Positions 1 to 64,000 of a stretch of DNA of 64,000 nt are shown here, piece after piece. The first letter of the stretch is position 1. The number at the start of each line of letters is the position of its first letter. Origin of the DNA: Actinernus sp. WN-2022 (Eukaryota; Cnidaria; Anthozoa; Actiniaria; Actinernidae); NCBI GenBank assembly GCA_030867875.1, contig JAOWCC010000019.1, forward strand, positions 107,016,047-107,080,046, written 5' to 3'. The notes beneath the pieces are model-generated. The model was given only the letters and a program-made list of their open reading frames with translations. It made no database searches and was not told the DNA's origin. The translations under genes and the position numbers were made by a program.

Positions 1-156
1 ACTCGCCCCCCCGAGCCAAGTTTGCGGTTTCTCATGTAAACAGTTGACTTCGTTTTATAAAGAAATGTATGAAAAGTTGGCTCGCCCAGGGTAGCTCGGG
101 GGGGGGAGGGTGACCCTCCCCCCCGAGCCAACTTTCCTTCATATAAACAGGGCCTA
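1..156. mobile_element. C/G-run inverted-repeat MITE, partial
   Basis: The words CCCCCCGAGCCAA and TTGGCTCG occur in opposite orientation within 110 bases, followed by another CCCGAGCCAACTTT copy. This is an inverted-repeat element cut by the window edge, and it abuts LINE-derived sequence. Confidence 0.4.
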
Positions 157-590
157 AGTCTTTGGAATGATCTGCTTGCTGGTTTTCACAGATTTCTTGG
201 GCAAGGGAACTTTTCTTTTTCCAATGCGCAAAGTATTTTCACCCAATATGTTACACTGGTATCTGAAATACATACTTACAATACCAGGTATGCAAAAAAT
301 AAAAATCTGTATCGACCCAATGTAAGAACTAACTATGGCTTATCTATACATTTAAATTTTCTTTATCTAAAATTTGGCAAACTATCCCTACTGAACTCAA
401 AACTGAGTTTAAATCTCTTTCAGTTCAAAACAAAATTCAACCTGTACCTTATCCAGACCCAACTATAATGTCGTATTCTAATAATTTAATATAATACAGT
501 AATTGTTTCAACATGTAGCATATTTTACATTATATACTACATATAATTCTGACCTAGTCTTAGGACTATATTACATGTACATGTATTAAA
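157..590 (+). pseudogene. LINE reverse-transcriptase C-terminal fragment
   Basis: Translation gives SLWNDLLAGF, then YNTRYAKN and RPNVRTNYG, then KIWQTIPTELK after a frameshift. The YNTR...RTNYG...WN pattern is the C-terminal end of LINE RT proteins; compare HRYNTR and IRTNYGKF in the LINE at 38867-40315. Only the end is present, with at least one frameshift. Confidence 0.7.
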
Positions 591-1179
591 ACCCGACCTA
601 ATCTGGAGTTGTCGCGATGCAAACGAAGCCAACGAACAGATTAAATCTCTTGTTCGGCCAACCAATGCCTGTGAAGAGTTTCGAGCGGATCCAGAGTTCA
701 ACTCTTCGCGGATGCATCTTCGAATTCTGTCATCCGGCTAAAGAAGCTTCATTCGGATGGCACTCGATCCACCTTCGGCCTCCATTTTGACAAAACCGCG
801 TGCTCAACACCAGATCGAGGCAATGAGGAGAAAGCCTGGGAACGAGCGTGTTTTTGTTGACAACGTCCCGCGGTTTGTTGACAGTATTTTTGAGTTTGTT
901 GATCGTATTTTCCTGCCTAGAACATGTGCGACATTTTTTTGTTTGACCTTGAACGTATTTTTCTGTGAGCGTGAAAGTAATCTATTGAATGTGAGCCGAA
1001 CATACTAGCTTGACCTTGAATGAGTTTTGGATGTTGAATGTGATGCTGTGATATCCTTGACCTTGAAAACAGTGTTGCTGAATCTGAGTGGAAAAAATAC
1101 TTGAGCTTGAACGAAATTTGTTGAATGTGGTAGAAGTTGAACACCTTGAATTTTGCACCAAATGGCTTTCCATAGTATC
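591..1179. repeat. unassigned, with a degenerate TTGACCTTGAA repeat
   Basis: From about 940 to 1150 the word TTGACCTTGAA or close variants recurs every 40-60 bases (near 945, 1010, 1055, 1100, 1145), alternating with TGTTGAATGTG. This resembles one arm of the motif-armed elements elsewhere in the window. No gene is recognised before it. Confidence 0.4.
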
Positions 1180-1645
1180 CGGTCGTTTCGCCGACGAGTC
1201 GATTCGCCGACGTCCCGTTCGCCGACGTAATTATTGAGTCGATTCGCCGACGTGTCATACCAATGTAAATATATATAATATGTAACAGTGTGTCTTAAAT
1301 AAATGAATCCGGATTCATGAATCCGTTTGGATTAAGAGAAATAACGAGTGTGTTCTTAAAAAAATGTCTCGTTCTAAGTTTCCTCGCAATCCTCGCAATC
1401 GAATTGTCATTTGCGCGATCGAGGGCTTCCGAATAAAGAGGTATACACTCCGTCAGTGCAACTTGATATAAAAGTAAAGTTTGGGAAACATGTTTTATCA
1501 GTAATAGTTTTGTACATGGTTCATTGTTGGGCATTGCAATTGCAGTGATATGACACGTCGGCGAATCGACTCAATACGTCGGCGAATCGACTCAATACGT
1601 CGGCGAACAGGACGTCGGCGAATCGACTCGTCGGCGAAACGACCG
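1180..1645. mobile_element. foldback MITE with GTCGGCGAATCGACTC arm motif
   Basis: The left end CGGTCGTTTCGCCGACGAG is matched in reverse complement by CTCGTCGGCGAAACGACCG on the right. Each arm repeats the unit GTCGGCGAA(TCGACTC) three or four times. The middle, about 290 bases, is unrelated unique sequence. No target duplication is clear. Confidence 0.75.
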
Positions 1646-3060
1646 CAATTCGACTCGGTTCTCTGTTCATCGCTGATGTCGTCACCGCGCCGACAAAACA
1701 GTAGTATTTAAAAAGCTTCTTGACAACTCACACTGAAATATTAATATCCATGTATTCAGCCTTCAGGTGTGATTTATAGCATCTTGACCATTTGCAGTTT
1801 TGGTATCGGCAAACCGAACAGCACAATTCAATGCAGTGAGCAAGCCAACAGCAATTTTTTTTCGATTGCACATTCTCTCGGTCTCGGGTTCAGCATAAAT
1901 AAATAATTATGGCCGAGTTGAATGTTCAAGGTCCTCCAGATGTACTACACACTTTCCTCAGGCTTTGCTCAATTGTACTTGCGAACCTTTGAAACATCAT
2001 TGCATTGGATTGTCGGAAAATAAGACAAGTAACTAACCGATCGCGAAACAAAACAGAAGCCATGCTGCCAATGGCCGCTCGCATCGTGTACGTGTAGTTA
2101 CCAGTTCCCCGGCCGAGATAATTTATTCTAGAAAGTACAAACATACAAGAGGACGGACGGATATACACAAATCTCGATTTCTTTCGCCTGGGGAAGCACA
2201 GGTAGCCCACACAGGACCACAGGGAGTCCACTGCAAGATTAGTATGCGTTCTCCTTCGTCGAACGCAATTATACATTTTAATCTTTTTAAACATTTATAT
2301 CCTGCTGGACCTACCGTGTGTAAATAAAATTGTCCAGTCCAATCCCGGGGGGGGGGGGGGGGGGGAAACTCCCCTATAAATAAGTCGGAGATGCTCATTT
2401 TATCTTTTAGGGGTCAAAGTGGATGTTTTTCTATGAGTCTGCTATCACTTAGGGTCTTTTGCCAAGGGTGGCCTTAATCTAATCATTGCACTTGTTACAC
2501 CGGATATCAAATTAAATGATCAATTTGTGCTATCTCAGGGGTAAGTCATGATGGACCACGGCCAAATTGCTATCTCTTTGGGGTTAAATTCATTTGTCCC
2601 GACAAGCATCCCCAACTTTTTTATAGGAGAGTCCCGTGGATATTAGTTAGTCTTGGATTTTCAAAACTAATATTGCATAAAAAGCGACAATACTTACAGG
2701 ATGTGTTTATGTGTCCATAGGCTGTGTGTGGTTGCAATTTCAGAGAGTTTGACCTTGGCAGTTCTGTACACCGATACCCTACATTTTCACATAGTATGTT
2801 ATATATTTCTCTTTCATGCCTTTCCATACTCAGTACCTTTGATATAACAGATCTACAGTGATCCTATGTGAAATGTGACTGATTACACTTAGTTAGAATA
2901 CTCTTTGCTGCCTTACTAGTTTCATACATATTTAGAATATTCGGATCATTAGTCGATCCCAAGGGTAATCAGATCCATTGTGCATAGTGAGCGACCTTGT
3001 GATCTCAGATATCATTGAGGACTGTATGCCAATTCCACCCACTACATCATGAATCCGTAG
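1646..3060. other. no gene seen; poly(G) tract
   Basis: Unassigned sequence with a run of about 20 G at 2346-2366. Minus-strand open frames at 1926-2398 overlap each other and resemble nothing recognised. Confidence 0.5.
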
Positions 3061-3270
3061 GTTCTCCTATGGTGTAGTGGTTATCACGTCCGCCTTGAAC
3101 GCGCAAGACAGAAGTTTGAGTCCTCACTGGCAAAACACATGACTGTAGTCGCATCTTTCTCTTTCATGCCCTTACTCACCGAAACCCAGAAATTGCAACC
3201 ACACACAGCCCATAGACACATCCTGTAAGTATTGTTGCTTTTTATTCAAAATCCAAGACTAAAAATATCC
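3061..3270 (+). mobile_element. tRNA-derived SINE head or tRNA pseudogene
   Basis: ATGGTGTAGTGGTTATCAC is a tRNA A-box region and TTTGAGTCC stands in for the B box, but the 3' acceptor strand does not pair with the 5' strand. It is therefore a SINE head or decayed tRNA. Sequence at 3190-3230 is inversely similar to 2690-2750 (ACACACAGCC...ATAGACACATCCTGTAAGT). Confidence 0.55.
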
Positions 3271-3307
3271 CATACAAATGTTAGTAATATATTTCCACTT
3301 ACAGAGC

Positions 3308-3425
3308 TTGGGTTACCTGTGGATTGCCCAGCGAAAAATGCGGATTGCCCAGCGAAAAATGTGGATTGCAAAATTTTGATGAGTTAGCGAAAAATGTGGT
3401 TTGCAAAATTAACTTGACGAGTTAG
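3308..3425. repeat. short direct repeats of the word GCGAAAAATG
   Basis: GTGGATTGCCCAGCGAAAAATG recurs with variation three or four times. It looks like a single surviving arm of a motif-armed element; no second arm was found nearby. Confidence 0.4.
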
Positions 3426-4389
3426 CGGCTAACTAATCATTTTTGAGGAGGATTGATTTTTTTATGTTCCTTATGAGCCACCGTATGTTAGTCATAAATA
3501 TTTAATAATAAAAACGTGGTTCTGACTATTTTAAACATTTAACTCATTTTTGATACCAAAATATTTTCCACATTCAAGTAACCTTTTAGACATCCTCACT
3601 CCTCCAACCTACCCCACACAATCCAAGAACATACATACACATTACTGGGGCTAGCAGTAGAGTGAATTCATGTCAGTAACTAATTATCAAAAATATGTTT
3701 ATTAATTGCACTTGGCCTTACATTGACAATTCTTTGTAAAGCTGGGCAACAACTTCAATATTTCTTGGCTTCATCTAACAATCTGCAAGCCATTTGATGG
3801 AGACCGAGTTGATGTAATACTGGTACAAGCATTCGTAGCATATTGTACTGTTTACAGTTTTAATGCTAATGCACCAACCATGTTTGGCATGAGGACCCAT
3901 GGCCAGGGACTATCTGATTGGAGCAATCACAGAAGATGTATTTAACATACAATGATTGTATTTAACAAGGAATTCAACATAATAATTATCAATTGCATAT
4001 ACATGTACATATGTGCGTGAAAAATGTTCTCCAAAGGAGTTTTTCTCGGAATGAAAACTGATTCCCAGTCCCTCAAATATTCTTACGACTTTATAATGTG
4101 AAACATTACAGTGTAGAAATGTATTAAGAGAATGTCTCAACAAAGGAAAGAGTGTTGCCTTGATGAAACCACCTCTGGATAAGAACGATTTTATACATGT
4201 ACCAAAGAATATTATTCATAATACTGCCTTACTTTAGAGAAGAGACAGTTTTGTTTTCCCCCCCTTCTTATTGCAAGAGGTTGCCAGCATGGTTTACAGT
4301 GCGACAACTGAAACAGGGGCCACTAGACAACGCGAACCAATCACATTGCAGAATGAAAACAAAGCATTCCAACTTACAGTTACTTGAGC
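3426..4389. other. no gene seen
   Basis: AT-rich unassigned sequence. The open frames here are short and lack recognisable domains. Confidence 0.5.
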
Positions 4390-5297
4390 CAATCAGTGTT
4401 GAATTCCATCCCTGATGATTTGAAAAATAGAACTTCTCTAACCAGCTTCAAATACAATCTGAAATCCTACTTACTTAGTACCGTAAACAGCGGCAGATAA
4501 GCTGCACCTTTTTACCCAAAATCTTTGTTGCAAATCGGGGGAGCAGCTTAACTGCAAGAACATCTAGAAAAGATCCAATACATTTCCATAAATTAAAGTT
4601 TTTAAAAAACAGTCAGACTGATTAAAACTATATAAAACAGGAAGGAAGGAATCACTGATCATCACTTTTGCAAGCTTGCATGGTGGCTCCTAAAAGAGCT
4701 GTTTGTGTTCAGCTAACAATCGATCTTGGACGAAAAAGGACCATCAAGCAAATGCTATTGCAAGTTCTATTGTATAAGTGTAAGTAAGTACAATGTAGAC
4801 ATGAAGTTTAAACACTTTCAGATCTAACATTATGGGTAAAACTACGGAGTTATCTCGTTGAAAGTTAGATGAGGCAAGGAAGGTGATGCAGCTTTCTAAT
4901 CTTGATTTCCTTTCAATATTTCCCCCCAAAAATTTGGGCTTCTAAACTCGGGGTGCGGCTTATCTGCGAGTGCAGCTTATCTGCCGGTGTTTACGGTAAT
5001 CGTGATATTCTTAATTAACAGATCTATATGTCTGTTCTTCTTTGCTCCCTTCTTCTTCTTCACTTCCCAGTTATCTTTCTCTTAATTTTATATTATTCAG
5101 TATTATACTGTTAGCTTTATTTTAAGCTCACACTTAAAAAAAGGCAACATAAAGTAACAAGTTTTCGGCTTCCATTTTGGTTGTCTTCCACTATATGTAA
5201 ATGTGTACGTAATTCAATTTATTATTCCTTTTGTATTTTTATGTGCTGTGTAAATATGGTGGTTTGTGTGAAATAAAGATGAAATGAAATAAGTGTT
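4390..5297 (+). pseudogene. LINE 3' end, split by a MITE
   Basis: Encodes NSIPDDLKNRTSLTSFKYNL before 4480, the usual extreme C-terminus of LINE RT proteins. It resumes after the MITE at 4481-4996 with a non-coding 3' region ending AAATAAAGATGAAATGAAAT, a short tandem tail. Confidence 0.65.
4481..4996. mobile_element. mariner-like MITE, TA target duplication
   Basis: Ends are CCGTAAACAGCGGCAGAT and its inverse ATCTGCCGGTGTTTACGG, flanked by TA on both sides. The word GCAGATAAGCTGCACC recurs within the ends. No coding capacity. It sits inside a LINE 3' end. Confidence 0.8.
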
Positions 5298-6251
5298 GAT
5301 TACAAGACAATAGCATTTCAACTTGCTTGAGCTTCGATCTGGTAAAATGCGAATTTGGTTGACTAGTTCTGAAGTCAAAAGTCTTTTGAATGAAGAAAAT
5401 TGCATGGATACATGTATGCTTGGGAATGCTTTATTTTCGTTTTTCAATGTGTTTAGTTCTCATTGTCTAAGTGGCCCCGGTTTCAGTAGTCGCACTATAA
5501 AGGAGCATAATTATCATAATACTGTATTAACACCACTTAATACATATTAAACAGTATATAGTGATTCAGACTCAGTTGAAGGCCAACAGGTTATCAACTG
5601 ACTTCCATGTATTTTAGCCTAATTCAAAATATATATCAATCTCTTCTCTATTAACTTGAGTCAACTGAGGACATCAGGGATGCATATTTTCCTCTTTATT
5701 TCACATACTGGATTGTCTGGAAAAAAGTATATTATAAATAGATGCATGCTTTCTCTGTATACAGACATACATGCCATTTGAGTTGTTGGTACTTCAGTTA
5801 AGCTAATCTTATCATTGTATCCCCTAATGTGAATTTGGGATCTCAAAGACAAGTTTATCCTTACCTAATTTTCAGGCTTGGAAGAAAATTAGAATTAAAG
5901 TTGTTTGTGACAGAGGGTCAACTCTTAATCTCCCAGTATAAGTCTTTTTGAGAGATTGCTGGGATTTCTCTCCGTCTGGCTAGCTACATGTACAATCATT
6001 GCCAAAATGTGTTTGGCTATAATATTATACCATATTTTGCAGTAGATCATATAAAAGTTTTTGCACAGTCCTCTCTTTTTCAAACAAAATCCCTAACTTA
6101 CAGCACAACATTGAATGATGAGGGAGTGGCTGGAATGAAAGAAAACAGGAATTGTGCCAAAACATTCGATCAAGTTTTTTTTCTCTTTTTTTCTTGGATG
6201 GAAAGTGGAAAAGATGCATCCCAGAGATTTCCAAGCACGGCCATGAATCAT
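5298..6251. other. no gene seen downstream of CNOT10
   Basis: AT-rich sequence between a LINE tail and the CNOT10 3' end. Part of it may be CNOT10 3' UTR if the distal poly(A) signal is used. Confidence 0.4.
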
Positions 6252-6257
6252 TTTAAT
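6252..6257 (-). promoter_or_regulatory. candidate poly(A) signal of CNOT10 (ATTAAA)
   Basis: ATTAAA on the minus strand, 57 bases past the stop codon, is the nearest common poly(A) hexamer. A canonical AATAAA lies further on at 5695-5700. Position is the only evidence. Confidence 0.3.
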
Positions 6258-6313
6258 TAATAAGTACATCTCAGCAGTGACCACTCAGTGTTCATGTATT
6301 TAAGTTAAACATT

Positions 6314-6423
6314 TTATGTCTTCCAGTAGTCACTTAGTCTTGCTTTGGACTGCTTTACTCCTCCCTTGCTAACATGTAGAAACTGATTTTTCTTGATTGT
6401 CTGCAGTGCTGCAGATACATTAC
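6314..6423 (-). CDS. CNOT10: CNOT10 coding exon 17 and stop
   Basis: 110 bases completing [18 protein letters not shown] (vertebrate GNTQLALQIIKRNQLLP) and ending DYWKT, stop TAA at 6314-6316. Acceptor TTCACAG. Phase continuity with exon 16 across a 4 kb intron supports the join. The final residues lack the Pro-rich vertebrate tail. Confidence 0.9.
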
Positions 6424-9400
6424 CTGTGAAGAACATTTACAAGCCTTTATGATGTTATAATATACATGTATGCAGATCAAGAACATATCAATGCTAATTG
6501 GTTGAAAAAACCATGACTTTGTGAGAGAGCAGATAATAGATTTAGCAAATATGTCATCTCTGCTGTACATCCATGCTATTATAGATGCACAATTTGATGG
6601 AAACAAATACGTATGCCACAATACATAGTTGAGTGGGGTGGCTGATGTTCTCGTCACATTTTGACATCACTGGTACACCTATAAGAGGAATGACCCATGG
6701 CAAAATGATATATATTTGTTTTATATAATAATTAGCAAAAAAGTAAGATGCAAAATGATTCAGTAGCACAGTACACATGTACAACTGTGTAACATACTCT
6801 ACAATAGGCAAATTACTAGTAATTCCACCCAAACACTTCTGTTTGCAATGCAAATTAAGGCAATAAACTAAAAATAATTTTTAGTCCTTTTTTCAGCATA
6901 TCCATTTTACCCATAATGCTTTGCGGCCCCTGTGAACCACTTTTTTTTAAGCTCTTTTTTTCTCCCTTTTTCTCTCCACCTTCTTATTTGTTCTGCTTTG
7001 CTTACAAGCTCCATTGCAATATCTAAAACTTTACAATGTACATAACTTGCATGCTACATTTGAGTTTTCGAAAACGCAAGTGTCTTCAGTATTTTGTATA
7101 TGCCACGAAGCTTCTAAAACCTTCCAGGGGAGGTTACCAATGCCTTCGACACTCTAAGTAGCGAAGGAATCCTCGTAAACAAGGCAGAAGTTTCACGTTT
7201 TTTTCACTGCACTTGGTGCTACTGAATTCTACATGTACTCCAAAGAAAGTGTTTCACTGGGCATATACATCTGGCATGTTCAAATCGCTATATTTTCCAG
7301 TGGAACCATTCACATATTTATTTTGAGATGAGCATGACATCTGGCGGTAATTTGTACACTTTGGTTTCGTTCAGTAGATTTTGGGACGACTTGACTTTGG
7401 CTCACAATATGCTACGTGATACATGTACATTAAATCATGGAGCGTTTCACAAGAATTGGGATTCAGACTTTTGCTTATTGCTCAAGTGGGCCTAGTTTGT
7501 TGGTATTTTTAGGAATGAATCTTTGTAAGATGAGAATTCAATTTGGATTAGGATTTTCACCATTCACTCATTCACATCATTTCTGAAAGTAGTAGCACAA
7601 TGCCATTATGGTAGTGTAAAAATGTATCTTTTTAACCATATTGATTGTAGGTTTCCAAAATTTTACTATAACACCTTGAATTTATGATTGATTTTAGTAT
7701 TTTTCAGGATTATTTGTTTAGGTAATCATACGGTTTCGAGTGCAATTTGGGGTTAATTTTCACTCATGTGTTTTTCAAAGAGCTCAAATTGCACTCGCCC
7801 TGCGGGCTTGTGCAATTTTGATACTCTTTGAAAAACCCACTTGTGCAAATTAATCCCAAATTGCACTCGAAACCGTATGATTACTTATTAATAATATACA
7901 TGAAAAAAATTGTCAGGAAGTGACGTTGGCAAGTCATGTGACAAAGTAATTTATTCAGTCAACAAACCATACTAGTTCACACTTTCAAAATTCATTCAAA
8001 TTGTTTTCATAAGTCGAAAGGAAATGTTTCATTGCTTTCCAAAGAAATTTGCATTGTATTTCCTTTTTTCGGCACTATGTTTCCTTTTTTCTGCACTGTG
8101 TTTCCTTGAAATTGCATTGCCCTCAACCAATCAGAATTGAGCATTATTTTTTTTCATGTATATTATTAACAGCAATAATACCCCTCCAGTACTTTGGAAT
8201 TTACAAAAAAAAAAAGGAAAGATTTGAGTGCAAATGTTATGTGTGACGGCCATAATAATATTATGGATACTTTTATACAACTTTTTACTCTGAAAAAATA
8301 AACAATGAAACTTCGTGAGAATTTGTACGTTAATTGTCTGATATGTTAACTTTAGTCGTACTGAATATTAGCTAAGTATCTAAAATAGCGAGAGAGAGAT
8401 TTTGGAATAAGTTTGAGTACCCTTGATTGTGCATTTGTATCATGCTACTTATCATTACAGAAAATTTTGTCTAGTATGCATCTGTACTCTAACAACACAT
8501 GGCTATCAACCAATCAGAGTGCACATTTTGTACTGTCGATTGTACTAAAAATATATATTATACATGTAACATTTTGACCATGTACACTTGGGCATGTTCA
8601 TTTGTGACTGTTCTGGAACAAGAGCCCATCTGGGCTTTCACTCGGGCCACATTAGATTGAAGATGAAATACACTTTCATTTGAAATCCTCTTAATCCTCT
8701 AATATTAACCAAAGGGAAGAATTATTAGCTGAATTTAGCAGTCTTTAGGAGTGGCCGGTAGCGCGGTGACTTTCATTCTCTGCTCCCCTAGTATATATGT
8801 AATTTAATAGTTTTCTTTTTCTCGTATGTTGACCTTTTAATTTAAACACTACTTATTCGTTTAACACACTGCATTTGAGCAGGCATATATTCATTGTTTT
8901 GAACCCGAGAATTAACCGTACTACCGTACTTCATGGTCCCGTTCTTAGTAGTGGGTTGTCGGTCAGGTGATTGTAAACTCTCGTCATTAAGCACAGAAAA
9001 TGTATTCTGATGAATAGGGATCGGGTTGTCATGTAAGAAATATGGCTCTTGAACAAACTGATAAGCTTCAGTAGGTTGGGTAGTCTCGGAACATTGTCTT
9101 CTGAGTTTGGTTTCTTGATTCGTGTTTTGATGTGACGAGAGTAAGAATTCATTACCCATATCAGTTAGGTCAGCCTCCATGTTACAAATCAAGGTCGTTA
9201 AAGCAGCGAGAGAGTTCTTATTGCGGGCTAACGAATATTTTTATCTTCGTGAATAATCTAAAGAATTCCGTCTCTTCCGGTTCGAATTTGACTCATGTGT
9301 ATGTTGCTTTTGGAGTTTCAAGGATATGTTGATCCAAAACTACAGGCTCTTGGGGTTTTTCATTGACTTGTGAACTTGCAGGCTCTGTAATTTGTTTAGT

Positions 9401-12400
9401 TTTCTTAGTATAACATAAAGTGTTGAACATGTTCATGTTATCAAGCATGTCGCGCGTGACCTCTGTTTCTTCGTTCATTAAGTTCTCTACTTTCATCTGT
9501 AATCTGGGAAACTCTATCTTTGCACATGCCTTGGCACATAACTATTCCTGTTGTTAAGTAGACGTGGATGATTATAAGTAAAATCCTTCGACAGCTTGTA
9601 CCGTTTCCGCTAGGTCAATATCCTCGCTGGAACGAAACAACTTGATCTCAATACTCTCTGATCCAACTTACGGTAAATTTAAATCTCTGACAGTTTTTAA
9701 GAGACTCATAATATTGGTCTTGAAGTGCCTTCACCCAAAATAAGATGTTCTCCTCGGATGTTTTAAATGCAGCACAGCGTGCCGATGGCTTATAGATTCC
9801 AATATGTATTTCTTCGAATTTTAGCTTTCCGGATCCTGGCCCCTACACTGGCTTCAGGTCGTCGTACGTGTCGTATAATAAAATCACTGGCCATCTGGGT
9901 AAAAAACGCGGTCCTTCGGCTCCGACAATAGGGGCAGTTGAAATATCCTGAGCCTGTTGGAAGGCTTTCGCACGAGTGAAGTTAAATAAAACATTAAACT
10001 GGCTTACATTTGAGAGATGAGACTCCAAATTAGAGAGAAAGTTCCTCGCGGGTCCTCCGCCATCTTGCTTTACTGTGTTAAATTATGTAAATAAATTAAC
10101 CTGGCGATTGTTGCGTGATCAGCACAGTGCAATCTGATTGGTGTGAATTTGACCTTTAACGCATGCGCAGAAATTTTGCGACACCCAACAAAAAAATATA
10201 TAACGACTTGCATTTTAAGACTCGGTGCTGCCACAGGCAGCCCGAGTAATAAGAATAAGAATATGAAATACTATGTGTGCATCTCGGAGCTATTCTTATT
10301 CTAGAATACTTTAGTAGAATGCATTCTGTGTATTCTGCTCCTGGAGACAGAATTACAGGAATATTCTTATTAGAATAAGAATATGTTGGAATATCACAAA
10401 GGGATGCACCCTTAAATAATAACCATATTTTCTAATAACTTATCACCAAAAGTTAATAAACAAAGCACATAGAGTACTTACCAGACTGCAATTCAACATA
10501 TACTGCCACTAATACAATTCTTGCTAAGCACCACTTTGGAGCACTAAGGATACATGCCTGTAAATTAGTATTTGTACAATTAATAATACATTCATTTGCC
10601 TTCTAAATTCATTCACAAAATTACTCTGAATTATTTCTAATGGGACCTGAAACAACCACAGGGGCCCGGGGGGTACTCCCATATATGGACTATACGGGAT
10701 GATCCGCTGGACAGGGTATGGTTTTTCGAGGTTCTGATCTCAGACAGGGTATCCATTTTCACATCGACAGATCTTGAACAGGGTATGGTATTTATCTAGT
10801 GCCGTTATTTAGTCTAGTGCTTGATGAAGACTTATTTAGTTATGACACTCATTATACAAGATCAAAATAAACACTGACATCCAAGTATAGATAATTTGTT
10901 ATTTGTCTTATAGAAGGAAAATTTTAACACTTTGTCTTGAACAGGGTATGGAAATTTGAGTTTTTTTGTCTTAAACAGGGTAAGGGTTTCAGAGCCCCAG
11001 CGGCACACCCCTACCCAACTTTGGGTAGAGTCCCCCCACCCCCCGGGCACAGGGGCTGATCAAAGTCGGGACCCAACTAAACCACAAATCAAATTGGAAT
11101 TTAGTTTTTGTGGAGGGAGGAAAACCAGAGAACCTGGAGAAAAACCTGGGGGGCCACTCAGAAAATGTTTGGGTAGGGGTGTGCTGTGGAGACCTCAAAA
11201 CCCTGACCCTATCAGATCTAAAAATGCTGTTTCACGCCATAACCTATCCCAGACTTGAAGCAAAAAATATATACCCTATCCCAGACTTGAAGCAAAATAT
11301 ATATATCCTATCCCAGACCCAAACCATAGATTCATACTACGAAAGCCGTTGTTTTGTTTTAATATGGCATTTTAAGCTGTAGTGTGGTCGATAGAGCGCT
11401 AAGCATGGCGCCAACGACAAGTATATCAAAATCCATACCCTTTCCCAGACCAAAACCGTAAAAAGGATACCCTATCCCAGACCTCGGCAGCTCTAAAACC
11501 ATAACCTATCCTGCGGCACATACCCGTATAGTCCATATAAGGGAGTACCCCCTCCCCCAAGGAGAAAAACCCCTTGGAGCAAGGGCGAGATACCAACGAA
11601 CTCAACTCACATGTGGCACTGCATCTGCATGGGTATCGAACCTGGGCCACAGAAGTGAAAGGCAAAGCACTTAACCACTGCGCCACACTGGCTCCCCAAA
11701 TAGTAACTCATCAAAGGACTGATTTGCATATTTCAGACAGAAATGGATTGTGGTTGTAGCTAAAGTCAAATTAAAGCTTGAAGTTTCCTTCAAATGAATT
11801 GTTGAATTACACCATCATTTATCCATTCTGCAAGTATTTTCCTTTGGCTCATGACAACAGTTTATTTGAAATAGGTGTATAATTATGTAACTGTAAAGGG
11901 GGATCTTTTTTAAACCTTTGCCTCATTAACATAAATCATACAAACAGAGGCCACATATCAAAAGTGCATATTCTTAATATTTATGAGAAAGTTTCCAAAA
12001 GACTTAATTAACCTCTTAAAAGGTTTGAAATTTCAGTTAAGTAGAGAAGTATTAATTAAGTTATAATTATACCGTAAAGACCCACATATAAGCCACACCC
12101 CAATTTTAGAGGCCTAAATCTCAAAAAAAATATTCAAGAAAGCTGTTCGAACACATGCCGAGTTAAATTCTTGAGTGTTCACCTTTTTCTTCAAGCATTG
12201 TAAGTTTCAACTCTGAAGTCTCCTCATAATTTCAACTCTAAAATACTTTAAACAACTAGTAGATTTGCAATAAATCTCTCTGTGTTATTTGTTATTTGAT
12301 TTTGAACAAAAATTTGGTGGGGAAAGGTGCAGCTTTTACACAGGTCTTTACAGTAAGTATCTTATTAGGCCTGTTAAGGAGTATGCCGATGTTCTCTGGG

Positions 12401-15400
12401 ACGGTTGTAAATTTTGCACTCTGTCTGTTGAAAAGCTGGTTTCTCACAAACTACATGTATTCAACATATTAATCTCAAATTCTCTGTAATTACTAAGTGT
12501 AACTTTCTCTTTTGATTTATAGAAACTATATAAATAGTCAGTTTATAAATAGTTGGTTTGTTTGTAGCTTGACATATGACTTACATGTATGCTACTGAGG
12601 CAAATAATGTAAACAATGATGTCAGCAATGACCACCTTATAACTTAAAACCTGGTGGCCTTCTATTATCATCTTTGGCCCTGCTTTAAAGAACATTAAGT
12701 TATTACCAACTAAAACTGACGAAGTTGCTCTTATTACTTACTTGATGCAAGCAATGCTTTGCCTTATCCAGCTCATTCCGTAGACAATATGTACTCGCTA
12801 GATTTACTAGCAGTGTTGCCCTCCCTTCATTCAGAGACTGAGGAAAGTCTACTTTTTTACAACCTGAAAATTCAAAAGCACAAGGAAATATGAATTAAAG
12901 TCACTGGTCTTTTAAATGTAAATATGGAGGCACAAGTGGCAGAATGCAATCCATGAGCTTACTGTGTGGCTTGGTTTCCTTTTCTTTTTCTGACTTTTCA
13001 GATCCACCTTGGAAAAAAAAAAAAAAAAAATGTGTTGCATAAGTTGAGGATCGAATTCACTGACGGAGGCAGGGTTGTCACCAGTATTTGGGTTAGACAA
13101 AATCAGAAATGGGAAAAAATGTAAAAAATGGGGAAAATATTGGGGGGTAAGGTCAGGAAAAGTCAGTAAACAAATGGGAAACTGTTAGAGTGAACATCTT
13201 TAAAATAATAAACATTATTGTAACTCAGTGGGTGACATCCAGTGGCTAAATACATTTATTATTATGAGAGTGAAGTAAGTGGGGGAGGTGTGGCAATTCC
13301 TTTCTCATATCCCAGGCCAGTGAATTATGTCATTTATCTGGGTTTTGTTTCATCTTCACATCCTGCCTTGCCTGCACTTTGTTTGCTGGGCCAAGAATAA
13401 GTGCTACACAATTAATTGTTGGAGTAATATGGCTATGAGCAAAGGCCCATAGCCACTTTATTAATTTGATAACATGGATATCAAATTATATTCCAAACTG
13501 ATAATATCTAATAATTATTATGAAACATAAGGGAGGCAAAATCACCTGGGAGAGGAGGTAATGCTATGGATGACATTATCTTTTTGTAAGTCTGGTTTAT
13601 CTTGAGTAACACCTACCTCCAGGCTGATTACTTGCAGGACTTATATTAATATCTATCACATTTTCTGGAGACAGATGCATGATTGCCTCTGCAATTCGAT
13701 TTAGTTTGATAAGTGCCTCGGCAGCATATAAGTGACCTAAGAACCTGTAGAGTGGAAAGCATTAGAGAAATAACTCTCCAGTCTAGAGTCAAGTCCATTA
13801 GAAGGACTGTGTGCAAAAAGGGCAGAAGTTCTAAATTCTCCTTCAATTTCTTAATTGTTTTCTAAGGGAGAATTAAGAATGTCATCAAGAGTCACTTATG
13901 CCCTTTTTGCACACATCCCTTCATTATTTATTGTGTGCTGGGTAATGGACAAATATTTCTTTGACAGCGGTCCCCCTCCTGTATTATTTTTTTGTCTTTT
14001 TACCCTACAACAAAGAGAGGTGATTTGACACAAGCAGAGGCCTTAAAGCAGCAAGAAAACGTCCTAGTAGGTTTAGCAGGGTAAAAAGATCACCAACAGA
14101 GATGCACGAATTTCAATCCCCCTTTACTAAGATCAAATACAGACAACTTTCTTATTTGGCAAAGTGAGGAGTTTTATTCGGCTTCAGGCAAGACAATAAG
14201 TGAAAGCTACACCGAAATTCACCGAATAAACTACTCAGCCCTACGGGTGGGTGGGTAATTGGGAAAAGAAAACAACAACTATCGGAGCACAAGTCCGGAT
14301 TACGACCGGTTGTGAAGACACATGAAACTGAATAATAAACGAATTTCCAATCTGTATAGATATATACATGTAAGGTCACAGATGGGGTTATCTCAAAATC
14401 TCGATCAAAAGCCGCACACACCCAAGGGAACTATGCTGGTGCAGATAAAGTGGCAAGATGGTGAAAAGGTGCGGCTTATACACGGGTAAATACGGTAACC
14501 CTTTCACTACTGGACATGTTTGGGCTCAATTGGTGAAATCCAGAGTGCTAACTCAACCCTCCTCCCTCAGTTCCAGTTTGGCTAGCCCGGGGTAGTTAAA
14601 TACTGCTGACGTTTTAAGCCGAAGGCTCAAACTTTCTCCACAATGCCATTCGGGAGAATTCTGTGGACTCGTTGATGGTAGGTATTGCTACTTCTGTAGG
14701 ATTTCTTTTGAAATCTGCTCTAATTTTGGAGAAAAAAGCCACTGTAAGAGAGCTAGAGGACATCACTAAGTCTGAGGATGGCTGTCAGAAAAGTACTTGG
14801 TTTGCTTTTAGTAGGCCTTGTGAGGGGATTTCACAGGGTTTTTCCATTGTGTTTCTGCTTTGAGACACATGAAAAAAATTATTGAATGAAATCCTTGAAA
14901 TTCTGCAGTTGGTTGTCTTTCCCCCTTGCTCAACCTATTAGGATGTGTTTTTGTCACTTTAAAGCAATAGCTTGAGTCCAAATCACATCTCTTGGTTGTA
15001 GGGGTAAAATACTTATTTAAAAAATCCTACAGGAGTCCCAGAGGGGGGATCCCCTTGTGATTTTTTGTTGATTACCCAGCATGCAATTGGAGGTGGGAGC
15101 AGGAAAACATGGTGGAGAGAAGTGCAGTGTTAAGAATAGCATGTTTCACAGTCGCTTGGTGTGTTTTGTGCAAACAAACCTGGTGGATGGAAAGATTAAA
15201 GAAGGTACTGTAATGACTGAGTACTGATTTTGTGTTTGCTTTTGATTTCAAATGGGAAGGTTTTTTGGTGCCGATTTTCAGCTCCTCAAAATTCGTGAAA
15301 ATCGAAGAAATGAAAAACAATCTCCAAAACAAATGAGTTTTTCTCCAAAGTGGAAGAGTCAAGCGATCCCGGTTATAGCTGTGGCTTTGAAGTCATTCAT

Positions 15401-18400
15401 CCCTTGAAATAATATCACAACATTGTATTTCCAGCATGTCTAGGTTTGATGCAATAATTTTCCCAGGTACATGATTCATATTGGCCGCTCTAGTAGCGAA
15501 CGGGTTAATGACTGGTCCTTCGGGTAACCAGTGAGTTGAGTTTTGTTTTCCTACTTGCAAACAGACTGAGCATTAATTTAGACAAAACAAAATTTTTGAT
15601 TTTCACCTCAAAACAAAAATCAAGACATCTACACAATGTGCCCCATCAATTATTATTTTCAAACAACGTTATTAACAAATTGACTAGTACTAAATTTCTT
15701 GGTATAAAAATAGATGAGCACTTGATGTGGGATTTACATATTGATGATATTTCGAGAAAAATTGCAAAATCTATTAGAGTACTCTATAAAGCAAGACACT
15801 ATTTAGACATCAATTCCTTGAGAGATCTTTATTATAGCCTAATTTATCCTTATATTTCGTACTGTACATTAACATGGGGTAGCAACTACCAATCAAAACT
15901 GAAACCTATTCATATTCTCCAAAAGCGTGCAATTAGAGCCATTTCATTTGCTGATCCAAGAACACCAAGTATAAAGCCTTTATTCAATAGATTGGGTGTA
16001 TTAAATGTTTATGAGGTTGTATGTTTTCAGTTAGGAGAATTAGTCTACAAACATGTTAATCATCTAATCCCTGATATATTTATTAGATATGTTCTTCCAA
16101 TCACTCATAGATATGATACCCGTTCAAAAACTAATAACAATCTGTCCCTCCCAAAACAAAATTGAACTACATGTATGGTAAATTTAATGTTAACTTCACT
16201 TCTGTAAAAGTTTGGAATGATCTCCCACAAGATATAAAGAATAGTGCATCACTTCCTATTTTTAAATCAAAATTTAAGAAATATCTGTTTTTCTCCTAAG
16301 TATAGCTCTTTTTCTCTACTTACCATAGTGCCTGATATTTTTTATTCTTCAATTATAATTAAATTAATTAAATATTAACTCTTTATCTTCTGCTATCTTT
16401 ACATAAAATATTTTTTCCCCTTCTTTTTTACATAGGGGTGCAAGGGGCATTCATTAACCGCTTTTAATTAGAGGTTGTTAGCCCTTGCATCCACCACCTA
16501 TTTAAATTAATGTATTGTATATTGTGCTGTGTGTGTGTGTGGAAAAAATAAAACCTTTGAAACCTTTGAACCTTCCTTGACAGGGCTCGAAATTAAGAAA
16601 AAAAAGGAGGCGTAATTTTACGCCCAGCTTAAATTTTTTAGGCGTAATTCTCCAAAATTTAGGCGTAAATAATTGTGCATTAGTAGCTTTTTTTTTTATG
16701 TTGCAAATCATTTGCTTTTTTTGTAATACACATTCGACTTTAAACTCATTGAGTTCAATATCGCTTTTTTAAACAAGACAGAGAAAGACAAAGGCGTGGC
16801 AGCCTTTTTTCCATGCGGTCACGCAAAGTTCGCAGGAAGCCATGCAAGTGTTTAAGTGTAACGTACATGTCTAGGCTGAGCTAGGCTGTTAAAACAGATC
16901 TATCGCGCCGGCTTTGAGACAAATAGAGCGGCAAGCAGAGACGATTTCTCTCATCTTTCTACAAAAAATTGTTTGCATTTTACTACTATTTCCAAGCAAG
17001 CGTTTAGTGTAAACTTTTTTGTCTGTTGTTTCAAGTTTGAAACACATAGTTTACTAATTACGCGGCGACGTTTGGCGTGTGAAGTCTGAACTTTTAACCG
17101 CAAAATGTCAAAGTTTGACAGCTCCTGTAATGTAAACTATTTTCCCGCACGAAACAAGTTGTTTTGCATGACAAAAGACTATGTTTTGCATGACAAAACC
17201 TATAGATAGGAGCTGTCAAACTTTGACATTTTGCGGTTAAAAGTTCAGACTTCACACGCCAAACGTCGCCGCGTAATTAGTAAACTACGCGTTTCAAACT
17301 TGAAACAACAGACAAAAAAGTTTACACTAAATGCTTGCTTGCAAATGGTAGTATTTTTTTCAAAAAAATCAGATAGTTTTAGAGATTTGGAAACAAGACT
17401 TGTCTTCCGATAATTTTTACCTTTGTAAGAGGATCTCGGCGTAATTTTACGCCTAAGTGGAAAACGTTAGGCGTAAAACGAAAAAATCTAGGCGTATTTA
17501 CGCCCGTATCGGGCGCAATTTCGAGCCCTGCTTGACTCTCGATGTTTCCCTTGACAGGCATCTCAGGAAACATCGAGATATTTGGGAAACAAAACTCACC
17601 GTTTCCCTGGAGCCAGTCATTAAGTGCACATGATCAAACTCATTACAATAATTCATGAAGGAGAAACAAAGGAAATCAACGTTCATTAAGTGATCTGTAA
17701 ATCTGATACAGATTTCGTCCTGATTTGCATAAACGTTTGCTTTGATTTTCTTGGTCAACATAGGTGGTATAGCCAAAATAACTGAAACCATGACACTATA
17801 ATATACAAAATGTACACCTAGACGTTTGATAAGCCATGTACAGAATTTGTGTCCATGCTTTATTGAATTTACAAGTTGAGTTTGCAAATCTGATCAAGCA
17901 CAGCCACTCATTCTGTATCTATTACTTATAAGGTTGCCAGGTACTCACTTCAAAGATCCAACCAGACTGGATTGTGACAGCAATCTCTGTGCATGACTAA
18001 GAGCTGTGACGTTATCACCCAAACCTAATGATACATATGCACTGCATGCCAAGATCGTACATCTGAAAAAAATGAACAATCGAGGACTGAATATCTACTT
18101 GACAGTAATTCACATACTACTCACACTGATGATAAAGCTTTTGATATCACACTAAGAGCACCTTTTTGGGTATTTATAGATAGCTATTCCGAAATTAGAA
18201 AACCTCAAAATCATGCACATATCCCTCTTCTGAAATGTGGAAAGAAGTTGCTACTTTTAGTACATCCATTTTGTTTTGTTTTGTGGTTCAGAGTACTCCT
18301 TTTTTTGGAATACTATATATGGATATGTCCCAAGAGATACACCCTTAGCAAATATTATTTTATGACTTTCAATCCCAACATACATGTACACTTACAGAAT

Positions 18401-21400
18401 TATCTGAACTTTGTCAAATATATAAAATAATAGATACTCAGTAACTATAAATAAATCAATAAAACAAGCCAATATTTAAGCCATGGAAAGAAGTTGAGTT
18501 TTCTACAACACCTGATTATTAAATTATTGTCACTGAAAAGTTAACAGCTATTTCAAAAAGGTGGTCTCATGCAGATCGCTTGTTTTAGGGGGCTGGGGAT
18601 ATCTGTTTTCCTTACAAAGCCGTAAACTTGCAAATATCAAAAATACACAGTCGTGTGTTAGAGTCTTGATGGGGGTTGAAATTTTGACGCCATTACAACT
18701 TTTATTTTTTGTACTTGCATATAATAATGATATATATAAATGAGTAAATAAGAAAATGTAAGAGTACTAAGGACACCTGAAGTAGCATGAAACTAATTGG
18801 GTCAGGAATCCCAGGCCATCTGTGTGCTATTTACCTTATGTGTGGTAATTCTCTGAGTTTAACAGGAGGACCAGGAGGAGCTGGAATACTTGTGTCACTT
18901 TGACCTGACGATAACCGACTCTGTAGCCCATTTTCACTTGAAGAAAGAATATACCAACCATTAAACAGATGAGTATGAGCTTTTAACACTTCAACAAAAT
19001 TCAACCATTTTCTTTTCTACTTTTTTTGTCTTCCAAAATGACACACAGTGTCATGAATTTTGCAGAGAGTTTACCATTGAAATCACGTCCACTATTATTT
19101 TATACTGAAGTGCTTTCCAAATACTTTGAGATTTTCGACCAGTGGTTTGCTGTCGTGACGTCATCTTCTCAACGCATCGCTCTTGTAAATGCGTATTTCC
19201 ATTCAAAACTTTGTTCTTTCGTTTCCTTTTATACTTATAAGTTTGTGCGAAAGTTTGTGTGAAACGTAGCCCCATATGTTGTTGTGTCGAGAAGATGATG
19301 TCACGTTCACTGGAAATTAGCTCTGTCATGGCTCTGTCACGGAACGGGTTCGAGTAATGGCGGACATAAAAACTCAAGATTCGGACCCCAAAAAATAAGA
19401 CTTCCCATCATCAAATCAAGAAACGGTGTGGGTAGACAAAAAATATAGCAACTTTTCTTTACAAATACTTAACAATTATTCACCGAAGTGGAGGTGAATA
19501 GTGGTGGATATTTACTGAGCCGCTTCAGCGAGGTAAATATCCACCACTATTCACTGACACTGAGGTAAATAATTGTTTTAGTATATACCACACTGCAGGT
19601 GAATAGCCAGCACCAAATAGTTATTTTATTTTCTGTCAAATGGACAAAAACTCGTGCAAAGTGATTGCTGCTTCGCTCTGAGGTGAATATGAAATCATAT
19701 TCACTGTTTGAGTAGCCAATCAGAGCACGCGAAAAGTGATATTCACTGGTGTGGTATATACTAAGTAAAAATATCACTATCTCAAAAATTAATTTTATTG
19801 TAGTGGGACTCTAAGGAAATTAAGATTGCTGAAGAGCCTTTTTAACACCACACGTACATATAGCTTGACAACACCCCTTTGAGAACTAATATGATGTACA
19901 TTTACATATCACTGGCAATTGGCAATCAAGAATCAGGGCTGAGTCCCCTAAGTTTAAAATACATAATAGTCCACTAAGTATCTAATATGGCTGTGTATTT
20001 TTACAAGTCAATTCGTACATTTTGGCTAGCATTTAGACTGAACTTTGACCGAGTTAGGAATCAAAATAATTATGCCAATGACTTCTGCTTATTACAGTTC
20101 TTACCTTAAATTTTCCATTTCCACATCATCTTCATCTTTCTGTAGGTGGTTTTCTACATTGCCATCTTGCTCTGTAGTAAAAGTACTTTCAGATGCCTTC
20201 AATAGCAACAGTGCATTTTGAAGGCAGATTGCTGAGAATTCAAGTGTGCAGGCAGGCATAGCAGCAGACTGCCCCTGGTTGAAACTGAAAACAAAGTTTA
20301 TTGTTATAATAATTATTGCTGTGATTTTCCAGATATAATGCCCACCCTCATTGATTTTGGGTCACATGACAGGTAACAAATACACACCTGCTAAAGCCTT
20401 GGTCAAATGACTTCAAAATCTCTTCAACGTCAAACCAACATTAATTTTGTTGTTGAAACCATTTCACATGGCATGAAAACATTTCCAAGAACAATAGCAG
20501 TTAATTACAATGTTCAAACCATTTGTTCTTGTAATGTTGAATCATGTTGAAACTGTTTGACGCACATGCTTTAAACTAATATTGAACCGATGCTGACAAC
20601 GTTTGACCAATGCTTAAAGTATATAAGCGAGCAACATTCTTGAAAACTATGATGCATTTTTGCCTTGGTACTAGTGCACGTGATCAGAGTGTGACAGAAG
20701 GTAGCATTTTAGTCATGTCAGCCTTTCAAAACTTGCCTTAGTTCTTGAAAATATGGAACATAATTCTTAGGCTATAGAAGTCATGTATAACAACTCACTT
20801 AATGTCAGACTGGACCCTCAGGAAACCAGGGAGTTTTGTTTCCCTCAAATCTCTCTGTTTTCCTCAACTTTGTCTCGGGAAACATTGAGATCTCAGAAAA
20901 GAAAACTCATTGTTTCCCTAATGCTCAGCCCAATAGAATTTCAAAAGGTATAATTTATGTAAATGTTATGAATCCAAAATAAGATTGACAAGCATGTATA
21001 GAAAATGGCTTACTCAAGAGAGGCTTTCTTTTCCTGCAGGGGTGAAATAATGACCTTGCGATGAGGCCCAACACCAACTACTGATTTTACTATGTCACTT
21101 TTCTTGATACACTGTTGTCTGAAGTCGTTGGACTGTTGGCAGGAATTAAAAACACCATGACAAAAGAAGTTATCTATTGAATTAGTAATTTATTTATTTA
21201 TTTGTTTGTTTGCTAAAGAATTATTTATATTTTTATTAAGTATTTCTAGGGTAAGAAAGCATTGGGATTGTGGGTAGTTTAGAACTGGGTACCAAAATTT
21301 GTTGTTGGCAGGTTGTTTGCCGATAACCTACCAACACCCTACCATCAACCTATCAACACCCTACCGACAGCCTACCGTTGACCTACCATCAACCTACCAA

Positions 21401-24400
21401 CAGCCTACTAACAGCCTACCATCAACCAACCTGCTGTCAACCTACCAACAACCTACCAACACCCTACTAACAGCCTACCGTCAACCAACCTGCCATCAAT
21501 CTACCAACACCCTACCGACAGCCTACTGTCAACCTACCTACAACCTACCATCAACCTACTGACAGCCTACCAACAGCCAACCGTCAACCTACCTACAACC
21601 TACCGACAGCCTACCATCAAACAACCTGCCATCAAGCTACCAACACCCTACTGACAGCCTACTTTCAACCTACCTACACCCTACCATCAACCTACCTACA
21701 CCCTACCAACAGCCTACCGTCAACCTACCTACAACCTACCAAAAGCCTACCTTCAACCAACCTGCTGTCAACCTACCAACACCCTACCGACACCTACCAA
21801 CACCCTACCGACACCCTACCAACATCCTACCAACATCCTACCAACAGCCTACCAACACCCTACTAACAGCCTACCATCAACCAACCTGCTGTCAACCTAC
21901 CAACACCCTACCAACAACTTACCAACAGCCTACCATCAACCAACCTGCTGTCAACCTACCAACACCCTACCAGCAACCTACCAACAACCTACCAACAGCC
22001 TACCAACAGCCTACCATCAACCAACCAGCCATCAATCTACCAACACCCTACCGACAGCCTACTGTCAACCTACATTTGTACCTACAACCTACCGACAACC
22101 TATCTACGACCTACCAACAGCCTACCATCAACCTAAAACAGCCTACCGACAACCTACCGTTAACCTATCAAAAACTCGATAAGTTATAAGAAAATGATTA
22201 TTTATAGCTTGAATGTATAAATCTTACCATTTGATGAGCAACAATACAACATTCTGCCAATCTAAGCCAGAGCCGTGGATTTGTGTGATAACTCTGTATA
22301 ACATCTACAAGACAATCAAAAGCTGCCAGTGGTCGCCCAGAAAATAGCAGTTGTATTCCAAGGCTGTAAAGAATTTCATGTCGCCGACTTAGCCGAAGAG
22401 TTGATAAGGGACATCCACAGATAGGATTATCTGTAGAGTAATTTTGAAATGAAATACAAGTTAGCAATTATTATCTGCACACTTATCAACCAGTGATTCA
22501 GAAATAGTTTTACATCTTAAAGATTAGCTGTAGGTAAATGGCATTCATTTATCTAGTGTGGTATATTCAAATGCACTTCACAAAGTTATTTTTTTGATAA
22601 TTTTTGTAATTTTTAGCATGTATTTTTATTAATTTTTATGTTGCAGGGCCCTACTGAAAACCGCCTTTGGCGAGTTAGACTCCCTGGATAAAGATTGTCA
22701 TTATTATTTATTATTATTATTTATTATTATTATTATATTAGTACCTCAGAATACAAGCTGTTGAGTCAGGAGACAAGCCCTACCCTTTCACGAAATAACA
22801 CAACAAGTTCTGTAAGGCCAACGGCTTACTACGTCCCTGCCCAAGGACACGGCGGGGATACGAACCCCTGACCTCCCACACTCTAGACCGTGCTCTACCA
22901 ACTGAGCTAACCAGCAAGGTGGTTTAGGTAAAAGCAATCATCCAACCGTGTTATCAAAAGTCTGTATAGTTTGTATAGTTTGCTGTGTTGATCACTCAGT
23001 ACTCCTGCTGTGGTACACAGATCAAATGTTGAATGGCATATAGAAACAGCACCACACTCCTAAAATACTTAATACACACTCAGTAGTCAAAAATTGCTCA
23101 AGACAAGTAGCAAGAAAGGTTCATATGTTTTGTATTCATCATTACTGGTATTTTCTAATCTGCAAAGTCAAAAATGCTGCACAACTTTTCAAAATATACA
23201 GCCAACAGGGTTTTCAATAAGTTTTCACATACAATACAAGTAACTGGCACAATTCTGTGAAGAAGTCAGAAAAATAACTTCAAAACCTCCCCTTTTCATA
23301 CCCTATCCAATGCCGGTCCTTACTTCGTCTGAGTAAAGTAGCTGGCACAAATATCCAGAGTACACATCATTAGGTCTCATATAACGTCTTCAGTTTTAGT
23401 TCAATCTGCGTGACATTTTACAACAAACAACCTCTCCTCATAACCAACAAACCCTACGGTTTTTGTTTCTCAAATTTAATGGATTTTGGCACTGAGGAAA
23501 ATTTGGTCATTAAAACTGAAAAACAAAAAAACATTTGTTGGTATGAGGACAACTTTCATGTTGAAATGTCTGTCACTGATTAAATTAAACCTGAAGAAGT
23601 TACATGTATATCAACCCCAGCGATTTGAGGGTCATTTGTGCCCAGCGTGAACACACGACAGTGAAACCAACAATTCTAAATTCCAATTCAATCTGGAGAA
23701 GTGGACAGAGCCACCTTTTGGATGTTACACTGTGGAAACCTCATACCATAAAAGTTTATTTCTCACACACCACTGGGAGCTATGTCAAGCTGACCACTGC
23801 ATCACCGTTATTAAACAATAGAGAGCTTTAGCACCAGACGTTCATGAGTCACGCACGGCAATCGGAAGTCAAATTTTCCTTTTTTGCCTCGTTTTGTTGT
23901 CATCACGTCCGTAACATCAACTCACAAATGTCAAAACACAGGTCTTCCCGTCCGTATTGATCAACCAGAAATGTGTCCGAGGTAGATAAGATTTTAACGA
24001 AAAAATTATTCCAGTCTTCTCACAGTCTTGTGATGTTTGTGTTGTAAAAAAATGTCTGCTGCTTAAGCTCTCTATTATGACAACAACTTCTTACAGGCTA
24101 ATATAATACGTTGTCTTACTAGTCTCGTTGAAGTAGGTCTAGTGAGACTCATAATGCAACCTTAAACTGGAATTTTATGACAAAAAGCCAAACTGATCCA
24201 ACCTTCATGTCATGTGATACCCCTTGAAGAGCACAGACCCCAGTGATGTGTGAGAACACAAATATTTCATTCCACAGCCAGTGGAAAATCAAACTTAATT
24301 ATCTTATTTTGGACCCATTGATGGTTCCATGTCCTGTTTGTCATTTATTAAAAATAAATGTGTTTGGCATCCTTACTCTTGTCAAGTTGTGGCAATGAAG

Positions 24401-27400
24401 CCAGTGCTTTGTCGTTCTCCTCTAATGCTCGCCTGAAGTAAAAAGCACCCAAGTTGTATTTATGCATCTGAAAGTGGATGCAGCCTAAGTTGTTGAAGTA
24501 CATTGTACTTATACATTCTCCTGTTTCTAGCATGTTATTACTAGACTTAGGTGCACTGTTCATTAGTTTGATTGATTTGCGGTAGTTCTGACGAAGGTAC
24601 TCGAAGTTGCTCTTCAAGAATAATCCACCTGTTGACTGTAAACAAGAGAAACATTTAAAACCATTGTCTACCCCAACAATACTTAACACAAATTTACAAT
24701 AATAATATGATTTACCACCATTTTCATTGTTAGCGATTATGTGAGATCAAAGTTGTGACGTTGGCACAATCTTATCCAACCAGCTTACAATAGTCGCTAT
24801 TACCATAATTCATATACCTACATGTACCTACATTGTACTATCTCACCTATGGAACAAACTACCTACAACCATCAAGAATGCCAACATAATTAAGGAATTT
24901 TGTTACCAACTAGAATCATTTGACTTTAGTAATTTCAAGTTCAGTTGCAAATGCAATCACTACCTTGTGTAACTTTGTTATAATATAACAGTTTCTGGGT
25001 TGTGTTAGGGCTAGGTCTAGTGCTGGTTAGCCTTGAATGGGTCGGGCAATTGAGCCTCTGGCTCAGATGTAAGGGTAACCTATCCCACATTTCGACATTA
25101 ATAAATGGTATTGTATTGTATTGTGTAGTTTAGATTAAATCTCTGTCAATCATACAAAGTGACAGGGGTAATGAACTGTGACAGCGGAACATGAACGGGG
25201 CGGCCTTCACCTCCTCGGAACGTGAATAGTACTGGCTATCCAAACAATGCCTAACCCTGAAACAATACAAACCCTAACCCTAAAACAATGCAATTCTTTG
25301 TCAGTGCAGTCCAACTGGGATCCAATAAAATGCAAGGTTTTGAGAGGTGAAGGGCTGCTGACATGAACAAGAATTCTCTCATCAAATCCTGTGTCTATTG
25401 TTTATTCTATTAGTTACCTTTTATTGTTTTATACTGTTACAAAATAGGATAAGCACAGAGTTCTGTTCAAGCCAATTCACTCTGTTATGTAAAACCTTGA
25501 GTTTTCACATTGAGTAGATTTTTAGACATCAAAATGTGTCTGGGCATTACAATGTAACTCTATTGTCTTTATGCCATTATCCAAGATGTTTGGGGTTAGC
25601 CACTTCCACTTTATGTGTTTGACAGAAACCAAGTTGCACCTTTGGTCCTGCACCATTATAATGCATAGCAATATGAAAATGGTGGTAACTGTAACATACT
25701 CTTAACTTTGCACCACTAAACTTAAAGGACTGGTATTGTTCAAATGATGCACTAACTGCACATTTCAAGGGCATTCCCACCAACAAAAAGTCATTGGTTT
25801 AAATAATAATAATAATAATAATAATAATAGTCTTTAATAATACTACACAACAGACGTGTGAGTTTAAATGTAATAATGATAAATATATAATAATCTAGAA
25901 TAGAACTATGTAAATAATAATTGCCACAAATATTCTGCTAATTATTTTTGTTATATAAATTGAAAAAGACATCTGTTAAAAAACGATCTTTTAAATCTTT
26001 CAGTGCTGACTTTGGGAAGAATAAACTGGTGCCCGCGCTCTTGAAGGATTCTCCCTCTCTTAGGTGGCAGGAGCTCATACAGGGCATGATTAGGATCATT
26101 AATGATTCTTTTCCACATCTTAGTGTCTCTGTCTCTAATTACATCAGATATAATTATGCTTTTAGTAGTATAGCCAAACCGAAACGTCCGTTTACAAAAC
26201 CTATCAATACGTTCAAGGTATTTGCTCTGATAAGCAGAGCCCCATACTTCAATACCATATAAAAATAAGGACATTATAAGAGAGTCAAATAGTTTGGTCA
26301 GTTGGTCCACAGAGTATCCATAATATTTACAAACTCTAAGAATGTACAGTCGGCTGTTAGCTTTACATAGTAGGTTATCTTTTATATGGAGGTCCCAGTT
26401 ACAGGGGTTGTCTTGAAATGTTACTCCAAGTAATTTCAACCAACTTTTCCTTTCAATTCCTGTTACGGGTGCCGGAAGAAGTTGGGGAGACTTTCCTCGT
26501 ACGACCATCTCCCAGGTCTTAGAGAGATTAAGAGTCATACGATTATTGGACGACCAGTTCTCAATGTTATTAACTTCTGCAGCAGAGGAGTCGTGGTTCT
26601 TTCCGACTGGCACCGTAAGAGTAATGTCATCCGCATATTTAATTAGCATATTGCTAGATGGATGAACTATTCTAATATCATTGACCATAAGGGAGAATAA
26701 CACTGGTCCTAACACCGTTCCTTGTGGGACACTCCATCAGTTACGACTCTTTGTTGTCTACCACTGAGAAAACTAATTATCCAGTTAATAATATACGGGT
26801 TAATGTCAATCTGTTTGAGTTTATCACGTACAATGTACTATATTATGAGTAACTGAATCAAAGGCCTTACTAAAATCAAAGGAGAAAACGCGAACAAAAT
26901 CAATAGACTGATTGTCGAGCAGCTTTAGCCATGTATGATAGCACTTAATAAGGGCCATAGTGGAATTGTGACCCTCTTTATATGCAAACTGGTCAGAACC
27001 TATTACCGATTTAAGAGTTTCATGTAAATATTTTCTGTATACTATTCTTTCGAAAAGTCTCATTATGATGTTAGTCAAAGAAATAGGTCTCAGCTGATTA
27101 CTGGAAATTAGAGGAGACTCTTTTGGAATAGGTGATACATTAGCAAGCTTCCAGAGGAAAGGTACTGTGAAGGTAATGTGAATACACTTACCAGGCTACA
27201 GTTGAGGACAGACTTGATCTCTCGTTTGCATGCCTTCATGGACTTTGTTAAGATGTTTAAGCGAGCCTTGTACTGTTAGGACAAAAAGAGGGTCCTTAAT
27301 AATAATAATTCAAAACATCAAGGCAATATACACTGTAAAAGATACCACCAACTACATTGTACCAAACCATTCCCTATCATAACCTTAACAATCTGAACAC

Positions 27401-30400
27401 AGCTTGTAAATTTACATGTCAATAAACTGGGCAAAAGACATACTCTGATTGGTCAATAGTCATGTTCTATTAGAGTACAGATAACATCATAAGGTCACAC
27501 ATGAGCTGGATTTTGTTGGGAAAGTTCACTGATTATTGTCCAACACAAATATATGTTATTTTGTCATGGGTCTGTTCTCTTCCGATGATGTCAAAATGTA
27601 AAAAGAACAGCAGTCCCACTATTGACTGGCTCTCATGGTGCACTTCTTTGTTCTCTTTGCTTTCATATGTCATGTCATATGTGCATATGGCAGGTGAATG
27701 GCAAAATGACATTATTTGTTAAATACACAGCGTCAGACCCATCCACCCAAGTTTACAAGTTTGAATAGTCAACACACAAGAAAAATAGTCAGATCCTGAT
27801 GATGTCACCTGATGAAGTTGTGCCTTATTAACGTCATCAATGTCCTTATGGATTTGCTGCTGGCCCTGCTGGTGATGACTTCCCTGTGAACTCTGCTTGA
27901 TGTTTGAAAGCAATATAGTATCAGTATATAATTGGTGTTTTATATTTTAATGCTGTTCCCATAGTACATGTATATATTGTAGCTCAACACTTGTAACCTA
28001 CCTCGTTTTGCTTTACGTAGGCCAGCATAGTGCTCTCGATGTGGTTCAAAATGGCTCCAGCTTTTTCAGGCTGTCAACAAACAACAACAAATAAGCTGTT
28101 AACCCACAAACTCTCAATTGCTTTTCTTTCTTAGCCTGAATTTCTAATGGAAGCCTGAAACAACCATAGGGGCTGATCAACATAAGGAGTTAGGACCTGG
28201 CTAAACTGACAGTCTGATCAAATTGGATTTTAGCGTGTTGGATTTTCAGGAGGGAGTAAACCCAGAGAAAAACCCTCAGAACGAGGACAAGATACTAACA
28301 TTTAACTCAACTCACATGTGGTACTGCATCTGGGAATCAAACCCGGGCCACAGAGGTGAGAGGCAAAGCACTTAACCACTGTGCCACCCTTCCATCTAGA
28401 AAAGATGGTTTCTAAATTAGTCACCCACTCACCTTGTATGTTATAAGATAGAGCTCAACCAACAGAAAGCACACTTTCAAAGCAAAACTGTCATCTAAAT
28501 AAGAGAAACAAGAATTCCATGTAATATACATAATTTATAGATAATATTTTCCTTGAAGGCTACGTCCGAGCCATTCAGGTTCATCAGTTCATATGAAATC
28601 ACTGAAAATAACTTCAAATATATAGAGGATAACTGCAAATATATAGAGGATATTACACGGTAGTGCGAAAATATGAAGTTTATCCTCGAGAGTCAAAAAC
28701 ATTTCACGAGTGAGAGCAGTGAGTGAGTGAAATGTTTTGAACTCAAGTATGCAGCTCATTTAAGCTGTTTGCATCTTCCTCTGTGATTTTCACGAACCAG
28801 CTGCTACTTTGTAGTTCATAAGGCGGCAAACGTAATGTGATTGACATTTTCACTAGTGAGGATATGGAAAATACACCACTCAATACCTGGATGTAGTTTC
28901 GTATGCATTCTATGAGTGGTTTATTTGTCAGTGAAACGCTGTCGTCCATATAATTGAAAGAACTCTTACTGTGACATGGACCCTTTAACTCTTTGTCGTC
29001 CGGCCCTGTAAAAAGGAGACTTTAAAGTCTCCGCACCTCAAAATTCACCCCACTTCCGGTTTTCATCAGAATTAATTAAAATAAACAGGGTAGTATCCCA
29101 GTATAATAAGCCAACCACTGATCCTGTTTGTTTGAATTTTCAACCATCCCCTCATGGAGAAAAGCCCATTTATTTTGGCGATTGTATCGTTTCTTCGATT
29201 TTCACGAATTTCGAGGAGCTGAAAATCGGCTCAAAAAAACATTCCCATTCGCACTTGAAATCAAGAGCAAACACAAAATAACCACTCAGTCGTTACAGTA
29301 CCTTGTTTAATCTTTCCAACCAGTAGGTTTGTTTTCACAAAACACACCAAACGACTGTGAACCACGCCGATGTTTACACTGCATTTCACTCGACCACATT
29401 GTCCTGCTCCCACCTCCAATTGCATGCTGGGTAATCACCAAAAAAATCACAAGGGGGACCCCCCTCTGGGAGGCCGGTAGGTTTTTTTTATAAGTCTTTT
29501 ACCCCTACAACCAAGAGCGGTGATTTGGAGTCAAGCCGTTGCTTTAAAGTGACAAAAACACATCCTACTAGGTTGAGCAGGGGTAAAAGAATGCCAACTG
29601 CAGGATTTCAAGGCTTTCATTGAAGAATTTGTTCCTGTGTCTGAAATCACAAACACAACGGAAAAACCCTGTGAAATCCCCTCACAAGGCCTACTAAAAG
29701 CAAACCAAGTACTTTTCAGCCATCCTCAGGCTTAATGATGTCTTCAAGCTCTCTGACAGTGGCATTTTTCTCCAAAATTAGAGCACATTTCATTGGAAAC
29801 CCTACCGAAGCAGCCATACCTACCGTCGACCAGTACGTAGAATTCTCCCGAATGGCATTGTGGGGCAAGTTTGAGCCCTTGGCTTAACAAGTCAGCAGTA
29901 TTTAATTAGCCCGGGCTAGCCAAACTGGAACTGAGGGGGGAGGGTTTAGTTAGCACTCAGGATTTCACCAATTGAGCTCACACACGATCGGACGACAAAG
30001 AGTTAAAGCACAATGATGTACATAATTATTCACTTACCTAATGGTTCTGTTATTTTGTACAACTTTCCTAGAGCAGTGATGGCAGCACTGTACTGTCGTG
30101 ACTAAAATTAAATAAAGTTCCTAATCTTAAAATCAACACACAAGCACATAATTATGTGGCAGAGTGGTTCTAATCACCTACAGTCGAATCCCTGCTATTT
30201 TGAAGTCCCAGGGGAATGATTTATTTTTTAAATAACCTGGTTAGCGTCAAATTGCAAATTGTTATTAATAATTAACAAGTTGGGTTGGTATTCCTTTTTG
30301 ATGAAATACAGTATGGAAAGACACTGATTTAGTTGTTAACGATGATTATACGTCAGATTACTCAGCACGTCCTCTTGCTTCGAAAAATGTTTCAATGTTC

Positions 30401-33400
30401 AGGCTGTTGTTTTTGGCCTTTTCTAATGCTTTTATCGACCATAAAAGACAGCTATTCTGTTGTTTGTCCATCAAAGTTGACAAGTTCGAAATAACAGGGT
30501 TGATTTTAGGCCTAGGGAAACAAGGATCAGTTTGAAATAGCGGGGAGTTTGAAATAACCGAGTTCGAAATAGCCGATAGTAAATGACTGAAAAAATAAGG
30601 GTAAATGTAAATCCAAGGGAATTCGGCCTGATTTTGAAATAACGGGGACTTCGAATTAACCGCGAGTTTGAAATAGCGGGGTTTGACTGTAGTTCCACGT
30701 TAAACAAAAGTCATGTACTTTATGTGTACTCTACATCCATCTTCCCTGGTAACATGTTGACATGATAACTGAATAATCTTATTGAGTTAGCATGCATGAC
30801 ACTCATTACCATATTTAACTGATCTAGTGAGGTTTGATTGGCTGGTACTCGACAGCACAATTAATGCAATACATAGTGTTTCCTACTGATCCTACTAATT
30901 TCTCTTTTCCTGTGTGCACTTTGCTATGCTCATTTACTCATCCAAAGAGAAATGAAATGTATTAGTCAGCTACATGTAAGCATCTAACACAGCTGTGTGT
31001 TTTTTGGGTCACTCCTATATCAGCAAGTCTGTAGGCAAGCCGAAATACAAATTTATGAAGAGAACGTGCTGAGAGACAAGGCCATTGGCTCTTACGTCCC
31101 TTACCCAAGAATGCAGCCTGGATTCAACCCACAACCTCCTGCTATATTGACTTTACCACCCGAGCTACAGTACCGCCTGGAACTATAGGTACATTTATCG
31201 CGAGCAAATCGCGATGAGATCGCGGTCAATGACCGCGGTCTGCTCGCACCTTGCTCGCGATCTGCTCGCACCTTGCTCGCGATCTGCTCGCACCTTGCTC
31301 GCGATCTGCTCGCACCTTGCTCGCGATCTGAACGCACCTTGCTCGCGATCTGCTCGCACCTTGCTCGCGATCTGAACGCACCTTGCTCGCGATCTGAACG
31401 CACCTTGCTCGCGATGTGACCGCGATCAACTGTGTTCGAGATGGAAATGATCGCAGTTACGTTCATCGGACATTAGATTTTACGTACACATTTACCCGAG
31501 CCCTTGCGAAACGTTTTACAATTTCTTCCCTTGACAAAAAAACGCATTAAGCAAAAACGTAAAGCTGATCAATATTACAATTTATATGAAGAAGTAATTG
31601 AGAGTAAACTGTCACTGGATTAAGAACGGATCATAAAAGTTGATGACCATTCCTACATGTATGTTTTGGTCGATCGAGGACGCATCACATATTTGAAAAC
31701 AAACACGAGCACTGAGACTTGTTTGCTTCACATCTGATATCAGACCAATCGCTGCAGACTGGTCTCACGGCAATTATAAACGGCAATGCCAATCACAAAC
31801 TGACGACGTGATGAAGTAAAAACGCTGAAATTGAAACTCCAGAAGATTCGGTGCGATCTCACGCCAAATTAACCAATAACGAATTAAAATATCCAAAATG
31901 TATTCACCTGGGTGTTTTTATTTGACAGAATGGACTCAAACCAGTTTTCGCATTAGGTGAAAACTGTTCAGATCGTAAATAAAATACAAACTTTCAAAGC
32001 ATTTGATTCGGTAGGAAGATAATTTTAGTGTGATCTCAAAGCAAAACAAACACTGCTGTCGGAGCTCATTGATTATTCAAAAATGTCACACTTCTGCTCG
32101 AGCAATTTGAGACTCGGACCTCATCGCCTTTCAATTCAAAATGACGGATCCCACATTAAATAAAAAGAATTCCAGAATATTCTATTTGGTAGACGTTTAT
32201 CACTTGCCAGTATTAAAAGTTGAGAAACTTTCCCGCATTATTTAACTCTGCATTCTGCAATAAAATCACATGTCCCGCGAAGTTCGCGGCATTCTTGTTG
32301 TGTCAAAAACCAGACAACAGTTTCCACGGCTGAAAGCACATGTAAACACCGAAAAGCTGGCTTCTTGAATCTGTTGAATTGAAAACATACAGCGTACGCA
32401 ACGACTTTTAAAGAATCGTGAAGGGATTGACGGATATATTAAAGTATGAAAGTACAGAAGTCTGTAAAGTTTATCAGATGAATAAAAACACCGAACTAAC
32501 GATCGGATGGTATTTTAAGTACATAACGCGAACCCACGCAACCTTTCTTTTGGTGACCCTTCGATATTTATATTTCTAACGGGACTTGAAACAACCATGT
32601 ATGTGGCTGATCAAAGTAATAATCTACAGATCGAATTGGAATTTAGCTTGTTGGTTTTTGTGGAGGGAGGAAAACCAGAGGACCTCGGAACAAGGGCGAG
32701 ATTACAACAAACTGAACTCACATGTGGCGCCGCGTACGATAGAATATTTTGGCTAACCATCAGAGAGTTGGTCAAGACCATCCGTTCGAATGTTTTGATG
32801 AACCATTAGATAGTCAAGACCACCAAGGAACATTCGTTGCGGATTTGAAGACTGTAGCTTCAAAAGCTTCATTTTAAAATTGCTACTATGATGTACGTAA
32901 TGGCGTGATCGAGACACCCTGCCGCTTCAGCCGCTTGGCCGGATTTTTGCCGTTCATCGTATGATCTATGATAACCTCTCTATCTCGAATTAATACTTGT
33001 TCCCCTGCATTGGGTTTAGGATCCTGGATTTACACTCTTTCACTAATAAAAAGTTTAGCCCGTGTTCAAGTGGAACGTACACGTAAATTTTATAGACCCA
33101 AGAGGTTTGTGGAAATGTTCATAAGCAGGCATTTTGTTTCCAGGCTGTAGACTGCGACTGATGATCGCGATCATCATAGTGATCGCAGTCAGATCGCGAG
33201 CAAAGTGCGAGCAGATCGCGAGCAAGGTGCGAGCAGATCGCGAGCAAGGTGCGAGCAGAACGCGAGCAAGGTGCGAGCAAGGTGCGAGCAGATCGCGGTC
33301 AGTACACGCAATTTGATCGCGACTCGATCGCGATCAAATGTACCTATAGTTCCAGGCGGTACTGTATTTGGCCATGTGTCAACCCTAAATGAAGGGGTGT

Positions 33401-36400
33401 GTGCAAAAAGGGCGTATGTCTTTCCTGATCAGATTCTAAATTCTCCTTTAATTTCTTTGTTTTCTAAGGGATCATTTAGAATGTGATCAAGAGTCACTTA
33501 CACCCTTTTTGCACACAGCCCTTCAAATATTATTGGAAAGTCAGTAAGCTAAGTGAGAAAATTGTCAACTCTCATGGACTCTCATTCCCAATTTGAATAC
33601 ATGTCACATAAAATTATTAATCAGGGCTCGTCGCCAGTGCAACAAAAACATTTTGTTTGGTGACTAAAACTTACCATTAATTTTAGTCACTAACTCATCT
33701 AGTTAACAATTACTGGCTAGTGACTACATTTTATTTGCTGGTCGTCTCTGACTGGCAAGCGTGGACTAAGAATTTTGTTTAACTTCCAGGCCTGTTAATG
33801 AGAGTATGGTGACCACCTGAATGTTTGCTCTTATTTGATAAAACAAAATATGATTGTGTACTTTACTTACATGGTAACATACAGTAGCTTCATTGTAGAG
33901 CACATATACCATGTCTAGGTTATCATCTTCATTATCACCAATTTCATTGGCAATCTAATAAAAAATATGATTTGGAAATATTTAAATCCTCCAGTGGGTT
34001 AACAGGTATTGGGTATACAGGAAAGGGGTAGATGGTATGAGATAGTTACAGGATATGCTATTTTAGGTACAGTACATAATGGACCTCATGCTTGTTTAAT
34101 AAGAGGTATATATACTATTACTTGGTCTATAACTTACAGTATGGACCTCGTGCTTGTTTAATATGAGGTACTTGGTCTATAACTTACAGTGTGGACATGA
34201 CATGCTTGTTTTAATAAGAGGTATATGTGACCACACATGGGAAAACGTACCTTCGCGTGAAAAACAAACGGCCTAAAAAGTCGTTCAGAGACCGTTCGGT
34301 GTCCATTCGAACGTTTTGAAACCATTCGAACGTTTACGAAGCCGTTTGGATTTTTTCCTAGCCCGTTTAAACAATCCACTCAATCCGTTCGAACATATCA
34401 CGTGGCCGTTCGAATGCCACAAACAACCGTTCGAACGCCACAAGAAATCTGTTTGAAAGCCACAAGCAATCTGTTTGCATGATGAACACTACAAGCAATC
34501 CGTTCAAACGCTACAAGCAATCCGTTCGAACGATGCACTCAACCATTTGAACAATGTACAGCCGTTCAAATACTCAATCGAAGCCTCTGGAGCTTTCACG
34601 AAGGCTAATTAAGAAATAACCCAAATCGCTCAAGATTTTGTTAGAACTACGCGTTTTAAATAAGTTGTTTTATACTGCGATCTCATGGCAATCGATTCAA
34701 TGAAAGCATTTTACTCATGCAGGTGGAAACTATTCAATTAAGTAAAATAAAAACCCTCCAAAACATTTGCTTTAGCACTTACATGTATTAATTTTGAATT
34801 TCTAAAATTTCAAAGCAAACATTACTCTAGAAGCTAATTGTATGCAAATCAGTTGACGGTATAAAACTTCACACTTCAATTGGCAATTCGACATACTGAT
34901 CTATTCGTCTTCGGTTTGAAATGAATAAAAATAACTCCGAACATTATAATATATATTTGGTAAACATTTCACTGTTTAGAGTAAGTTGAGAATCTGTTTG
35001 GTGTATGTATAAAAATAAAGTCAGAATTCCGGGAAATCGTCACACGTCCGTGCACCATAGTGTTGTTGTGTCAAGAACTAGACAAGCATGGAATGCAGAC
35101 ACGCGAACTGATGTTGACTAAAACTACACACGAGTGAACACGAGTGAACACGAGTGAAAAAGATGGTAAAACAGGTGAACACGAGTGAAAAAGATGGTAA
35201 AACAGGTGAACACAAGTGAAAATGTATTGAAACTATATTTTTCTTTGTTTTAAATAATTGAAACTATAGTAAACCAGCCAAATGATGGTTAGGGAGGGAC
35301 CATTTGAAAATTGTTTTTTTTGGGGGGGGGGGGAGGGGGGGGAGGGGGGGGGGGAGGGGGGTACCGCCAAAAAAAAAACACCAGCAAGCCAAAATCATCT
35401 AGAAAAAAAAATTGAGCAAGGGTGAAACTTTGTTCATTAGCTGAATACTGAATGCCTTTAAAAAATCGTACACACATTATTGCAATTACAATGCATTAAA
35501 TTGTGCCAGAAAGTGCAGGAAAATGTGCATCCAAGAACCTGAAATTCAGAATGTTCCGGGGGAGCATGCCCCTGACTCACTAGAAACTCGGTAGTAATAG
35601 TAGTAGTGACTTTATTTTAAGACACAATGTTACGTCCTTATCCGAGAAGATGTGAAGGTCTAACTGTTTACTGTTGGATTATGTAAAGGCAGCACCTTGA
35701 GTGTTGGTCCGGCAGGGGTTTGAACCCGCTACCTTCCGCTCGACAGACCGGAACTTAACTACCGAGCTAACCGGAAGGCGGTCCGAGCTGGGCATCAGAT
35801 GTAGCTGCTTTCTGTTCTTGGTCACTTATTCAAATGAACACTCTTGAACTGGACAAGAAAGGAAAGGCTGATTCAACGGTAGAGCAGAGTTTTTCTTCCA
35901 ATATTTCGATCGGCCGTGGGGAAAGAGGCTTACAATGTATCTAATAAACTAGAACCTTTACAAAATAAAGTGCTGTCTTGTGAGAAATCTCTCATTAGTA
36001 AATTTGGAACTGACTGCAAAAATTAGTAAAATTTAAATCGTGCAGAGGCGCGAAAAAAAATTCTGCACCGATTGGGCAGAAACAATAAATTCTTGCAAGG
36101 TAAAAATGTCAACCCCCTTCCCCCCTTTATTTTTCTAACGGTCCGGCCTGAAAAGATGGGTTATCGCTAAAATTAATCTAAACTTATTGACTTAGTTGAC
36201 AGCTTGTCACCTACTTTGATGTTTGAGGTAATTAAATCCTACTTTGTGGTTTCCAAACTGTCAACATGCATCATATGTCATTATCAGATGCCTCTCAGAC
36301 AGGCATCCGGTTTTCTCTAGGCTCTATAGTTTGGCTGGTTTACTATAGTTTCAATTATTTAAAACAAAGAAAAATATAGTTTCAAAAATTTTTCACTCGT

Positions 36401-38501
36401 GTTCACCTTTATTTCACTAGTGTTCACCTGCTTTACCATCGTGTTCGCTCGTGTTCGCTCGTGTTCGCTCGTGCTCGCTCGTGTTCGCTCGTGTTCGCTC
36501 GTGTTCGCTCGTGTTCGCTCGTGTTCGCTCGTGTGTAGTTTTAGTCAACATCCACGTGAACTTAGTAATTTGTCACGTTTGAGGAGTTTGACCAATGAGA
36601 GGAAAGCAGTCTCACGATCATTAGTATGCAAACAACGAGCTAAAACGTGATATCGTAGATCATCTAAATTGTGTTTAGCCATTCATTCTTTCAGCGATCG
36701 TTATTAATTTTGTTCATTGCCCATTTATTTGGCCATTCGAAAGCATTTTCACACAGCCGTCGAATGTTCAATCTAAGTCTTTTGAATTAGAGATTTCACG
36801 AAGACTACCCGATTCAAAATACAGAGTATACATTGTTTACAACTGACTCAAAGCATTTTCGAATAAAGGGTGAAAGTGCTCACGATAAGTAAACAAAACA
36901 CCCCAAAAACAGCAAACTTTACTCAGTATGGAGCTAAAATTAATGTAATGAATCAGTTCGCTGCTTCACACTTCAATCCTGCGCCGCCACTGAATTCAAC
37001 CATGTCGTTCATTCTCTCTTACATTTCTCTTTTATACAATATTTCTCGTTACGGTAAATGTACTCAAAGTTCGAAGGAATTCAAAGCCTTTGTTAAAGTT
37101 TGGTAGAATTCATACCGTTCGGTAGTCATGTAAACATTAATGCGAAAGCGTTTGAATGCTTATGTTGAACTCTTCGAACATTAATTTAGGGCAAGTCGTT
37201 CGAACGTTTAGGACAAGTCGTTCGAACATTTAGGGCAAGTTGTTCGCCTGACCGTTCAAATGGATTGCCCTGAACGTCCGAACGGTCAGGGCAAGTTGTT
37301 CGAGTTTTAAATCAGGCCGTTTGAATGCTTACATCAAGCCGTTCGAACGCCTGCAGGAAATCGTTTGAAAATTTAGCGTGCCCGTTCGATTTTTTTACTG
37401 ACCATTCGAACGCTTTGAGAAACCGTTCGAACGATTTTTTAAAGCGTTCGTTGGCCGTTCGTTGTCTGTTTATTTTCCGGTGCGTGGTCACATAATTATA
37501 CTGTTGGCTAAAGTGAACAATCTGCACCATAAGAAAGTGGTGGGTAAGTGGTGGGAAAGTGGTTGGAAAGTGGTCAGTAAGTGGTTGGTAACTGGTCGGT
37601 AAGTGGTGGGTAAGCTGTTGACTCGATCGCTACGTGTTTGCATTTTCTTCACTGGACCAAAATACCATTTAAGAACACTTAATACCTTCTTACAATCTTA
37701 GTCTTAGTGTGGTTTTTCAACGTTCTGGGAACAATATATATACTGTTCTTCACGATCGATCACAAACGTTAACCCGACACCATTTTGTTTTGACCGCATG
37801 GCATCACTGGTTACCAGTCCTCGCATTTACAAAAGCGAAAATAAAAATAAAATGGTGGCAGCCTGTGAAACTTAACAGTCATGTCAAGTCGTTGGATATT
37901 AGGACTTGGAACTTGGACTTCAACGTTCAAAACCTGAAAGAAACTTAAATGAAAGCAATCCTGAAGTAGTCTGGTCAGGCGGCATGTCTTCCTGAACTTC
38001 AAAGGCCACTGGATTGTTTAATACATGTACTTTTGAGGAAAACATCAACTTTATTGTCAAACTATTTGGACAACCACTTACCGACCACTTTTTTTACGGT
38101 GCAGATTGTTCACTTTAGCCAAACTGTTACTTGGTCTATAACTTACAGTATGGACATCATGCTTGTTTAATAAACAACCTGAAATGAAAAAAACAACCTA
38201 CAACATATACATGTACTGTTACCTGCTTCTTAATGGCAAGTAAGTTCTTAAAGAACTCATCTGTTTTAGTGAATCCTGATTGGTAGAACAGTGTCACTGT
38301 CTTGTTATGTACCACCTTATGATCATAGGGGCGCATCTCGCCTAGACAGTGTAAAGCCGCCAGGCTCTTATCGTACTGTTGACCCTCAAATTCCACCTGG
38401 GCATGGTTGGCAAGTTCGCGCTCCTGATCTGTCACTCTGCCACTGGGTGGAGGAAGATCTGACAGAATTTCCAAGCTACCCTCAAGTGTTGGTTCTGTCA
38501 T
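6314..38501 (-). CDS. CNOT10: CNOT10, CCR4-NOT complex subunit 10 (17 coding exons, whole gene span)
   Basis: CNOT10 is a helical TPR-repeat protein that, with CNOT11, forms a module on the N-terminal part of the CNOT1 scaffold of the cytoplasmic CCR4-NOT mRNA deadenylase (family knowledge). Seen here: 17 exons joined by GT-AG sites with consistent phases, 2136 bases, 711 residues, close to the roughly 740 of vertebrate CNOT10. Conserved blocks in order include [60 protein letters not shown] and [11 protein letters not shown]. No stop or frameshift interrupts the joined exons. The start is the ATG at 38501; TTTTGTAG just before it could be a 3' splice site for an untranslated first exon. The last 20 or so residues differ from the vertebrate C-terminus. 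Introns are filled with mobile elements. Identification is from recognised similarity; no alignment was run. Confidence 0.95.
6424..7721. other. CNOT10 intron 16, unassigned part
   Basis: No domain-bearing frame. An unremarkable AT-rich intron. Confidence 0.5.
7722..7884. mobile_element. 163-base palindromic MITE, copy 1
   Basis: Nearly the whole element is one inverted repeat: GTAATCATACGGTTTCGAG at the left and its inverse at 7866-7884, with AGTGCAATTTGGG and a CTTTGAAAAAC word further in. A second copy lies at 43132-43307. It would fold into a single hairpin. Confidence 0.85.
7885..8841. other. CNOT10 intron 16, unassigned
   Basis: No gene recognised. GAGCCCATCTGGGCTTTCACTC at 8622-8643 is a short palindrome. 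Confidence 0.4.
8842..10075 (-). pseudogene. unrecognised coding-like region inside CNOT10 intron 16
   Basis: Several minus-strand frames with balanced composition follow one another: 10070-9843 (includes [18 protein letters not shown] and [20 protein letters not shown]), then [20 protein letters not shown] near 9835-9770, [14 protein letters not shown] near 9740-9700, and 9496-9293 and 9192-8842, which are Gln/Asn/Thr-rich. The frames are separated by stops or frameshifts. The product is not recognised. It could be a decayed ORF of a DNA transposon, or exons of an unknown intron-nested gene. Confidence 0.35.
10225..10395. repeat. inverted AATAAGAATAAG repeat and small GC hairpin
   Basis: CTCGGTGCTGCCACAGG...GCAGCCCGAG near 10221-10246 forms a small hairpin. 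It is followed by AT-rich TAAGAATAAGAATATG words in both orientations, a probable small MITE. Confidence 0.4.
10482..10557 (-). CDS. CNOT10: CNOT10 coding exon 16
   Basis: 76 bases encoding [14 protein letters not shown], the counterpart of AILLAVYLELQNG. Acceptor TTTACAG, donor CTG|GTAAGT, phase 1 into exon 17. Confidence 0.9.
10665..11047. mobile_element. hAT-like MITE with 8-bp target duplication
   Basis: Flanked by CACAGGGG on both sides (10657-10664 and 11048-11055). Ends CCCGGGGGGT and its inverse. It contains repeated words ACAGGGTATGG and AACAGGGTA. Eight-base duplications are typical of hAT elements. Confidence 0.75.
11146..11562. mobile_element. hAT-like MITE, same family, opposite orientation
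   Basis: Flanked by AGAAAAAC (11138-11145 and 11563-11570). Read on the minus strand it shares GGGGTACTCCC, GGACTATACGGG and CACACCCCTACCCAA with the element at 10665-11047, and repeats the word CTATCCCAGAC. Confidence 0.7.
12072..12353. mobile_element. mariner-like MITE, TA duplication
   Basis: Ends CCGTAAAGACC and GGTCTTTACAG with TA on both sides. ATATAAGCCACACCCC and GGTGCAGCTTTTACA lie just inside. It is related in end sequence to 4481-4996. Located in CNOT10 intron 15. Confidence 0.75.
12742..12863 (-). CDS. CNOT10: CNOT10 coding exon 15
   Basis: 122 bases encoding [20 protein letters not shown] and CLHQ, a TPR helix pair. Acceptor ATTTTCAG, donor CAA|GTAAGT. Phase 0. Confidence 0.94.
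13617..13744 (-). CDS. CNOT10: CNOT10 coding exon 14
   Basis: 128 bases encoding [20 protein letters not shown] and MHLSPENV, matching [27 protein letters not shown]. Acceptor CTCTACAG, donor GGAG|GTAGGT. Confidence 0.94.
13801..13922. mobile_element. 122-base palindromic MITE, 4-bp duplication, copy 1
   Basis: Ends GAAGGACTGTGTGCAAAAAG and its inverse, flanked by ATTA on both sides. The body is a near-continuous inverted repeat. A second copy is at 33391-33524. Confidence 0.8.
13940..14498. mobile_element. fragments: piece of a TTAA element and one mariner-like end
   Basis: 13995-14095 resembles the interior of the TTAA element near 29505-29600 (CCTACAAC...AGAG.GGTGATTTG). 14465-14498 ends GTGCGGCTTATACACGGGT followed by AAATACGGTAA, like the right end of the mariner-like MITEs, without a matching left end. 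Confidence 0.4.
14499..15504. mobile_element. TTAA-type (piggyBac-like) non-autonomous element, copy B
   Basis: The right end is next to TTAA at 15505-15508; the left flank is decayed (GTAA). The interior matches 28989-30002 in reverse orientation (for example TTTCACGAATTTTGAGGAGC on its minus strand). The open frame at 14663-14863 resembles no transposase. It lies in CNOT10 intron 13. Confidence 0.7.
15536..16565 (+). pseudogene. 5'-truncated LINE, RT thumb to C-terminus
   Basis: The open frame gives [58 protein letters not shown] and THRYDTRSK, the post-catalytic part of a LINE RT. After a stop and frameshift at 16165 it continues YGKFNVNF and VKVWNDLP, ending near 16300. The 3' tail has CCTTTGAA repeats at 16553-16571. 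The catalytic YADD-type motif is lost by truncation. Antisense to CNOT10, in intron 13. Confidence 0.85.
16581..17530. mobile_element. CAGGGCTCGAAATT element with TAGGCGTAA arms, 5-bp duplication
   Basis: Ends CAGGGCTCGAAATT and AATTTCGAGCCCTG, flanked by CTTGA on both sides (16576-16580, 17531-17535). Near each end the word GGCGTAA recurs (GGAGGCGTAATTTTACGCC, TAGGCGTAA). The centre is a near-perfect palindrome (16986-17352). No coding region is convincing. Confidence 0.8.
16986..17352. repeat. large near-perfect inverted repeat within the CAGGGCTCGA element
   Basis: Two arms of about 143 bases (16986-17128 and 17209-17352) are reverse complements with few mismatches, for example GTCAAAGTTTGACAGCTCCT against AGGAGCTGTCAAACTTTGAC, around an 80-base spacer that contains a direct TTTTGCATGACAAAA repeat. 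Confidence 0.85.
17949..18062 (-). CDS. CNOT10: CNOT10 coding exon 13
   Basis: 114 bases encoding [20 protein letters not shown] and HAQRLL, a well conserved TPR. Acceptor TTTTTCAG, donor GAA|GTGAGT. Confidence 0.94.
18835..18936 (-). CDS. CNOT10: CNOT10 coding exon 12
   Basis: 102 bases encoding a Ser-rich linker and [18 protein letters not shown], the counterpart of vertebrate IPAPPSSPLRKQELENL. Acceptor CTTCAAG, donor AAG|GTAAAT. Confidence 0.9.
19026..19445. mobile_element. remnant of the 47165-49285 TTAA element family
   Basis: Shares AACGGGTTCG.GTAATGGC and TCAAGATTCGGA with 49120-49165, and GAGAGTTT.CC.T with ATCACGTCC near 47300. Shorter and without clear ends. In CNOT10 intron 11. 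Confidence 0.55.
19471..19578. mobile_element. palindromic MITE
   Basis: Arms GTGAATAGTGGTGGATATTT and its inverse (19494-19514, 19533-19554) extend outward to ACAATTATTCACC and GGTAAATAATTGT. The whole segment folds as one hairpin. Confidence 0.75.
19580..19763. mobile_element. MITE with GTATATACCACAC ends
   Basis: GTATATACCACACTGCAGGT at the left is inverted at 19738-19763 (CACTGGTGTGGTATATAC). The GTGAATA word recurs inside, linking it to the adjacent palindrome. Confidence 0.6.
20105..20284 (-). CDS. CNOT10: CNOT10 coding exon 11
   Basis: 180 bases including [16 protein letters not shown], then an acidic linker (DEDDVEMEN). Acceptor TTTTCAG, donor AAG|GTAAG. Confidence 0.93.
21014..21132 (-). 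CDS. CNOT10: CNOT10 coding exon 10
   Basis: 119 bases including [17 protein letters not shown], matching IVQSIVGQGYHRKIVL in vertebrates. Acceptor CCAACAG, donor TTGA|GTAAGC, ending in phase 2. Confidence 0.92.
21318..22170. repeat. CCTACCAACA minisatellite, intron 9 of CNOT10
   Basis: About 850 bases of variants of an 11-base unit such as CTACCAACACC, ACCTACCATCA and CCTACCGACAG, in mixed order. The apparent open frame at 21299-21562 is a product of the repeat. It starts 58 bases from the exon 9 donor. Confidence 0.9.
22228..22430 (-). CDS. CNOT10: CNOT10 coding exon 9
   Basis: 203 bases encoding [19 protein letters not shown] and [18 protein letters not shown]. Acceptor CTCTACAG, donor ATG|GTAAGA. 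A minisatellite begins within 65 bases of the donor. Confidence 0.95.
22600..22738 (+). mobile_element. LINE or SINE 3' end with (ATT)n tail
   Basis: GACTCCCTGGATAAAGATTG followed by TTATTATT repeats, typical of a short-tandem-tailed retroelement 3' end. No coding part is present. Confidence 0.5.
22739..22922 (-). mobile_element. tRNA-derived SINE (family 2)
   Basis: The minus strand reads GGTTAGCTCAGTTGGTAGAG (A box) and GGTTCGTATCCC (B box), followed by a non-tRNA body and ending at the ATT-rich tract. The B-box spacing fits an RNA polymerase III head. In CNOT10 intron 8. Confidence 0.75.
22923..24376. other. CNOT10 intron 8, unassigned
   Basis: No recognised gene or clear repeat. Confidence 0.4.
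24377..24635 (-). CDS. CNOT10: CNOT10 coding exon 8
   Basis: The longest internal exon (259 bases). It encodes [20 protein letters not shown] and [20 protein letters not shown], two of the most conserved TPR segments of the family. Acceptor TTTACAG, donor AAGA|GTAAGG, ending in phase 1. Confidence 0.95.
24830..25125 (+). pseudogene. LINE 3' terminal fragment with (TATTG)n tail
   Basis: Translation gives [14 protein letters not shown], then a stop 30 codons on, followed by a non-coding region and TATTGTATTGTATTG. WNKLP is the usual C-terminal LINE motif. Confidence 0.65.
25799..27180 (-). pseudogene. LINE RT pseudogene in CNOT10 intron 7
   Basis: Fragments in order on the minus strand: [46 protein letters not shown] (finger and motif A), [24 protein letters not shown] (motif B), then an open frame of 254 residues with the catalytic IKYADDITL and the thumb region. 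At least two frameshifts (near 26830 and 26715-26720). 5'-truncated, with a (TTA)n tail at 25799-25830. Same strand as CNOT10. Confidence 0.9.
27192..27272 (-). CDS. CNOT10: CNOT10 coding exon 7
   Basis: 27 codons with the strongly conserved [12 protein letters not shown] block. Acceptor CTAACAG, donor CTG|GTAAGT. A LINE fragment starts only about 10 bases past the donor. Confidence 0.93.
27809..27892 (-). CDS. CNOT10: CNOT10 coding exon 6
   Basis: 28 codons of low-complexity, Gln/His-rich linker ([13 protein letters not shown]) ending in QLHQ. It sits where vertebrate CNOT10 has its Asn-rich loop. Acceptor AAGCAG, donor CAG|GTGACA. Weakest in similarity, but the phase and the flanking exons support it. 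Confidence 0.8.
28002..28070 (-). CDS. CNOT10: CNOT10 coding exon 5
   Basis: 23 codons beginning [12 protein letters not shown], the second helix of the TPR started in exon 4. Acceptor TTGACAG, donor GAG|GTAGGT. Phase 0. Confidence 0.9.
28147..28393 (-). mobile_element. tRNA-derived SINE (family 1)
   Basis: A box GGCACAGTGGTTAAGTG and B box GGTTTGATTCCC on the minus strand, then the family body GTTTTTCTCTGGGTTTACTC and the tail region. Similar along its length to 57680-57922. In CNOT10 intron 4. Confidence 0.85.
28433..28494 (-). CDS. CNOT10: CNOT10 coding exon 4
   Basis: 62 bases encoding [20 protein letters not shown] and a lysine, matching the AVCFLLVDLYILTY helix of vertebrates. Acceptor TTATTTAG, donor AAG|GTGAGT. 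Confidence 0.92.
28540..28980. other. part of CNOT10 intron 3, unassigned
   Basis: CTTCAAATATATAGAGGATAA is repeated in tandem near 28610-28650, and AAAACATTTCACGAGTGAG...GTGAGTGAAATGTTTT (28695-28737) is a small inverted repeat. Confidence 0.4.
28989..30002. mobile_element. TTAA-type (piggyBac-like) non-autonomous element, copy A
   Basis: TTAA at 28985-28988 and 30003-30006; ends CTCTTTGTCGTCCGGCC and its inverse. Length 1014 bases. No transposase frame. Same family as 14499-15504 in the opposite orientation. In CNOT10 intron 3. Confidence 0.8.
30038..30101 (-). CDS. CNOT10: CNOT10 coding exon 3
   Basis: 64 bases encoding [20 protein letters not shown], a TPR helix. Acceptor TTTTAG, donor TTAG|GTAAGT. 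Ends in phase 1. Confidence 0.92.
30181..30689. mobile_element. pogo/Tigger-like MITE, TA duplication
   Basis: Ends CAGTCGAATCCCTGCTATTT and its inverse AAATAGCGGGGTTTGACTG, flanked by TA. The word GTTTGAAATAGCGGGG and variants (TTCGAAATAACAGGG, TTTGAAATAACGGGG) repeats about seven times in the right half. The CAGTCGAA...TATTT.GAA end is known from pogo-class elements. Confidence 0.75.
31015..31166 (-). mobile_element. tRNA-derived SINE (family 3), interrupted at its head
   Basis: The minus strand reads TAGCTCGGGTGGTAAAG (A box) and GGTTGAATCC (B box). The first bases of the head are separated by the 31168-33364 insertion. Confidence 0.6.
31168..33364. mobile_element. 2.2 kb foldback element, GCGAGCAAGGTGCGAGCA arms, TA duplication
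   Basis: Ends CAGTACCGCCTGGAACTATA and its inverse, flanked by TA (31166-31167, 33365-33366). The left arm (31200-31430) has eight tandem 22-base units CACCTTGCTCGCGATCTGCT; the right arm (33185-33300) has about five. The central core 31905-32400 matches the elements at 34226 and 40434. A partial family-1 SINE sits at 32577-32740. The open frames in the arms are repeat artefacts; no transposase was seen. In CNOT10 intron 2. Confidence 0.85.
32577..32740 (-). mobile_element. tRNA-derived SINE family 1, head-truncated
   Basis: Carries ACTTGAAACAACCATGT..GGCTGATCAAAG and GGAGGGAGGAAAACCAGAG as in other copies, but lacks the A and B boxes past 32735. Nested within the foldback element core. Confidence 0.7.
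33391..33524. mobile_element. palindromic MITE, 4-bp duplication, copy 2
   Basis: Ends GAAGGGGTGTGTGCAAAAAG and its inverse, flanked by AAAT on both sides. Homologous to 13801-13922. Confidence 0.8.
33627..33785. mobile_element. one end of a CAGGGCTCG-type element
   Basis: Begins CAGGGCTCGTCGCCAGT and carries the recurring word TAGTGACTA / TTAGTCACTAA, similar in layout to 16581-17530 and 42144-42718. The opposite end is not clear. Confidence 0.45.
33871..33954 (-). CDS. CNOT10: CNOT10 coding exon 2
   Basis: 28 codons giving the acidic stretch [18 protein letters not shown], matching the conserved block before the LRQYTEAI-like helix in animal CNOT10. Acceptor TTATTAG, donor CAT|GTAAGT. Phase 0 on both sides. 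Confidence 0.92.
34070..34225. repeat. minisatellite with ACTTGGTCTATAACTTACAG unit
   Basis: Three units of 50-60 bases carrying CATGCTTGTTTAATAAGAGG and CTTGGTCTATAACTTACAG. The array continues at 38127-38170, so the 34226-38126 insertions split it. Confidence 0.75.
35322..35362. repeat. poly(G) tract
   Basis: About 40 bases of G interrupted by single A or T, then GGTACC. It may be prone to sequencing error and to forming G-quadruplexes. Confidence 0.8.
35586..35790 (-). mobile_element. tRNA-derived SINE
   Basis: The minus strand reads CCGGTTAGCTCGGTAGTTAA (A box) and GCGGGTTCAAACCCC (B box), then a non-tRNA body ending AAATAAAGTCACTACTAC with an (ACT)n tail. Nested in the foldback element. 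Confidence 0.75.
37501..38126. mobile_element. foldback MITE with AAGTGGTNGGT arms
   Basis: Ends CTGTTGGCTAAAGTGAACAA and its near inverse TTGTTCACTTTAGCCAAACT. The left arm repeats AAGTGGT(T/G)GG(T/A) about nine times; the right has two copies reversed. It lies directly next to the 34226-37492 element. Confidence 0.75.
38223..38501 (-). CDS. CNOT10: CNOT10 coding exon 1
   Basis: Encodes the N-terminal 93 residues, beginning [13 protein letters not shown], with the family-typical TDQERELAN segment. The donor reads CAG|GTAACA at 38221-38222. Phase 0. A LINE tail ends 56 bases upstream of the start codon. Confidence 0.93.
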
Positions 38502-38557
38502 TCTAGTGCAGTCTACAAAACAACAAATCTCATTTTATTATATTGAATCATACTGTG

Positions 38558-40330
38558 ACAACAACAACAACAACAACAACTTTATTTGTACTCTCTACTC
38601 TCCTAATATAACAAAATTACTAGTATGTGGTTTGAACGAAGAAGAGCACAGCTACTTAGATATAGCAAGAGCTAATCGAGCTAAGTAGCTGGGCCATACA
38701 GGAATAATTGCTACAGTAGTTGCTCATAAATTGGACGGAGATAAAAAACGAAAAAGAACAATACTAATACACACAAAGCTTATCAATAATAAACATACAT
38801 GTACCAAAAAAAGCATTATACATACACAAAAATGGAAGTGGGCATAAGTTTAAGTACATCAGTATATCAGTCTATTAAGTAATTATTTAAAATAGAATCT
38901 GTTACGAGCCTCTTAAAACAGCCGCGACTTTTAGATTTGAAGGCTTCTTGTATTGAATTCCACACTTTAACACCTAAAAAACGAATATTAAATTTGCCAT
39001 AATTAGTCCTTATTTTTGGAAGATAATATGATTTTTTGCAGGCTAGTCTGGTGTTATATCGATGTACTCTGTTTATGCATTTAAAGAAGTCATTAAAGGT
39101 TGGTGGAAGTCTGTTTGCATGGAAGTCATACATAAATAAAGAGTTGTTTACATGGATCAAATCAGTAAATTTAAGTAGCCCTAGCCTGTGGAAGAGCGGA
39201 CTTGAGTGAGCTTGATAATCAGAAAAAGTTATAATTCTAACTGCTTTTTTTTGTAAAATAATGAGGGGCTTTAGTGTAGTTGAGTAAGTATTTCCCCAAG
39301 TTACTAAAGCATAAGTTAAAAAAGGATAGATTAAAGTGTAATATAGTTGAGTAAGAACTGGAGCACTTACAAAATGCCGAATTTTTGAGAGTATACCAAC
39401 ACAGCGTTTGATTTTCTTAGAGATGTGCAAGATATGAAATTTCCAACTGAGATGTGAATCAATAAGAACTCCAAGGTATTTGATGCATTTTTCCTGTTTA
39501 ATCTCTTTGTCATTAATATATAGTCTGGTTGCATAATTTGCAGCTTTTTGAGGAGGGTGAAATATAATGAAGTTAGTTTTGTCAATATTTAAAGAGAGTT
39601 TATTTGCAGCAAGCCAGTCAGAAACATGGCTTAAATTTTCATTAATAAGGGATTCTAGTGCAAGCAAACTATTATTTGAACAGAATAGGTTGGTATCATC
39701 TGCAAAAATGTGAAAATTAAACAAGTTACAACAGTTACTGAAATCATTAATGTACAGGAGAAATAGAAGAGGGCCTAACACTGAACCATGCGGGACACCA
39801 TGAGTAATAATAAGGTCATCAGATTTAACACTACCAATATTTACATGTTGCTTTCTATTTTGTAAATACGAGACAAACCAATCATTTGCAATCCCACGTA
39901 TTCCATAGTGACTTAATTTCCTAATCAGTATACTATGATCTACAGTGTCAAAAGCTTTTGAAAAGTCTAGGAAGATCCCGCATGAGTATAGGCCATCTTC
40001 TATTGCTCCCTGTATTTTATCAGTGATTAAAAGAGTTGCATGCATGGTAGAATGATTTTCACGAAAGCCAAATTGCTTATCATATAGAATATTGTGTTTA
40101 TCAATAAAAGTGATTAATCTTTTGAACATTAGCTTTTCCAAAATTTTATTAAAGATAGAGAGTAAAGAAATAGGTCGATAGTTATTCATGCATGTAACTG
40201 AGTCTTTTTTATGAACTGGGATGACATTAGCTAATTTGAAATGGTCTGGTACACAGCCACTACTGAAAGAGAGATTATAAATTATTTCTAACACATTTAT
40301 GCATAAAGCTTGCAATTAGATCTAATGTGC
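38558..40330 (-). mobile_element. LINE retrotransposon, 5'-truncated, long RT frame
   Basis: The open frame 40315-38867 gives 482 residues: FKLANVIPVHKKD, NNYRPISLL, KQFGFRENHST, GIFLDFSKAFDTVDH (motif A), GVPHGSVLGPLLF (motif B; the family norm is VPQG), HIFADDTNLF (catalytic FADD), KYLGVLID, YPFLTYALVTWG, HRYNTR, RTNYGKFNIR and VKVWNSI. The endonuclease ORF is absent (stop just upstream). The 3' UTR ends CAAATAAAG then (TTG)n at 38558-38580. Same strand as CNOT10, 56 bases upstream of its ATG. Confidence 0.92.
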
Positions 40331-40433
40331 CTCAGTACCTAAGGGTAATAAATACACCACCTATTTTATTATTTAATTTTATTGAATTTGCCACATAAAT
40401 AATAATAATAATAATTACAGAGAAAAAGAAATA

Positions 40434-41841
40434 CACTACTGACAGAAAGTAATGAAAGCGAATTTCGCCGAAATTCGCTCTTTGTTATATTCGAAATTTC
40501 GTACGAATGTTCGGAGATATTTCGATACGCAAGAAACGAATTTACCTCGAAATTTCGCACAGCATTTCGAAGTTTCGAAGTAAAATTCAAATGGTTCGAA
40601 AATTCGTATTGAAATTTCGAATAACTCCGCTCGAAATTTCTTAGTGGAACTGTACAATTCGCTGCGATATGGTAAACGTGTAAACAAAGCAAAATCAACG
40701 CAAATACAAGAGTGCCGTGGACTCAAACCATTTTTCGCACTAGGTGGAAACTGTTCAGATACGCAAATGAAGTAAAAACTTTCAAAACGTTTCATTCTGT
40801 AAGCATCTCGATTTCTAAAAGAAAATTTAATCTGTAGAGAATATTTGGTGCGATCTCAAAGCAAAACAAACACTGCGGATCGAGTCATTAATTATTCAAA
40901 TCAGTTCACGGAAATTGTCACACTTCTGTGTCACGGAATTCAAGACCTCGTTACCTTTGAAAACGGATCCACATTAAATAAAAAGAACTCCAGAATGTTA
41001 TGTTTAGTAGACGTTATCATTTGCAAGCAAAGTTCAGAAGCTTTGTGGTGATTTAAACTACAATGCAATAAAATCACACTTCCCGCTAAGTTCGCGGCAC
41101 TCTTGACGTCTTGTTGTTTGAAAAACCAGACAGTTTAGTCTCCACGGCTCAAAGCACATCCTTCTATCTCCAAAAAGCTGGCTTCTTCAAAACATACACA
41201 ATTACTTCAACAAAAATTCTGAAGGATTGTCAGATCTGAGTTGAAACTACAGAAGCTAAAGTTTATCAGATGAGCTAAAAAACACCAAACCAGCGCTGGG
41301 ACGGACTGTTTCGTTACGCAATCCTGTATTTTGGTGACAGAATGCACAAATGTCAATATCACCATTAGAACGTTTTTAGTTTTTTAATAGTCCTTCGTGA
41401 AAGCTCCAGAGGCTTTGATTGAGTAACAGATTGAGTGCATCGTTCGAACGGATTGCTTGAAAAGTTCGAACAGTTTGAAAAGTTCGCTGGAGTTCGCTGG
41501 AATTCGATTGCTCGTTACTGAGATGTATTATTCACTTAACATGTAACTCACGGAAAGTTTGGTTATCAGATGTACATTTAAGGCTGCCTTTATCGTTAAT
41601 GAGCAATGAGGATTGCGAAGTTTCACATCTTGCTGTACAATCGATTCGAAAATTCAATCCATCGTAATTTCGATTCAACATTTCGAATCGAAATTTCGCT
41701 CGAAATTTCGCCATAATGTTCGAAAGAGTGGAACGAAATTTCGAAGTTAAAGACAAAAGGCAACTCTTAAACTTCGAAGTATTTCTTCGAAATTCGATGA
41801 ATTTCGAAGAAATTCGCTTTCATAACTTTCTGTCAGTAGTG
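40434..41841. mobile_element. 1.4 kb foldback element, TTCGAAATTTCG arms, TA duplication
   Basis: Ends CACTACTGACAGAAAGT and its inverse, flanked by TA (40432-40433, 41842-41843). Arms are dense in GAAATTTCGAA words. The core 40712-41230 is clearly homologous to 31905-32400. Inside the right arm, 41391-41480 carries AAGCTCCAGAGGCTT and CGTTCGAACGGATTGCTTG, the inverse of the left arm of 34226-37492. No transposase seen. Confidence 0.85.
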
Positions 41842-41844
41842 TAG

Positions 41845-42110
41845 TGGAACTAGAATGATGCGTGACTGGAGACAGTAACAGGACAAAGTCCCAAATGGCA
41901 ACTGCCCCCTAAACTTTTGCTCTGACGAAGGGCTAGTGCTCGAAACGTCAGCTGCTACTTGCTTCCCATGGCAGTTAGCATACCTTAATCGACTTTAGTT
42001 GATTATACCACTGTTTATATTCCCCGCCGATGCCGACCAACACTAGTTTTTACAGGAACTAGTTACCCAGTTACCTCTAGGTTTTTCTGATTTTTTTAAT
42101 TATGCTTTGG
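41845..42110 (+). mobile_element. Penelope-like element remnant with CTGACG/CGTCAG hairpin
   Basis: CTCTGACGAAGGGCTAGTGC followed by TCGAAACGTCAG is a sequence I associate with ends of cnidarian Penelope-like elements. The stem CTGACG (41922-41927) pairs with CGTCAG (41946-41951). No coding part is present. Confidence 0.4.
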
Positions 42111-42143
42111 ACTGAAAAACAAATAAGACTAGTGGAAAGGTTT

Positions 42144-42718
42144 CAGGGCTCGACCTTAACTTTTCCGCTAGTAGGCTTACGGCTAGTAAGAAGTAAATGT
42201 TCATTAGCCAAAGAGACCTTTCTGCTAGTCATTAAAAAATGTAACGTTTGTTATAAACAATCTATATTAGTTCTTCAAAGTTTCTCCTTTAGAATCATCA
42301 CTTACTCTTCTTTTCAAACTGTTAGAGGAATTCGTGGAAGATAAGAAGTCTCTAATATCCATTGAAGCATCGGAAACAATAGTCAATACAGACATATGTA
42401 CATGTATCTATCAAAGCAAAAAAACAAACAAGATGGCTGCTTGATTTATGACAGTACTGCATGGTGGGTAAGCTAGAATCCATTCTTGATTTTTCAAAAT
42501 GGCTATAAATTGCAAAGGAGTAATCATTTCTACGTAATTATATGCCAATATTTATGCAGTACAACAACAAAGGTATGATCATGGCATTTTCCATTTACTA
42601 GAAAAGTTGTCACAGAAATTTAGTAGCCAACATGGCTAGTAAACAAGCAACTTCTACTAGCCAAAACTGAAAATCCACTAGTATTTAGCTAGTTGACTAC
42701 CGTTAAGGTCGAGCCCTG
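42144..42718. mobile_element. CAGGGCTCGACC element with GCTAGTA arms, 5-bp duplication
   Basis: Ends CAGGGCTCGACCTTAAC and GTTAAGGTCGAGCCCTG, flanked by GGTTT on both sides (42139-42143, 42719-42723). CTAGTA, TACTAG and GGCTAGTA words are spread through both halves. Confidence 0.8.
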
Positions 42719-42759
42719 GGTTTTTAATATCAATGATAACATGGAGACTACATTCAGGT

Positions 42760-44100
42760 CTCTTGATGTGGAGGTTTTCCTATTACGCCTTTGCTGTTAC
42801 TTCGTATTCTCCACACTCTCAATCTTAACTCATCGTTTGATGCTAATTTTTGGGCCACCTACATGTACTTAACTTTCCTATTATGGATTTGTCAGAAAGA
42901 GCAATTATGTTCTCATGCACAGCTTAGCGTCTTTTGACCCCAGCAAGTATCTTACCCGTAACAACTCCACATTTTATCCAAGAGGCATTCTTGTTACACT
43001 CAGATGGACAAAAACCATACAGTTTAAAAAAAGAATAATAAATTATTATAGATCTGTGTTCCTTTGCCATGCATAACCACATCCCCTCTTTACCCAGCCT
43101 CGGCTATAACACTCTCCTTTAATTAGTATAGGCAATCATATGGAACCGAGTGCAATTTGGGATTAATTTACATTATGTAAACAAGTGAGTTTTTCAAAGA
43201 ATATCAAAAATTGCATGAGCCCATTGGGGGAATTGAATTTCTTGCTCTTTGAAAAATCTCATCAGTTCAAATTAATCCCGAATTGCACAAGAAAGCCATA
43301 TGATTACTTCATTTTTTTTAACAATATTCATCTGGTGCGTATTTGTGATTTTTGTTGTCAGTTTTTCAACTTCTCCAGGCTGTAAAGATGGAAATCTCTC
43401 TTTATTATTGTTCTACATGTATATTGTTGCAAAAGTTTGGAAAGACCATCACCTTTCAGTGAGTTCTGGTTGGATATATTGTGTTCACATCTCATGTATT
43501 ACATGGTTTGGCCCACTCAGGTATTACATGATTCGGCACTGGTATTACACGATTTGGCATTGGTGTTTAGCATAAATACAGCTGCTCTCAGCCAATCAAA
43601 TTCGAGAACTCGTTGCATGTATATTATTAGACCTCTAACTGACTCCCAGGTCATTTCCAGCATTTTGCTTTGTGAATAACAACAACACTACAAGCACTTT
43701 CAAGGCATTAACTTACCCATTTTTCCTTAGCAAGCTAAAACCCACAATATCAGCCCTAGGACTCGATGCTTCGCAGTACGCTAGCCATTCATTTACATGT
43801 AGGTGTGTAGGTGCAAGTTTTGCTTTCAACTGTGGTGATCGAGTAGCCCACAGTTCATTAAATGTCAAGGTGACTGATGCTCATCTGTTGTATCTCACAT
43901 TAAACCTAGAATACAAGTTGAATACTGTAAATATCATAGCTAAGCATATATCTAAAATGTATGAAAGTTTCTGGTCGTACAGAATGTGTTGCCAGTGTTA
44001 CCAGTTGTTGGGCTTCTTTGGGAGTTTTCTACTTTCAGCTATTCACGCAAGTACTTGTGCAAACAATACACAAACTATCTCATACAACAGTTAGTTATTG
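42760..44100 (+). pseudogene. tyrosine recombinase pseudogene (DIRS/Ngaro- or Crypton-type)
   Basis: Pieces in order: SSFDANFWATY and SYYAFAVTSYS-like remnants near 42780-42880, DPSKYLTR, FYPRGILVTLRWTKTIQF (42940-43030), FLCHA.PHPLFTQP (43060-43100), then after inserted DNA TYPFFLSKLKPTISALGLDA and SQYASHSF...GASFAFNCG (43700-43840). HSF stands at the HxxR box, but about seven extra bases break it. Interrupted by the palindromic MITE at 43132-43307 and by further unassigned DNA to about 43670. Not functional. Confidence 0.65.
43132..43307. mobile_element. palindromic MITE, copy 2 of the 7722 family
   Basis: GCAATCATATGGAACCGAGT at the left is inverted at 43294-43307. It shares GAGTGCAATTTGGGATTAAT and CTTTGAAAAA words with 7722-7884. 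Inserted in the recombinase pseudogene. Confidence 0.8.
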
Positions 44101-44370
44101 CATGTATTCAATAAACTACCAGGAAGCCCAAACACTGGCGTAGTTATATGTGTATGTCTATAGCATGGGTTTGATTTAAGAGCACATTGAAGATAGTAAG
44201 AATACCAATTTTGGTAGTTGTATCTTGTATATACATGTAGGACCAAAGATAGAGCAGATTTTGTATGAGTGGGCCAAACTATGGCACGGTTACTGTATGG
44301 CATTCCACAATGTATCAATGGTTTCCCATTGTTTTTGTTTTTCTGATCGAATGAAATTACAGACTGAGTT

Positions 44371-44839
44371 ATGCATGAATCAATGTTAAGCCGCAGGGGG
44401 GGGGGGGTCTCGGGCAGATGTGCGGCATTTGATCAATCTCGGCGTGCCCACCCTGGGGAATTTGATAACAAGCTTTGCCCCAGGGTGTGGACATTTCAAT
44501 TCGACCGCTTGAGGACTGTGTCCTAGTCTCTTGTTTCCCCGAGTCGCCATCTTGGATGTTGGAAGGTATGAATTTCAAAAATGCGTTTTCATCTGTTTTC
44601 ATTAAGTTAAAAAGAATGCTTCACATTTATTTGGGATCACCTCCAGTTCCGCCATTGTCTCAGCTGTATATATATAGTTTAAGGAGGAATTTCGTTGCCC
44701 CAGGTGGGGCAATTTGATCACAATTGACCATTTTTTCTTTCCCCAGGGTGGGGAATTTGACCAAAAATTCTCGAAAAAAGTCAAATGCTGCACATCTGCC
44801 CAACCCCCCCTCCCTCCGGCTTAACATTGATTCATGCAT
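44371..44839. mobile_element. MITE with ATGCATGAATCAATGTTAAG ends and G-run arms
   Basis: The ends are perfect inverse copies of more than 20 bases; just inside are a run of 12 G on the left and C-rich sequence on the right. CCCCAGGGTGGGGAATTTGA recurs in both orientations. No coding region. Confidence 0.8.
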
Positions 44840-47164
44840 TACAGGTAGAGTAAGCTACAGTACAGTTATGGTAAGGCTACGCACATGCTGTAGTCTATCA
44901 CACTCGTACGGAATCTGCTCTATTATTATAGTCTCTTCTTTATTTTAAGTTTTAAGTTGATTGACTAAGGATAAAGTTTATTGAAGGCATTTTAGATCAT
45001 TACAGCAAGCTTACTGTTTTACTTACCAATAATCAAGTGGCAAATAAACCACCTTCAGTGTTCATTCTAAGGTGGAATTTTGTGATATTCTTGCACTTTA
45101 ACAACTCATTATCGCTAAATTTGAGAAGCAATGAGAGAATTGTCCCATCTTACTTCGTTTCTAGAATAAACACTGGACTCAAGGTTTTTCTACTTTTTGT
45201 AGTATGCTTTGGACTGCAAAACAAATACATTGTAGGACTAGTGGAAAGAGCACAATGCCAACTGTAGTGGTTGCATCTTCTATAGGAGCAACAATATTGC
45301 CATGCAAAGTCCATACATTTTACAGATGTTTGTAGGGTGAAGCAATTTTTTTGCATTTCGGGTGTACAAACTTGTGACCCTTGCCATAACAAACAGTTTT
45401 TAAAACATTTATGGACTTTGCATGGTAATAATATTCTTATTTCAGAAAAAAGTGCCATAACAAATTGGCCATAAAATACAAGTTGCATATTCAAAACAAT
45501 AATATTTTTTTATTATAGGAAAGTCACATGCCTGACGAAGCAATTCCGGCATTACCTCAGAGTAAGAACCTCACAGACTGTGTCATAAAACTCCCTTTAT
45601 TAACTATAAATAATTTGCGACTTAGAATATTTCCCAAGCACCCGAAGCAGCACTTTTAAATTTGACAAGGAAAATTTTACAAGCCTCTACTTGAAAAAAA
45701 TATTACACACTGTGCTCAGAGTAGGAATCGAACCCTAACCACTAGACCACAAGTGAATTTATTGTTTTTTCACGTATTTATATCAACTAATAATGAGTAG
45801 GTGCATAAATTCTAGTATTATAGTATTCAATACACTATAATCGGTAATACAACAACTCACTGAGCGCATGAGGGCATTGTCTCCAGGGAATGGGTTTTAC
45901 ACCGACATAAAGCCGTAATTCCGTGTTACATGAGCATCTGAATCCGCGGCACCCTGCCGATGAACTACGATTCATTCGTAGTTCATCAGCAGGGGAGCTG
46001 AGGTAGCTCCAACAGTTTAATTTAGTCGGGCGTCAGTTCTAAAGCTTTAAATTATCACCTTGTGGTTTGTTTATGTGTTAATGGTGACAAGCCCTTAACG
46101 AATCTGTCAAAGAGAAACTGAGAAAAGAAGCAGGAATCAATCAAAAGTGCAATTCCAGACTGAACCGGTTGACAAGACCTTCATCTGTAATTAAAACTTA
46201 CACTTCTGTACATTCTCTTTTGTTCGAAAAGAAATCGCGATGTAACCTTCAGCGTGTGGGTAAGAAAAACTAATGTGCATGATCTTCATTCAGTGCAATC
46301 ATAGAATAAACTAATAAAGCAACTCTTACTAAAGTTATTTCAATAATTCAACACAATCTGATGACGTTTGTGATCGATGAAAACGTGAAAAAGTAACTAC
46401 ATTTATTGAATACTAATTCTTTATTCCTTGAAGAATTGAATGAACTGAAAATGCCAACGAGTAAACAGAATATCTAACAACTGCAAACACGCCTGTGACC
46501 GATAAGCATTGCTCATTGAACTTGACTGACGATAATTAAAGAATTAAATTAATAATGAACTCTGGGAATAAGCATGAGTCAGTGTACATGTAGTTCATCA
46601 ATAAAACGCAAACAGTTCTCTACACAACTCTTCAAAACGCCTATACATTGAAATTATTAATACTGAACTCAACCGGAATAAGCCGATTGAGCAGTGAATC
46701 TGAGAATACTCAATTAATCTGAAGCAATAGTTCACCTAGATATGGACAACTGACTGATATTCGTGTCACTGCCAAAAAAAAGCAATTAATCATTGACAGT
46801 AAAATTGTACTTTTCGTACTTTTTGCATCAAATAAAGGATTAATTCTGTAAGAGTTGTAAGACATCTAAGGTATGCAGGAAATTTGCGATGTGTCGAATC
46901 TACATGTATGTGGTAGGGAAGCCATCGAGGCAGCCAAAAGTAAAGCTGGAAAAGGAAGGGCAACAATGAACTCGGAAGTAAATTTTGGAGCTGAGGAAGG
47001 CAGGGCAACAAGGAAATGCAAACTAATTTGGTGGCCACTGTACAACAGCTCTTGAAATGACATTATAACTTTCCGGATTTAAGTCGGAAAAGTTTCATTT
47101 TAATAAACTGACTTCTGCATCTTTGTTACAAACTAGACGGATTGATGTATAATTCATTGATTAA
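44840..47164. other. no gene seen; small MITE and tRNA-like head
   Basis: ATTGCCATGCAAAGTCCAT at about 45296 is inverted near 45410-45430 (a small MITE). GGTCTAGTGGTTAGGGTTCG on the minus strand at 45718-45745 is a tRNA-like sequence with the A and B boxes abutting. The rest is unassigned. Confidence 0.45.
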
Positions 47165-49285
47165 AGTGCCACTACGACGAAATTTGACCATTTCTTTTGC
47201 CACTTTTTTGTATTCCATAAGAACAAACAGTGGCAGAAATATCTAAATCAGTGAAAAAAGTTTGCAAAGGGGCCAATTAGTCCACACATTTTAAAGAGAG
47301 TTTGCCGTCAAAATCATGTCCGCCATTATCGCGAATCCTATGTGACGTCATACACTTAACGCATTCTTCTCAAGTTGCTTCGAACCCATACATTTCTTCT
47401 TATACTGTCTACAAACTCACACTGTGAATTTTGCTGTGGTTTAGTAAATAACAACCTAAAATCTGCATCAGATTCTTCAGAACATAGTAATGTGTCTTTC
47501 TGTTTAAATTTATTGCCAGATGTTGATGATTTAGGGGGAAATAGAGCCGCTGGCGACCGAGTTGAAAGCTGGACGAATGAATAGTCGCTAAAATCGCTTG
47601 GGAAGTGGCCTGCTAGTAAGTAGTGCTTAGCTAGCATAGGTTTCTTATCTTTTTGGGGTAATTTTTTCCCAGGGTATTTTCCCTGGTTCGGCTTTCAGGT
47701 TGTGCTGTTACTGGATCCGGGCTACAGGGAGAATTCAGTGGAGAAATCACTAACCTCAGGTAATGATCAGCAGTTTATAAGTCCTAAGTTTGTTCATTGT
47801 TTATAGTGAAACACGGATTGCTAGTTCGTAAATAAGAGAGATCGAGAATTATCTGTGTCCCGGCAATAGATTTTCCGGCGAATCTACATTCTAAAATACA
47901 AATGAATGTAATTGCTATAAAATTAAATCGCTCTCGTCTAACATCGGAAATCGTGAATGATAAAAATTTACTAGAGACTAAAAAAATATATTGAAACTGA
48001 CTGATCTGCAGCTTTTACCGGTGGCTATCATAGAACCAAATTTCGCGCCCCCGTTTCTGTTTGACACACAAAACAACTGAAACAAGGTACTTCGTGAAAT
48101 AATATTGGTGGTTTCTTCTGTGGTTTATTGTCTTGAAAAGAGCATTAGCAGTAAATTAAAACTTTAGGCATACTACATCGATAGGTTTATCTGTTTATAG
48201 GAAACAGCAATATGAGTTATTTATGATAAACTACTGTATGTTCTCAGCAAACGTAGCGGCTCCGCTTATTTTTCGGTCAATCTATACTAGTACGGTCTAC
48301 AGTCCTGTACAATGCACAAACTTGAACAATTATTTCTATTCAAAACGTTTTGTTTGCTTTTCAAAGCGGGAAAATGGTACACTTTCTTACTACATATGTT
48401 AGTTCGCATGAAGGTTTGTATGGGAAAAGTAGCCACAAGTGTTGTTGTGGGAAGGTTTGACTGTGACATTTCCCAGTCACTGGTTGAAAGAATCAGTCTC
48501 GCCAGCTGGCTAAAACTTTTCAGAGCGTTTTCTTGACTTTCTATTTTCGTTCTAAACATAGTTTGAAAAAAGCTCCAACTCGACGCAAATTTGTGCAAAT
48601 TACTTCAAATTTTCACAGATTGTTCGCAATTTATATCAGCTAAAAAACTGTGTCTGCAATTTTTTTTAATTATTAAAAGAGAGGCGCTTAGAACGATTCC
48701 CGCATCTATACTTGGATTGCGCGTTAGCAGTTTCACGAAGACCAAAATATCTTCAGAACGGCTTAGAATTTCCAATCGCTGACACAGTTTCGTAAACAAG
48801 GTCTGTGGGAGTCCAGAAAGGCAAACAGATCTTAAATTCATTAAATTGCCTTGGAGTTGGAGCTCTTGGAAACCAACTCGCTTGTTCGGAAAAGAAGTTT
48901 ATTTAAAAATTGCACTTTTATCAAAATTACAAACCTTAGGTACTGTATATCGTTGTAGCCAATTTTATAAGCTTTAAATGAGGTATAATTTATCTAAATA
49001 CAATGAATATTCGAGACGCTACTTAATTTTATCCGGAACAGTACCCTGAAGGTATACGATAACCTTAAGTGTATGACGTCACGTACTCTAAAAAATGAAC
49101 AGGCATTCCTCGCCCACAGGAACGGGTTCGCGTAATGGCAGATGTAAAATTCAAGATTCGGAGTTAAAAAAATATGACTTTCCGTCGTCGTATCGAAAAA
49201 CGGTTTGAACTGGTAATAATATAGCCACTCTACTTTGCGAATATGAGAAAAAAATGATATGTCAAAATTTGATCGTAGGGGCACT
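47165..49285. mobile_element. 2.1 kb TTAA-flanked non-autonomous element
   Basis: TTAA at 47161-47164 and 49286-49289; ends AGTGCCACTACGA and TCGTAGGGGCACT. GTGACGTCAT... and TGTATGACGTCAC words lie inverted further in. No transposase frame recognised. A related remnant is at 19026-19445. TTAA targets are used by piggyBac and Kolobok elements. Confidence 0.7.
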
Positions 49286-49555
49286 TTAAAAGCTGTATAT
49301 TAAGTTATCTATTTACAGTTATCTCGACTATTATCCTAAGTCTTTCTCGTATGTAGATCAAGTATTTTACTTTCCTCAGCTGGCACCTGATTAAGTTTTA
49401 TCAGGGCCCGGTTTTACAAAACCCTGATAAAGTGAACTTATAGTTTGGCGGCTAATGCGTTAACACTGGTATATAATCACCTAAAAGTCGATTAAGGTCG
49501 ATTTTAGTTCCGTTAATTGTATGTGGGATCCAGAGCCCAATTTTGACCAGCTTGC

Positions 49556-52190
49556 TGAACTTGGGCTTCGTAAAATACCACAGGTAGAAGTGTCACAGCC
49601 TTTCAGCCTGGTCAGTTCTCTACTGTCTCCATGTTTCTAGTGAACTTGAATTCAATATTTACAACAACACCCGATACGAAAAATAAAAATAATAATGGTA
49701 ATTGTGAAAAAAAGTTACTGAATTCCTAAGGAAACATCAAGTAAAATACTACAGGTAGAAGTATTTTACACAGAGTCACAGCCTTTCAGCCAAGTTTCTC
49801 TGCTGTCTCCAGGTTTCCAGTAAACTTGAATTTAATATTTACAACAAAAACTCGATACGAAAAAGAACAATAAAAAGGGTCATTGTGAAAAACGTTGCTG
49901 AATTCCTGAGGAAACATCAAGTAAAATACTACACGTAGAAGTATTTTACACAGTCACAGCTTTCAGCCAAGTTTCTCTGCTGTCTCCAGGTTTCCAGTAA
50001 ACTTGAATTTAATATTTACAACAAAAACCTGATTAGAAAAAGAATAATGAAAAGTGTAATTGTGAAAAAAAAGTTACTGAATTCCTGAGGAAACATCAAG
50101 TAAAATACTACAGGTAGAAGTATTAATAAAAAGGGTAATTGTGAAAAAAGTTGCTGAATTCCTGAGGAAACATCAAGTGAAATACTACACGTAGAAGTAT
50201 TTTACACAGTCACAGCTTTCAGCCAAGTTTCTCTGCTGTCTCCAGGTTTCCAGTAAACTTGAATTTAATATTTACAACAAAAACCTGATTAGAAAAAGAA
50301 TAATGAAAAGTGTAATTGTGAAAAAAAAGTTACTGAATTCCTGAGGAAACATCAAGTAAAATACTACAGGTAGAAGTATTAATAAAAAGGGTAATTGTGA
50401 AAAAAGTTGCTGAATTCCTGAGGAAACATCAAGTAAAATACTACACGTAGAAGTATTTTACACAGTCACAGCTTTCAGCCAAGTTTCTCTGCTGTCTCCA
50501 GGTTTCCAGTAAACTTGAATTTAATATTTACAACAAAAACCTGATTAGAAAAAGAATAATGAAAAGTGTAATTGTGAAAAAAAAGTTACTGAATTCCTGA
50601 GGAAACATCAAGTAAAATACTACAGGTAGAAGTATTAATAAAAAGGGTAATTGTGAAAAAAGTTGCTGAATTCCTGAGGAAACATCAAGTGAAATACTAC
50701 ACGTAGAAGTATTTTACACAGTCACAGCTTTCAGCCAAGTTTCTCTGCTGTCTCCAGGTTTCCAGTAAACTTGAATTTAATATTTACAACAAAAACCTGA
50801 TTAGAAAAAGAATAATGAAAAGTGTAATTGTGAAAAAAAAGTTACTGAATTCCTGAGGAAACATCAAGTAAAATACTACAGGTAGAAGTATTAATAAAAA
50901 GGGTAATTGTGAAAAAAGTTGCTGAATTCCTGAGGAAACATCAAGTAAAATACTACACGTAGAAGTATTTTACACAGTCACAGCTTTCAGCCAAGTTTCT
51001 CTGCTGTCTCCAGGTTTCCAGTAAACTTGAATTTAATATTTACAACAAAAACCTGATTAGAAAAAGAATAATGAAAAGTGTAATTGTGAAAAAAAAGTTA
51101 CTGAATTCCTGAGGAAACATCAAGTAAAATACTACAGGTAGAAGTATTAATAAAAAGGGTAATTGTGAAAAAAGTTGCTGAATTCCTGAGGAAACATCAA
51201 GTAAAATACTACACGTAGAAGTATTTTACACAGTCACAGCTTTCAGCCAAGTTTCTCTGCTGTCTCCAGGTTTCCAGTAAACTTGAATTTAATATTTACA
51301 ACAAAAACCTGATTAGAAAAAGAATAATGAAAAGTGTAATTGTGAAAAAAAAGTTACTGAATTCCTGAGGAAACATCAAGTAAAATACTACAGGTAGAAG
51401 TATTAATAAAAAGGGTAATTGTGAAAAAAGTTGCTGAATTCCTGAGGAAACATCAAGTGAAATACTACACGTAGAAGTATTTTACACAGTCACAGCTTTC
51501 AGCCAAGTTTCTCTGCTGTCTCCAGGTTTCCAGTAAACTTGAATTTAATATTTACAACAAAAACCTGATTAGAAAAAGAATAATGAAAAGTGTAATTGTG
51601 AAAAAAAAGTTACTGAATTCCTGAGGAAACATCAAGTAAAATACTACAGGTAGAAGTATTAATAAAAAGGGTAATTGTGAAAAAAGTTGCTGAATTCCTG
51701 AGGAAACATCAAGTAAAATACTACACGTAGAAGTATTTTACACAGTCACAGCTTTCAGCCAAGTTTCTCTGCTGTCTCCAGGTTTCCAGTAAACTTGAAT
51801 TTAATATTTACAACAAAAACCTGATTAGAAAAAGAATAATGAAAAGTGTAATTGTGAAAAAAAAGTTACTGAATTCCTGAGGAAACATCAAGTAAAATAC
51901 TACAGGTAGAAGTATTAATAAAAAGGGTAATTGTGAAAAAAGTTGCTGAATTCCTGAGGAAACATCAAGTGAAATACTACACGTAGAAGTATTTTACACA
52001 GTCACAGCTTTCAGCCAAGTTTCTCTGCTGTCTCCAGGTTTCCAGTAAACTTGAATTTAATATTTACAACAAAAACCTGATTAGAAAAAGAATAATAAAA
52101 AGTGTAATTGTGAAAACAAAGTTATTGAATTTCTGAGGAAACATCAAGTAAAATACTGCAGGTTTCTCTGCTGTCTCCAGGTTTCCAGTG
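49556..52190. repeat. satellite array, 256-base unit with 180-base founders
   Basis: The marker TATTAATAAAAAGGG starts at 50121, 50377, 50633, 50889, 51145, 51401, 51657 and 51913, an exact period of 256. Before it are about three diverged 180-base units (49565, 49743, 49921). The 256-base unit looks like a 180-base unit plus a 75-base partial copy, since GAGGAAACATCAAGT occurs twice in it. No coding frame. Confidence 0.95.
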
Positions 52191-52738
52191 AACTTAAAAT
52201 CTTTTAGGAGAAATCCTAACATGGTAAAAGAAAACATTTGTAAAACATACGCGAGAGGAAAATCGCTGAAACATCTATCAATGCACTAGCCCTAGTGGGT
52301 AGCAGCTCCTAAACCAATTGGTTAATACTATCCCAACAGACTTGCTCACCTCCTGTAAAACATACATAACATATATATAGTTTAGCTTTCCCTGAACTTT
52401 AAAGTGATATTAATAACATTGTGGCTGTGTTATATCGAAAGGCAAGAAACTAAAATGGAGCTCGGAAAAGTGGTGTAGTTTAAAAAAAATATTCTTCAAT
52501 CTTCATTATATTTAAACTTTGTACCCCCAAAAATGGGTCGGTCGCGGGCAATGATAAACGAAACATTTTATTGGGATGGCCTTATAAACTTTAATGACTG
52601 GCATACTTCAATTTTAAGATCAATTAGCCTGTACCTTACTACGTTTTTTCTTTTCTTATAATAAAATATAATATTGTAATTCATCCAATTAAGTAAACGA
52701 AAATTAGATTAACAAGCTAATTTACCCCAGTTCAGTCA
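52191..52738. other. no gene seen
   Basis: AT-rich flank of the satellite array; nothing recognised. Confidence 0.5.
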
Positions 52739-53716
52739 ATGTTAAAAAAGTTCAGGACCGTTTGCCATGACCTAAATGGGAACTTCGTGCTGAGCATGAC
52801 TAGACTAAAAGCTGGACCACAGTCTGGCAGGCACTCTCATCGAGTTAACATACGAAGCCAGCAGTGTAATCGCTTTCTTTATACCGCTGTGACATACGAC
52901 AATTCATCGAAGCTGATGAAATTGTCTCTCTTACGAATGCATCGTCCATTTCCCCAGCAAGAAGGAAACTACTCGAACATGGTTCGGCCTAATTCCTGTC
53001 CATTTGAAGCGACCCGAGTCCTTAGTTCTTCCATCAAACTTCTTAACACAATCATGCCGGCACGTTTAGCCTTTATGCGTGGCCCTATAAATCGCTTGCT
53101 TAATTCCTCTAGTATATGTACCTGAAGACTCTTCGTACTCTTAGCCGGCGTATCAACGTGAGAGACGGGAGTCGACGGAGGCGTTTAAAAAATATGGCGG
53201 GAACTTCGTGTTGGTTCTACCTGTGATCTTGGTTTCGGAAGCCGTAATAATTTCCGGGAGCGCTTGAAACTCGCTAGAACATAAAAAACTTTTCCTTCTC
53301 AAGGTTCTTGCGGCGTAATGTTCGGCAAAGAATACTGAACAAAGTCGATACAACAACGTACGTCTTTCCTCCTCCCTGTACAGAACCGTTGAGCGGCAGC
53401 TTTGCTGCCATGTTGGCCTTCTACTCTGTCGAATGGAACCTCGAAAAATTTCCCCTTGGAATGGTTTAAATGCATCGCTAGCGATATACTCCTTCAGCCT
53501 TCCTTCTGCCATCTCGCTCGAAAAAGCATGCAACTTTTTGAAGGATCAAGGCCATATACGAAAACGCGAAAGAGGCAAATGGTCGCAGCACCGATGCGAA
53601 CCGGCTCGCCTTCTGCCATTATTCCATGGCTGAAGAGAATTGAATATTCAAATTTCGGAACGAAACGTAATCTTATGTACCGTTGTCTCATATTAACTAT
53701 TAAGACTGTGTCTTAA
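52739..53716. other. GC-richer patch with unassigned overlapping ORFs
   Basis: Open frames of 128 residues (52739-53125, plus), 126 residues (53533-53153, minus) and 104 residues (53402-53716, plus). On the minus strand 53125-52980 also reads LEELSKRFIGPRIKAKRAGM and LRSLMEELRTRVASNG, which looks protein-like, with a CTTCAG acceptor-like site before it. No family recognised. It could be a decayed gene or a promoter-associated region. Confidence 0.3.
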
Positions 53717-54190
53717 AGCATCTCTGCTTTATAAAACAAACTTTGTACGTGACGACAAGCTGCAAAGTAGACAACACTGCGTGTTGATGGAAACTTGCAT
53801 TGGATTATTATGTTACCATAACAACTAATCATTTGGCCCCAGTCGCCTGCTGTGAGATTCAGATGCTCATGAAGTTCATCATGTTGCACGAGAAAACCAA
53901 TATCGCCCGAGTCGCGAAACAACTCAAGCAATATTGTTTTTTTGAGTGCACTTTAACATGCAATTACCGAGTTGGGCATGTGATTTTCCTTGAATCGCAT
54001 AGTCCGATGAATTACTTGAAGATTTAGTACTTTTGTTGATATTTTGCTAAGTTATAAATTCATGTATATAAATAGCGCGCAATTAGTCTGCAGTGGTGAT
54101 TCCACTCTGAATCACCACTCCTCTCAGCCAATCAGAGTCTGATTTCGCAAATGCACTTGTGCAATTCAGCTGTGACTATGTGATTCTATA
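53717..54190. other. no gene seen; decayed relative of the next MITE
   Basis: ACCGAGTTGGGCATGTGATTTTC at about 53967 resembles the right arm of 54191-54318, so this may be an older copy. Confidence 0.35.
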
Positions 54191-54318
54191 GGTAAATTCA
54201 TTGCCTGACGAGGGAATTCCACATTAAATTTTAGGCAAAAACCACCGATATCGCACGAATCGCGTTTTTCAAGTGAAATTTAAAGTGGAATTCCCAAGTC
54301 GGGCAATGAATTTTCTTT
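54191..54318. mobile_element. palindromic MITE
   Basis: Left arm AAATTCATTGCCTGACGAGG and right arm inverse AAGTCGGGCAATGAATTT, both with GGAATTCC inside. The middle is about 48 bases. Confidence 0.7.
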
Positions 54319-57300
54319 GAATCCCATATCATGGAGTGATTTATGAAAATATATAAAGAATATAGTCAGTTTGAAAGTTGCTGAAATAGTTCCCGCTACA
54401 CGCCAGGAACCCATTGCGCTGTAAACTAACGGGCGAATAGGAATCAAGCTAAAATTAGACTCACATGAGGTTCAACTCAAAAGTGCAGTCGTTGCTCACA
54501 AAATTTGGTTTGCATTTTTATGCTTGAAAACACCTGTATTTTATTTAGGTACACTTGATTTCGATCTAATCTTTACAAAGAAAGTGAAAGTGCATTAACT
54601 GGAGACAAAATAGTGAATGTTTGTGAAAGCTTTTGAAAATTGGCGGCCTGTTGAAACCAGTTGTCGATAAGTGAAACTCCAAAACCTGACAAACCGAAGA
54701 GCTCCTGCACAAGTATACACACAAACCTGTAAGTGTTAAGTGTTCCTTACTTTATAAGCAAATTACCAAATGTTAATGCTCAATTTCTGTCTCACAATAA
54801 ATAAGCCTGTTTTTAAACTGTTGAATGTTACTTGTGTTCAGTCCACTCGTTTCCAAAATTTTCCTTGTACCATGATTTTAGTACCGTTCTCTAGTCGTGC
54901 TTTTCGTCCTGCGTTTACTTTTTCAGCCTTATTAATAAGTATAAGGAGTGAAGCTAGCCTCTAGTAGACTTAGATCTTATTTAAGTCTAACATCACTGGC
55001 ATGATGTTGTGTTATGATTATGCAGAATTGCACCTGTGCTAAAATCGTAATTGTTATCTAATATAATATAATATCTTATATAATGATAATACTGTACCCT
55101 CAAATTTGTGATTCAGAACAGTTTTGAAGTATGTGACATGTGGGGATTGACGAAGATTTGTACTCAATCAAGAGAGTTTAAAACCAGTGGGAATCCAGTC
55201 AAGGTTTGACAAGGACAGAAATATTTAATTTCCTGTAAAGAGAAAACTAAGAAAATGTAGGAGCTATCTCGATTTTGAGGGATGAAATGATTTAAAATTC
55301 CAGCACCTCATACAAGTTCGATAATTACATTTCTTTTTCATGGATATTTCTATAGCGATTCTTTATGTTGATAAACATTACAATTGTTATGCTAATGTGC
55401 CAACCATGATTTCAAAAGGCCGCTTTGTGTCAGGAACCAATGGATCTCTGGTTGGCACATTATGACGTGGCAGTATTAAAGTATCCCTATTTCATTAAAA
55501 TTTCAACTTCTGAGCATCTACGTTTTCATTGGAATATGAAATATATATGGCCTGAGTACAGACTGCATACAACATCTTGTTATATAGGGATTAAAACAAG
55601 CAAAATTTTGCAGGTTTTTTACTAGTACATAGCTATTGAGGTTATCATTCAAATTGTACAAAAAATCAATCATTGTTGATGATTTAAAATACAGCCATTC
55701 ACAAGAGCACGCCCCTGTGCTAAAGAAAAAAAAGAAAAAACATCTACATGTATGAAAAGACTTGCTTTGATCACTTGAATGGCGAATAGAACTATAGTTA
55801 TATAAACATGGTACATGAACACGTAACAATACATCTGCCATGGATCAAAACGTCGCAAAAGAAAAGTAGTTACTTAATTAATTTCTCGAGAGTATAGGAA
55901 TTCCGGTTTAAGTTTGATATGGAAGTGATTGACTGCCAGATACTTATCAAAAACAAACAGAACACAAGAAAGCCTTCTGGTTGAAACAATCGTATTAAAA
56001 CTCGCGATACTCATTCATCATTTAACTAAATGACTGGCATTTGTTTCGCGCAGAAATGGCCTAACAATAGTAACAATACAGCACAGATTGGCCTCATATG
56101 AATCATACTTGTCGTTATAATTAAGTTAAGGTGGATTTTACCTTTAAAAACAGCGATTCCGCAGGCTTCCTTCACCAAAAGTCCGCCAAATTCTCAGTTC
56201 GTTTCGTTACGAAGTGCTGGTCAGCGGTTTGTCGTGTAGGAATTATGCGCAGACGCTTGATACTCGAACCAGACTCCCTCCAATGTCTCAGGATGAAACA
56301 AAACTCGCAAGATCACGATTTTTCCGCCAACGTGGAGTCACACAACGGGAAATGAAGAAGGAGGTAGTAACTTTACGAAGATAGAAAAAGGGAAAGGAAC
56401 TTTTTTTACGGGAAAGGAGCGCCTGAAACTCAAGTTACATAACCAGGAGCGATTTTTAGATTATTTTCCCGCCATTTGGTTGGCTGCACAGTGGCGGAAC
56501 AAAGATGCCTCATTGGCTGCTTTTGTTATACCAACAACATGGCCGCTAACGCTTTTGCAACCCAAGACTGGCGAATAGTAGTAGTAGTAGTATTTTATTT
56601 TATTTTATTTTTATTTTATTAGCTTCGCCAACAGCAATATATAGAATGAGAATACAAAGGAAAATCAAACATATAAACAAAACATTCAGTTGGCAGGGGA
56701 ACCGCAACAGTGAGTGGCTAATTACTGCGGGCTCAGTAGTAGTCATCTATTTAAGGTAACCAGCACCGACTAAATTGTGTTGTGTTTGAACAAAATTGTA
56801 ATGAAATACAGTGAAGTTATGTCAACATAAATGACGGCTCCTCGATAAAGCTTGGTCCGCATAGCAAAACTTAGAACAATTTTTTTGTATTTTTTTTCTC
56901 TCCAAGGTGTTAATTCAATTATCGCCTCCAGCACCGGCTAATAGCATAACTTTCTGAATATTTTGTAAATCTTTTTGGTCAAGCACAATTTTATTGGTTT
57001 TAGCTAGAGGAATAGTACATTATCCTTCCTGCTTACTCATTAGCATTAGTTAAGGTATGGTGAGTAACCCCTGACGAGCAAGCTCGCGGGGATAAGCCAA
57101 TGAGTAAACAAGAAGGGTGGGATGGGAGGGGCGACGCTATCTTGCAGGCAACTTCGCGCCAACTGACACTTATGCATAATTAATGTTCCTTAAATAATGC
57201 TAATGACGTCATCCGGAAATACGGAGTAGAACCTGCTCGCCTATTCAAAACTAGTCTTCGCTCCATAATATCGTTCCAGTTGATAGTGGTTTTCAGGGAT

Positions 57301-57679
57301 GGTGGAGACACCGTCCACGCCGGGCACGAATAACCGTAAAAACGGCGGGGTTGAGTGTAACAGAAAACGTAAAAATAACGCCATTTCCTTACTACTTCTC
57401 TAAATTTGACGAAATGTTGGCAGGTTGGTAACAAAGTAAGACTACTTTTCGGGACAGTTGTTTCTGTATTCTGACGTTGTTGTGACGTAATAAGGGATGC
57501 CTCCTTTTTTGTGAAAAATACACCTTTAAAACACGTTTAAAAAATATTACGTCATCAGAAAACCTTTATGAAATATATTCATTTGGCGAAAATTTGAACT
57601 TTCTACAATAAATATATTCAATGTTATGAACGATTTACTGTCATTATTATACACTCTGAACACTCTGAATTTCTGACGA
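54319..57679. other. no gene seen
   Basis: Unassigned sequence. ATGTGCCAACCA and TGGTTGGCACAT at 55390-55466 are inverted. An (AGT)n and ATTTT-rich stretch at 56576-56625 looks like a retroelement tail on the minus strand. No frame with a recognisable domain. Confidence 0.4.
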
Positions 57680-57922
57680 GACCTGAAACCACCATGGGGG
57701 CTGATCAAAGCCAGGTCCGGCTAATCCACAGATCGAATTGGAATTTAACGTGTTGGTTAGTTTTGCGGAGGGAGGAAAACCGGAGAACTCGGAGAAAACG
57801 CTCGGAGCAAGGGCGAGATACCAACAAACTCAACTCACATATGGCGCCGCGTCCGGCAATCGAACCTGGGCTGCAGAGGTGAGAGGCGAAGCGCTTAACC
57901 ACTGCGCCACCCCGGCTCCCCA
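57680..57922 (-). mobile_element. tRNA-derived SINE family 1, best copy
   Basis: The minus strand begins GGGAGCCGGGGTGGCGCAGT (A box within GGCGCAGTGGTTAAG), then the B box GGTTCGATTGCC, a body with TTTTCCTCCCTCCGC and a tail with TGGTGGTTTCAGG. About 243 bases; the most complete of four copies in this window. Confidence 0.88.
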
Positions 57923-59295
57923 TATTAGCGACGTCATACTTCAAGCTTAAATCAGATTTCCGACTATAAAAATATTATTAAAGAGAATCGAATACTATGA
58001 CTTGTGAGTGTTAGCCAAATGCCTTTCATTGATAAAATTACAAAAAAATTGAACTGCATGGGTATTTTCTGAGGGTACACAAATATATTTATGACGTCAT
58101 AATGACGTCTACAAAAAATAGGGCTTCGATTATAAGCTGTTATACTCAAAAAATCACAATTCTAAAAAGAACATGTTGTTATTACTAAAGAGCTCTATTA
58201 TTGTGCAAAATATTATGCACCAGTATTTCAAACTGTAAAAGTTAAAACAAGCGACATTTTCATAAATGATTACCAAAATTCAAACTGTATAACTTTCGTT
58301 TACTTCAACCGATCGAGATCGGGTTTTCGATTATTTCATTTTCATGAACAAGAGATTTTAAAAAGATACAGTAAAACGTTTTTAGAGGTAATAAAAAATT
58401 ATAAGAAACCTATTAGAGAAGGATATATGACGTCATTGTGACGTCATAATGATGGCTATATTAGCTTAACTTACCAGACTATGTTCTCTCTTCTAATCCT
58501 CGTTTCCCTCCCTTCCCCCTCCCCACAAGAGACATACAACTCTTGGGTGTGGCTCGCTCTCAAGCTAAGCAGAAACGCCTCATTTATTATTTAAGTAATA
58601 TAACACGCTTTCCATGTCTTTGTTCTCTTATATAAACACGCGGGATATGTTGGGAGAACAAAGAAAAACTTGAAAATCACGAGCCGCTATATGAAGGCTA
58701 TATGAAGGCTTATTATTTCGTGACTTCGTCACCAACAAAATGTCGTACTTGAAGTTGAACATTACGCGTATTAGTTTAAATTTAGTTTGGGATAAAAAAT
58801 GTCAGAGACAGAAATTGAAAGAGTGTTGCCTTGCTTTTCCCTCTCGTCTCTAGCTCGATTCCTCACTCTATTCGTCTATAAGGAGGTTGTTTAAAAACTA
58901 GACTTGTTAGCCGTTTGTGTGTTTTAGTTTTACCGTACAAAATAAGTTAAACGAAAAGTGGTTTTGACTTTTGTTTGTTGGATCCGCGAATAAAAATATC
59001 TTGGCCGGGATGGTTAGCAAATTTGATAACTTCGTCGATTGGCTGTATTTTTGTTAAATATATCTGTCGCTTTTGCTGATTACAATCATATTGAAAGCCA
59101 ACGTTTGGTGAAGACATTCTTCCTCGTCGTTTGCCATTTTGATTTCATTCACAATCGCGTGCCAGCGAATTTCCATGTCTTTGGACTCTCATATAAACAC
59201 GGCTTTCAGCCAATCAGCACGCGAGTTTCCTCTGGGTTATTTTATAAACCTTCATACAATATCCTAACCATGTAATATATGAGATAAACTAAAAG
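57923..59295. other. no gene seen
   Basis: AT-rich with scattered TGACGTCAT words; no recognised gene. Confidence 0.4.
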
Positions 59296-59440
59296 CCGAG
59301 TTAAAATCCCGAGTTGGATTTCGAGGTGGATTTTCGAGGTGGATTTCCGAGGTGGATTTTCGAGGTGGATTTTTGAGTTGGATTTTCGAGTTGGATTTCG
59401 AGGTGGATTTTCGAGGTGGATTTTCGAGGTGGGTTTTAGC
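59296..59440. repeat. array of TCGAGGTGGATTT units (left, inverted partner at 61857)
   Basis: About nine units of 13-17 bases (TTTCGAGGTGGATTT, TTTCGAGTTGGATTT). The reverse complement of the same array is at 61857-61993. Confidence 0.88.
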
Positions 59441-59712
59441 AAAAGTTCCGAACGATGGGCAGAAAACGTCGTTCACTAAGGGCTGGCCCATTAGAAATCC
59501 TGGGAGGGGGTTGGGTAGTCCCCAAAAAAATTCGTGCAAGGCTAAATGCGCATGCCCTAAAAAAAAATCCTGCAAGCACTAAGGCACACCAAAAAAAGTC
59601 TTGCAAAGAAACTGATGCATTGTTGAAAGAAAGAAGGCAGCAGGGCACTGGATTGATGCCCTGTGGTGGACCTCCCTCAACGCCACAAGGCGTTTATGTT
59701 TCTGTGTATTAA
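59441..59712 (+). other. unassigned basic ORF
   Basis: The frame 59455-59712 gives a Lys/Arg-rich protein ending KERRQQGTGLMPCGGPPSTP. The GGGPP-type ending is faintly like Myb/SANT proteins of Harbinger elements, but too weak to assign. Confidence 0.2.
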
Positions 59713-59929
59713 TTTTTAAAGGGTGAGAAATATGTTAGCCTGCGAAAACAGCCGCCTCTATTCATGATCAGACCAAAGCAAAAATGCATACCCCGAGAGA
59801 GTCGTCTAAAAGTGCAAAGCCTCTCAGAGTTTGCACTAGTTTTGCGGCTTTGGCCCGAATAGAGGCGGTTGTTTCTGCAGGCTGTAAACCGAGGTTTATG
59901 AAATTGTAAAAATTGCAAACTGACTCATC

Positions 59930-60156
59930 ACTTGAATATTTTTATCATGTTTTTATATTACATGTTGCGGTCTATTTTTTAGATAAGTTAGGAATTTTTA
60001 TCAGTCATTAGTATAGTAAAGAGTTTTTCTATTTTCTATTTCATTTTATGTGCTTTTATTAGATTAGTTAGGTTTTTATAACTTTTTTTAAACTTCAGAT
60101 TGTTACTATTTTAATTATTGTAAAGCGCTTAGAACAGTTTGGATAAGCGCTATATA
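59930..60156 (+). mobile_element. retroelement 3' UTR, split by a foldback insertion
   Basis: T-rich sequence ending GTAAAGCGCTTAGAACAGTT and GATAAGCGCTATATA, a common LINE/SINE 3' end. It continues as AGTGCTAAAGC after 60939. Confidence 0.5.
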
Positions 60157-60937
60157 CCGTGTAGGACGAATTTTTTGCGGGAGGAAAATTTTGCGGATTG
60201 CCAACTCAATTTGTTTTGCGGGAGGAATTTTTTGCGGATCGAGACAGCTAAAATTTCTGCTGGGAGGAATTTTTTGCGGATTTCTGGTCAAGTATAAATA
60301 AAATTCAAGGCAGTATCGGTATTAAATTGAAATTTTACTTCCTGACTTACAATTTCGACGGGAAGTTTCTATAGTTGTTGAACATAAACAACGACAAAAC
60401 CTGAGGGAATTATTGTACGTTCTTGTAAAAACGTATTAGTCGATTATGATAACAGTCTCCGTTTATTTTGAGGACGTGTCTGGAGTTGAATCGGGAATAC
60501 AGATGCCTGTTGTGCCGGTCGCCTCGGAGTTATGAGAGCACGCTTTATTTGCTGCAGGAATTAAGTCTGTAGACTAATCCATTGCGTACATGTACTTTGG
60601 AATTGACTCTATGTTGTCAGTCTTTATTTACGACAACTGACGTTGAACGTGACACAGAAGCGGGAAAGTACGGTTTTCCGTGAGAAGCCGGCTATGTGAG
60701 AAGAAAAATGTATTTTATTAACTTTGGCTGGCGTTTCCTATTATGTTCAATGTTAAAAGTTGCTGTTAACCCGATATAACCATTAAAACAAGATTTACTA
60801 TTTTTTCAACTGGGAATATATTTTTGCGGCGGAAAATTTTGCGGGAGTTTTTTTCTGCGGGAGTTTTTTTTTGCGGATCGAAGGAAATCCGCAAAATCCG
60901 CAAAAATTAACTCCCGCAAAATTAAACTCCTACACGG
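60157..60937. mobile_element. foldback element, TTTTTTGCGGGAG arms, TA duplication
   Basis: Ends CCGTGTAGGA and TCCTACACGG, flanked by TA (60155-60156, 60938-60939). The left arm repeats TTTTTTGCGG(GAGGAA) and TTTTGCGGATTG; the right has TTTTGCGGGAGTTTTTTT and inverse TCCGCAAAA words. The middle, about 500 bases, is unique. No coding frame. Confidence 0.85.
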
Positions 60938-60949
60938 TAAGTGCTAAAG

Positions 60950-61856
60950 CACAAACAATAGGTTTATACTGGTCTATACTGCTAGGTTTATACTGCTAGC
61001 TAGCTACAATGTAGGTCACGCCCATGACAGATTATGAACATCCAGCTTGCCAATCCACTAATCAACGAGTTCTATGTCAGTATGGAATTTCTTCTCTGAA
61101 ATCTTGGGGTATGCATTTTTGGTTTGGACTGAATGGGGGTTGAATGGAGGCTAAGCCTTTCCAGAGTGTGCTAGTAAAAATAGAAAAAGTTGCTCCAAAA
61201 AAGCCAAAAAGTTGCTTAAAAGTTGCCAAAACTTAAAAAGCTGCTCAAAGAAATGAAAACAAAACAAGAGGTTGCTCCAAAAAAAGTTGCTCGAAATTTG
61301 AGGGATGTAGAGGTGCTGGGAAGCGTGCAATCGTTTTTTCAGTTTTCCATACAGTTGTCTGTAAATTTTCACGCGGAATTTGACTCTTTTTCAAATTTCG
61401 ATATGTTAAACTTTTAGCTGGTATCTTAAGTTTGTATCTGAAGAATATTTCAGAAATTCGATTTTACGGATTTTATTTGGCATCGGATTCCCATCGATTC
61501 CCATAGAAACACTGTATTTCGCGCCATGTTAGCACCCCTTTCAAAATGTCGGAATTTACCGCGAAATGGTCTATTTAGTTTCTGCTGACTTCTCGATGAG
61601 CAACAGTTTGGTAATCGTCCTCAAACGTAATATACGTAATGCGAAGGAGGAACAAACCTTTTATTCGCATCCATCGCACACTGCCTCCGCTCTCAAAGGA
61701 ACCAGCGTTTTAATATAGGCGGTAAATCCTTGGTAATTTGCTCGTGTGTAAGCATCAAACAAACGATGACGGGAAACGGCACGTACGTCCAAACGCGAGC
61801 CACGACGCATGGCAGGAGGAGGGTGACGCCCGGATGGATAATACAATCGAAAATTC
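60950..61856. other. no gene seen; short AAAAAGTTGCT repeats
   Basis: AAAAGTTGCTCCAAAAAAG and AAAAAGTTGCTTAAAAGTTGC recur at 61185-61290. Otherwise unassigned. Confidence 0.4.
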
Positions 61857-61993
61857 CCTCGAAAATCCTGATCGAGTTCGAAATTTCCGATCTCGAAAAA
61901 ATCCACCTCGAAATCCACCTCGAAAATTCACCTCGAAAATCCACCTCGAAAATCCAACTCGAAAATCCACCTCGAAATCCAACTCGAAATTTA
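61857..61993. repeat. array of AAATCCACCTCGA units (right partner of 59296)
   Basis: About eight units AAATCCACCTCGA or AAATCCAACTCGA, the reverse complement of the array at 59296-59440, 2.4 kb away. Confidence 0.88.
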
Positions 61994-62168
61994 GGGAAGC
62001 TCGTAATATATAGGATATGCCTTTCCACATATTCTAAGCTACATTAATTGAATGGGGATTATGGACCAACAGCTGGGTGAAAAACCTCCCCGCACGTCCA
62101 CTCGCTCTTAGGAGGAAAACCCCGGGCCAGCTGTATCCCACATTCAACCTCCCGGGCTGGGTAAAAAT

Positions 62169-63147
62169 CTAGATTCCTAGAGCTTTTGAAACCGAAAGGC
62201 GAGAACTAATAGAATCTTTAACATAGCCATCTTTGGCAGAGTCGCTTAGCCAACGACCGTGACGCTTAAACAGCTTATCCGGAACACCTGCATTGGCCGC
62301 AGCAGATGCACCACCACTCCTAAGACTATGTGTACCTATTTTAGAAATATCAGGTACAATTCCTTGAAAGGCTTCGAATACAATTTCTCTTAACCTGGTG
62401 TAACTTAAACCTTTAGCTCTAGGCTTGTAACCATACTTGGTTTTGGACAATTGACAAAAAAAAGGACTGTCGTCCCTTAGATCGACCTTACTCAGATATC
62501 TAGACATTATAGCCACAGGGCATGTGACCTTTCCTGAGGGAGCCAACACAACACAAGCTCCGTCCCTTAATTGGTCTGTCTTAGAAGACTTAATGGATAA
62601 CTTTAAGTAACTGTCTTCGAACTTACAATCTGACCTCACGAGGTGAGCTAATTCATCAATTCTGAGAAAGGCCGAAAAAGCTAACAAACAAATAGCAACT
62701 AAGCGAATATCATACAACGAAGCTGATAAACAAGCTTTGTCTTTAACGAGCTGTTCTAATTGCTTAACAGTAACTGGCTCCTTCTTTGTCTTCTGGTGAG
62801 CCAACAGACGCTTGGCGCAAGCTAACACTCCTTTAACTAATGGATGATCTGTTGGGGACTGTTCTCCTGCGATGAGATGAATCCAGGCGAGACTGTGGAC
62901 AGCAGCTTAATTCAAGGGGGGAAACTGACTTGGCATCTGACATCAAGAACCGAAGGTAGAGGGCTACATGGTAAGGAGACGCAGGAAAAACTGTAATGTG
63001 ATGCAAGGAGGCCCAAGGCTTCCATCTGGAATAGGAAGAACAGTATTTCTTTGAGGTACTGGCTGCCCTGCCGACCAGAACTACTTCTGGGAGGGATCCC
63101 ACAAGCGAAGATAGGGTCTCGTCACCCTGCGGTATGACCCTGCGCAA
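62169..63147 (-). pseudogene. DIRS-like tyrosine recombinase
   Basis: N-terminal part 63147-62833 ([27 protein letters not shown]), then a frameshift near 62900 ([20 protein letters not shown] in another frame), then 62828-62169 with [16 protein letters not shown] (first Arg), [17 protein letters not shown] (HxxR), HGRW and YVKDSI (nucleophile Tyr). All catalytic positions remain, but the frame is broken, so no intact enzyme is made. It would resolve circular cDNA into the genome in a working element. Confidence 0.85.
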
Positions 63148-63149
63148 AC

Positions 63150-63310
63150 CTTACCACAATCTCACGCATAGTAGACCTCTGTTTGGCGTGTACATTGTCC
63201 CAGACACCTTGTGCCACTATATCTGGGCCTAACTCCACGACATAGCCGCCGTAACCAGTGTCACTAGCATCTGAGAAAGCAATTCTGACTGCACTAGATT
63301 TAAACCAAAT
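63150..63310 (-). pseudogene. DIRS-like RNase H fragment
   Basis: Reads AFSDASDTGYGGYVVE and KQ.STMREIV. DASxTGxGG is the first catalytic block of the DIRS RNase H. The rest of the domain, with its later Asp/Glu residues, is missing: the sequence passes directly into recombinase sequence at about 63150. Confidence 0.75.
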
Positions 63311-63836
63311 AGGGCGCCCATTGAGGTGACTGATCTATGTTATTAAGCCAAAATAACAATTCTTCTTTAACACGAGCCTCAAGCTGAAAACTATTAAACC
63401 AGGAATTTTGGGCTTGAATTTCAGCGTACATGGACCGTGACATTAAACGCACTACATTTCCAATAGCCATAAACATCGAATTAAGCTGACCAGCTATACT
63501 TGCAAGTTCCTTGGCTGAAGACGTGGCCTGACTAAAAACTCGAGAAATGCACCCTTTGAGTTTCGAAATCTTAATTTGAGGGATAGAAATAATATCCTGA
63601 CGAAATTCTAATTGGTAGCCAAGCCAAGCACCGAATTGAGAGGATTCCCAAACGGATTTTTGCTCATTAATAAAGAACCCCGCAAAAACCAAATCAGAGC
63701 GGCACTGAATGCTAAATTCTTTAGAAGAAAGGGAATCGGCACATCCGCCAATACCATCGTCCAGGAACATCACAATACGACGACCGGTTGTCCAGATATT
63801 TTCTGTAACATAAGGAAGCCTTGGGGTAGAGATTAG
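63300..63836 (-). pseudogene. DIRS-like reverse transcriptase, C-terminal part
   Basis: Reads TTGRRIVMFLDDGIGG (catalytic LDD), then FAGFFINEQKSVWES, WLGYQLEF and SIAGQLNSMFMAIGNVVRL, typical of DIRS RT. The upstream RT palm is missing beyond 63836. A stop at 63300 after QWAPYLV is a one-base frameshift before the RNase H domain. Confidence 0.85.
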
Positions 63837-64000
63837 GTAGGAGGAGGCGGGAGTTGGAGGGAGGAGGCGTGAGGAGGAGGAGGGAGGAGGAGGAGGGAGG
63901 AGGAGGGAGGAGGAGGAGGAGGGAGGAGGAGGAGGAGGAGGAGGAGGAGGAGGAGGAGGAGGAGGAGGGAGGAGGCGGGCGTTGACGGGCGGCGGGCGTT
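63837..64000. repeat. GGA/GGGAGGA microsatellite
   Basis: About 160 bases of GGAGGA, GGGAGGAGG and GGCGGGCGTT variants reaching the window end. It abuts the truncated DIRS RT. Confidence 0.9.

Follow-up and report, generated by a model that had tools for sequence, protein, structure and literature searches.

The window, a 64,000-nucleotide stretch of the Actinernus sp. WN-2022 genome, contains three complete foldback elements—E1 (31168..33364), E2 (34226..37492), and E3 (40434..41841), all on the + strand—each with TA on both sides, as a sequence-only reading had proposed. All are foldbacks in structure, their long inverted arms consisting of short units in tandem. E1 and E3 belong to multi-copy families, which we sampled in a 1.39-Gb genome by reading the loci with the best-scoring matches to each core (28 for E1 and 40 for E3, window copies included).

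E1 has 29 of 29 terminal bases identical in inverted orientation and reads TA + CAGTACCGCC at its border, with TA at 31166-31167 and 33365-33366. Its left tip and arm (31168..31430, +) follow a 22-bp unit with an 11-bp half, with GCGAGCAAGGT on the other strand; the right arm and tip lie at 33156..33364 (+). Between the arms lie the extended core (31797..32557, +; coordinates transferred from the consensus by eye), a SINE scrap (about 32584..32732, +; tRNA-type by eye), and, to the right of the core, a relic of an arm of the E2b type (32732..32821, +), E2b being a further carrier of the core. The SINE scrap is matched in 26 of 28 E1 loci. Segment 32572-32738, tried as part of the core, was rejected because it is this SINE scrap; other copies of it lie at 11052-11701, 28101-28390, and 57665-57925. 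In the 42 bases from core to SINE there is no match to the E2b arm (417 of 500 shuffles did as well).

E2 reads TA + TGTGACCAC at its border, with TA at 34224-34225 and 37493-37494, and has a paralogous empty site. It sits in a 50-bp tandem repeat, and its flanks, joined after removal of E2 and of the foldback at 37504-38122, resemble by eye the repeat copy at 34095-34140; E2 is therefore a true insertion. Its left tip and arm (34226..34590, +) carry CGTTCGAACG units about 22 bp apart and precede a core copy (34617..35109, +); the right arm and tip lie at 37140..37492 (+). A nested foldback with CACGAGTGAA arms (35110..36552, no strand assigned), not belonging to E2 proper and bearing an imperfect 10-bp flank repeat by eye, interrupts the element. 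A second, partial core-like stretch (36850..36912, +) was equaled by 0 of 500 shuffles and reached only z 2.4 with looser scoring. Relatives of E2 occur at loci L070, L071, L073, and L075, and the L071 copy has TA on both sides.

E3 reads TA + CACTACTGACAG at its border, with TA at 40432-40433 and 41842-41843. Its left tip and arm lie at 40434..40640 (+; GAAATTTCGAA) and its right arm and tip at 41650..41841 (+). Rightward from the core (40718..41352, +), the order is an adjoining E2b-type arm unit (41354..41376, +; two bases altered in the window copy), an inverted relic of an E2-type left arm (41380..41477, −; E 2e-14 against the window), and the E3 arm itself.

Both families hold their own ends. 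All 28 E1 loci keep the E1 interior and carry E1 tips, 24 of them at both ends and 4 at one end inside the stretch; E3 arms are matched in 40 of 40 loci. Searched as strings without TA, exact E1 tips adjoin TA in 41 of 44 cases and exact E3 tips in 70 of 72; with TA included in the string, both exact 12-base E3 tips were found in 26 of 30 loci. Exchangeable arms had been suggested for these elements; copy-by-copy swapping within one family was not seen among these best-scoring loci. Because the best-scoring matches were taken for each core, the two samples are biased to one family each and carry no information on how often other core–arm pairings occur.

A shared core between three classes of ends

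The cores of E1, E2, and E3 are homologous and collinear; their tips and arms differ. Measured against 200 dinucleotide shuffles per pair, the same-orientation core alignments score z 34.8 (E1/E3), 9.3 (E1/E2), and 8.6 (E2/E3). E1 31931-32510 matches E3 40718-41304 at 68.6% over 633 columns (263 bits), and the E1 core matches E2 34703-35085 at 61% over 409 columns. Better copies extend the core leftward to about E1 31797, and the segment first noted (31905-32400) falls inside these limits. Consensus sequences agree: E1 consensus 366-1119 aligns with the E2b core at 70.5% over 793 columns, and the E3 consensus aligns with the E2b core at 81% over 714 columns and with the E1 consensus at 68.8% over 673. 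E1, E2b, and E3b have a core of about 760 bp; those of E2 and E3 are shorter. Between E1 and E3 the core diverges by 31% with gaps counted and by 23% with gaps excluded. The core is older than the families that carry it, because their internal spread is small by comparison: E1 rows (n = 24) lie 2.2–10.3% from their own consensus, and E3 rows (n = 23) are 98.3% alike, gaps excluded.

Two identities for the core were tried and rejected. For a coding remnant, only 4 of the 20 gaps between the E1 and E3 cores have a length divisible by three; mismatches occur in all codon phases (35/191, 49/192, and 49/190), and eight ORFs of E1, E2, and E3 gave no Pfam match above the curated cut-off and no transposase. 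For a known RNA, there was no Rfam match within the window at gathering scores. Pattern scans of viral contigs and genome contigs in other collections returned 0 relatives.

In this genome the core does pair with several arm types, as had been proposed for checking: five multi-copy families carry it, with ends in three unrelated classes (E2/E2b, E1, and E3/E3b). One 21-mer of the core by itself has 695 exact copies. E2b has TGTGACC tips, as in E2, and CCGTTAGAACG arms; E3b has E3-like tips and CGAAATTTCGG arms. E2b is a family by its arm–core junction, crossed in 39 of 39 other scored copies. For E3b, 40 places were scored, among them that of the query; 31 cross the junction, and the remaining 9 match the core part alone (94–96% over 129 bases, all from one same start base), and 2 of these 9 are E2b places. 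L079, an E3b copy, has TA on both sides; the two E2b copies read show no clean TA duplication. Loci L072 and L074, which hold a core copy with a AAAGTAAACGC-type left arm and show no right arm, were rejected as a family; both look like one segmental duplication. Among the new-family elements read, none is without the core save E1b in L069, which keeps a 51-nt core scrap.

The replacement of ends around a kept interior is seen between E2b and E3b, and here the sequence-only reading held. The core of E2b copy L078 is 91.0% identical to that of E3b copy L069 over 778 columns and 90.6% identical to that of L079 over 779, and outside the core L078 and L079 share no match at E 1e-4. In both families the core stops, left and right, where the arms begin or close to them.

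Tip comparisons, each against 500 shuffles, separate the classes: within classes, 0 shuffles were as good for E1/E1b and for E3/E3b, and 0 to 3 for the six E2/E2b pairs; between classes, 19 to 497 were equally good across 20 pairs. The proposal that ends and motifs are unrelated therefore stands for the tips, which fall into three unalignable classes, and needs qualifying for the arms. Arms of E1 resemble the E2-type relic within E3 better than all 300 shuffles, and, judged from this resemblance, arms of different classes may share some remote ancestry. E2 and E2b arms also align (0 of 500), and all arms consist of short units 10–22 bp apart with CG-centred motifs. Such likenesses would be expected if the carriers were one old family whose repetitive arms and tips drifted fast until seemingly unrelated, a reading we regard as highly improbable: cores 91% identical would then sit between tips that cannot be aligned and arms without a match, and arm units of other families lie beside the E1 and E3 cores as separate pieces.

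Arm relics and a proposed origin of the composite families

Those separate pieces recur in the E1 and E3 families. The E2b-type arm relic was equaled by 0 of 500 shuffles in both E1 (90 columns, ~75%) and E3, with controls at 500 of 500 for the E1 arm and 420 of 500 for the E3 arm; in the E3 family, the consensus CAAGATCACCGTTAGAACGTTTT agrees with the E2b arm at 23 of 24 columns, a score that 0 of 500 shuffles equaled. An E2b-type arm probe was found in 27 of 28 E1 loci, a 60-bp probe around the E2b-type unit in 38 of 40 E3 loci, and a 131-bp probe for the inverted E2-type relic in 39 of 40 E3 loci, plus L070, L071, L073, and L075.

We favor, with moderate confidence, a history in which the core began in the TGTGACC class (E2/E2b) and reached the other classes by enclosure of an E2b-like element whose own arms were then lost. 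The change of ends looks like the founding event of each family. Enclosure is preferred over copy-by-copy exchange because E2b-type arm scraps remain in E1 and E3. In outline, E2b-type arms would have come first; an E2b-like element would have been caught by nested insertion between the arms of another family, would later have lost its inner repetitive arms, and could have spread through Tc1/mariner-type transposases reading the new outer tips. The arm pieces of E3 may be read as successive layers, the newest outermost.

Other observations run against enclosure. No old-family tip was detected in E1 or E3: in eight tip tests each between the new arms, the one significant match lies inside the core itself. 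The spacers left of the E1 and E3 cores hold no clear remains of E2b or E2, and the 42-base gap in E1 is unmatched. Weak reverse matches also link arms of E1, E3, and E2 to interiors or cores of other families; among 64 arm-versus-interior tests, there were 11 in which no more than 6 of 300 shuffles did as well, about 1 being expected. Beyond the relics, these include the E1 left arm with the E2 interior (1 and 4 of 300), the E3 left arm with the E1 core (3 of 300), and the E2 right arm with the E1 core (1 of 300). Also on this side stand the likeness of E1 arms to the E2-type relic in E3, the two E2b copies read without a clean TA duplication, the core or a scrap of it in every new-family element read, and the eight ORFs that gave no transposase.

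E3b brings another route into view. Its E3-type arms flank an E2b-type core on both sides with no relic, and a direct arm swap therefore fits E3b equally well. Arms could have been swapped between elements of different families by ectopic recombination or gene conversion, with an exchange point near each core–arm boundary; the palindrome TTCGAA, common to E2-type and E3-type arms, is a possible such point, and Galileo copies are described in which one subfamily supplies both TIRs and another the middle (PMC3573991). As a general account we find this possible but doubtful: tips and arms of different classes are unalignable, which removes the long homology needed for exchange, and E3 bears two other arm types in a row, an arrangement that a simple pair of exchange points would not produce.

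Improbable, in our judgment, is a core that is itself a separate mobile element, inserted independently in each foldback family. All five families do contain the same block, and its outer limits are similar (left, GTTTGGATG for E2b and E3b; right, GCACAAATGT for E2b, E3b, and E3, by eye), yet it lacks a terminal inverted repeat (292 of 1000 shuffles did as well), no direct repeat is seen in the 12 bases either side of the E3b core, and E2b-type arm units are attached to it in E1 and E3. The earlier reading had itself named a later-inserted repeat with its own ends as the outcome that would undo its proposal. Part of that picture is present, as arm remains of another family lie beside the E1 and E3 cores; an other-family tip appears only as a tip-like island of the core, and the composite interior is common to the E1 and E3 copies.

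A more speculative reading is one that we hold rather unlikely: the core could be a cis-acting passenger that works in the complexes of several transposases, so that enclosing elements amplify better and the core outlives each transposase by gaining new outside ends, with the old arms left as dated layers.

Comparison with known systems

Non-autonomous transposons are classed mainly by their ends, in the view that ends are heritable and interiors vary. In the present elements three end classes have the interior in common, and end-based annotation would split the core lineage into unrelated families. The core likely outlives its carriers through enclosure in new ends, and the E3 arm pieces may record the order of end changes. 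A single genome thereby makes it testable how a non-autonomous element changes its transposase and whether internal sequence aids transposition.

Tc1/mariner elements typically have tips that begin CAGT, and their TA target-site duplication is found at E1, E3, the window copy of E2, L071, and L079. E1 (CAGTACC) and E3b (CAGTGCTG) start with CAGT and E3 (CACTACTG) comes near; the TGTGACC of E2/E2b does not. P superfamily target duplications are 8 bp; the duplication here is TA. The chimeras of Galileo, a Drosophila member of that superfamily, for which ectopic recombination or gene conversion was proposed, share with our elements long, internally repetitive arms and a chimeric build, some having both TIRs from one subfamily and the interior from another; they arise between subfamilies of one transposon with 7-bp duplications, whereas ours are multi-copy composites with unrelated end classes and TA (PMC3573991). 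A conserved domain carried between kinds of element is also known from the V domain, which moved from a SINE into the Tc1/mariner MITE MER6; the donor there is a SINE, whereas here both donor and recipients are foldback elements, spread over five families in a single genome (PMC6887750).

MITEs are usually under 500 bp, according to the CMITE report (PMC2872659), and our elements exceed this size (E1, 2.2 kb; E3, mostly 1.35–1.47 kb; the L071 copy of E2, 1.9 kb). A literature search limited to one open library returned no matching report of exchange or capture of termini. Within that literature the pattern is rare, as the claim of a departure from usual MITE behavior implied, but it has a smaller precedent in CMITE of Acropora (PMC2872659). 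A CMITE 60-mer matched nothing of note within the window (best E 1.3), and the TTAA duplication and CC[C/T]T tips are absent here, where TA and other tips are found. Six CMITE families in Acropora millepora and A. palmata have differing TIRs and a better conserved interior; the elements are about 100 bp long, with a 75-bp interior, 13–14 bp TIRs bearing the piggyBac CC[C/T]T motif, and TTAA duplications (PMC2872659). Its authors raised, and left open, whether the internal sequence aids transposition, and give the interior's origin as unknown (PMC2872659). The likeness lies in an interior kept between families while terminal repeats are not, in corals, and in composite founding, for which CMITE-IN, a new element made through CMITE insertion, is a precedent; the difference is one of scale and content, with a core of up to ~760 bp, arms of hundreds of base pairs, TA duplications, unrelated tip classes, and foreign arm pieces inside (PMC2872659).

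Window elements and their shared core

E1 (31168-33364), E2 (34226-37492) and E3 (40434-41841), three foldback elements with unrelated ends, are genuine, complete elements: every one is flanked by TA and bounded by inverted tips, and its arms consist of short tandem units, in line with the TA duplications and repeated-motif arms of the sequence-only reading. Left and right tips match at 29/29 positions in E1, 40/43 in E3 and 11/14 in E2. E2 lies inside a 50-bp tandem repeat that supplies a paralogous empty site: joined without E2 and the adjoining foldback, the flanks resemble, by eye, an unbroken repeat copy.

The claim that these elements share a core—a homologous interior stretch between the arms—also held. 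The alignments are collinear and of one orientation (E1/E3, 68.6% over 633 columns; E1/E2, 61% over 409 columns) and far above dinucleotide shuffles (z 34.8 for E1/E3, 9.3 for E1/E2 and 8.6 for E2/E3). Between E1 and E3, core identity falls in islands, match variance in 30-base windows exceeding all 2000 permutations; this clustering may reflect constraint, and alignment around indels can contribute to it.

Two ORF pieces on the minus strand, 38157-38534 and 24348-24746, match CCR4-NOT subunit 10, from which we infer that E1 and E2 lie within a CNOT10 gene, between exons. A 482-aa minus-strand ORF (38867-40315) is presumably a non-LTR reverse transcriptase, to judge by its FADDT motif. The window is rich in other inverted-repeat elements. 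Nested in E2 is a foldback (35110-36552; arms CACGAGTGAA) whose flanks, CACGCGAACT and CACGTGAACT, resemble an imperfect 10-bp duplication, in contrast to the TA elements. Another foldback (37504-38122) has the TIR TTGGCTAAAGTGAACAATCTGCACC, ACTG at both sides and arms of the 11-bp AAGTGGTGGGT that match an 11-bp array at 21325-22158. Further elements lie at 16981-17353 and, with tandem units of 21 bp and 13 bp, at 1180-1645 and 59278-62005. SINE copies, tRNA-type by eye, occur at 11052-11701, 28101-28390 and 57665-57925, and a scrap of the same SINE lies within E1.

Families that carry the core

A genome search (1.39 Gb, 1772 contigs) for the E1 core yielded 1658 first-look candidates, the best 40 of which scored 94-100%. 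We read 28 loci from the scored list, window copy among them, with one element present in two loci (L005, L016). All 28 are E1: 24 have its tips at both ends, and the other 4 show a tip at one end within the sequence read; a match to the SINE scrap is present in 26 (exceptions, L023 and L027). The E3 core gave 2259 candidates, and the best 40 (88-100%), window copy included, were all read. The E3 arm was matched in 40/40, and both exact E3 tips with TA in 26 of the first 30; the pairs L057/L058 and L044/L050, judged by their mirrored flanks, each look like one locus assembled twice. E1 and E3 are real families, although samples of best matches, which prove the families, are uninformative on how frequent other core-end pairings are. 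At L056 (local 1058-3254), an E3 copy sits within another foldback-like inverted-repeat pair (TACATACGAGTAACATACG); foldback-in-foldback therefore occurs in this genome.

Matches to the E2 core were more diverse (245 candidates, best 40 scored, seven stretches read). E2 arms occur in L070, L071, L073 and L075, of which L071 is a whole element flanked by TA at both ends; L072 and L074 appear to be a single duplicated locus, and L076 holds a core piece without a recognised arm. The E2 copy in L075 (330-1221) has an arm and part of the core duplicated in tandem at 88%, so arm-core units can multiply within one element.

Two further families, E2b and E3b, carry the core. E2b, first met in L075 with its remainder in L077, has TGTGACC tips related to E2 tips and arms of CCGTTAGAACG units; this copy has a reversed core with deletions, and L078 has the full core. 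The E2b arm-core junction is crossed by 39/39 other scored copies at 88-92% (best 40 of 961 candidates). E3b occurs in L069 beside an E3 element; a complete copy, flanked by TA at both ends, is L079. E3b tips resemble E3 tips (0/500 shuffles as good); the arms belong to the CGAAATTTCGG type, and the core is like that of E2b. Among the best 40 of 701 matches to the E3b junction query, one of them the query's own place, 28 span the full query, a further 3 cross the junction partly and 9 match the core part only (133-261) at 94-96%; two of these nine are places matched by the E2b junction. At C1312:127.84 Mb, C685:52.76 Mb and C635:94.66 Mb, an E2-core match and an E2b match lie about 1-11 kb apart. 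L069 also contains E1b (1584-4099): its tips, CAGTACAGCCTGGATG, are E1-like, its arms differ (GTGTAATTACACG), and its interior has repeats and a core scrap of 51 nt at 92%.

The L078 E2b core aligns with E3b of L069 at 91% (778 columns), the E3 consensus at 81% (714), the E1 consensus at 70.5% (793) and window E2 at 62% (432). Against E3b of L079, the core is the sole match at E 1e-4 (90.6%, 779 columns). Taken with the junction families, these alignments therefore place a nearly identical core within unrelated ends (E2b vs. E3b, 90.6-91%), as proposed in the idea of one core with several arm types.

Core limits, arm relics and proposed origin

The left core limit, GTTTGGATG, abuts the arm in E3b; in E2b the two are separated by a spacer with no clear repeats. 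On the right, the E2b/E3b alignment stops at CCTGTCTT; a short gap and GCACAAATGT follow in both, and then, by eye, the arms diverge. A core inserted separately would have ends and target duplications of its own; the E2b/E3b core limits form no inverted repeat (292/1000 shuffles as good), and no direct repeat was seen in the 12 bases either side. The E2b tip TGTGACCTCACAGGAAAACGTACACT (L077 1000-1025, reverse) resembles a well-conserved core island, TGTGATCTCAAAGCAAAACAAACACT (E1 consensus 593-618), at 20-21 of 26 positions (0/3000 shuffles as good), a likeness absent from two E2 tips tested in the same way; the island is possibly an old buried tip, or the match is chance.

Right of the E1 core lie ~90 bases of E2b-type arm (0/500 shuffles as good; probe in 27/28 loci), and right of the E3 core a unit matching the E2b arm in 23/24 columns (0/500; probe in 38/40 loci). 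Against the same E2b arm, the control E1 and E3 arms were equalled by 500/500 and 420/500 shuffles, and the 42 bases from E1 core to SINE had no match (417/500). Outside the E2b unit, E3 has an inverted E2-type arm piece (39/40 loci), matched too in L070, L071, L073 and L075; the order outwards is therefore core, E2b unit, E2-type arm, spacer, E3 arm. Some results count against so neat an order: this E2-type piece is matched by E1 arms above 300 shuffles, there are weak arm matches in other directions as well, and comparison with E2b and E2 shows no such relics on the left side of either E1 or E3.

The 24 E1 rows lie 2.2-10.3% from their own consensus, and 23 E3 rows (exact tips only, 1350-1520 bp, window copy twice) are 98.3% identical when gaps are ignored; between the E1 and E3 cores the difference is 31% counting gaps and 23% ignoring them. 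Because divergence within either family is below that between their cores, the core is, judged by sequence divergence, older than its carriers. TA duplications were seen for E1, E2, E3 and E3b, and each family would have been mobilised via its own outer tips, presumably by a Tc1/mariner-type transposase; no such enzyme was found among eight ORFs of the three elements. Most likely, an E2b-like element inserted in, or was trapped between, another family's arms; deletion would then have removed its own repetitive arms, and the composite would have multiplied by way of the new tips. The chief rival to such enclosure is recombination close to the arm boundary, for which E3b makes the strongest case. 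The core may have been kept as a neutral passenger or because it helps in cis; both readings fit.

Comparison with known systems

One family's arms left inside another's are not described for CMITE, Galileo or MER6 in the available portions of the respective papers (PMC2872659, PMC3573991, PMC6887750). Galileo, as far as those portions go, has arm/middle chimeras within one transposon (PMC3573991), and MER6 involves a domain transferred between kinds of element (PMC6887750). CMITE of Acropora, in the portion available, shares with the core carriers here an inversion of the usual rule of conserved ends and variable interiors, though in miniature; whether the interior aids transposition was a question raised by its authors, who also described an element newly made by CMITE insertion (PMC2872659).
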